Assembly (NCBI GenBank): GCA_021162935.1
Contig: JAGGXR010000147.1
Location: 1 to 38,542 of the forward strand
Direction of reading: 5' to 3'
DNA from: Deltaproteobacteria bacterium
GTDB taxonomy: Bacteria > Myxococcota_A > Polyangia > HGW-17 > SLPX01
DNA length: 38,542 nt
The notes under the pieces were generated by a model. It did not search any database. It was not told where the DNA came from and worked only from the letters and a program-made list of their open reading frames with translations. Numbering within the stretch: position 1 is the first letter of the stretch; each line of letters starts with the position of its first letter. Shown piece by piece: positions 1 through 38,542 of this stretch. Made by a program: the position numbers and the translations under genes.

Positions 1-79
1 GAGCTGGTGCTGCCATGGGCGCTGGGGCTGGTGCCGCCATGGGCGCTGGCGCGGGAGCTGGTGCCGCCATCGGCGCTGG
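1..79. repeat. Imperfect tandem repeat, about 24-28 bp units
   Basis: Three imperfect copies of a unit reading ctggtgccgccatgggcgctgg on the plus strand lie at about 1-25, 26-53 and 54-79. They encode the PMAAPAPA linker of the minus-strand zinc-ribbon protein and may continue past the left edge. Confidence 0.7.
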
Positions 80-265
80 GGCCGCTGATGAAGCAGCAGC
101 CCCCGTCTTCGCCTGGTCGAGAGCAGCAAGAGGATTCTCTTGCCCCGGAGACCAGAACAACGTTTTCTTCTGAGCCGGTGCTCCCGCCGGTGGCATGGGT
201 GCTCCGCACTTCGTGCAAAACAAACTTCCTGCTGCGACTTCCGCCCCACACTTCTCACACTTCAT
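1..265 (-). CDS. Zinc-ribbon protein with Ala/Pro-rich linker (3' end outside window)
   Basis: The minus strand opens with ATG at 265, preceded by a GGAGG ribosome site about seven bases upstream, and stays open to the window edge (88 codons). The N-terminus reads MKCEKCGAEV followed by FCTKCGAPMP, two CxxC knuckles about 12 residues apart, which is the classic double-knuckle zinc ribbon at the start of many small regulatory or membrane proteins. After about residue 55 the sequence becomes Ala/Pro/Met repeats (PMAAPAPA-like), a flexible linker to whatever domain lies beyond the edge. The function cannot be assigned because the C-terminal part is missing. The zinc ribbon is read directly; zinc binding is inferred from the four cysteines. 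Confidence 0.85.
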   Translation of the reverse strand, partial: MKCEKCGAEVAAGSLFCTKCGAPMPPAGAPAQKKTLFWSPGQENPLAALDQAKTGAAASSAAPAPMAAPAPAPAPMAAPAPAPMAAPA

Positions 266-680
266 GAACGAACCTCCTTGAAATTCCGGTATTCGCCACC
301 AGCGTCGACCGCAGGCAACTGGAAAGGCCACAGGACCATCGACGGCATCGCTCTGGTCACCCACACCGAAAAAAAGACGCCCATCTTTGCCTGTAAAACT
401 CGACGAGCATATCATGACCGGGTCAAAAGACAACCCAACATTTCGGCCCTCAATCGTCCGCTGCATCACAACGAACACAGCCAACATGGGCCTGAGGCTG
501 ATACGCAACCCTTGTGACACCTGCCGAAAGTGCCAATGGTTTCTTGACTGGGAGGGCCTGGTCGCTACCATCTGCAACGGCCCTGCTCATTTTTTTGCGA
601 ACGCCTGGGCCGTCATTTCCACAGCGCCTTTGCGGAAGCAGGTCTGAACAAGAGACAAGGCACCGAGTCAGGACAACGCC
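266..680. other. Intergenic region, no supported gene
   Basis: The genes on either side point away from each other, so this stretch should hold the promoters of the zinc-ribbon gene (minus) and holA (plus). The short open frames here have no recognisable domain, ribosome site or conserved-looking composition. I see no clear -35/-10 pair, hairpin or RNA gene. Confidence 0.5.
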
Positions 681-1712
681 ATGGCATCTGGAACCGTCGC
701 GCAATTCGAGGCCACGATCCGGGCCCTCAAACAGGGCCATGTGGCGCCGATCTATTGTCTCCACGGTCCGGAGCGCTGGATGAAGCAACGCCTCGCCGAA
801 GCGATTCGCCAGGCCGTGCTGCCGGGAAAAACGGCCTCGCTCAACCATGATCGGCTCAGCGCGGTCAGCCACGAACCGCAGCAGGTCATCGACTGTCTGG
901 CGACCATGCCCATGCTTGGGAAACGACGACTCGTCGAAGTGGCGGACGCGGATCGCTGGAACGCAAAGCAAATGGCGGAACTGATCCCCGTGCTCGATGC
1001 GTTCCCGCCCAGCGCATGCCTCCTGCTCCTGGCGGACAAGCTAGATGGCAGACTCAAAGCCGTCAAGCGCATGGCCAAACTCGGCGTGGTCCTCAAACTC
1101 GAAGAGCCCTCCATCCGAGAAATGGCGCCCCTGTTGGAGCGCTTGACCACGGCCAAAGGACTCAGGCTGGAGGGTTCCGCCACGGCCATGCTCTTGGAAC
1201 TCGTGGGGCGTAACATCGGATCCGCGGTGGCGGCGCTCGACAATGCAAGCCTCTACGTGGGCGAACGCAAGACCATCACTGTCGACGACGTCAAGGCGGT
1301 GGTGCCGGATGTACGGCAGGCCATCATCTTCGAGTTGACCGACGCGGTCGGGGCTGCGGACATCGATGCCGCCTTCGATGCGTTACGGCGACTCGGCGTG
1401 GACCGGAACGAGGCTCCCCGCGTGCTGGCCATGCTCGTGCGGCAGGTACGACTTCTGTGGATGGCGCGATCTGCGCTGGATGGAGGCATCTCACCGCAAG
1501 CGTTGGCAAATGAACTGGACGTCCATCCATTTGTCGCCAGACAACTCGCCTCACAGGTCCGCAACTATGAAGCTGCGTCACTGCAGGCCGCCCACAAAGC
1601 AGCGGTGACGGCAGACCTGGCGCTCAAGGGATCCCGACAGGCTCCACGATTCGTCCTGGAGCGACTGGTCCTAGACCTGTGCCTGTCAGGCAAAAGGAGT
1701 ATTATTCGTTGA
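681..1712 (+). CDS. holA: DNA polymerase III subunit delta (HolA)
   Basis: The 343-residue product has the usual length and layout of HolA, the clamp-loader subunit that opens the beta sliding clamp. The N-terminal mini-AAA+ domain starts with PIYCLHGPERWMKQRLAEAI, the delta-type form of a P-loop region without a working Walker A. Further on are LVEVADADRW, LLLLADKLDGR and the helical collar domain with LELVGRNIGSAVAALDNASLYVG, IFELTDAVG and APRVLAMLVRQVRLLWMAR, all typical of the family. The ATG lies eight bases after an AGGA. It is convergent with rpsT, with only 17 bases between the two stops. HolA next to rpsT and murJ is a common housekeeping neighbourhood, in line with chromosomal core DNA. 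Confidence 0.95.
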   Translation: MASGTVAQFEATIRALKQGHVAPIYCLHGPERWMKQRLAEAIRQAVLPGKTASLNHDRLSAVSHEPQQVIDCLATMPMLGKRRLVEVADADRWNAKQMAELIPVLDAFPPSACLLLLADKLDGRLKAVKRMAKLGVVLKLEEPSIREMAPLLERLTTAKGLRLEGSATAMLLELVGRNIGSAVAALDNASLYVGERKTITVDDVKAVVPDVRQAIIFELTDAVGAADIDAAFDALRRLGVDRNEAPRVLAMLVRQVRLLWMARSALDGGISPQALANELDVHPFVARQLASQVRNYEAASLQAAHKAAVTADLALKGSRQAPRFVLERLVLDLCLSGKRSIIR

Positions 1713-1729
1713 GGAGGGTGAAGGGCCGG

Positions 1730-2002
1730 TCAGGACTTCGAAGCCAAACCCGCCACCAAGCGATGGAGTCGGGACTTGGTCCGGGCTGCCATGTTCTGAT
1801 GGACGATGCCCTTGACCGCCACGCGATCGATCACATGTTCGGCCCGAGCCAGCGCCTTCTTGGCGTCCGGCAGCTTGCCTTCGCTGACCGCCATCCGCAC
1901 CCGCTTCACGAAGGTCCTCAAGGTGGACCGATAATGCCTGTTTCGCTCCCGGCGTTTGAGGTTTTGCCTCTGCCGCTTCATTGCCTGTCGATTTTTTGCC
2001 AT
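1730..2002 (-). CDS. rpsT: 30S ribosomal protein S20
   Basis: The 90-residue product begins MAKNRQAMKRQRQNLKRRER and ends ARTKSRLHRLVAGLASKS, which matches S20, a helical 16S rRNA-binding protein of the small subunit (usually 85-90 residues). I chose the ATG at 2002 because S20 proteins start MA(N/K); a longer frame to 2080 would add 26 unrelated residues. A GGAAAGGAA lies upstream. Its start is only 53 bases from the divergent murJ start, so their promoters must be compact or overlap the neighbouring coding DNA. Confidence 0.97.
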   Translation of the reverse strand: MAKNRQAMKRQRQNLKRRERNRHYRSTLRTFVKRVRMAVSEGKLPDAKKALARAEHVIDRVAVKGIVHQNMAARTKSRLHRLVAGLASKS

Positions 2003-2055
2003 CGTATCTGGTTCCTTTCCTATGGGCGGATGGCTTTTAGCAGACAGGTCTTGTG

Positions 2056-3660
2056 ATGTCAAGCGGTCAGGACAGCCCACGAACGCACAAGGGATCCCAT
2101 CGACTGCTGCGATCCGCAGGACTGGTCGGCGCCTTGACCCTTCTGTCCCGGATCCTGGGCCTGATCCGCGACGCCGTGGTGGCCGCCCTGTTTCCCAAAC
2201 GGGTCACCGATGCCTTCTTCGTCGCGTTCACGATCCCGAACGTGTTGCGCCGCCTCTTCGCCGAGGGCACCCTAACCATCGCGTTCATTCCGGTCTTCAC
2301 CGAGTACAAGCTGCGCGACGAACACGAGGCTCGCATCCTGGTGGATGCCGCCTTCACGAACCTGGCCATGGTCCTGTTCGCCGTGTCCGTAACCGGCGTG
2401 CTGGCCGCCCCCTGGCTCGTCCGCCTCTTCGCTTGGGGATACCAGAGTGACCCGGCCAAGTTCGCCATGGCCACGCACCTCACCCAGGTGATGTTTCCAT
2501 ATATCTTTTTCGTGTCCCTGACCGCCCTGGCCATGGGTGTGCTCAATACGAACGGACACTTCGCTGGCCCGGCCATCTCACCTGTCCTGCTCAACCTGTC
2601 CATGATCGGCTGCGTGCTGGGCCTGGGCCCCCTCTTGAAACGAGTCGGCGTCCCCCTCGTCTACAGTCTGGCCATCGGCGTCCTGGTGGGCGGGGCATCC
2701 CAGATCCTGCTCCAGTTGCCCATCATGGCGCGTTTCGGGTATCGACCCAGAATCCGCTTTCAGTTCGACCATCCTGGGGTCAAAAAAATCGCCCGGCTCA
2801 TGGGGCCTGCTATCTTCGGCCTGGCCCTCTACCAGATCAACGTGTTGCTTGCGCGACTGCTCGCAAGCTTTCTGCAACAGGGGGCCGTGACGTATCTCTA
2901 CTACGCCCAGCGCCTCATCGAGTTTCCCCTTGGCGTGTTCGCGGTGGCCATGGCCACGGCCGCGACCCCAGCCTACTCCGACCAGATCCGCCGGGGCGAT
3001 CTCGACGGCATGAAACGCACCCTGGCCGATTCCCTGCGCCTGACCTTCTTCATCGTCCTGCCATCCATCGCTGGACTCGTCAGTCTGGGTCTGCCCCTGG
3101 TGGTGGCGTTCTTCCAACGAGGCCGTTTCACCTACGGCTCCACCCTGCAGACCTACCATGCCTTGGTGGCCTTCTGCGCCGGTCTGTGGGCAGGCGCGGC
3201 CGTTCGCCAGATCGTGCCGGCCTTCTACGCACTCGAAGACAGCAAGACGCCGGTGCTCGCGGCTGCGGCCGGCCTGGTCACCTACCTGGCCATGGGCCTG
3301 AGCCTCATGGGGCCCCTGCGCCACGTGGGACTCGCCCTGGCCGTGTCCGCCTCTTCCATCGTAAACGTCAGCTACCTTGCCGTGGTGCTCCGTCGCAGGC
3401 TGGGGCGCCTCGGTTGGCGGGCCGTGGCGGTCTCGGTGCTCCGATCGGGCTTCGCTGCCGCCGTGATGGCCCTGGCCCTAGCCCGCATGGCCAGGATGGG
3501 CAACTGGCGACTGGGCATCCTCAACGGACGCAACGCGGCCGTTCTCGGTTCCAGTCTCGTGGTAGCCGCCATCATTTACTTCGGCATTTCCGCCCTGCTC
3601 CGCAGCCCGGAGTTGGTCGAACTGTATACGGCCATCCGACACCGGGTCCATCACACGTGA
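2056..3660 (+). CDS. murJ: Lipid II flippase MurJ (MviN)
   Basis: The 534-residue polytopic membrane protein starts with the MurJ hallmark LVGALTLLSRILGLIRDAVVA, followed by FVAFTIPNVLRRLFAEGTLTIAFIPVF, which carries the conserved N-x-x-R-R-L-F-A-E-G motif. FALYQIN-like, PLGVFAVAMATAATP and about 14 hydrophobic segments complete the MVF fold. MurJ moves the peptidoglycan precursor lipid II from the inner to the outer face of the inner membrane. A GTG at 2053 lies directly before the ATG at 2056; ATG is seven bases after AGG and is preferred. The gene is divergent from rpsT. Confidence 0.95.
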   Translation: MSSGQDSPRTHKGSHRLLRSAGLVGALTLLSRILGLIRDAVVAALFPKRVTDAFFVAFTIPNVLRRLFAEGTLTIAFIPVFTEYKLRDEHEARILVDAAFTNLAMVLFAVSVTGVLAAPWLVRLFAWGYQSDPAKFAMATHLTQVMFPYIFFVSLTALAMGVLNTNGHFAGPAISPVLLNLSMIGCVLGLGPLLKRVGVPLVYSLAIGVLVGGASQILLQLPIMARFGYRPRIRFQFDHPGVKKIARLMGPAIFGLALYQINVLLARLLASFLQQGAVTYLYYAQRLIEFPLGVFAVAMATAATPAYSDQIRRGDLDGMKRTLADSLRLTFFIVLPSIAGLVSLGLPLVVAFFQRGRFTYGSTLQTYHALVAFCAGLWAGAAVRQIVPAFYALEDSKTPVLAAAAGLVTYLAMGLSLMGPLRHVGLALAVSASSIVNVSYLAVVLRRRLGRLGWRAVAVSVLRSGFAAAVMALALARMARMGNWRLGILNGRNAAVLGSSLVVAAIIYFGISALLRSPELVELYTAIRHRVHHT

Positions 3661-3808
3661 CCCGACCGGTCGTCCGCCGTGCCCACCGTCGCCGTCACGC
3701 TTTTCTTTCCTGGTGGAACACGGTATGCTGACCCGGTCGTGACAGCTTGGACCTCATGACCACATGGGGCCAAAACGGCCAGAATGCTTTGTGATGCCGA
3801 GGCCATCG

Positions 3809-4549
3809 ATGGGCAACGCACAGACGAAACACCTTCGAAGATCTCGACCAGGACGCGCCTGGAGGATCGGGCCTCCGCGGTTCATCTTGTTGAGCATCCT
3901 GGCGCTGACCGGAGCGGCCTCGGCCGCCTGCAACGAAGCAAATGGGGCCAATCCATATGCAGGCATGGCAACCTGTCAGGACATGGCTGCAAACTTTCAC
4001 TTCAAGGTGTTCGTTCCGCCTTGGAAGTACCGTCGGGAATACAAGTGCGTGGACGGTGACTTCAAGGACTGCAAGCAATGGAGTCCGACCGGACGATACG
4101 TTTTCGTGGTCACCGATGTTCCGTTCGTGAGCTTCGACTCGGAAATGATCGACTCGCTCACCGTCGAGGCCCTGTCCGCCGACGCCCTGACGGCGACGCA
4201 ACAAAAAATCGCCGAAATCCAAGCGGACAGCACGGCCACCCTGGAAAACAAAGGCAAAGACAATCCCTACCGCACCTGGACCACGGATGCAGGCAAAACG
4301 GTCTATGATGTCTTTTGGAAACAGGAGCGGGTTTTCGACCGCAAGTCCTACACATGGTCGAGGCGCGACGCCTACATAGCAGGAACGGGGCATGGATATC
4401 ATCTGGAATTCTTTTCCATCTATGACATCGATCGCTCCGACTTCAAAAGTCTCATCGCCAGCTTCGAAAAGGGCCCAGCACCCGGAGGATCGCCGAAGTG
4501 CGTCTGCCTGGACGATCATCTGGACCCTCCTCAACCCTGCAGCCCATAG
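3809..4549 (+). CDS. Exported protein of unknown function
   Basis: I do not recognise the family. From the ATG at 3809 the product has about 246 residues: a basic N-terminal stretch, a hydrophobic core FILLSILALTGAASA and a likely signal peptidase I site near ASA/A, so it is probably periplasmic or surface-exposed. A Cys follows the core (SAAC), but the lipobox is poor. The mature part is rich in aromatic and charged residues, with several cysteines (CQDM, CVDGDFKDCKQW, CVCLDDH near the C-terminus), suggesting disulfides. Earlier in-frame ATGs exist at 3764 and 3794; none has a strong ribosome site, so the start is uncertain. It is followed nine bases later by another exported protein, so the two are probably co-transcribed. 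Confidence 0.75.
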   Translation: MGNAQTKHLRRSRPGRAWRIGPPRFILLSILALTGAASAACNEANGANPYAGMATCQDMAANFHFKVFVPPWKYRREYKCVDGDFKDCKQWSPTGRYVFVVTDVPFVSFDSEMIDSLTVEALSADALTATQQKIAEIQADSTATLENKGKDNPYRTWTTDAGKTVYDVFWKQERVFDRKSYTWSRRDAYIAGTGHGYHLEFFSIYDIDRSDFKSLIASFEKGPAPGGSPKCVCLDDHLDPPQPCSP

Positions 4550-4553
4550 GAGG
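4548..4553 (+). promoter_or_regulatory. Strong ribosome binding site overlapping an upstream stop
   Basis: AGGAGG overlaps the TAG stop of the upstream exported-protein gene and sits five bases before the GTG at 4559. It fixes that GTG as the start of the next gene and suggests translational coupling. Confidence 0.85.
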
Positions 4554-4558
4554 CGAAC

Positions 4559-5284
4559 GTGGATCGCAACGGCACGCGGAACCGGCTTCGAACGTCGATC
4601 ACACCGATCGGCACGAAGGCCGGGTCTGCGGTCTGGCTGACGGCCGTCGCGCTCTGCGTCACAACGACGTCGGCGATGGCCGCCCGGGCCGACGAACCGG
4701 TCCTGGTGGATATGGACCCCGCCATGAACCACGCGTTGGTCCAGTTGCTCCACCAGGCGCATCGCAAACCCCACGAGGCATGGAAGGGACCGGGGCGCCA
4801 GGGGCCCAGAGCCGTGCTCGCCTATCGACTGGGACAGTTCGCCTGCGAAACACGCCCCTGCTGGTACCACCAGTTCTCGCTCATGCTCTATCCCATCGCC
4901 ATGGGCGATCCGGAAACAGCCGCCTGGAAAATGATCCGCTTCGGAATCGGCATCGAAGGAGGAGGCGAGAGGTCCCAGACCCTGGGGCATTGGTGGCAGC
5001 GACACCATCATCTCGCTGCCGTCCTCTCGCTTGGGGCTCAGTATCCGGCTCGGGTCACGCCCTGGATCGACTTCGTGGTGACGCTGGGCGCGGTTCACCG
5101 CAATCTCTATGGCAAGGACCTGTTCAACTTTGCCTATTCCACGGGCCTGGAGGTCGGCGCCGCCTGGTTCGTCGCCGGACCGTTCAACGTGAATGCCTCG
5201 GTGGGTTGGCGCCACTGGGTCGTGAATGCGAAGCCGGACATTGGATACGACACGATCACCATCACTGCGGGACTTGGCATCTGA
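4559..5284 (+). CDS. Probable outer-membrane beta-barrel-like exported protein
   Basis: The 241-residue product starts at a GTG fixed by a perfect AGGAGG five bases upstream. A long n-region is followed by AVWLTAVALCVTTTSAMA and a likely cleavage site before ARADE. The mature part has alternating hydrophobic and aromatic strands rich in Gly, Tyr and Trp, such as MIRFGIGIEGGG, LAAVLSLGAQYPA, FAYSTGLEVGAAWFV, NVNASVGWRHWVV, and ends in DTITITAGLGI. This resembles small outer-membrane barrels, although the usual terminal aromatic residue is missing. No enzyme motif is seen. Its neighbour upstream is also exported, so the pair may form one envelope function. The barrel assignment is an inference from the strand pattern. 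Confidence 0.75.
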   Translation: MDRNGTRNRLRTSITPIGTKAGSAVWLTAVALCVTTTSAMAARADEPVLVDMDPAMNHALVQLLHQAHRKPHEAWKGPGRQGPRAVLAYRLGQFACETRPCWYHQFSLMLYPIAMGDPETAAWKMIRFGIGIEGGGERSQTLGHWWQRHHHLAAVLSLGAQYPARVTPWIDFVVTLGAVHRNLYGKDLFNFAYSTGLEVGAAWFVAGPFNVNASVGWRHWVVNAKPDIGYDTITITAGLGI

Positions 5285-5516
5285 ACCCGCCATGGACCGG
5301 CGGCTGCATGCACAATGTCCCTCTTCTGGATCCTGCAGCATTCGCCGGACATCGGACCTGAGGCAGCCAAAAGTCATGCAATGGCAACTGATCACGCAAC
5401 ATCTGCCAGCAGGAGACGATAACCGACACAAAGGATGGACCTTCGAGGTCCCCAGAACGAACTGAAGACAAACCGAAAACCAGCGGCGCGAGCCGAATCG
5501 AACGAATAGGCACCAG

Positions 5517-6563
5517 ATGGCGCAGGATCACCCAGGTGGAGAACCCACAGAGCCGCCGACACCAAAACGGCTCCAAAAGGCGAAGGAACAGGGCCAAATC
5601 GCCAAGAGCCGCGACCTGTCCGGCGCGGTCATCTACTGGGCCGGTATCGGCGTCATCCTGGGCACCACGTCGATTATGGCCGGCCGAGCCCTGGAAATCA
5701 CGAGGGCCTTTCTGGGCAGACCTGAGATGATGACCGCCCATCCGGGCGCCTGGCTCGGATGGGCCATGACCAAGGCGCTCGTCATGGTGGCCCCACTGCT
5801 TGGCGTCACCATGCTCGCATCAGCGGTCATCGGAGCCGCCCAGGCCCGCGGCGTCCTGACCCTGAGCACCATGAAGCCAAAACTCCAGAGCCTCGACCCA
5901 ATCAAGGGTCTGGGCCGCATGTTCGGCAAGGACGCCCTGTTCAACCTCATCAAAACGCTCATCGTGTTCGCGGTCGGGGCGATCTTCCTTTATTCGCTGC
6001 TCAAGACGGACCTGGTGGCCCTGGTCAGCCTGACGGGCGTGCGACCAGACCGAGCAGCCCAAGGAACCTGGTCACTCGCCAAACGCCTCCTGGTGGAAAT
6101 GGGCGGACTGTTCGTGGTAGTGGGCCTGGCCGATTACATGTACCAGCGCCATCGCCACTACAAGCGTCTCATGATGACCAAGTACGAAGTGAAACGCGAA
6201 AACAAGGAATCCGAGGGCGACCCGCAGCATAAGGCGAAGCGCCGCCAACTCCACCAGGAAATCCTGCAGCAGGCCATGGTCCAATCGGTGGAGAAGGCGG
6301 ACTTCGTGGTGGTCAACCCAACAAGGCTGGCCGTGGCCATGCGGTACCAGGACGGCAAAGACGCCGCTCCGGTCGTGGTCGCCAAAGGCCAAAACCTCAT
6401 GGCCCAAAAGATTCGGGATGCAGCCAAACGCGCCGGGGTCCCCATCTATCGCGACGTATCCTTGGCGCGGGCTCTATGGGAACTGGAACTCGATCAGGAG
6501 ATTCCCGAAAAGCTGTATGATGCCGTGGCGGCGATCCTGAAAATGCTCGAAGCGGAACGATAG
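5517..6563 (+). CDS. flhB/sctU: Type III export switch protein, FlhB/SctU family, with NPTR instead of NPTH
   Basis: The 348-residue inner-membrane protein has the standard N-terminus EPTEPPTPKRLQKAKEQGQ and SRDLSGAV, then four hydrophobic segments (about residues 38-55, 85-110, 145-165 and 190-205), LQSLDPIKGLGRMFG, and a basic linker MTKYEVKRENKESEGDP. The cytoplasmic domain contains VVVNPTRLAVAMRY. In this family Asn-Pro of NPTH is where the protein cuts itself to switch export specificity; here residues 267-270 are N-P-T-R (AGG at 6324-6326). It could serve a flagellum or an injectisome; no other apparatus gene lies in the window, so I leave this open. The ATG at 5517 has only a weak AGG upstream. 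The next two genes may belong to the same export system. Confidence 0.93.
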   Translation: MAQDHPGGEPTEPPTPKRLQKAKEQGQIAKSRDLSGAVIYWAGIGVILGTTSIMAGRALEITRAFLGRPEMMTAHPGAWLGWAMTKALVMVAPLLGVTMLASAVIGAAQARGVLTLSTMKPKLQSLDPIKGLGRMFGKDALFNLIKTLIVFAVGAIFLYSLLKTDLVALVSLTGVRPDRAAQGTWSLAKRLLVEMGGLFVVVGLADYMYQRHRHYKRLMMTKYEVKRENKESEGDPQHKAKRRQLHQEILQQAMVQSVEKADFVVVNPTRLAVAMRYQDGKDAAPVVVAKGQNLMAQKIRDAAKRAGVPIYRDVSLARALWELELDQEIPEKLYDAVAAILKMLEAER

Positions 6564-6697
6564 GATGGACGGTCGATCGCCTCGATGACGGAAAGGCTCG
6601 AGACCAGACCGGACAGCGAGCGAAACGGACCAGGAAACGGCAAGGAAACAAAGAACCGAAACGAGATCGAAAACCGAAACGAAACAGGCCAAGAACC

Positions 6698-7138
6698 ATG
6701 ATGAACGCATTGACTCCCACAAGCCGCCGCCCCAACATCTACCGCCCCGCCGGCGTGGCCCAGAACGCCGCTGATCAAGGCCGGCTCGGCTCGGGACGAG
6801 CACAATCCAGGTCGGCCGCAGAGACGCGTCGTGGATCGGCCACCCGCGCCTCGGCCTCCAGACAGCGGACCAGGACCATCGCAAATAACGAGGCGCTTCG
6901 AGCCCTGCCCGGCACCACGGCTCTCGCCTCCATGATTCCGACCCTGAACACGCAGCGGCCGTCGCAATGGCTCCGTCACCTCGGAGGGGATCAGGGATCC
7001 GTGGCTCAAGCTCCAACCGTGGACGCCGCTAGCTGGCTCGAAGCGCGCGGTGCGCCGGTCCTGGCCTCCCTGGCTCGCTCCCATCATGCGGCCATGAACG
7101 CCGTTCGGGCCGCCCAGGCATCGGTGGTGATCGCATGA
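6698..7138 (+). CDS. Small unknown protein, possible type III export substrate
   Basis: No family recognised. The 146-residue product has a Ser/Arg/Gln/Ala-rich, apparently disordered first half (about residues 1-65) and a more helical second half ending LASLARSHHAAMNAVRAAQASVV. There is no signal peptide or membrane segment. It follows the FlhB/SctU gene by 134 bases and overlaps the next gene, a small TPR-like protein, by an ATGA, meaning translational coupling. Small disordered proteins coupled to TPR chaperones next to an export switch gene are typical of type III substrate/chaperone pairs, so that is my working guess. It rests on context only. Confidence 0.6.
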   Translation: MMNALTPTSRRPNIYRPAGVAQNAADQGRLGSGRAQSRSAAETRRGSATRASASRQRTRTIANNEALRALPGTTALASMIPTLNTQRPSQWLRHLGGDQGSVAQAPTVDAASWLEARGAPVLASLARSHHAAMNAVRAAQASVVIA

Positions 7139-7431
7139 ACCGCACGACTCATTCCATACTCGAGCAACTCATCGCCCTGGCCATGTCCCTTCTCGACTGC
7201 GGCCAGTACGACCTGGCGGAAGCAGCCCTGATGGAGCTGGGAACCCTGGCACCCGATCGCCCCATCACATGGGGCGGAGCCTGCCTCGCCGCGCTCCTGT
7301 CCGGCCACCCGAAACGAGCCGAGGCCCACCTCGCCCGCCTCTACCATCGGCATCCGACCCTCCCTTTGACCAATCGTCTCGAAGACATGGTCGCAGAACG
7401 CAAGGCGTCTATGCAGACACAGCGCCCTTGA
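7135..7431 (+). CDS. Small TPR-like protein, possible type III chaperone
   Basis: The 98-residue product has helical pairs of TPR type: ILEQLIALAMSLLDCGQYDLAEAALMELGTLAPD and WGGACLAALLSGHPKRAEAHLARLYHRHP. The spacing and small residues fit about two TPR units plus a capping helix. It lacks a signal peptide, so it is cytoplasmic. Its start codon overlaps the stop of the preceding small gene (ATGA), indicating coupled expression. SctG/YscG-like chaperones that hold needle subunits are small TPR proteins of similar size, and the FlhB/SctU gene lies just upstream, so a chaperone role is plausible but unproven. It is convergent with the patatin gene, 25 bases apart. Confidence 0.7.
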   Translation: MNRTTHSILEQLIALAMSLLDCGQYDLAEAALMELGTLAPDRPITWGGACLAALLSGHPKRAEAHLARLYHRHPTLPLTNRLEDMVAERKASMQTQRP

Positions 7432-7456
7432 TCGACCGTCTGGGTCGTGGTCGAGG

Positions 7457-9001
7457 CTACCGTTTCAGCTTGGTAAGTTCCTGTTCGATACGATCGTAAT
7501 TCAAAATGAGGCCATGGCGCTGCCATTCGCCGTGGTAGCGTGGAAACTCCTCGAAGAGCCGCTCCAGCGTGCGCTGAAACGCGATACGCTCGATCTCCAT
7601 GCGGTAGTGGTACTTGAGCGGTGATCCACTCATGAGCCGCATGTCGTCCTGCTCGGGCTTGAACACGAAGAAATCCACGGCGGGGTACTGTTCGAGAGCA
7701 CGGCCCATGCCCTCGGAAAACCGCGTGTGCACGAGGGCTTTGAGACCCTGGATGGACGAAAACACGCCACCCTTCGCCTTGACGTAGCCCGACACGGTGC
7801 TGCGGATAGGAACGAGGGGATCGGCGATGATCACCAAGGTAGCGCCCTTGCTCACGGCCACGTCCAGTTCGGATGTCCTGGTGAAGCTGCCGTCCACGAA
7901 CCAACGGCCCCGAATCCATTTCGGCGAGTAAAACGGCGAAAGAGCCATGGAGGCCCGTACAGCTTCGTGAATCGGCACGTCGTCCCACCCCTTGTCACCG
8001 AACACGATGTGCTCCCACGAATCCTGGTCCGTGGCGCCGATATAGAGCTCCTTGTCGAGCTGGCGAAAGTCGCTCGTCCTGCCAGCACGGGACAGCTCCT
8101 TGCGGATATGCTTTTCGATCCCGACCCCAGCGAAAAACCCGACGGGCACCGAGCGCAGATAGAGCGACATGGCCCCGGCAGGGCCTTTTTTCAACCGGCT
8201 CAGCCCGTAAACGAAGTGCCCCAGACGGGACAGGTATTCTTTGAAGTCGAAATCGAAAATGACCGACTGGTCCACGGGGGCCACCGCGGTAGAATCCCGC
8301 TGAAACGCCCGGCTGAACTCGTCGGGCGGCACTCCGTTGACCAGGGTGGCCGCCAGGATGGCACCCGCACTGATGCCGCAGTAGATATCGAAGTCCAGGA
8401 CCCCTCGTCCGTCGAGGGCCACGTCCAAGGCCTGGAGGACACCCATTTCAAAAATAAGGCCCTCCACCCCGCCACCGGCCAGGCACAGAGCGATCTTGCC
8501 CACCTGGATGCGTCGTTCGACCACCCTCCATAATCCCTCGAAGAAGGCATCGGGATCGCTTGGTCGGAGTTGATACGACCCTACACCCAACCGCCCCATC
8601 TCGAAGGCCATGGCAACGCGGCATTCCGAATCGGGGAGCAGGACCACGGTCCGATCCCAGCGCCAGGGAGGATCGATGGTGCGATCGTTGCGGACCACGG
8701 TGAACAGTTCGTGGACGAGACTGGTGGACGGCGCAGCGCAGTCCGAGCCCGCGGCATCCACCACCATGACGTTGTAGTACTCACGCCTGAGCGCCTGACG
8801 GGCGTCTTCGACCCTGTGGACAAACCGGAGAAGGAATTTATGTGCCGTACCGTCGATCACCCGGTGGACCTGGAAAGGCTCGGCTACTTCCACGTTCTCA
8901 TCGGGCTTGGCCAGACCCATTTCCGCTGCGAGTCGCGCACGCTCTGCTGGCTGGCACAACACGAGGACGCGTACGACCGGATAGGTGAATCGGTTGGACA
9001 T
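7457..9001 (-). CDS. Patatin-like phospholipase with N-terminal receiver-like domain
   Basis: The 514-residue product starts at the ATG at 9001, preceded by GGAGGGAG. The patatin core spans about residues 168-420: an oxyanion loop AGGGVEGL (175-182), the nucleophile elbow G-I-S-A-G with Ser211, and the dyad Asp in VDGS (Asp369). Patatins are Ser/Asp lipid acyl hydrolases. Residues 8-155 look like an alternating beta/alpha fold of receiver type (VVRVLVLC, YNVMVVDA, RTVVLLPD, GSYQLRP); an Asp follows the third strand, but the acidic pair after strand 1 is missing, so it is probably a pseudo-receiver. No signal peptide is present, so it probably acts in the cytoplasm or at the inner membrane. 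It is last in the minus-strand run after the epimerase gene. Confidence 0.88.
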   Translation of the reverse strand: MSNRFTYPVVRVLVLCQPAERARLAAEMGLAKPDENVEVAEPFQVHRVIDGTAHKFLLRFVHRVEDARQALRREYYNVMVVDAAGSDCAAPSTSLVHELFTVVRNDRTIDPPWRWDRTVVLLPDSECRVAMAFEMGRLGVGSYQLRPSDPDAFFEGLWRVVERRIQVGKIALCLAGGGVEGLIFEMGVLQALDVALDGRGVLDFDIYCGISAGAILAATLVNGVPPDEFSRAFQRDSTAVAPVDQSVIFDFDFKEYLSRLGHFVYGLSRLKKGPAGAMSLYLRSVPVGFFAGVGIEKHIRKELSRAGRTSDFRQLDKELYIGATDQDSWEHIVFGDKGWDDVPIHEAVRASMALSPFYSPKWIRGRWFVDGSFTRTSELDVAVSKGATLVIIADPLVPIRSTVSGYVKAKGGVFSSIQGLKALVHTRFSEGMGRALEQYPAVDFFVFKPEQDDMRLMSGSPLKYHYRMEIERIAFQRTLERLFEEFPRYHGEWQRHGLILNYDRIEQELTKLKR

Positions 9002-9112
9002 CGTCTCCCTCCATGTTCCGCCACCCCGCGACACGACCACCAGGGTCCGGCCCAGGCTGGCGTCCACAGCGAATCAGCGGCCGCAACAACCTGAAAGGGC
9101 CCGGCCCGCTGA

Positions 9113-9517
9113 TCACTTCGAGGGCTGGCAGAGTTCCAAGAGCACGCCGTGAGACGACTTGGGATGCACGAACGCAATCCTGGCATCATGCGCACCCACC
9201 TTGGGCTCCTTGTCGATGAGCCGGACTCCCTTGTCGGCCAGGCCGGACAGTTCCTGTTCGATGCCATCGGTCCTCAAAGCGATATGATGGATACCCTCAC
9301 CCCTCTTGGCGATGAACTTTCCAACGGGAGAATCCGGCTCGGTAGGCTGGACGAGTTCGATCCGTACCTGCCCCACCTGAATGAACGCGACCTTGGTCTT
9401 CTGCTCCTCCACCGTCTCGATGCCGCCCACCTCCAGGCCCAACTGGCCTGCAAAAAAAGCAGCCGCCTCGTCCAGATCCGACACGGCGATGGCAATATGG
9501 TCGATCTGCTGAATCAT
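9113..9517 (-). CDS. mce: Methylmalonyl-CoA epimerase
   Basis: The 134-residue product is a VOC/glyoxalase-fold protein of the exact size of methylmalonyl-CoA epimerase. It shows the metal ligands in IDHIAIAV (His7), the central HHIALR (His) and the C-terminal VLLELCQP (Glu), and also FVHPKSSHGVLLEL, typical of the family. It interconverts (S)- and (R)-methylmalonyl-CoA in the propionyl-CoA to succinyl-CoA pathway. A GGAGG lies upstream of the ATG. The gene follows the mutase gene on the same strand, 66 bases apart, so the two steps of the pathway are probably co-transcribed. Confidence 0.95.
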   Translation of the reverse strand: MIQQIDHIAIAVSDLDEAAAFFAGQLGLEVGGIETVEEQKTKVAFIQVGQVRIELVQPTEPDSPVGKFIAKRGEGIHHIALRTDGIEQELSGLADKGVRLIDKEPKVGAHDARIAFVHPKSSHGVLLELCQPSK

Positions 9518-9583
9518 CTCTCACCTCCACGTTGCATACGACGGCCGTGACAAGCCAAAATGCGTCACAAAGCGACGAGCCGT

Positions 9584-11245
9584 CTAGGCAGGTCGGTAGA
9601 CTCCGTAGACCTCCCGCAGGGAATCGGAGATCTCACCGATGGTGGCGTATGCCTGAACCGCCTCGATGATGGCAGGCATCACGTTCTCGTCTCCGCGGGC
9701 CACGTCCTGGAGCCGCCCCAAAGTCGCGGACACCTTTTCGTTGTCCCGACCAGCCCGCAGGTCGGCAAGCCGTTTGACCTGGCCTTCTTCCACCCCGGAA
9801 TCGATCCGAAGCGTCTTGAGCGGCCCCTTGTCCTCTTCGGCCTGGAACTTGTTCACCCCCACCACGATGCGCCGGCCCGACTCGATGGCCTTCTGGGTGC
9901 GGTAGGCCGCCGTTGCGATCTCGTCCTGCATGAAGCCGGCCTCGATGGACCTGGCTGCTCCACCGAGAGAATCAATCTTTTCGATGTAGGCCTCGGCCTC
10001 CCGTTCGATTCGATCGGTCATGGCCTCGACCACGTAGGATCCGGCAAACGGATCGATGGTGTCGGCCACTCCCGACTCATGGGCCAAAATCTGCTGGGTC
10101 CGAAGAGCAATGGTGACCGACTCTTTCGTGGGCAGGGCGAACGCCTCGTCCCGAGAATTCGTATGCAGCGACTGGGTGCCGCCCAGAACTGCGGCCAAAG
10201 CCTGGTAGGCCACCCGAACCACGTTGTTGTCCGGCTGCTGGGCCGTCAACGTGTGGCCGCAGGTCTGGGTGTGGAAGCGAAGGGCGCAGGACCGGTCCTT
10301 CTTGGCGCCAAACCGTTCTTTGACGATCTTGGCCCACAACCGCCTGGCGGCTCGAAACTTGGCCACCTCTTCGAGGATGTTGTTGTGAGAAGCAAAGAAG
10401 AACGACAGCCTCCCGGCAAACGCGTCCACCTCGAGCCCAGCCTTGAGCGCCGCATCCACGTAGGCGATTCCATTGGCCAGGGTGAAGGCCACCTCCTGAA
10501 CGGCCGTGGAGCCGGCCTCACGAATGTGGTACCCGGAAATGCTGATGGGATTCCATCTGGGCAGCTCGCTGCGGCAGAACGAAAAGATATCCGTGATGAT
10601 GCGCATCGAGGGCTGCACAGGAAAAATATAGGTACCCCGGGCCACGTACTCCTTGAGAATGTCGTTCTGGATGGTTCCGCGCACCTTATCCCTGGGAACC
10701 GACTGACGATCCGCCAGGGTCAGGTACATGGCCAACAGACTCGACGCCGTGGAGTTGATCGTCATGGATGTCGAGATCCGATCGAGGGGCAAGCCATCCA
10801 TGAGCACTTCGAAATCAGCCAGGCTGGAGATGGACACTCCGGTCCGCCCCACTTCGCCCTTGGCCAGGACGTGGTCCGAGTCGTAGCCCATCTGCGTGGG
10901 CAGGTCAAAGGCAACGCTCAGCCCGGTCTGCCCCTGTTCGAGCAGATACTTGTATCGGGCGTTCGTCTCCTCAGCCGTTGCAAACCCGGCGTACTGGCGC
11001 ATGGTCCACAGGCGACCACGATACATGGTAGGCTGGACGCCACGAGTGAAGGGATAGGTCCCCGGATAGCCCAACTGGTCTTCATAGCGCCAGTCGGACC
11101 CCAAACTGTCCGGGTCATAGAGGCGGTCCACCTCCGACTCGGAAGGTGTCTCGAACAGTTCCTGCCGCTCGGGTCTCTTCGCCACCAGGGGCTCGAGTAC
11201 CTGCTCCTCCCATTGGCGACGCCCCTTGTTGGTCGCATCTGACAT
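9584..11245 (-). CDS. mcmA: Methylmalonyl-CoA mutase, catalytic (N-terminal) subunit
   Basis: The 553-residue product matches the catalytic TIM-barrel part of methylmalonyl-CoA mutase: [69 protein letters not shown] and [11 protein letters not shown]. It ends without the cobalamin-binding domain (no DxHxxG motif), so it belongs to the split type in which B12 binding is encoded by a separate gene; that gene is not in this window. It rearranges methylmalonyl-CoA and succinyl-CoA with adenosylcobalamin. The ATG at 11245 is seven bases after a perfect AGGAGG (11253-11258); an in-frame GTG at 11251 is less likely. Epimerase follows directly downstream. Confidence 0.95.
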
Positions 11246-11279
11246 CCTCACACCTCCTGTGCGCCGGTCGGAAGCCCGC

Positions 11280-12260
11280 CTACTCCTTTATGTCGATATA
11301 CGTCTTCTTGCGCAGCTCCCGCAACCACTTCTGCGTCTGGTTCTGCACCCGCTGCACAAAAATCTGCTGCTTGAGTCGATTCTTCACCTGTGCAAAAGGC
11401 AAGGCTTCCGAGGCCTGTCGTGCCACGACGTCTACGATGTAAAACCCATCGTCCGCCTCGACGGGCCCGATGATTCCCAGAGCCTTGGTCCCGAAAATCC
11501 GACGGTCCACCGTGGGAGGAAGCCTGCCCCTGTCTATAAAGCCCAGGTCGCCTCGACCAGCCGCTCTCGCATGGTTGCTGTATCGACTCGCCAACGCACC
11601 AAACTGCTCCGGATGGGCCTTCAACTCGGCCACGAGCCTGGCGACCAAGGCCAACCGCGCGGCCCGCTTTGACGCTCGATCAGGGCCTTGTGGAGGCGGC
11701 GCCAGTCGGATCACCTTGACATGGACCTTCTGCTGGACCCCAAGACGTCTCTTCTGACTCGCGTAGAACGCACGAACGTCATCGTCGGTCACCGTGACCC
11801 GAGAACGAACCGCGAGGTTGATCACCTTGAGCCGCAAAATCTGGCGGCTCAGCCTCGCCCGATACTTGGCCATACCGATTCCCTGTTGCTTGAGGGCGCT
11901 GACCAACTCCTTGTACCCCACCTTGTTCTGTCGGAGCACCGACTGGATGGCCCGTTTTACCTCGGCACCTGTGACCTCCACCTTCCGACGGATCGCCTCC
12001 TGGACGAGCAACTTCTCCTCGATGAGTTTTTCGAGTTCCTGTCGTTGCAACCGATGAAACGCCTTCTCACGCTCCGTAGGGTTCTTGATGGACAACAGTT
12101 TCCGCAGGTAGGGACGAATCCGCTCGTTCACTTCGGACAGGAGGACCACGTCCTTGCCCACCACTGCCACGATGCGTTCCACGATCACGGCATGAGCAGG
12201 CCGTGCCGATCCAGCCAGACAGGCCAAGGCACCAACCACCACCAGCAAGTATCTGGACAT
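11280..12260 (-). CDS. SurA-like peptidyl-prolyl isomerase, exported
   Basis: The product of about 326 residues has a signal peptide ([21 protein letters not shown]), then the SurA N-terminal pattern [21 protein letters not shown], a long helical chaperone region (about residues 40-165), and a single parvulin domain (about 170-290) with [22 protein letters not shown]-type sequence and [13 protein letters not shown]. SurA proteins help outer-membrane proteins fold in the periplasm; this version has one parvulin domain rather than two. An alternative GTG lies one codon earlier at 12263. It ends 35 bases before the mutase start and follows two other parvulin genes. Confidence 0.9.
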
Positions 12261-12327
12261 CACACCGCCCCCATCCTGTTCTCCACAACGTGGGCATCTA
12301 CGAGGCAGGAATGTCTCCCCGAAAGCA

Positions 12328-13383
12328 TCAATGATGACCGCGACGACGTCCGTGGGGGCCCCTGAATTGAGCCGGGCCGAGCCGCTTGAGACCGGGCCTC
12401 CGCATGGAACGGATGGGAGCCGTGGTGTCCACCTTCAAACTGGCGAGTTCCTTGGCATCGATCGTGATCTTGGCCTTCTTTTTCAGATCCTCGACGTACG
12501 CCTTGATGACCTTGGACCGCTTCTCGCGCAGCAGACGCTGCTTGATCTGCGGCTTGACCTCGCCCAAGGTGCGCTTGAACGCCTGGCGGCGATGGGTCAG
12601 CCGAATCACGGCGAATCCCTTGTCCGTCTTGATGGGACCGGCCAGCTGGCCCGGCTTCCGCAACTTGAAGGCGGCCGCCACGAGAGCCTTGGGCAATCTG
12701 GTCGCCTTGGCATCGAAGTACCGCAGGTCGCCGCCGCGAATTTTGCTCTGCCTATCCGTGGAGTACTTGCGCACTAGGTCCCGCCATGTCCGCATGTTCA
12801 TGCCGGCCTTACGCGCCTCGGTGAGCACCTTGTCCGCCGTCGCCTTATCCTTCAACAGGATCTGGCTGACCCGAACCTGTTCGGGCTTGTTGTATTCCTT
12901 GAAGTGATCCTGGTAAAACTTCTTGAGTGCCTCTTCGGGGACACCCTTGCTCTCCACCTGCTCCTTGAACACCTTAGTCAGGAGCTTTTGGATCATGACC
13001 TGCTTCATGGTCCGCTGCACGTCCGGATCCTTGTCCAGCCCGCGCCTGGCCGCTTCGACGGCCAGCAATTCACGCTCGACCATCTTTTCGAGCAGGTCCT
13101 TGCGTCGCTCCAACGTACCGTATCGAGCGCGCAGATATGGACTCTTCCGATTGATCTCGTCCGCAAAGCTCCCCACGGTAATCAGCGTCTTGCCGATCTG
13201 GGCCAGAACCTGCTTCCTCACCGAATCCGGCATGGTGCAGTCCTCGTTCACGTTGGCGGCTTTGGCCCCCGCCGCCTTTTTCGGAGCCTGTCGGCCCGCG
13301 GCCCAGACACCTCCCCACGCCATCAACGCGGCCCCACCAAGCACGGCCGCCACAACACCGAATTTTCTGTTTTTCTTCAACAT
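12328..13383 (-). CDS. Parvulin-type peptidyl-prolyl isomerase, exported (tandem copy 2)
   Basis: The 351-residue product starts at the ATG at 13383, seven bases after GAGGTG. It has an N-terminal membrane or signal segment (FGVVAAVLGGAALMAWGGVWA), a helical region with SPYLRARYGTLERRKDLLEK, and a parvulin (PpiC/PrsA-like) domain at about residues 165-265 with QVRVSQILLKDK, LVRKYSTDRQSKIRGGDLRYF and PIKTDKGFAVIRLTHRR. The C-terminus is unusually basic (RSMRRPGLKR ... RRRGHH). It is clearly homologous along its length to the next gene upstream (shared GLDKDPDVQR), so the pair arose by tandem duplication. It is expected to act as a periplasmic foldase. Confidence 0.9.
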   Translation of the reverse strand: MLKKNRKFGVVAAVLGGAALMAWGGVWAAGRQAPKKAAGAKAANVNEDCTMPDSVRKQVLAQIGKTLITVGSFADEINRKSPYLRARYGTLERRKDLLEKMVERELLAVEAARRGLDKDPDVQRTMKQVMIQKLLTKVFKEQVESKGVPEEALKKFYQDHFKEYNKPEQVRVSQILLKDKATADKVLTEARKAGMNMRTWRDLVRKYSTDRQSKIRGGDLRYFDAKATRLPKALVAAAFKLRKPGQLAGPIKTDKGFAVIRLTHRRQAFKRTLGEVKPQIKQRLLREKRSKVIKAYVEDLKKKAKITIDAKELASLKVDTTAPIRSMRRPGLKRLGPAQFRGPHGRRRGHH

Positions 13384-13412
13384 GGCTCGCACCTCATATG
13401 CTCAAAAATGGG

Positions 13413-14477
13413 TTACTTCCTGGCCCTGTGGGGTCGCATGTGCATGCCGCGACCGCGATGCATCCTGTTCATGTGCCGCTCGATTCGGCCGAACAGACCA
13501 CCGGCCGGCCTCTTGCACACCTTGACCAACGACAACTGGTCCTCGTGCACCACGAAGGGCTTGGTCTTCGTCTTGAGCTGAGCCACGAACTGCTTACGTG
13601 CCTGGACTCGCTTTTCACGCAGGATCCGATTTCGAAGCAACTGCTTGACCTGCTGGTAGCTCCGATTGATCGGCCGTCTCTTGCCCGTCAAGCAGATCAC
13701 GTGCCACCCGGTCTTGGTTTTGATGGGGCCAGTCACATCGCCTCGCTTCGTCAGGGCAAAGGCTGCATCCACGATGGGCTTCGCAATGTTCGTGTCCGTC
13801 TTGGCAAAATAGCGCAGGTCGCCGCCACGCATCTTGGTGGCCTCGTCCTGCGACTTGTCGCGCGCCAGCTTCCGGAAGGCACGCACGTCGAGCTTCTTGG
13901 CCTCGGCCAGAATCTTTTGGCCCTCCCCTTTGGACTTCGTCAAAATATCGCTCACCCGCACCATGGCCGGCTTATTATAGTCGCCCTTGTGCTGTGCATA
14001 GTAATCCTGAAGCTCTTTTTCCGTAATCTCGGCAGGCTTGAACTTGCCCTGGAACAGCTTCCTGGACAGTTTCTGCACCATGACCTCTTTCTTCGCCCTC
14101 TGCACGTCGGGATCCTTGTCGAGCCCGAGTCGAACGGCCTCAAAAGCCAGCACCTCGAACCGCACCATCCGATCCACGAATTCCTTCTTCCGGTCCAGCG
14201 TGGTGTAGCGCCGCCGAATATAAGGACTGAGCCGATGGATCCGGTTGTACACGGCGCACTTCATGATCTTGACACCGTTCACCGTCGCCACCACCTTGGT
14301 CTTGTCCGCTTCGGGACAGGGTGGTACCCGATACCGACCAGCCGCCTTGTTCTGAGCTGCCTTCGCCGGCGTCTGACCTTTTTTCTTGCCAGACTCTGGC
14401 TTCCCACAGCCCCACAGCACCATTGCCAAACCGAGCACGAGCAACATGCCCGCCTTCCGAAAGGCCGTTTTTCTCAT
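13413..14477 (-). CDS. Parvulin-type peptidyl-prolyl isomerase, lipoprotein (tandem copy 1)
   Basis: The 354-residue product starts at the ATG at 14477 after GAGGAG; the open frame runs further upstream but without support. The signal sequence AGMLLVLGLAMVLWGC ends in a lipobox (L-W-G-C), so it is a lipid-anchored PrsA-like foldase. The mature part has SPYIRRRYTTLDRKKEF, GLDKDPDVQR and a parvulin domain with MVRVSDILTKSKGEG, LARDKSQDEATKMRGGDLRYF and PIKTKTGWHVICLTGKRR. The tail is basic and His/Met-rich (RHMNRMHRGRGMHMRPHRARK region). It is a paralogue of the gene that follows, and both probably assist folding of exported proteins. Confidence 0.92.
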   Translation of the reverse strand: MRKTAFRKAGMLLVLGLAMVLWGCGKPESGKKKGQTPAKAAQNKAAGRYRVPPCPEADKTKVVATVNGVKIMKCAVYNRIHRLSPYIRRRYTTLDRKKEFVDRMVRFEVLAFEAVRLGLDKDPDVQRAKKEVMVQKLSRKLFQGKFKPAEITEKELQDYYAQHKGDYNKPAMVRVSDILTKSKGEGQKILAEAKKLDVRAFRKLARDKSQDEATKMRGGDLRYFAKTDTNIAKPIVDAAFALTKRGDVTGPIKTKTGWHVICLTGKRRPINRSYQQVKQLLRNRILREKRVQARKQFVAQLKTKTKPFVVHEDQLSLVKVCKRPAGGLFGRIERHMNRMHRGRGMHMRPHRARK

Positions 14478-14749
14478 GTGTCTCTCCTCTCCATCACAAA
14501 GATCCTCGACAGTCACTTTTACCAGCCAAACGCCCAATACCGAGCGCCCTTTTCTTCGAATCGACTCTTTACCCTTAGGCACGACAGACCACTGGCGACT
14601 ATCGAAAGGAACACACATCGACGCGTATTTATTTCCTCTCATTTCTTCACCAACGAGCTGTTCCACTCCTCGATGCCATGCGACCCGTGCTGCCCTGTGC
14701 CGCCAACCGTTGCCAGCAACCGCTCCAACGACTCGCAGGGGGCCATCAT

Positions 14750-17700
14750 CTACTTGCAAGGCCTAACACAGGCAACGAGGCGTTGCAACCCATTTCTTGC
14801 CTCCTCGATGCGCTGCATGTCGTTGACAGTACTAAGCTTTTTTATCAATTGATGCTGCGGGGTCAGCCGGTACGTATGGTCGTTGACCACGAGCTTCAAA
14901 ACAGCCTCGGGGTCCAGCGGCGTGTCCTCGGTGAGGTTCAAAATCATGGTGGCGCCCGATAACTCCAGACGCTCTGCCCCGACCGTCTCCGCCGTGATCC
15001 TCAGGGACGTCAGGTCGGCCAGCAGTTCGGCTGGACTCGGCACGGGCAGTCCGAATAGGTCTTCGAGTTCCGCCATGACGTCCGACACCTCGTCCTCACT
15101 GCCCGCCAGGGACAGCCTCTGGTAATAATGGAGCCGCTGCCCAGGCTCGGCGACCCAATCGTCAGGAAGAAAAGCTGGTAGGTCGTGCTGCAAGTCACAA
15201 TCCTTGCGATGGGGGGCCACCGTCTCGTTGCGCAGCTCGGCCACGGCCTCGTGCAGGAGTTCCACATAAGTGTCGAACCCCACGGCGGACACCTGCCCGG
15301 ACTGGCGCTGGCCCAGGATGTCACCAGCTCCTCGAATCTCCAGATCTTCGGTGGCCAAATTGAAGGCAGCCCCGAGTCCGGACAGACGCTCCAAGGCCGA
15401 CAATCGCTTGCCCGCCTGCTTGGTCAGTCCCTGGATGGAATCCACCACGAAATAACAAAAGGCCTGCCTGCTGCCCCGGCCCACCCGACCGCGCAACTGG
15501 TAGAGCTGGGCCATCCCGAACAGGTCGGCATGCATCACGATCATAGTATTCGCATTCGGGATGTCGAGCCCGGACTCCACGATGCTCGTGCTGACCAGGA
15601 CCTGGTGCCGCCCCGAGACGAAATCCACCATCACCCGCTCCAGGGCACGACTGTCCATCCGACCATGGGCCACCCCGACCGAGGCTCCACCCGCCCAAGA
15701 CTGCACCTTCTCCGCCCAATATTCGATCCCTTCGACGCGGCGCCCCACCACTCCACGTGCTCGTGCCCTGCCCGTCCCCTTCTGGCCCCTGCCGCCCGCC
15801 ATCGAACCAGCCGTTGCGCCCTTGCCCCGGCCACGTCGCCGCTGCTTCGATCGAGCCTCGACCTCTGCCTTGCCACCCGCACCGCGATCAGGCTCATCCT
15901 GACCGATGCGCGGCACCACGACAAAAACCTGGCCGCCCCTGGCGAGCTCGAACCGAATGGCCTCCGACAGAGTGGCAGGCGAATAACCGCACACAAAGGT
16001 TCGCACTGCGAGCCGATCGGCCGGCGGCGTGGTGATCACGCTCAGCTCCCGCAGACCCACCATGGCCATCTGCAGAGTCCTGGGGATCGGCGTCGCGGTG
16101 AGGCTCAACACGTCCACCTGGCTCCGCAGCTCCTTGAGGCGTTCCTTGTGTGCCACGCCGAAACGCTGCTCCTCGTCGATCACCACGAGGCCTAGCGACC
16201 GAAATCGAACATCGGACGACAGGAGCCGATGCGTGCCCACCACCAAATCCACGATGCCGTCGGCCAATCCCGCGAGGATCTGCTTCTGCTGCTGTTTAGA
16301 CGTGAACCGGCTCAGGCCCGCGACCTGGACCGGCAATGCATCCATGCGCCGTGAAAAGGTGGAAAGATGCTGCTCCACGAGCACGGTGGTCGGCACGAGC
16401 ACCGCCACCTGACGACCGCCCAGAACAGCCAAGAGAGCCGCCCTCATGGCCACCTCGGTCTTACCGTATCCCACATCGCCGCAGACCAATCGATCCATGG
16501 GACGGCCCGTCTGCATGTCCTCGACGGTCGCTTCGATGGCCCGCAACTGATCCTCGGTCTCCTCGTATGGAAAGGAGGCCTCGAACGCGGCCATCAGCTC
16601 GCCGCCATCTGGAAAGGCGTGACCGGGCAGGCTCGCCCGTTGCGCCTGCACCTGGAGGAGTTGCTCGGCCAGTCGACGGACCAGGTCGGTCACCTTACCC
16701 TTCCTGCGCTGCCAGGTCACCCCGCCGAGACGATCCAGGGGAGGCTTGTAGTCAGGGCTGCCCGCCAGGTAGCGGCGCACCACCGAAAACCGGTGCACGG
16801 GCACGAACAGTTTGTCCGTCCCAGCGTAATGGATCGCCATGAAATCCGCGGGTACCCCCGCCACCACCTCACGCACGAGGCCCATGTAGCGACCCACACC
16901 ATGCACCTCGTGCACCACGAAATCGTCCGGCTTGAGCTGGCCCAGGTCCGCCAGGGCCCGGCCCTTGGGCCGCGAAGAGGACCTGCGCCTCGTCGTGGTC
17001 CCGAACAGCTCCGGCTCGCTGACCGCCACCAGGCCGGCTTCGGGCCACACGAACCCGGACGATAGCCGCCCCGCCCGCAAGAGCACCGCCTCGACGCCGA
17101 CCGCCCCCGACCCATCCGCGACGCCATCGATACCGACGAGGGGATCATCCTCGGTCCCAGCCTTTGCCGACCACACATCCCGGTCCGGGCCCAACCCTTG
17201 GTCCCCGAGATTGCGAACGGACAGACCGTAGCCCCGCAGAAACGATGCTACTTTCTTGGTGGATCGCTCGTCGCGGCAGGCCATCACCACAATCATGTCC
17301 TGCGCCACCCACTGCCGCATCTGGCGGGCCAATGGCTCGAACACCTCGCTCCCGCGCTCTCTGGTCACTCGTCTCAACTCGGCGGCGAGCAGCATCTGGT
17401 CGGACGAATCGACAGGATACCTCACCTCGCTCGTGGCCGGCAGGGACACGGTGCGATACCGGGCCACGGTCCGCTCCTCCAAGGCATCGACCACCGCATC
17501 GGCCGGGAGGTAAAATTCCTGCGGAGGAAACGACAGCCTGGCCATACTTTCATAATGAGCAAAGCCCTCCTGGAGGTGCTCCTCGTGACGCCCGAGCGCC
17601 TCAACGATACGCGGCCCGTCCTCTTGGATCACGACCAGGTCGTCCGGCAGATAGGAATCGATCCCTGCCAGCCCGCCGTGGAACGCAGGCAGCAGCGCCT

Positions 17701-18535
17701 CGGCCCCGTAGAAGTCCACTCCGGACAGGATGTTGTCTAGGATCAGCCGCACCTGGGACGATGGGCTTTCGCTGCGATTCGCCGCTTGGAGGAGCATGGC
17801 CCGCGAATCGTCGGCTGTCAGGATCGTCTGACGCACTGGATGGAGGTAGGCCTCTTCGAGGTCTGCAATGGACCGCTGACTGCCCGGAGCGTAGCGCCGC
17901 AGGGACACCACCGAATCACCGTCGAACTCCACGCGCGTGGGACCTTGCGCCGCGGGACTGAAGAAGTCCACGATCCCGCCGCGCACCGCGTAGCAACCAG
18001 GCTCATCCACCACCGGCATGCGTCGATACCCCGCATGCACGAGCAGCGCGACCAGATCCTCGCGCGCAATCTCCTGGCCCAGCCCCACGAGATCGCACCG
18101 AGCTTCGAAGGCGCCAGGCGGAATCACTTTCTGCGCCAGAGCCACCGCACTCGCCACGAGCACCGTGCCGGCCTCGCCCTGGTTGAGCCGAAACAACGCG
18201 GCGCACAGGTCCATGTCCACCAAAGGATCCGCGCTGATATCAGCGTAAGGCGAAACATGGGGCTCTGGCAGCATGCTGACCAGGCAATCGCCATCCGGTC
18301 CGCATCCCAAAAAGAAACCCAGTTCTTCGAACAGCTCCTGCGCCCGACCCGCATCGGGCACCACCACCACGACCGCAGGACGCTTGGCGCCCGACCGTTC
18401 CAGCTCCCGAGCCACCGCCGACAGAACCCAGCCTGCCTGACCAGGGCGCAGCCCACTGGCCAAATCCTCATCGAGGCGCGCTTTGCGCGCCAGACGCTCC
18501 ATCAACGTTTCGACGATGCGTCGATCCTGTCTCAT
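14750..18535 (-). CDS. mfd: Transcription-repair coupling factor Mfd
   Basis: The 1261-residue product is a full Mfd, the translocase that removes stalled RNA polymerase and recruits UvrA. It begins with the UvrB-like module (EPHVSPYADISADPLVDMDL), followed at about residues 525-590 by the RNA-polymerase-binding CarD-like domain (DDFVVHEVHGVGRYMG, FVPVHRFSVVRRY), then the RecG-like motor: Walker A GDVGYGKTEVA (about 685-695), DEEQRFGV (about 785) and LSLTATPIPRTLQMA, and lobe 2 with STSIVESGLDIPNANTMIV and QLRGRVGRGSRQAFCY. Lobe 2 carries an extra basic Gly/Arg/Lys-rich insert of about 60 residues (15745-15900), which explains much of the length above the usual 1150. The ATG at 18535 follows GAGGAG. 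It heads the minus-strand run. Confidence 0.96.
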   Translation of the reverse strand: MRQDRRIVETLMERLARKARLDEDLASGLRPGQAGWVLSAVARELERSGAKRPAVVVVVPDAGRAQELFEELGFFLGCGPDGDCLVSMLPEPHVSPYADISADPLVDMDLCAALFRLNQGEAGTVLVASAVALAQKVIPPGAFEARCDLVGLGQEIAREDLVALLVHAGYRRMPVVDEPGCYAVRGGIVDFFSPAAQGPTRVEFDGDSVVSLRRYAPGSQRSIADLEEAYLHPVRQTILTADDSRAMLLQAANRSESPSSQVRLILDNILSGVDFYGAEALLPAFHGGLAGIDSYLPDDLVVIQEDGPRIVEALGRHEEHLQEGFAHYESMARLSFPPQEFYLPADAVVDALEERTVARYRTVSLPATSEVRYPVDSSDQMLLAAELRRVTRERGSEVFEPLARQMRQWVAQDMIVVMACRDERSTKKVASFLRGYGLSVRNLGDQGLGPDRDVWSAKAGTEDDPLVGIDGVADGSGAVGVEAVLLRAGRLSSGFVWPEAGLVAVSEPELFGTTTRRRSSSRPKGRALADLGQLKPDDFVVHEVHGVGRYMGLVREVVAGVPADFMAIHYAGTDKLFVPVHRFSVVRRYLAGSPDYKPPLDRLGGVTWQRRKGKVTDLVRRLAEQLLQVQAQRASLPGHAFPDGGELMAAFEASFPYEETEDQLRAIEATVEDMQTGRPMDRLVCGDVGYGKTEVAMRAALLAVLGGRQVAVLVPTTVLVEQHLSTFSRRMDALPVQVAGLSRFTSKQQQKQILAGLADGIVDLVVGTHRLLSSDVRFRSLGLVVIDEEQRFGVAHKERLKELRSQVDVLSLTATPIPRTLQMAMVGLRELSVITTPPADRLAVRTFVCGYSPATLSEAIRFELARGGQVFVVVPRIGQDEPDRGAGGKAEVEARSKQRRRGRGKGATAGSMAGGRGQKGTGRARARGVVGRRVEGIEYWAEKVQSWAGGASVGVAHGRMDSRALERVMVDFVSGRHQVLVSTSIVESGLDIPNANTMIVMHADLFGMAQLYQLRGRVGRGSRQAFCYFVVDSIQGLTKQAGKRLSALERLSGLGAAFNLATEDLEIRGAGDILGQRQSGQVSAVGFDTYVELLHEAVAELRNETVAPHRKDCDLQHDLPAFLPDDWVAEPGQRLHYYQRLSLAGSEDEVSDVMAELEDLFGLPVPSPAELLADLTSLRITAETVGAERLELSGATMILNLTEDTPLDPEAVLKLVVNDHTYRLTPQHQLIKKLSTVNDMQRIEEARNGLQRLVACVRPCK

Positions 18536-19032
18536 GACTCCTCGTCTGCTCGACGGACCACCGACACCCTTCCACCACAACGCTTGACTCCGTTGGATGC
18601 TCGTGTGGACGCTCGTGCACCCATGATGCCAGTCGTCGTTTGCCTCCTGCCATTGTCACACCAGTGGGCATCTGTCAAACAGCGCCAATGACCGCACAAA
18701 ACCGCCACACAACTTGCAGGCCAGCTCGGCGTTCCCGCCTGAGCGCGCCAAAGGCGCGCCGGGTCACAGAGCGTCCGAGTCCGACGCCACGCTCGCGGAA
18801 AGGCCGTGGTCTCGCCAGGCGCCGGGCAAACGGACAACACGGACACACGGACGACGCAGGCGGCCTTTGGCCGCAGCGCCCACGTGCGCCCGGGCCGGAC
18901 GGCGATCGGGCCTGGTCGGGCCTGGGGGCACTCTGGCCAAATTGCAGGCCTGGTGCTATTGTGATTGGGCACTGGTTTCGACGATGATTCGTGCCTCGTC
19001 TGGATGCAAAGGGCCTCTTTGGGAGGGAAGTA
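18536..19032. other. Structured intergenic region without a gene
   Basis: This gap of about 500 bases lies between divergent mfd and the RCC1 lipoprotein gene. It contains two tight GC hairpins, GCGCGCC/AAA/GGCGCGC at 18743-18759 and GCGGCC/TTT/GGCCGC at 18860-18874, and one copy of a 31-base repeat (18883-18913). Open frames across it have no recognisable content. It presumably holds the promoters of both flanking genes; none is clear by eye. Confidence 0.6.
18883..18913 (+). repeat. 31-base repeat, copy 1
   Basis: The sequence beginning cgtgcgcccgggccggacgg matches 21159-21189 with one mismatch in 31 bases, including an exact stretch of 25 bases (18889-18913). Both copies are on the plus strand in intergenic DNA, about 2.3 kb apart. 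Confidence 0.75.
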
Positions 19033-20445
19033 ATGATTGACGTGCGGTCCTGGATCTTTTTCGGGTTGTTGTTGATATTGCCCGGCTGCTCATTGGACTT
19101 TCCCGCTGCGATCGACGGCGGATGCATGAATTGTGATGCCGACTCTTCTGACGCCGAACCCCACGATGCATCCACGGATGCCGACGGCGGCTCCGCGGTC
19201 TGTGGGAACGGCATCTTGGAGTCGGGAGAGGCCTGTGACACCAACACATCCTGTGGGGATCTCGGCCTTTCGGGCGATGCGCTGGTCGATTGCTTCGACG
19301 ATTGTATGACCGTGGACACGAGCACCTGCTGGCATTGTGGCGACGGTGTCTGTTCCGCGGCAGCCGGAGAGACACCTGCTGCCTGCCCGGTGGACTGCCG
19401 GCCCCTGTCCGTGGGATGGAACCATTCCTGCCGCTTGGATTCCACGGAGGTGTGGTGTTGGGGCTTGAATACCCTTGGCGCTCTGGGCAACGGAGGCAGC
19501 ACGAACAGCAACGTGCCGGTGCACGTGGTAGAACTCGACAACGTGGTCCAGGTCTCGGCCGGAACGAGGCACAGTTGTGCGGTGGACGACAGCGGGTCTG
19601 TGTGGTGTTGGGGGAGCAACTCCAACGGCCAACTCGGAGATGACACGACGACGAATTCACCCATCCCCGTCGCGGTCCAGGGGATCGGAGACATCATTCA
19701 GGTGGCGGCAGGGCGCTACCATACCTGTGCAGTGGACAATCACGGACAGGTCTGGTGCTGGGGGGGGAACATAAACGGCCAACTTGGCAACGCCAGCAAC
19801 GTGGATGAGCACACTCCAGTGGAAATCCTGGAAATCGAGGGGGTGGTCCACATTTCCGTGGGCCACAACCATTCCTGCGGCATCGACGACCAGGGCCGGC
19901 TGTGGTGTTGGGGGTACAACGAATACGGCCAACTCGGCCTGGGAAATACCAGTGACCGTTTCGTTCCCTTCGTGGTCACCTCCCTGTCGGGAGTCGTCCA
20001 GGTCGATGAGAGCTACAGCCACACCTGCGCGGTCACCGACCAACACCAGGTTTGGTGCTGGGGGCGCAGCTCCAGTGGTCAACTCGGCCAGGAGACCACC
20101 GAGACCTACATCGACGAACCGCTCCTGGTTCCGGATCTGGCAGACATCGTGCAGGTGAGTGTTGGGGCCTACACCACCTGTGCGCTGGACGACCAGGGCC
20201 AGGTTTGGTGCTGGGGTGGAAACTCCCACGGCCAGCTCGGCGACGGCACCTTGACGAGCAGGTGGCACCCCGGCGTGGTGCTGAACCTCCAGGCTGCAGT
20301 CGCGGTGGAAGTTGGCGACGAGACGGCCTGCGCCGAGGTCTTCAACGGCTCGGTCTGGTGCTGGGGACGCAACGAGAACGGCGAGCTGGGAGCCGGTCTG
20401 ACCATCGACCACAGCTCCGATCCTGTGCAGGTCGAGCGCTGGTAG
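19033..20445 (+). CDS. RCC1-repeat lipoprotein, seven-bladed propeller
   Basis: The 470-residue product starts at the ATG at 19033 after GGGAGGG. A lipoprotein signal (WIFFGLLLILPGC, lipobox L-P-G-C) is followed by a short Asp-rich linker and a Cys-rich segment (VCGNGILESGEACD, HCGDGVCSAAAGETPAACPVDC) of the kind common in myxobacterial surface lipoproteins. From about residue 123 there are seven RCC1 repeats, each with a (S/T)C before VWCWG and a GQLG turn, enough to close a seven-bladed propeller. Every blade has the same two cysteines, so an intrablade disulfide is likely in this exported protein. Bacterial RCC1 proteins are usually protein-binding surface domains; the target is unknown. 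Confidence 0.9.
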   Translation: MIDVRSWIFFGLLLILPGCSLDFPAAIDGGCMNCDADSSDAEPHDASTDADGGSAVCGNGILESGEACDTNTSCGDLGLSGDALVDCFDDCMTVDTSTCWHCGDGVCSAAAGETPAACPVDCRPLSVGWNHSCRLDSTEVWCWGLNTLGALGNGGSTNSNVPVHVVELDNVVQVSAGTRHSCAVDDSGSVWCWGSNSNGQLGDDTTTNSPIPVAVQGIGDIIQVAAGRYHTCAVDNHGQVWCWGGNINGQLGNASNVDEHTPVEILEIEGVVHISVGHNHSCGIDDQGRLWCWGYNEYGQLGLGNTSDRFVPFVVTSLSGVVQVDESYSHTCAVTDQHQVWCWGRSSSGQLGQETTETYIDEPLLVPDLADIVQVSVGAYTTCALDDQGQVWCWGGNSHGQLGDGTLTSRWHPGVVLNLQAAVAVEVGDETACAEVFNGSVWCWGRNENGELGAGLTIDHSSDPVQVERW

Positions 20446-20493
20446 GCCACCTGTCGTGAGTTTGATGTCCTCTTGAGGAACAAAGCCGCCGGA

Positions 20494-20513
20494 GGGTGCG
20501 ATAAATCGCACCC
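20494..20513. repeat. Palindromic hairpin, REP-like
   Basis: gggtgcgataaatcgcaccc forms a perfect 8-bp stem with a TAAA loop, flanked by GCCGGA and CCTACACA. There is no T-run, so it is not a simple terminator. Its look is that of a dispersed REP-type palindrome; only one copy is visible here. Confidence 0.6.
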
Positions 20514-20621
20514 CTACACAAATTGCGGCAGGCAAGACGAACGTGCCCGTCAGGGCCGTTCAAACGCAGCCGTCCCTCGCAGGCGACATCACCGCAAGGC
20601 GCCGAGTCGACCTGGACCGCC

Positions 20622-20653
20622 TTCGGGCCGTTCGGCCGAACTCGTTTTTGTTT
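20622..20653 (+). terminator. Possible rho-independent terminator
   Basis: A GC-rich hairpin built on TTCGGGCC/GGCCGAA (20622-20640) is followed by CTCGTTTTTGTTT on the plus strand. It lies 180 bases after the RCC1 gene stop and just before the convergent small membrane-protein gene, where a plus-strand terminator would be expected. Confidence 0.5.
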
Positions 20654-20673
20654 CGGGATGGCGCGGGCGGGAC

Positions 20674-20955
20674 CTAGTCGTTGCCCTGATGGGTACTGCC
20701 GGCAGCAGCGTCTGCATTGGCCGTTGTTGGCGGCATGATTGCCTCCATCAAGCCCTCGGCCACGATCAAGCCGGCACCTCCACCCACCACGAATCCCACC
20801 AGCCATCCCACAAAAGCCGTAGAAGGGCCGACCAACGCCCCGGCAGCCACGCCGAGCTTGACGCCCAGAGTCGCACCGCCAAGACACGTCGCTGCCACCA
20901 CGATTGATTTTATTGCAGCCTTGATGGTTTGTGTTTGTTGGCGCTTCGTCATCAT
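20674..20955 (-). CDS. Small glycine-zipper membrane protein
   Basis: The 93-residue product starts at the ATG at 20955, five bases after AGGGAGGT (20961-20968); the open frame extends upstream without support. A basic N-terminus (MMTKRQQTQTIKAAIK) is followed by two hydrophobic segments rich in Gly and Ala with GxxxG spacing (SIVVAATCLGGATLGVKLGV and FVGWLVGFVVGGGAGLIVAE), and a polar tail. This is a glycine-zipper helical hairpin, which inserts in membranes and often oligomerises. It belongs to no family I recognise. It is divergent from the four-gene VWA/tubulin-like block, and could be an unrelated inner-membrane protein or a small pore-forming partner of that block; there is no direct evidence for either. 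Confidence 0.7.
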   Translation of the reverse strand: MMTKRQQTQTIKAAIKSIVVAATCLGGATLGVKLGVAAGALVGPSTAFVGWLVGFVVGGGAGLIVAEGLMEAIMPPTTANADAAAGSTHQGND

Positions 20956-21158
20956 GATAGACCTCCCTCTTTGCATCACTCGTTCTGTCTTTGGCCGTCG
21001 ACCGTATCGGGATTCAATCGGATCATGACGACGGACCACCGAGACACGCTGATTGTGACGATCTGCCTGGAAGAATATTCTGTCAGCGCCTCTCCTTTTT
21101 TCACAAGAGACGGCTCTCCAAAAGCGTCAAGACCGGCAAGCCCTATTTCCTGCCCCCC

Positions 21159-21189
21159 CGTGCACCCGGGCCGGACGGCGATCGGGCCT
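21159..21189 (+). repeat. 31-base repeat, copy 2
   Basis: This matches 18883-18913 with a single mismatch (A for G at 21164). It lies 23 bases before the putative promoter of the four-gene block, so it might be a regulatory site or the remnant of a dispersed intergenic repeat. Confidence 0.75.
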
Positions 21190-21211
21190 AACCCCAAATC
21201 CGCCACACAAC

Positions 21212-21241
21212 TTGACAGTCGGCTTTGGCGAACCCTATTGT
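21212..21241 (+). promoter_or_regulatory. Putative sigma-70 promoter of the VWA/tubulin-like block
   Basis: A perfect -35 TTGACA (21212-21217), an 18-base spacer and TATTGT (21236-21241, four of six consensus positions) lie about 60 bases before the VWA gene start. The predicted leader would be about 50 bases. Confidence 0.5.
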
Positions 21242-21300
21242 TCGAGCATCATCCACAAATCGAAAAACCGACCGCTCAATCATAAGGGAAGCATCGAACC

Positions 21301-23748
21301 ATGAAATCAACGATGAAATTCGGACTTGCCACGATCCTGTGGGCAGCACTGATCCCAGCGGGATCGGCCCAGGCCAATCCAGGCAAGACGCGCCTCCGCG
21401 TGGCCGTGGTGATCGATGCATCAGGCAGCATGAAGGTCCAAGACCGAAACCTCCTGTCACGAGTGGCGGCCAAGCTCTTTGTTGACCTGGCTGGTCCGCA
21501 GGACGAAGTGGGCATCGTCGAATTCGGCACCAGGGCCAAGCTCATCGACCGGGCCTTCGTCAAAGACGCTGCGGCCAGAAGGAGGCTCTTTGCTGCCATC
21601 GATAAAGTCGGCCGCTCGGAAGAATGCACCGACTATCGGGTCGGACTCAAGGCGGCGCTCTCCATGTTCAAGGGTAAGCCGGCCCCGGGCGAGCGACGGC
21701 TGATTATCTTCCTGACGGACGGCAGCTATGACCCGGATCGGGCGAATCCAGCCTATTACGCAACGCTCAATCCAGAACAAAGGACGAGCCTCTACGGGCC
21801 CAAGGTGCAGGCGTTCTTCGACAAGCTCAAGGCCGACCCCCTGTTCGCGCAGCGTCCCTGCCGCAACAAATATGCACTGCTCGAGCCCGGCGCCCGGGCG
21901 GGTTTTTTGCGGGTCTTCGACCAGTTTCTCAAAAAAGAAGTAATCCCGTCAAAGGCGCGCGTTTTCGTCATTGGATTCGGATCCGATCTGGGCCGCACGA
22001 ATGCACGGGGCAAGCAAGCCCAGACCCTGTCCGAATCCCTGGCACTGCTCAAGAAACTCGCCCGAGTCACCAAGGGCAAGGCGCTCATCGAACATGACGT
22101 CACCAAGATTCCCGCATTCTTCGCCCAGATCTTTGCCGCCCTAGTGGGCGCTCCGGTGGAAAGCCTACCGGGCGCCAATCAGAAGGCGCCCTACCAGTTC
22201 GAAGTGGTCAAAGGCACCAGAGCGGTCGCCGCCGTGGTGCCCGTCCTGGCGGACAAGAAATTCGACGTGGCCATCCGACGGGTTGGTGGAAAGGCCGCCC
22301 CGGCCGGCACAAAAACCAGCGCCAAGCCGACCGGCAAACAAGCAGCCCTCAAGCAAACGGAGACCGTGGTGACTCCAACCCGGGCACGCCACGACGACGA
22401 GATGGGACAGGGAAGACACAAAGGGCAGGTACTCGCCGGCTATCGCCTCCTGTGGCTGGACCACCCCAAGCAGGGAACCTATCGCCTCGTGGCCCGGTCG
22501 GGAAAGAAGGGCCGCTTCCAAGCGCAGGTCATTATGGACGTGGGGCTCAAGCTGGCCTGGCAGGCACCCCTGCCCAAGCCAATCTACCCGGAACGCAAAC
22601 AGGGCAACATCACGTTTCGATTTGCCCTCCGCACCGCCTCGGGCAAGAAAGTTTCCGGCTTGAGCAAGAAGTTCATGCAGGGCATGCGGTTCTTTTGGCA
22701 ACTGAACCGCAAAGGCGTCGTGGCCCCTGTTGCAGCGGGCCAGCCCCAGTTCGACCCAAGCCACCCCATGGAAAGCATGGTGGCCCAGATTCCCACCGCC
22801 AAACTACCAGAGGGGACCTACAGCCTGGACGTATGGGCGGCCCACGACAAGGGTTTCTTCGAACTCCAGCACCTCACCTTTCACTTTCGGGTCATCGAGT
22901 ACATCAAGATGAGCATGGTCTGGTCCACAAAGGACTTCCATATCAAGTCCAAAGAAGGCTGGTCCCTCGACCGTTGGGTCGAGGCGGCTCCGGATCGAGA
23001 CCTCAAGGCGGTCGAGTGGTTCGTGCTGGACCTGTCCCGCATCCCGAACCGCGACCTCCTCGTGATCAAACTGTCGAACAGCACCAAAGATTGTCACGTC
23101 TCGGGCCGAAAGATTTCTGCGAATCACGTCAAGGTCTGTTTCCACGAGAAGAGCCAGGGAATCCGACTGGACCTTGGTCTCAAAACTTGGACCAAGGCCA
23201 GAAAAAAGAATGCGTCCTTTGCCGGCACCGTGACGCTCACCGCCACCACGCCCGCGATCTTCAAGGGACCCACATCCTGGCAGACCAAAACCAAGGGAAC
23301 CATCGTCGCATGGACATGGAAGGACTGGCTTTCCTTCTACCGGAATTGGATCCTCGCCGCCCTCATCGCCCTCTTCATTTTGATCTGGATCATCGGCCGC
23401 ATTCTGGCGGGCGCCTTCGCGCCCAAAGCCACGCTCTACTACCGAGAACTCGAGGACAGCTCCGACGAGGCGAGTCGATTCGCTCTGGGACGGCGCGTCA
23501 AGTCCCACCTCCCGTTCAAATCCGCCAAGCATGATATCGGAGGCCACAACGGCAAGCCGCGCAGTGGCAAAACGCTCGCCACCATCATCGCCGCCAGGGG
23601 CGGAGGATTCCTCATCCAACCCCACAGCGCCGTCACTGCCACCGAAGACGACGAAGAACACCGCGAGATCTTCAGGGGCCGATACGACGACCACTACAAA
23701 ACCGGCGACCAGTACGAATTCTGGGTCACCAGGACGCCCGAAGACTGA
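21301..23748 (+). CDS. Membrane-anchored von Willebrand A domain protein
   Basis: The 815-residue product has a signal peptide (GLATILWAALIPAGSAQA) and then a VWA domain at about residues 30-270 with an intact metal-binding MIDAS, D-A-S-G-S at 39-43, and LIIFLTDGSYD downstream. Residues 280-675 are beta-rich and probably form Ig-like exported modules (FRFALRTASGKKVSG, TYSLDVWAAHDKG). One membrane helix at about 682-702 (ILAALIALFILIWIIG) leaves a cytoplasmic tail of about 113 residues. VWA domains bind protein ligands through the metal ion. The gene follows a TTGACA promoter and is first in a block with a tubulin-like protein, an association known for this tubulin subfamily, so it probably reports or transmits an envelope signal to it. 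Confidence 0.9.
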   Translation: MKSTMKFGLATILWAALIPAGSAQANPGKTRLRVAVVIDASGSMKVQDRNLLSRVAAKLFVDLAGPQDEVGIVEFGTRAKLIDRAFVKDAAARRRLFAAIDKVGRSEECTDYRVGLKAALSMFKGKPAPGERRLIIFLTDGSYDPDRANPAYYATLNPEQRTSLYGPKVQAFFDKLKADPLFAQRPCRNKYALLEPGARAGFLRVFDQFLKKEVIPSKARVFVIGFGSDLGRTNARGKQAQTLSESLALLKKLARVTKGKALIEHDVTKIPAFFAQIFAALVGAPVESLPGANQKAPYQFEVVKGTRAVAAVVPVLADKKFDVAIRRVGGKAAPAGTKTSAKPTGKQAALKQTETVVTPTRARHDDEMGQGRHKGQVLAGYRLLWLDHPKQGTYRLVARSGKKGRFQAQVIMDVGLKLAWQAPLPKPIYPERKQGNITFRFALRTASGKKVSGLSKKFMQGMRFFWQLNRKGVVAPVAAGQPQFDPSHPMESMVAQIPTAKLPEGTYSLDVWAAHDKGFFELQHLTFHFRVIEYIKMSMVWSTKDFHIKSKEGWSLDRWVEAAPDRDLKAVEWFVLDLSRIPNRDLLVIKLSNSTKDCHVSGRKISANHVKVCFHEKSQGIRLDLGLKTWTKARKKNASFAGTVTLTATTPAIFKGPTSWQTKTKGTIVAWTWKDWLSFYRNWILAALIALFILIWIIGRILAGAFAPKATLYYRELEDSSDEASRFALGRRVKSHLPFKSAKHDIGGHNGKPRSGKTLATIIAARGGGFLIQPHSAVTATEDDEEHREIFRGRYDDHYKTGDQYEFWVTRTPED

Positions 23749-23919
23749 CCCCCGATTGGTTGTCTGCTTGACACAAATTATCGCAAGCGGCAAAGTGCCA
23801 AAAGGTTCGGTCGGACCTTGGCTTCGCTGCGTCATGAGCGTGCAGGAAGCTTCTCTGACAGGGCCGATACGGGACAAAGGGACGTCGATGTCACAAGCGC
23901 ATAACAAGGGCTTCTGGTT

Positions 23920-23925
23920 AGGAGG
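23920..23925 (+). promoter_or_regulatory. Ribosome binding site fixing the tubulin-like start
   Basis: AGGAGG sits directly before an in-frame ATG at 23926 and six bases before the ATG at 23932. Normal spacing makes the second ATG the start. Confidence 0.85.
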
Positions 23926-23931
23926 ATGGGC

Positions 23932-26900
23932 ATGCTTATTCAAGACATGAAGGTCGCTCCCCACTATTTCGTGGGTCTCGGCGGATGCGGAAGCAAAATC
24001 GTCAACGAAATCGCGCGCAAGGTGAAACGGCGTAAGGACGAGTACGAACGGTACAGGAACCTGCTCCACTTCTTTGCCGTCGACACGGACATGGCCGAAC
24101 TGCAACGCTGCGAGACCGTGGATGCCTGGATCCCCATTTCGAACTTCGACAAGCCCCAGTACGTCAAACATGCGTTCGGCATGCTGGGCAATCCCGAGGA
24201 TCCCTATTTTACCCAGTGGTGGCCCGACTTCTACCAGCCTCGCAAAACGACTGGGGCGGGCGCGGGCCAAATCCGCATCGAGTCCCGGCTGTCGCTCTTC
24301 TACACGCTCAAGAATCATCCCCAGTACACCCAAACCATGATGAACGCCATCCGGGCGTCATTCGACGTGGGCGAACGATTCCGGGACGACAACAAGGCGC
24401 CCACGATCCACGTGTACTGCTCACTCGCCGGAGGAACGGGCTCTGGCAGTTTCCTGATGATGGCCTACTTCCTCAAATCCCTGGTGGCGAGACACCGCCG
24501 GCCCCTCGTGGTGGGCAGCTTCGTGCTGCCGGGCGTGTTCGCTGCCATGGGCGTACCCTATAACCAACTCCAAAAAATCCAGGCGAACGGGTATGCGGCC
24601 CTTCAGGAACTCGAATACCTGCAGAGCGCCGGCGAAGAAGAAGGCAGGCAGGTCCCGTTCCATTGGGACCCACATGGCACCGAGGACACGCTCGTGACCG
24701 AGCGGCCCTTCGACCAGGTCTATCTCATCGACGACATCGGAGCGCTGCACGGTGTAATCGCGGACGCCAAACAGATCTATCCGCACATCGCAGACTCGGC
24801 CTACACACAGATTTTCTCCGAAGACCCAGAGAAATCGCAGACCATCGTGGAACGCGATCAGTCCACCCTGGACAACGACGAGCGGGAACTCGGAGTCCAG
24901 GACGTGCAGCATTACACGAAGCGCTACGGCTCCTTCGGTGTGTCCATCATGACCGTGCCCGACGACGACATCCTGCAGTACTGCTCGAACCGCTACGCCA
25001 TCGAGGCCTTGAACCTCGCCTTTGCCCTGCCTGAAAGCGACGACGTGGAAATCAAGACCTCGGCGGACCGAGACAAACGGGACCGCATATTCGTGGCCGA
25101 CATCCAAAGTCGGGCCAGAATGCAGGGAGAGGCTGGCCGAATGTTCCAGTCCATCCTGGACTGGTCGGACGGCTCGGCGGGAGGCAGCGGCGCGGTGGAC
25201 ACGTACCTACGCACGCTGGACGAACTCCTCGAACAACTCCACAAACCCATGGGGAACCTGCCAGACATCAAAGAAGACTGGTTACTCGGCATGTCCGGAG
25301 ACCAGGAATCGGTTCGGGTCGAGGTACGGCGCCGCTACGACAACCGAAAGAAAAAGCTCACTGAGGCCAAGGAGACCATCGACCAAATCGCCACGAACCT
25401 GGCCAAGGAGGTGCTCGACGAGGCCTACGATCACTCGGTGGCCAAGGTTCTCAAGACGGCCGGACCGATCCACGAACGGCTGTTCTATCTGCGCCTCGTG
25501 GAAAAACTGCAGGAACGCCAAAAGGCGGCCGAAGAAACCTTCCGAGCGGCCGAGTCCTCTTTGCAAGGCATCGACGACTCCTTTGCCAAGTACCACGACG
25601 AACTCGTCTCCACAGCGCCCATCGGCCTCGTGGAGAAAGTGACGGGCAACAAGGATTACGAACAGGACGCGGTTCCGAAATTCGTGCGCTGGTTCCGCGA
25701 CAGCGTCAAGAAGCACCAGGAAGCGTCTCTCATCAACGACGGGCTACTCGACTTCTACGACGACCTGCTCGACGCTCTGGTGGAGCGGCTTGACCGCACG
25801 GCCACCCTGTTCGACGAACTACTCGCCATCCGAAGCAAACTGGAAGACAAGAGCGAGGACCTCCTCAAGTACGGCGTGCCCAGAGAATTCGGCGGCGAGA
25901 CAACTGAGCACGTGCTCGACGTAGAGGTATTCCAGGACTTCTTGGACCCGGAGCACAGCCGTCTGTGGAACTGGCTCTTCGGAGCCATGGAGCAGGCTGC
26001 CGACTACAATCCTGAAGAAATCTCGCAACTCATCCAAAGAGCGCAGAACGAAGCCCGCAGGCGGCGCCACATTCCCGACAAAGTAATCGAAGCCTTGGTG
26101 GGCCACGGCAAAGAAATCTGGGAGGAACGCATCCGCGGTAAGGACAAGCCCGACGACAGGGACGAACTTGGGCTGAACATCATCGATGGCCTGGAGCAGG
26201 AGGCCCGCTGGGCCCTGGCCTGGGAGGAACTCAAACACAAGTACAACGACAAGCGGCCCAACCGCCTGCCGAGCGATGAGTTCGAAGTGATCGTCGAGGA
26301 CATGTCCAAGGATCGCATCGAATCCTACATCAACGCAAAGGTGGCTCACGCGGCGCAAAAGTGCCAGCCCTTCTTGCAGTTCGATCCTGCGGGGAAGGTG
26401 ATTCCGCCCAAAAAATACGTCTGCCTGTACAAAGGCTATCGGGAGGACGACACCTTCAAACGTCGCCTGACCAACATCCAGGGCTTCGCCATCAAAGAAG
26501 GCGACATGATGATCACCGGCGACCCGAAGCGCGTCGTGTTCTACTGGAACGAGGTGGGGGTCCCCATCTACAAAGTCTACTCGGTGGACCAGTACGGGGC
26601 GTCGTACGAGACCGTGAAGAACTCCGAACTGGGACGCGGGGAGTCATACGACAAAAGAGCGGTCTATACGTCCGCACGCCCCGACGTCATCTTGCAGCGC
26701 AAGAAGTACGGAAGCAAGAAATGCCCCGACATCCCGCTCCACACAGACCGGAACTGGGAGGGCGCTTTCGACCCGTATCTCCTCGGCGTGTTTCCCATCA
26801 CCCAGCGGGCCATCCTGGAAAATCGTGCCCGACTCCATTGGGAACAGGAACGAGCCAAGGCCCTTGCGGCAAGCCAAGGAACCTCGGGCGATGTGAGACT

Positions 26901-27237
26901 GTTCACCCTGGCGCTCTGGGCAAAAGCCATCGATCGCATCGAACAGCAGTATGTGTTCACAAACGATCATCTCAATGAATCCGACCGGGCTCTGGGCAAA
27001 TGGCGGGACACGGCGTTCCGCAACTTCGGCAAGGCCAAGACCGTGATCCGTGAATGGGTGACGGACAAGGTGGAAGAGGCCTTGATTCAGCTCAAGGCAA
27101 ACCGCGACTGGTCGCCGCTTGGCGAGTACCGACGCAATCTCAAAGATGCCCGCGTGGGCATGGAAGACAACGAGGTGGAACTGGTCCGCCAGGAACTCGA
27201 TGCACTCGAAGCCGAAATCAATGCCTTGAAGGGCTGA
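23932..27237 (+). CDS. Large tubulin/FtsZ-like GTPase-type protein
   Basis: The 1101-residue product starts with the Rossmann-like nucleotide loop YFVGLGGCGSKIVNEIA (GxGGxG at about 15-20), followed by LLHFFAVDTD, and carries the tubulin signature loop AGGTGSGS at 166-173. It therefore belongs to the tubulin superfamily, in the large tubulin-like group (Pfam Tubulin_2; related to the FtsZ-like families linked to VWA proteins). These loops bind GTP and allow filament formation in the superfamily. The C-terminal 600 residues are long charged helices, coiled-coil like (KKKLTEAKETIDQIATNLAKEV, LEAEINALKG at the end), and are not found in FtsZ. There is no signal peptide or membrane segment, so it is cytoplasmic. 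Upstream is the VWA gene, downstream two membrane proteins. Filament formation is inferred, not shown. Confidence 0.88.
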   Translation: MLIQDMKVAPHYFVGLGGCGSKIVNEIARKVKRRKDEYERYRNLLHFFAVDTDMAELQRCETVDAWIPISNFDKPQYVKHAFGMLGNPEDPYFTQWWPDFYQPRKTTGAGAGQIRIESRLSLFYTLKNHPQYTQTMMNAIRASFDVGERFRDDNKAPTIHVYCSLAGGTGSGSFLMMAYFLKSLVARHRRPLVVGSFVLPGVFAAMGVPYNQLQKIQANGYAALQELEYLQSAGEEEGRQVPFHWDPHGTEDTLVTERPFDQVYLIDDIGALHGVIADAKQIYPHIADSAYTQIFSEDPEKSQTIVERDQSTLDNDERELGVQDVQHYTKRYGSFGVSIMTVPDDDILQYCSNRYAIEALNLAFALPESDDVEIKTSADRDKRDRIFVADIQSRARMQGEAGRMFQSILDWSDGSAGGSGAVDTYLRTLDELLEQLHKPMGNLPDIKEDWLLGMSGDQESVRVEVRRRYDNRKKKLTEAKETIDQIATNLAKEVLDEAYDHSVAKVLKTAGPIHERLFYLRLVEKLQERQKAAEETFRAAESSLQGIDDSFAKYHDELVSTAPIGLVEKVTGNKDYEQDAVPKFVRWFRDSVKKHQEASLINDGLLDFYDDLLDALVERLDRTATLFDELLAIRSKLEDKSEDLLKYGVPREFGGETTEHVLDVEVFQDFLDPEHSRLWNWLFGAMEQAADYNPEEISQLIQRAQNEARRRRHIPDKVIEALVGHGKEIWEERIRGKDKPDDRDELGLNIIDGLEQEARWALAWEELKHKYNDKRPNRLPSDEFEVIVEDMSKDRIESYINAKVAHAAQKCQPFLQFDPAGKVIPPKKYVCLYKGYREDDTFKRRLTNIQGFAIKEGDMMITGDPKRVVFYWNEVGVPIYKVYSVDQYGASYETVKNSELGRGESYDKRAVYTSARPDVILQRKKYGSKKCPDIPLHTDRNWEGAFDPYLLGVFPITQRAILENRARLHWEQERAKALAASQGTSGDVRLFTLALWAKAIDRIEQQYVFTNDHLNESDRALGKWRDTAFRNFGKAKTVIREWVTDKVEEALIQLKANRDWSPLGEYRRNLKDARVGMEDNEVELVRQELDALEAEINALKG

Positions 27238-27365
27238 CGTTCATGAAGCACTGGTCCACCGTCGAGGTGGACGGGCGCGTCCATGCATCGAAGTCATAGA
27301 ACCATGACGCTGCGGCGAGGCGGACCAGTCACGCTCCCGCCTGGTGACAAGGAGACGATACTCGT

Positions 27366-30209
27366 TTGATCATGGCGGTTTCGAATCCCACGCTCATTCT
27401 CGGTCTGGGCGACCTGGGTGGCCAGGTCCTGGCCCGTCTTGCCCTAGACCAACAGGAAAACGAGCCCAACAACGCAGTCCTGCTGTCCGTGGACCTGATT
27501 CCTCCCAACGAAGAGGAGGAATCGGACGAAATCGTTGCACGGCTCGCATCTGCTCCAAAATCGACTGACGACGAAGCACAACAGGGGGACTCGACGATCG
27601 AACGACTCACTTTGTCGGCGCCCCTTTCCGGCGCCGACCGTGACCGTGTCACCGCACTGGTTTCGACCCGCACGTGGAACCTGCTCACTCTGGACCATTT
27701 CCTGAGCTACTCGCCGGCCACGGACCTGATGCGGCCTCGGCTTTCGGTGTTCGTGGTGGCCGACCTGGCCGAAGAGCCGGTCCGTCAGGTTCTGGACGGC
27801 CTGGTCGAACTCGTGGCACGCACCCTCTTGAAGCGCTACAGCCACATTTTTTCCGCGCCGCGCCAAGCTGGCGAACAGCAGAATTTCGGCTTGTACCCCA
27901 TCCTGTTCATGGGAGACCTGCGGAGCGACGACCGGGCGACATCGTATTCGCAATGCCTCTCGTCCCTGGCCAAAAAAGCGCGTCAATCAGTGACCTGGTG
28001 GCCAGGACTCGGTACCGGGTCCTGTGTGCGACGCGTCGTCCTGTTCGACGACCAGACATCCAAGTACGTGCTCACCGACCAGCAGGTCGTGTCCTCCCTG
28101 GCCACGTTCTTAGACATGGCCCTGTTCTCCACGAACCTGGCGGATGCGCGCCGCCAGGAGTCCACCTGGCCGCTTGCCGAATTCCTGTTGGGCGCGCCCT
28201 CCGGTGATCCGGACGCGCTGTTCGCCACGTTCGGGGCGGCCACGCTGGACCTGTCGGAAGAGGCGATTCGGACCTATATCCGCAACCGGCTCGCCTTGGC
28301 ACTCGTCGACGGCATGAGGCCGTCGGAACCTGAGCCGCCCCTCGGGATGAAGCTGCGGCACATGTGGTGGCCCGAGGAACTGGATGCGCGCCTGCAACGT
28401 GGACACACGAACTCCGAAGAGCCTAGCGCGGCCGAGGAAATCGCCCGCCACCTACAGGACCTCTCGGGGGAACTCCAGAATCGATGTCTCGACGTGTCCA
28501 CGGACGACAGCCCCGAACGCATCCTGAACGACAAGTACAGTTGGCCCTGGTACGAGGAATTGACCAAACGCTTCACCGGGGTCTGCCAAGACTTAGAGGA
28601 TCGACTCCTGCCCCAGGCCGCCGAGGAGATCGACCGCGCCGGCCTGAACGTTGCCAAAACCGACTATGCGGAACTGACAGAGCAGGTGGATCGATGGGTC
28701 TGGCGGACCGCGGCCGGCTGGCACCATGGCAGGCAGCACCTCCAAGAACTTGCGATCGAAGCGGGCAGGCAGCGGGCCCAGCACGAAGAACAGGCCAAAC
28801 TCGTGGGTCCTCCGGACACGGGCCGGGTCAAAGCGGCCATCATGGAGGTCCGTTCCGTGGCGGACCGATGGCCGAGACGATGGCGCATGTGGACCACGGC
28901 GACGCTCGTGGTTGCGCTCCTTGTGGGCCTATTCCAGTTTTTGCCCAAATGGCTCTACGTCCGGTTCATTTATGAAAACACCGAGTACGTCTCCGCAGAG
29001 AAGGCCAAGTCGATCCAGGACCAGCTTGCGCGAGCCGCCCACAAAAAGGTGGCCGACCTGACCGGCCAAACCCAGGCCAGCACTCCAGCGGGCATGGTGC
29101 CCGATCCGCGTTACAATCCGCCCTCGTGGCTTGAAAACCCCATGCTCTTCAAGCTGCCGCCTTCGCGATGGGGCGCCCATCTCGTGGTGGACCGACCCTA
29201 CGTCTTCTTATGGCTCTTCGTCCTCTTCGGCGTGCTGGTCTGGCTCGTCCTTCGGCACCATTGCAAGCAGGTCGAGGCGGACATGGACGACGCGATCCGC
29301 TTCCTAAGACACCGTATCGAGGAATTGGTCGCCGCCCCGCACCAGTCGGCCCGTGAGTACTTCGAGCAGCGCGTCCAGTTCTCCCGCGACCTGTGGGTCA
29401 GAAAGCTGCTCACCCACATCATCGACCATGCCCACGAGGAAGTGGAACGCCTCAACCTGATCGACGAAACCCTGAACCAACTGCGCCATCGCTACCGTGA
29501 AGGGCAAAAGCGTCTGGGCGTCCGGTACGTCGGGCCTAACGATCAGGCCGAAGACCTGAGCGGCCTGTCGGTCCAGGACACCGACCCCTTCTATCGCAAG
29601 AACCTCGATCCGGAGATTCTGATCGACCTCTACCAATCCATCGCTGAAAATGAGGTGGCTCGAGTCGAGGAATTCTTCGACGAACAGAAGAACCAGGACC
29701 ATGGCAAAGATCCGCCCGATTGGCGCAGGGACCCTCGATTCGCCGAGGCAAAACGCATCGAGCAATACAGCAACAGCCTAATCGAAGGAGCTCTGGAGAT
29801 GCTCCATCCAGTGGGCGCGCTCCTGGAGACGCAAGGCAACCAGGTCCCGAGCATCTTGGCGTCTTTCCTGGCGGACCTGACGGGCAAGCTCTCCTCGGCC
29901 GTGGAACTGACCACCAAGCCCGACCAGGCGCTCACGAGACTCCTGCTCGTTCCCGAGCAACATGCCGAGCACTTTGCCGAGCATCTGGCAGAGCACTTCC
30001 AGACCATTGGACTGGCCGAGGCCCAGGGACAGATGCTCGATATCGTTCCATCGCGCGATCCCCAACGCATGCAGCTCCTGGTGGGCTATAGCGGTTTGAA
30101 GCTCGATCAGTTCCGCTATCTCAAGGCCGACCGTCCGCAAGGGCCCAGCAGGAAAACGCCTGGAGCGCCTGCGAAACACGTCAAAGACCAGCGGGAGGAC
30201 GCCCCATGA
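27366..30209 (+). CDS. Two-pass membrane protein with GxGxxG N-terminus, partner of the tubulin-like protein
   Basis: The 947-residue product starts TLILGLGDLGGQVLARLAL, a Rossmann or tubulin T1-type glycine loop like that of the preceding gene, and later has PGLGTGSC at about residues 214-221, reminiscent of a worn tubulin signature. It may be a degenerate paralogue of the tubulin-like protein; this is tentative. Two membrane helices (about 507-527 and 612-632) enclose an external loop of about 85 residues and leave large cytoplasmic parts on both sides. The C-terminal 300 residues are helical and charged (DMDDAIRFLRHRIEELV, VEEFFDEQKNQ). The start is uncertain: TTG at 27366 is 11 bases after AAGGAG and ATG at 27372 is an alternative. 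Its stop overlaps the next gene (ATGA), so the two are coupled. Confidence 0.85.
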   Translation: MIMAVSNPTLILGLGDLGGQVLARLALDQQENEPNNAVLLSVDLIPPNEEEESDEIVARLASAPKSTDDEAQQGDSTIERLTLSAPLSGADRDRVTALVSTRTWNLLTLDHFLSYSPATDLMRPRLSVFVVADLAEEPVRQVLDGLVELVARTLLKRYSHIFSAPRQAGEQQNFGLYPILFMGDLRSDDRATSYSQCLSSLAKKARQSVTWWPGLGTGSCVRRVVLFDDQTSKYVLTDQQVVSSLATFLDMALFSTNLADARRQESTWPLAEFLLGAPSGDPDALFATFGAATLDLSEEAIRTYIRNRLALALVDGMRPSEPEPPLGMKLRHMWWPEELDARLQRGHTNSEEPSAAEEIARHLQDLSGELQNRCLDVSTDDSPERILNDKYSWPWYEELTKRFTGVCQDLEDRLLPQAAEEIDRAGLNVAKTDYAELTEQVDRWVWRTAAGWHHGRQHLQELAIEAGRQRAQHEEQAKLVGPPDTGRVKAAIMEVRSVADRWPRRWRMWTTATLVVALLVGLFQFLPKWLYVRFIYENTEYVSAEKAKSIQDQLARAAHKKVADLTGQTQASTPAGMVPDPRYNPPSWLENPMLFKLPPSRWGAHLVVDRPYVFLWLFVLFGVLVWLVLRHHCKQVEADMDDAIRFLRHRIEELVAAPHQSAREYFEQRVQFSRDLWVRKLLTHIIDHAHEEVERLNLIDETLNQLRHRYREGQKRLGVRYVGPNDQAEDLSGLSVQDTDPFYRKNLDPEILIDLYQSIAENEVARVEEFFDEQKNQDHGKDPPDWRRDPRFAEAKRIEQYSNSLIEGALEMLHPVGALLETQGNQVPSILASFLADLTGKLSSAVELTTKPDQALTRLLLVPEQHAEHFAEHLAEHFQTIGLAEAQGQMLDIVPSRDPQRMQLLVGYSGLKLDQFRYLKADRPQGPSRKTPGAPAKHVKDQREDAP

Positions 30210-33200
30210 CCGCAACGCTGGCCATTGCGACGAAAGCGGCCCTGGACTCGGCTGCCTGTCTCCAAAACCACTGGAAACAGATCCTGGGCGTCCTCATCGG
30301 TGCCTTGGTGGTCTCGGTGGTCATGGCCCTCATCCGATGGTCCATCCGCCGCTCCATCGAACCCAGGACCAAGTCCGTCTCCTTCGGGGGACTGTGGATC
30401 TCCGCAGCCTTACTACTCGTGGTCATCTACCTCCTTTTCATCGCTTTCTTGTCCCTCACGGGAGGCGGCTCCTTCGAACGGTTCGTGTTCGAGCATCTCG
30501 GGCTGGCCAAGGCCCTGCCCTCGGTGGCATCGTGCCTGCCCGCCGACGCGCAAAAGCTCTGGTCCCTGGCAACACCCTTCTACTTTCCCATTTTGTACGC
30601 CGGCATCCACACGCTCTTCATCCTGCTCGTATTCCTGCTTCTGTGGGGTCTGGTGGGCTTCAAACGGGCCTTTGCCGCGCCAAGAGCGGAAAAGAAAAAG
30701 GCCGACTCGAACCGGTCGGACCAAGAGTCGGAGCACCAAGACGAATCGGCTGGATCGATCGCGCCCATGCCCGAAGGGCTCCTGGCGCCCGCGCTGGGGC
30801 CCATTTTCCAGGTCTTCGGCTACTGGATGGACCTCAAGCACCTCGAAGCCCGGCACAAGGCCTACTTCGATGCACTCGTGTTCACCCTGCGGGTGGCCAA
30901 GTGGATCGCCCTACCGGCAGCGTTCCTGGGCACCCTGCCTGCGGCGGCCTGGATCGTGATGGCCCTGCTCATCGGGGCGTTACACGACAACCTGCGGGCG
31001 CCCGTGACTGCACCGGAAAAAACCAAGAAGGACGTACCCAAGGCCGCCGAAACCAAGCCCGAGCAGAAGAGCGTCTCCATATCTGCCATCATCAAGACCC
31101 TGTCCAAAAAGGAACATGGGCTCGAAATGAAACCCATGGGGGCCAGACAGGCCGTGCCGGGACGGACCGTGGAGTCGGATCATCTCGACCAGGCCGCTGC
31201 CATGGCGTTGGTGTCCGAAAAGCTGCAGTTGAATCACCAACTCTACGCGCATCAAGAAGCCTGTTTCTCCCACCTCGAAGCAGGAGAAAACGTGCTGCTG
31301 GCCACGGCCCCCCTTTCGGGACGAACCACAGTGGGAGACCTCCTGGCCCTCGACCAGGTGCTCACCAAGGGCCAGGCTGTGCTGTTCCTGTGCCCGAGCG
31401 CCGAATCCGCTGCCCAGCGTCGCCAGGCGCTTTCGTCCGTCTTGTCCCGAGCCGATTGGGACTGGAACGTCTACGTCCACGACCTCTGCAACGATCCGCC
31501 CCAAACGTTGGACCTCAACATGCGCCAGCCCCACGTCCTCTTCACGACGGCCGAGGTGCTCCACGCGCAGTTTCTGCCCAACGCGAGAGACTGGGAGCTG
31601 TTCCTGCGCGGCCTGGGCCTCGTGATCGTGCTTGGGGTGGAATCCTACCGCGGCGCCCAGGGGGCGAATTTTTACCGACTCGCGCGACGGTTTCAAAACA
31701 TCTGCAGCCAATACGGCGCCCAGCCACGCTACTTCTGCACGGCAGTGCCCTATAGCCTCGAAATCCGTTCCTTCGCCGAAAGTCTCATCGGTGTTCCCCT
31801 TACGTACGTGGGCCCGGGCATGGACACAGCGCCCGAACCCAGCCGAGAGATCCTGACCGCCAGACAGAAAACCATCCACACCGAGGCAGGAGAGGTTCCC
31901 CTACCGATCCTCATGGCGGGCCTCGTATCAGGGCTCGGTCACAAAGCCGAGTTGTTTGGGTTCGACGAAACCCTGACCCGCGAAGAACGAGACCGCATGG
32001 CCGAGGTCCTCCTCAACCTGGGCAAAGCCGACCTGGGCGGATCGAGGCACGAACTCAAGGGTGGTGCCGGCGCCTCGGCACCAGGAAGGCATGCCGAGGT
32101 GGTGGTGGCCCAGGCCGATGCGTCTCAGGTGCGCCTCATGCACGAGCTGACCCGCCACTTCGGGGGCGACCTGGTTGAAGTGGCCGTCACCCTGGAGACC
32201 ATCAAGACGACGGCCACGGAAACGGCCCCGAAGGGATTTGCAGCCCAGAGCATAGACTTTGGCCTCACCGAGGCCGCCTTCGGCGGCACAAAAAACTCGG
32301 CGCCGCCGCAGACCTCCTCAGCCAATGAAGAGGCTGCTGCCGAGGATGAACCAGATGAAACAGGAGAGCCATCGAAGGATGGCGATGATCGGTCCCATGA
32401 CAGCAACGCCGACGAGGCGATGGACGGCAGGGCCGACCAGAACCAGCCGGCCCTGTCGAGTTCGGCAATCGGGCAAGACACAAAATCCGAAGAGACTGCG
32501 GCTGCGTCATTGGACGCAGAGACCGCTGAAGACGACGCGCCCCACTTCAGCCAGGCCACGTCGGCCACCATCGTGCTTCCGGCGCCCCAGCCCTTCGTGG
32601 AGTTCCTCATCAGCCAGGGTCTGGTGGGGACCGACAGGAGTCACCCCTATCTCGGCCTCGGCTGTGAACTCGTGACGAACCCAGACAACGAGCCGGCCCG
32701 CCGCAAAAACCTACGTTGCGCCATGGCCGAATCCGCCTGGACCAAAGAAGAACTCGTGGCCGAATTCGGTCGGGACCTCGTCGAACAGGAGATCGACGAC
32801 ATCGGCGATGCCGGACACATCGCCCATGAACGACGCACCGAGATGAACAGTGTCACCGGCCTCGTGCACCAGGTACCGGTCCTGCGATACGTGGGCCACC
32901 CACTTCCCCATCGCAGCGTCTCCATGGACACGGTGGCCGATCGCCACGTGACGGTCATCGACCGACACACCAAGACAGAACTACGCCGCCTGGACCGGGT
33001 ACGCGCCCTGGCCGACGCCTACCCGGGCATGGTCTTTTTGGCCTCGGGCCGCCGCTATCGTATCTGTGCCCCAGAGGACCAGGTGGCCTTCGACGACGGC
33101 TTCATCCATGCGGATCCGTATGAACGCCCCGTGATCACCTCAAAAATCCGCACCATGACCTTCGACCAGGCACACGGCGAACGGCGGAGGCGGACCCGCC

Positions 33201-33997
33201 GGTCAAAAAATCGATTCCATGCTGGCGCGTTCTGGAACGCGGCTACTCCCACGAATGCGCCCCGGTCGGCATCCAGTCCCGGGACCCTTGGACCCCAAGC
33301 AGGCTCGGCCCAAGCCAAGACCAGCAGGGCCGGACTGGCCAGCCAAATCCACTCGATCAACGGGATCGACCCGGCGGATCCAGCTCAGGACGAACGCCGA
33401 ACGGACAGGTCCGATCGACGGACCGCCATGGCGCATAGCATCGGAGGCAGTGCCTTCTTCCTGTGGTATCCTTGGGTCTTTTTGCACGAATGGGTCTCGG
33501 GGGTAAAGACCTACGATCGGACGGGCAAACTCCTGGACGTGACCTACTACGCGGACCCAATCGAAACCAGGTACCGCACCAAGGCGGCTGTTCTCGCGTT
33601 TCCAACCCAGGCGCCGTCCAAGGCCGTCCTACATGGCCTCGTTCACCTGTTCGGACACGTGCTGCCAGCCTTCGTACGTCACGATGCCTTCGATCTGGAC
33701 ATCGCCTTCGTCGAATCCTATGGCCCGCACGAACTGCCAGCCATCGCCTTCGTGGACCGACATCCCGGTGATGCCGGCTTCGCCAGGGCCGTGACCACCG
33801 AGGTGCTCAAGCACCTGTGTTACTGGAGCTACCGCATGATCGCCGACTGCCCGGCCCATTGCGAATCACCATACGGCTGCTTTTCCTGCATGCGTTCGCT
33901 CCAGTGCCACGCCACCCACGGCCAGGCAGAAACGGACATGGACCGCGAGGCCACCATGTCCCTGCTCGAAGAACTCATGGGAGGCTTCATCCGATAG
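30206..33997 (+). CDS. Membrane-anchored pseudo-helicase, MrfA/YprA-like with DUF1998
   Basis: The 1263-residue product begins with three to five membrane helices (about 25-43, 63-85, 126-152 and one or two at 224-260). Residues 335-540 align by eye with the first lobe of MrfA/YprA/Hrq1-type SF2 helicases: LYAHQEACFSHLEAGENVLLA, then a Walker A equivalent L-S-G-R-T (370-374, Lys replaced by Arg), L-G-V-E (476-479) in place of DExH followed by the family SYRGAQG, and TAV for SAT. Lobe 2 is reduced (LTREERDRMAEVLLNLG). An acidic linker follows, then the family tail NPDNEPARRKNLRCAMAESA and a DUF1998 domain with an intact cysteine cluster (CPAHC, GCFSCMRSLQC). ATP hydrolysis is unlikely, but nucleic-acid or protein binding remains possible. 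It overlaps the preceding gene and closes the block. Confidence 0.88.
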   Translation: MTATLAIATKAALDSAACLQNHWKQILGVLIGALVVSVVMALIRWSIRRSIEPRTKSVSFGGLWISAALLLVVIYLLFIAFLSLTGGGSFERFVFEHLGLAKALPSVASCLPADAQKLWSLATPFYFPILYAGIHTLFILLVFLLLWGLVGFKRAFAAPRAEKKKADSNRSDQESEHQDESAGSIAPMPEGLLAPALGPIFQVFGYWMDLKHLEARHKAYFDALVFTLRVAKWIALPAAFLGTLPAAAWIVMALLIGALHDNLRAPVTAPEKTKKDVPKAAETKPEQKSVSISAIIKTLSKKEHGLEMKPMGARQAVPGRTVESDHLDQAAAMALVSEKLQLNHQLYAHQEACFSHLEAGENVLLATAPLSGRTTVGDLLALDQVLTKGQAVLFLCPSAESAAQRRQALSSVLSRADWDWNVYVHDLCNDPPQTLDLNMRQPHVLFTTAEVLHAQFLPNARDWELFLRGLGLVIVLGVESYRGAQGANFYRLARRFQNICSQYGAQPRYFCTAVPYSLEIRSFAESLIGVPLTYVGPGMDTAPEPSREILTARQKTIHTEAGEVPLPILMAGLVSGLGHKAELFGFDETLTREERDRMAEVLLNLGKADLGGSRHELKGGAGASAPGRHAEVVVAQADASQVRLMHELTRHFGGDLVEVAVTLETIKTTATETAPKGFAAQSIDFGLTEAAFGGTKNSAPPQTSSANEEAAAEDEPDETGEPSKDGDDRSHDSNADEAMDGRADQNQPALSSSAIGQDTKSEETAAASLDAETAEDDAPHFSQATSATIVLPAPQPFVEFLISQGLVGTDRSHPYLGLGCELVTNPDNEPARRKNLRCAMAESAWTKEELVAEFGRDLVEQEIDDIGDAGHIAHERRTEMNSVTGLVHQVPVLRYVGHPLPHRSVSMDTVADRHVTVIDRHTKTELRRLDRVRALADAYPGMVFLASGRRYRICAPEDQVAFDDGFIHADPYERPVITSKIRTMTFDQAHGERRRRTRRSKNRFHAGAFWNAATPTNAPRSASSPGTLGPQAGSAQAKTSRAGLASQIHSINGIDPADPAQDERRTDRSDRRTAMAHSIGGSAFFLWYPWVFLHEWVSGVKTYDRTGKLLDVTYYADPIETRYRTKAAVLAFPTQAPSKAVLHGLVHLFGHVLPAFVRHDAFDLDIAFVESYGPHELPAIAFVDRHPGDAGFARAVTTEVLKHLCYWSYRMIADCPAHCESPYGCFSCMRSLQCHATHGQAETDMDREATMSLLEELMGGFIR

Positions 33998-34036
33998 ACG
34001 GCTCAAAGAACTCATGGGCGATTTCATCCGATAGAC
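33965..34036 (+). repeat. 37-base tandem duplication across the pseudo-helicase stop
   Basis: The last codons and stop of the pseudo-helicase gene (33965-33999) recur just behind it (34002-34036) with 31 of 35 bases identical, including ttcatccgatagac. The second copy is outside the gene. Confidence 0.8.
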
Positions 34037-34084
34037 AACGATAAGGCCAAGGGATCGCCGTTGCCTTCGACGGCTCCAGTTGCA

Positions 34085-35983
34085 CTACTGATAGGCGTCG
34101 TACCACAACTCGAAAGCCATCAGGGTCCAGAGTTGTTTGCGATTGTCTCGTCTTCCACTGCGATGGTCGGCGATGAGGGTCGAAACGGCCTCGGGGCGAA
34201 ATAGACCCTGTGCCTCGATCCGCTCGCGATCCAGGAGCCGATCCATGAGCGGCCCAAGTGGCCCAAGGAGCCACTTCCCAACGGGAATGCCAAACCCTTT
34301 CTTGGGACGTCGGATAATGGTGTCGGGCACCAGCCCCGAGGCCACTCGTTTGAGGAGATACTTCGTGGTCAGGCCGTGGAGCCGCCAGGAGCCGGGAATG
34401 TGCGCAGCCGCCTCCACCACCTCCGGATCCAGCAAGGGAGCCCGTGCCTCAAGCCCAACGGCCATCGAGGCCCTGTCCACCTTCACAAGGATGTCGTCCG
34501 CCAGGTAGTAACGCGCATAGAAGGCCATCAGGGCGTCCATCCAGGACGTCGGCTGCTCGTCGGCCACCCTCCTGGCCATCTCGTCAAAGGGCTCGTCCAG
34601 GTCCACCTGAGCCAGCACGTCGTCGGTCAAAAGATGGGCAAGCTCCCAGGGGGCGAAGGACCCGAGCCAGACCTGATGGCGACCTAGGCCCGAAGCCCGC
34701 ACGCCCTTGAGGAACTGCTTGACCTTGAAATCCAGGCTGATGTTGTCGAGCGAAACGGGAAGCCGACTCGCCGCACGTTCCACCAAGCGCCGCATCAGGG
34801 CGGGCTGCCACTGATAGAGGATACGAGCGAGCCGATCCGCCTGGAACGTGGGATAGCCGGCGAACAGCTCATCGCCGCCGTCACCGGCCAGCACCACGGT
34901 CACCTGCCGCCTGGCGAATCGCGACAGCAGGTAGGTGGGCACCACCGAGGCGTCTCCCAAAGGCTCGTCGAGCAGGTCTGACAGGTGGCCCAACAACTCC
35001 CAGACCTGCCGGGCTTCAAGGGTTTCAACGTGGTGGTGCGTACCCACGAATCGAGACACCGAGGCCGCATGGTCGCTTTCGTCGAAGGTCCGGTCCGAGA
35101 ACCCGATGCAGAAGGTTTCGATCTGCGACGCAGAGCCATGACGAGCCATCAAGGCGGTGATCGTCGAAGAGTCCAAGCCGCCCGACAGGAACACACCCAG
35201 GGGCACGTCCGAGACGAGCCTGCGCTGCACCGCATCGCCAAGCACCCGGCCAAGACCATCGGTCGCCTCACGCAGTGATCCTGGGCGCTGCGTTGGATCC
35301 TGAGCAAAAGGAAGCCGCCAATATCGGACGACGTCGAGCCGCCATCGTTTCGGATCGAACCAGGCCAGCATGGATGGTTCGAGCTTGAACACGCCGTCGA
35401 AAATGGTCCAAGGAGCGGGAACGAACTCGCTCATCAAGTACCGCACGAGCGCCGGTCGACTCAGTCGCGTGGGACAGGCTGGATGCAGGGTGAGCGCCTT
35501 GAGTTCCGAGGCGAACACGAACGCCTCGTCCGTCTGGAAATAGTAGAGCGGCTTCTGCCCCATCCGGTCGCGCCCGAGGAGCAGACGCCCCTGGTTGGGA
35601 CCATCGCCGTCCCACAGACCGAAGGCGAACATGCCGTTGAACCGGGCCAGTGCCTCGGCGCCCCACTGACGATAGGCCTTGGCTAAAACTTCGGTGTCCG
35701 AACGACTCTCGAACCCGACTCCTGCTCCTTCGAGTTCACGACGCAACTGGACAAAGTTGTAGATCTCTCCGTTGTAGACCAAAAGATTTTCGCCGTCGGC
35801 CCAGGGCTGTGCGCCACCGGCCAAATCAATGACCCGAAGACGCCGATGCCCAAAACCCAACGGACCGCGCACCACGAGGTCAGATGCGTCGGGCCCTCGG
35901 TGGGCGAGCCGATCGGTCATCCGACCAAGCAGCCGCTCGTCCACCCGGTCGCGACGATTGATGATGCCAACGATTCCGCACAT
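34085..35983 (-). CDS. asnB: Asparagine synthase (glutamine-hydrolysing)
   Basis: The 632-residue product begins Met-Cys-Gly (MCGIVGIINRRD), so after Met removal Cys is the nucleophile of the class II glutaminase; this fixes the start at 35983 rather than at the longer frame. GHRRLRVIDLAGG, YNGEIYNF and FNGMFAFGLWDG complete the glutaminase. The synthetase half has the pyrophosphate loop VFLSGGLDSSTI and GDGGDELFAGYPTF. It makes asparagine from aspartate, glutamine and ATP; homologues also amidate cell-envelope or secondary-metabolite precursors, and the sequence alone does not separate these. It is convergent with the pseudo-helicase gene and followed on the same strand by no close partner. 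Confidence 0.94.
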   Translation of the reverse strand: MCGIVGIINRRDRVDERLLGRMTDRLAHRGPDASDLVVRGPLGFGHRRLRVIDLAGGAQPWADGENLLVYNGEIYNFVQLRRELEGAGVGFESRSDTEVLAKAYRQWGAEALARFNGMFAFGLWDGDGPNQGRLLLGRDRMGQKPLYYFQTDEAFVFASELKALTLHPACPTRLSRPALVRYLMSEFVPAPWTIFDGVFKLEPSMLAWFDPKRWRLDVVRYWRLPFAQDPTQRPGSLREATDGLGRVLGDAVQRRLVSDVPLGVFLSGGLDSSTITALMARHGSASQIETFCIGFSDRTFDESDHAASVSRFVGTHHHVETLEARQVWELLGHLSDLLDEPLGDASVVPTYLLSRFARRQVTVVLAGDGGDELFAGYPTFQADRLARILYQWQPALMRRLVERAASRLPVSLDNISLDFKVKQFLKGVRASGLGRHQVWLGSFAPWELAHLLTDDVLAQVDLDEPFDEMARRVADEQPTSWMDALMAFYARYYLADDILVKVDRASMAVGLEARAPLLDPEVVEAAAHIPGSWRLHGLTTKYLLKRVASGLVPDTIIRRPKKGFGIPVGKWLLGPLGPLMDRLLDRERIEAQGLFRPEAVSTLIADHRSGRRDNRKQLWTLMAFELWYDAYQ

Positions 35984-36053
35984 GATCTCAAAAACGAGAG
36001 CCTTCGACGGACCAGCCACCGAGGCGGTTTGTATGGAGATGCGACCAGCAGGA

Positions 36054-36545
36054 TCAGTCGAGGATGCGCACCTTCATTTCGACACGGTCATTCGGCATGT
36101 CGTGGGCATCGCGGGGCTGCGCCACGATCTGGTCTGCAACCTCCATACCCGAGACCACGCGACCAAAGGCGCTGTACTGACCATCAAGGAAGGTGGAATC
36201 CCCCACCACGATGAAAAACTGGGAACCTGCCGAATTCGGGTCGGCCGACCGCGCCATACTCACGATGCCTCGTTGATGAGACACGTCATTGAACTCGGCG
36301 TCGATGTTGTAGCCCGGCCCTCCCGTTCCAGGTGCTCCGCTGGCTCCCGACTTCGTGTTGGGGCAGCCACCTTGAATCATGAATTTCGGAATGACGCGAT
36401 GAAAGGTCGTGCCGTCGTAGAAGTTCTTTCGGGCAAGGGTCAAAAAATTTTCCACGTGGCCCGGCGCCTTGTCCGTGAAGAACTCGATGGTGATGGTTCC
36501 AAACTTGGTTTCGACTTCCGCCCTGGGCGCATTCTGTCCGCTCAT
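36054..36545 (-). CDS. Cyclophilin-type peptidyl-prolyl isomerase, cytoplasmic
   Basis: The 163-residue product is a compact cyclophilin with FHRVIPKFMIQGGCP (catalytic Arg in FHRV), IVSMARSADPNSAGSQFFI and LDGQYSAFGRVVSGMEV. There is no signal peptide, so it acts in the cytoplasm (PpiB-like). It catalyses cis/trans isomerisation of prolyl bonds. The ATG at 36545 follows GGAGGT. The stop lies 70 bases before the start of asnB on the same strand, so the two could share a transcript. This is the fourth prolyl isomerase in the window and the only one that is not a parvulin. Confidence 0.94.
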   Translation of the reverse strand: MSGQNAPRAEVETKFGTITIEFFTDKAPGHVENFLTLARKNFYDGTTFHRVIPKFMIQGGCPNTKSGASGAPGTGGPGYNIDAEFNDVSHQRGIVSMARSADPNSAGSQFFIVVGDSTFLDGQYSAFGRVVSGMEVADQIVAQPRDAHDMPNDRVEMKVRILD

Positions 36546-36687
36546 CTGATACCTCCATGGTGCTTTGGGGCCGGCCTGTGGGCCCTGGTCAGACCAAGGC
36601 ACTATACACAAAGGTGAGGTCCCACGCATCAAGTTCTCAAGAGAAACATCGCAGCCTTTTCACGAGCAGACGTCTCGACGGAAATCA

Positions 36688-36999
36688 CTACGGAAGGGAC
36701 CGGGCATGGAGATTGCCGGCCGACACCGCCGACCCAGACGGGTCGGGAGAGATGACACAGGAAGGAATCTGGCCGTTTGGTTGATTGACCCGAATCCGAC
36801 CCACGCCGCCGCCGCCGCCGCCTTCGTCTCCACCACGGCCACCTACACAACCCACACCACCGGTCTGCCCGGCTGGGTCGTCATGCCAGCCCCCGCCACC
36901 TCCTGGGTAGGCAGCTCCGCCAGGTGCTGCTCCGCCGGCTGCCGCACCCTGATCGTCGCTCCTTCCTCGCCAGCCAGCCTGGCCGGCATCATTATCATT
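36688..36999 (-). pseudogene. Continuation of the glycine-rich lipoprotein beyond an in-frame TGA
   Basis: After the TGA at 37000-37002 the same reading frame stays open for 103 more codons to TAG at 36688-36690. The translation is plainly of the same protein: NDNDAGQAGWRGRSDDQG, AAAGGAAPGGAAYPGGGG and finally GGGGGGVGRIRVNQPNGQIP, the usual end of glycine-rich lipoproteins of this type. A chance frame would not keep this composition and this closing motif. So the gene is either interrupted by a nonsense change, read through, or carries a recoded codon. Confidence 0.8.
36969..36987 (-). other. Hairpin 12 bases after the in-frame TGA
   Basis: On the minus strand GCCGGCC (36987-36981), loop AGGCU and GGCUGGC (36975-36969) form a seven-pair stem with one G-U pair. 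The loop lies 19 bases after the TGA and has a G at its second position, within the general layout of bacterial selenocysteine insertion elements. In such GC-rich DNA this may be chance. Confidence 0.35.
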
Positions 37000-38223
37000 T
37001 CACGTGCAGTCGCCGCCGCCACCTCCTCCTCCGTTGGCGGTCAAAAAAAAGTCACTATCGGCTGTGATCGCAAGAGCCTCGAGCAAAATGGCGCCACCGG
37101 CGCCACCACCGGAGCCACCACCACTGGCGGTCTCGCCTCCACCATCGCCCGGCACCGTGATGCCGCCGCCACCTTGCAGGGAGATGGTCCCCCGAGCTGA
37201 AATCTGGATGGCGCCGCCACCTCCACCACCGGCGCCCGGCGCCGAGGAATCCTCTCCTGCGACCTTGACTCCGCCAGCCCCACCACCGCCACCGTGCAAG
37301 GGAACGAGGTCCGTGGTTCCACAAATGGCACCGCCGATCCCAGCGGCCAGGGTCTGCCCGTTACAGGAACTGAGCGCGCCGCCGGCGCCGCCTGGGCCAC
37401 CAAACCCGCCACCACCGCTTCCCGACGAACACAGATCACTGCAGGCATTGGTCCCAACGCCGGGCTGTCCGCGACAGTTCCCGCCCTCTGTTGAGGCATG
37501 GCTCGCATCGCCGCCCTTGTATCCGCCCGGCCCTGGGTCTTGTCCATGGGCACCCGCATCGATGGTCCCGACAATGCTCACATCGCCCGCCACGAGAAAA
37601 ACGGCTGCCGGCCGGCCCGTGAACACGATCACCGTGCCAGCGGGAACCGTCAGGTGATCGAAAACGAAGATCCCGAGATCCGGAGATCCTTGGACCTGCT
37701 TGCGGTAGAACGCCACCCCGTCTCGAATGTGCCCGTTGTCCGCATGTCTGATGGTCGAGCCGCCGGTTTGGTCGTCGATCTGGCCGCTGTCCGTGTGGAT
37801 CAAAACTGTGGAACCGCCGGGCAAGTCCAAACCAGAGAGCTGATTCTCATCGAACCCAAGGGTTCCCGTGTCCACGTTGCTCGGTTCCAGGCAGGCTCGA
37901 CTGGACTGATCACAACCAAGGAAGCAGCGTCCCACGGACAGCCACGTGTTATTCTTGCACAGACTCGCCTCATTGCCGTTGCAGGAAAACGCATTTTCCT
38001 GACACACGAATTGGGCGTCCACCGAACTGTCTATGCCGGCATCGACGTGCGCATCGATCCATTGCTGGTTTCCGTCGGGCCCATCGAGCCGGGCGTCCTT
38101 GTGGACATGGATCACATCCGCCAGGTTCCCGTCACGATTGTTGCCCACCGATGCTCTCGGGTCGAAGCGACAGCCCGACGCAGCCACAAGACACACGACG
38201 ATGAAGGTTTTCACGATACCCAT
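37000..38223 (-). CDS. Glycine-rich lipoprotein, interrupted by an in-frame TGA
   Basis: The upstream part of the gene encodes 407 residues. A lipoprotein signal (TFIVVCLVAASGC) is followed by an Asp-rich linker, a Cys-rich segment (VCQENAFSCNGNEASLC, GRCFLGCDQSSRACL) typical of myxobacterial surface proteins, a beta-rich region (GSTVLIHTDSGQI, GTVIVFTGRPAAVFLVAGDVSIVGTIDAGA), and a long Gly-rich beta-helix-like tail ending GGGGGGDCT before TGA at 37000-37002. The Gly tail resembles right-handed beta-solenoid surface proteins. No clear ribosome site precedes the ATG. The frame continues after the TGA (36688-36999). The protein is expected at the outer surface; its role is unknown. Confidence 0.85.
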   Translation of the reverse strand: MGIVKTFIVVCLVAASGCRFDPRASVGNNRDGNLADVIHVHKDARLDGPDGNQQWIDAHVDAGIDSSVDAQFVCQENAFSCNGNEASLCKNNTWLSVGRCFLGCDQSSRACLEPSNVDTGTLGFDENQLSGLDLPGGSTVLIHTDSGQIDDQTGGSTIRHADNGHIRDGVAFYRKQVQGSPDLGIFVFDHLTVPAGTVIVFTGRPAAVFLVAGDVSIVGTIDAGAHGQDPGPGGYKGGDASHASTEGGNCRGQPGVGTNACSDLCSSGSGGGGFGGPGGAGGALSSCNGQTLAAGIGGAICGTTDLVPLHGGGGGAGGVKVAGEDSSAPGAGGGGGGAIQISARGTISLQGGGGITVPGDGGGETASGGGSGGGAGGAILLEALAITADSDFFLTANGGGGGGGDCT

Positions 38224-38296
38224 ACACGAACCATATCACATCGTGTCAAGAGCTGACAACACACCTGAATTTGAAACAAAACAGCCAAGAAGGGAA

Positions 38297-38542
38297 TCAC
38301 AGCATGGGCACACAGACCGAATTGGCGTCGCAGATCCGGCCCGACGGACAGCTCCCGCCGCTGCCGCAGGGATACAGAGAAAACAGGTTCAGAGAATGCC
38401 CATCCCTGCCCTCGGTGCCCTGACTGCTGGGGCCCACCGACCCGCCACCCTGGCCGCCCGCACCACCCGTGTCCGTCCCATCGTCGACGAGGAACTGGTT
38501 CGAAGCGCTGTAGCCGCTCACCGTGACCCCATATCCCAAGAC
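38297..38542 (-). CDS. C-terminal end of a glycine-rich exported protein (5' part outside window)
   Basis: The frame is open from the right edge to a stop at 38297, giving about 81 residues: Gly-rich sequence (DDGTDTGGAGGQGGGSVG), LNLFSLYPC, and a Cys-rich end PSGRICDANSVCVPML. The Cys-rich tail and Gly content resemble the lipoprotein gene that follows 73 bases later on the same strand, so the two may be related surface proteins in one operon. The real start is outside the window. Confidence 0.75.
   Translation of the reverse strand, partial: VLGYGVTVSGYSASNQFLVDDGTDTGGAGGQGGGSVGPSSQGTEGRDGHSLNLFSLYPCGSGGSCPSGRICDANSVCVPML

Follow-up and report, generated by a model that had tools for sequence, protein, structure and literature searches.

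A four-gene block with a Tubulin_2 GTPase, a vWA protein, a putative membrane-anchored pseudo-tubulin and an apparent motor-dead relative of MrfA/YprA helicases

The four-gene block and its vWA and Tubulin_2 proteins

The window analysed here is the whole stretch of 38,542 nt of DNA from contig JAGGXR010000147.1 of a deltaproteobacterium. Four ORFs on one strand, in the order vWA, tubulin, gene 3 and gene 4, make up a block at 21301-33997 (+). The ORF coordinates bear out a preliminary description of four large same-strand genes, the last two overlapping by ATGA. Homologous proteins for all four reading frames are conserved in many genomes; the ORFs are therefore genes and not chance ORFs. The upstream part of the block has the following features.

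21212..21241, + strand: sigma-70-like promoter match TTGACA-N18-TATTGT (consensus match 10/12)
21301..23748, + strand: gene 1, vWA protein, 815 aa (Pfam VWA_2, 1.5e-9)
21415..21429, + strand: MIDAS motif D-A-S-G-S of gene 1, residues 39-43
23926..27237, + strand: gene 2, Tubulin_2 / FtsZ-like-1 (FtsZl1) GTPase, 1103 aa (Pfam Tubulin_2, 3.6e-52, residues 15-362)
24430..24447, + strand: tubulin T4 GTP-binding loop GGTGSG of gene 2, residue 169 (invariant alignment columns)

The preliminary description had also placed a TTGACA promoter before the block. The site does exist at 21212, but the scan found 4 promoter-like sites versus 2.3 ± 1.3 expected by chance; with numbers so near the chance expectation the match alone has little meaning, and promoter and terminator scans were uninformative. 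The other sequence features held up: the MIDAS motif (DASGS at residue 39 of gene 1), the GGTGSG loop at residue 169 of gene 2, and the membrane helices of genes 1, 3 and 4, as hydrophobic segments were located in all three.

Gene 1 combines a signal-peptide-like N terminus, the vWA domain, one C-terminal membrane helix (hydrophobic segment at residues 684-702) and a 113-aa tail, and its homologues share this layout; the hD.S.S motif is kept in 66 of 79 homologues. A vWA gene lies upstream of the tubulin gene in 51 of the 71 loci with room for one.

Gene 2 scores 178 bits against Tubulin_2 (curated cut-off 27), keeps GGTGSG in 81/81 homologue loci and has no conserved membrane segment. A PDB search with gene 2 gave a single chance-like match, outside the tubulin domain; for the FtsZl1 family, the consulted sections of Makarova and Koonin (2010; PMC2875224) report that T6-H7 could not be identified. 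The Tubulin_2 match and the neighbouring vWA gene agree with the earlier assignment to the FtsZl1/vWA type of those authors, operons that, in the same sections, are proposed to be envelope or vesicle remodelling machines. Shared with the systems of PMC2875224 are a Tubulin_2 protein with its GTP loop, an adjoining vWA gene and kinases near many copies. Unlike those systems, whose listed genes include a P-loop GTPase and OmpA, the window had no OmpA gene by Pfam and no P-loop GTPase or kinase among its Pfam-scanned ORFs, including those beside the block.

A putative pseudo-tubulin and a helicase-like protein

27366..30209, + strand: gene 3, membrane-anchored putative pseudo-tubulin, 947 aa, TTG start
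27366..28325, + strand: tubulin-like N-terminal domain of gene 3, about residues 1-320
28887..29252, + strand: membrane hairpin of gene 3, residues 508-526 and 611-629 (hydropathy)
30206-30209, + strand: ATGA overlap of genes 3 and 4

Gene 3 had been taken for an anonymous two-pass partner. Its two membrane segments stand; the anonymity does not, since a profile match, the structural model and the missing T4 loop indicate that it is most likely a degenerate, membrane-anchored member of the tubulin superfamily. Comparison of the gene 3 and gene 2 profiles, weak at first (84.6%), rose to 95.8% with a wider alignment. The AlphaFold model (pLDDT 77, pTM 0.62) had TubZ, tubulin and FtsZ as best PDB matches in Foldseek, with probabilities mostly 0.8-1.00 (0.9-1.0 for the top ones) and weak E-values of 0.02-0.1; a PDB sequence search with the gene 3 profile gave nothing useful. 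The N-terminal domain retains a T1-like GLGDLGG and has VADLAEE in place of the T4 loop. As the T4 GTP-loop motif was found in 0/62 homologues, we term the protein a pseudo-tubulin. Nearly all homologues have one or two hydrophobic segments in the corresponding position.

In gamma-/alpha-beta tubulin and TubZ assemblies, an active tubulin subunit is paired with a non-hydrolysing one. Genes 2 and 3 may, by functional analogy, form such an active/non-hydrolysing pair; unlike those proteins, gene 3 is without any GTP loop and has a membrane hairpin of its own as well as long helical stretches. A second, degenerate tubulin beside FtsZl1 is not reported in the consulted sections of Makarova and Koonin (2010; PMC2875224).

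30206..33997, + strand: gene 4, membrane-anchored pseudo-helicase of the MrfA/YprA family, 1263 aa
30278..30985, + strand: N-terminal membrane domain of gene 4, residues 25-260, 4-5 segments (hydropathy)
31304..31342, + strand: degenerate Walker A TAPLSGRTTVGDL of gene 4, lysine replaced by arginine
31616..31654, + strand: degenerate motif II GLVIVLGVESYRG of gene 4, no DE-x-H (LGVE)
33644..33892, + strand: MrfA Zn-binding (MZB/DUF1998) domain of gene 4, C-x6-C-x2-C-x6-C (Pfam MZB, 9e-8)

The helicase-like core noticed earlier in gene 4 was recovered as a Pfam DEAD domain (5.6e-7) and as homology to MrfA: a profile match to MrfA (6znp; E 3e-36) spans its RecA1, RecA2 and canopy parts, and Foldseek aligned residues 290-1263 with 6znp (E 4e-32; TM 0.62-0.71, depending on the target). 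Hydrophobic segments lie at residues 25-43, 65-83, 134-152 and 238-256; the N terminus of homologues has 3-6 membrane segments. At the Walker A position the window's copy reads SGRTT, not GK(T/S). The Walker A lysine is gone in 34 of 42 gene 4 homologues and retained in 12/12 ordinary MrfA-type helicases, and some gene 4 clades have Walker A scrambled beyond recognition. The ordinary helicases likewise have DE(L/I/A)H in 12/12 cases, and all 12 keep motif VI (QxxGRxGR), present in 0/43 gene 4 homologues. Loss confined to the window's gene 4 was considered and rejected, as the family-wide comparison shows the same loss; the gene 4 family forms one clade apart from MrfA (100% support).

With motifs I, II and VI lost, gene 4 is a homologue of MrfA/YprA and not an active helicase; judged from sequence and model, it looks like a motor-dead derivative with a membrane anchor. 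Like MrfA/YprA (DUF1998) helicases, it keeps the folds of RecA1 and the canopy and, in the window's copy, the Zn cluster. Unlike them, including DISARM DrmAB, Dpd, Druantia and ARMADA (PMC12458937), it lacks the three motifs, has mostly lost RecA2, and has an N-terminal membrane domain and a tubulin partner. The words ‘tubulin’ and ‘vWA’ are absent from the main text of the YprA survey of 52,000 proteins (PMC12458937), whose mentions of ‘membrane’, in the sections consulted, concern assays and not membrane-anchored YprA; the main text of Makarova and Koonin (2010; PMC2875224) makes no mention of a helicase. The Zn-binding domain was absent from the preliminary description; its cysteines are present in the window's gene 4 and gone in some homologue subclades.

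Co-occurrence of the four genes

Downstream of the tubulin gene, among 49 loci with room, gene 3 was found in 40 and gene 4 also in 40. The order vWA-tubulin-gene 3-gene 4 is conserved in Myxococcota, Acidobacteriota (L096, L145) and Gammaproteobacteria (L136, L140, L142, L146, L150), so the co-occurrence in distant genomes by which the preliminary description proposed to recognize a system extends over three phyla. With genome kinship ignored, Tubulin_2 was present in 36 of 38 gene 4-positive genomes of the phylum sample versus 30 of 246 others (p 5e-25), and in 5/5 gene 4-positive genomes of Chromatiaceae (p 1e-7, kinship again ignored). For gene 3 the figure was 36 of 37 positive genomes, the exception (G189) lying near a contig end.

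Linkage is not needed for this association. Five Chromatiaceae tubulin loci are without an adjacent gene 4, each in a genome that carries gene 4 elsewhere; in genome G223 gene 4 is on another contig than the tubulin gene. It is true that many sampled genomes are related and that the statistics ignore kinship, which would suit functionally unconnected neighbours held together by common descent only; identical order in three phyla and co-retention where the genes are unlinked (Chromatiaceae, G223) make this explanation highly improbable. Lamprocystis, among the genomes of those five loci, has several tubulin genes and two copies of gene 4.

The dependence is one-sided. The preliminary description would have been weakened by tubulin homologues standing without the other genes in most genomes; such genomes do occur (30 of the 66 Tubulin_2-positive genomes of the phylum sample are without gene 4), but gene 4 hardly ever occurs in a genome that lacks Tubulin_2. 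With Tubulin_2 so often without gene 4, the block is one subtype of Tubulin_2 systems. Co-retention with the tubulin sustains the proposal of a membrane-tethered pseudo-helicase as a core part, to which the MrfA/YprA identity is now added. A tubulin and a dead helicase travelling together across three phyla suggest, at the level of gene content, an undescribed cellular system.

Genomic surroundings and possible function

The block is flanked by housekeeping genes (holA, murJ, FlhB/SctU, mfd, SurA-like, asnB and cyclophilin). PADLOC gave weak matches on the window (best E 0.003) and PHROGs no convincing match; for these reasons a defence-island reading of the window was rejected. Elsewhere, genes flanking other copies include kinases (up to 18 loci), PP2C-like genes (7) and FHA/vWA clusters (7).

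A defence role of the four-gene system is possible. The GAP1-N2 GTPase-centred conflict systems of Kaur et al. (2020; PMC7159879) also have tubulin-family and membrane vWA proteins, and the consulted sections describe firmicute versions with two tubulin genes and propose cytoskeleton-like assemblies for these conflict systems; unlike our block, as far as those sections tell, the systems come from Firmicutes and Actinobacteria and include a GAP1 GTPase and FNIII proteins, and pseudo-helicases, DUF1998 and YprA go without mention there. By analogy, the block might be an anti-phage or conflict system in which the tubulin assembly would serve as response or effector once the envelope vWA protein or the pseudo-helicase has detected a protein or DNA of an invader. 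The distribution is suitably patchy (7/116 Chromatiaceae genomes, 66/284 in the phylum sample); carriers include myxobacteria and Lamprocystis, taxa that the same sections of PMC7159879 tie to multicellular or aggregative conflict systems; one Lamprocystis copy adjoins GmrSD and ADP-ribosylglycohydrolase genes; and YprA helicases play a central part in DISARM, Dpd and Druantia (PMC12458937). We consider this reading unlikely, if worth keeping in view, given the housekeeping setting and poor PADLOC score of the window's copy and the loss from gene 4 of the motor used by defence YprA proteins. Moreover, the four-gene block contains no toxin and none of the methylase, nuclease or second-helicase partners that accompany an active YprA in DISARM, Druantia or ARMADA, and no GAP1 GTPase or FNIII-repeat protein beside the tubulin was found among the window's genes by Pfam.

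Our preferred reading, held tentatively and at somewhat less than an even chance, is that the four products of the block make up a cytoskeletal system attached to the membrane and that this system is a subtype of the FtsZl1 (Tubulin_2)-vWA systems, with a mechanism that we infer as follows. On the membrane's inner face, gene 2 would assemble into filaments or caps in a GTP-dependent manner. Gene 3, through its hairpin, would act as a non-hydrolysing template or cap pinning these filaments to the membrane, roughly the role of gamma- or alpha-tubulin. The vWA protein may relay a periplasmic or envelope signal to the filaments. Gene 4 would not translocate and could instead retain nucleic acid or protein partners at the membrane, so that the filament is tied to DNA or DNA is sensed. 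Many copies have kinase, phosphatase and FHA genes as neighbours, which suggests control by phosphorylation.

A more specific version is possible but doubtful: a new class of bacterial membrane machine in which an active tubulin GTPase, a membrane-anchored pseudo-tubulin and an obligate, membrane-anchored, motor-dead YprA holding nucleic acid at the envelope would connect DNA to the membrane, to serve in DNA import, phage-genome interception or nucleoid anchoring. A purely structural role of gene 4 would fit too, as Zn cysteines are lost and Walker A is scrambled in some clades. Such stepwise erosion of the helicase motifs and the disappearance of the Zn cluster in some clades, together with the membrane anchoring of three of the four proteins (by hydropathy) and the earlier proposal in the consulted part of PMC2875224, would favour an envelope or vesicle remodelling machine as in Makarova and Koonin (2010), the pseudo-helicase fold being only a protein scaffold out of contact with nucleic acid. 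We think this improbable: RecA1 and the canopy, the parts of MrfA that contact nucleic acid, keep their fold, and a generic scaffold needs less.

For FtsZl1/Tubulin_2 systems a role was proposed in 2010, and a mechanism has been lacking ever since. Identifying two partners that had been anonymous as a putative pseudo-tubulin and an apparent motor-dead YprA supplies concrete testable parts: a possible filament anchor (gene 3) and a possible nucleic-acid contact (gene 4). The YprA family, known from repair and anti-phage defence, would extend to the membrane cytoskeleton, and the block would be a further example of two enzymes that have become structural components of a single machine. Open-access literature on Tubulin_2 with vWA, antiphage tubulin and membrane pseudo-helicases, in its main texts, contained no description of the subtype. 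Genes 3 or 4 may stand unannotated among the unnamed operon families A1-A2 and B1-B9 in the supplement of Makarova and Koonin (2010).

Composition of the block and its known relatives

The four ORFs were confirmed, all on one strand, with an ATGA overlap of the last two (30206-30209).

21301-23748 (+), gene 1, vWA protein
23926-27237 (+), gene 2, Tubulin_2 (FtsZl1) GTPase
27366-30209 (+), gene 3, likely pseudo-tubulin
30206-33997 (+), gene 4, pseudo-helicase

Pfam searches identified VWA_2 in gene 1, Tubulin_2 in gene 2 (E = 3.6e-52), a faint match to the C-terminal half of Tubulin_2, under the cut-off, in gene 3 (E = 0.02) and, in gene 4, the MrfA Zn-binding domain along with a DEAD domain, which bears out the helicase-like core of the preliminary description. 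The membrane helices it had assigned to genes 1, 3 and 4 were recovered by hydropathy as a single segment close to the C-terminal end of gene 1, a mid-protein hairpin in gene 3 and four to five N-terminal segments in gene 4; no conserved segment was found by hydropathy in gene 2 of the window or its homologues. By the same measure this layout is common to most homologues. The window spans one complete contig of a 5.1 Mb genome. Immediately 5' of the block lies a gene for an RCC1-repeat protein (18991-20445), for which we found no connection to the block. An FlhB/SctU export-switch gene (5517-6560) is situated 3' of murJ; Pfam recognised no further component of a flagellum or type III secretion system in the window.

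Genes for vWA proteins, for kinases, for a GTPase and for unnamed families accompany FtsZl1 genes, and, as the preliminary description says, membrane remodelling was proposed as the FtsZl1-vWA role (Makarova and Koonin 2010, PMC2875224); the word 'helicase' is absent from the main text of that paper. GTPase-tubulin-vWA conflict systems were described in Firmicutes and Actinobacteria (Kaur et al. 2020, PMC7159879). The main text of a 2025 survey of ∼52 000 YprA homologues (PMC12458937) mentions neither tubulin nor vWA, and 'membrane', in the portions available, is used in senses unrelated to membrane-anchored YprA. No identification of the pseudo-tubulin or the pseudo-helicase was found in the literature searched, which for the 2010 paper was its main text. 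FtsZl1-vWA operons are already known; the likely pseudo-tubulin and the pseudo-helicase partner appear to be the new part.

Gene 4, a decayed MrfA helicase

A profile of 15 gene 4 homologues matched MrfA (structure 6znp) over 740 residues (E = 3e-36). MrfA structures were also the top PDB matches (E = 4e-32, TM 0.62-0.71 depending on target) of the AlphaFold model of residues 290-1263 (pTM 0.77), in which RecA1 and the Zn-binding canopy are confident and RecA2 is mostly short, low-confidence or disordered. The Walker A motif of the window copy reads SGRTT; its lysine is kept in 8 of 42 homologues, and in the others that position of the alignment is R, E or Q. Motif VI is absent from all 43 homologues, and DE-x-H is changed in every aligned copy. 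By contrast, 12 ordinary MrfA-type helicases of this phylum, some of them encoded in genomes that also have gene 4, all retain GK(S/T), DE-x-H and motif VI, and a tree set these helicases apart from 42 long gene 4 proteins with 100% SH-aLRT. Gene 4 is therefore a decayed MrfA. At least three changes of the Walker lysine are required on the gene 4 tree; the simplest reading of the sequences is that the motor was lost ahead of the spread of the family and the ATP site was later eroded several times independently. Copies with the lysine (SGKTT or G(S/A)GK(S/T)T) and without motif VI were seen at Tubulin_2 loci L073-L077, L096, L114, L118 and L130; such copies are possible ATP-binding switches.

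Conservation of gene order and co-retention

Tubulin_2 was present in 70 of 284 genomes of the phylum sample at E ≤ 0.001 (above the Pfam cut-off in 66), and in neighbourhoods from 40 positive genomes the vWA-tubulin-gene 3-gene 4 order recurs in several families. The gene 2 alignment, used to scan GTDB species genomes, yielded 80 named loci. Among 49 loci with at least 5.5 kb 3' of the tubulin gene, window included, gene 3 was found in 40 and gene 4 likewise in 40; a vWA gene lies upstream in 51 of 71 loci with room. Carriers include Polyangium, Enhygromyxa, Archangium, a Sandaracinus MAG and Lujinxingia, as well as Thermoanaerobaculia (Acidobacteriota) and Chromatiaceae and Methylococcaceae (Gammaproteobacteria), so that the neighbourhood check proposed earlier did reveal co-occurrence across distant genomes, from Myxococcota to the latter two phyla.

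Strong gene 4 matches (E ∼1e-36, a cut-off set after inspection of the match list) are well separated from ordinary MrfA helicases, since the latter match more weakly and over a shorter span. Tubulin_2 exceeded its cut-off in 36 of the 38 genomes with such matches versus 30 of the remaining 246 (Fisher p = 5e-25, uncorrected for shared ancestry). G189 and G191, the two genomes that depart from this pattern, are both incomplete drafts, and genes 3 and 4 of G189 are close to a contig end. Gene 4 occurs in 5 of 116 Chromatiaceae genomes, all within the seven Tubulin_2-positive ones (p = 1e-7, likewise uncorrected); a sixth match was weak and covered the Zn domain alone. Five Chromatiaceae tubulin loci have no adjacent gene 4, which is located elsewhere in all five genomes, and in Plesiocystis (G223) the two genes are on separate contigs. 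Such recurrent co-retention despite unlinking is hard to explain other than by functional dependence, with the tests uncorrected for ancestry. Lamprocystis purpurea (G288) and G395 have three and five Tubulin_2 genes, respectively, and two gene 4 copies each.

A fifth conserved gene (∼770-930 aa) follows gene 4 in L134, L136, L140, L145, L146 and L150, from Chromatiaceae, Methylococcaceae and Thermoanaerobaculia; two copies tested had no Pfam match. L034, L036 and L037 have a different Tubulin_2 subtype, with vWA, tubulin, a ∼680-aa gene and a 1156-1366-aa gene; neither large gene of L036 had a Pfam family above cut-off. At L043 the Tubulin_2 gene is followed by one for a 1062-aa protein (7752-10940) weakly similar to HSP70/FtsA (actin fold), so an actin-like partner may stand in for genes 3 and 4.

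Gene 3 and a possible membrane scaffold

The preliminary description of gene 3 as a two-pass partner holds for the membrane hairpin; rather than a plain partner, it is likely a pseudo-tubulin, a grade short of proof because the E-values are weak. When a profile of 39 gene 3 proteins was compared with one of 32 gene 2 proteins, the match was 95.8% over 191 columns, and nearly all best PDB matches of the AlphaFold model (pLDDT 77, pTM 0.62) were TubZ, tubulin and FtsZ (probability up to 1.00, best E = 0.02). The alignment contains a T1-like G-x-G-x-x-G and a counterpart of the gene 2 motif YGSFG...LP..D...Y...R. The T4 loop is absent from 62 of 62 gene 3 proteins and retained in 81 of 81 gene 2 proteins. 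C-terminal to the tubulin-like part come long helices and the membrane hairpin, which suit an anchor role.

By analogy with active/inactive tubulin pairs (nucleation or capping), the GTP-binding gene 2 product would pair with its membrane-anchored, non-GTP-binding relative. A signal peptide and a single membrane helix would place the vWA domain of gene 1 outside the cytoplasm and leave a tail of 113 residues within it. We tentatively favour, at somewhat less than even odds, a membrane filament scaffold linking an envelope signal to nucleic acid, because gene 4 retains the regions through which MrfA touches nucleic acid, has a strongly positive first loop and, given five membrane segments, would have its helicase core in the cytoplasm. 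Clusters containing Ser/Thr kinases lie near up to 18 loci, an upper bound since some matches are on the opposite strand and possibly shadow ORFs; together with PP2C-like and FHA/vWA genes in the vicinity of other loci, they point to control of the system by phosphorylation.
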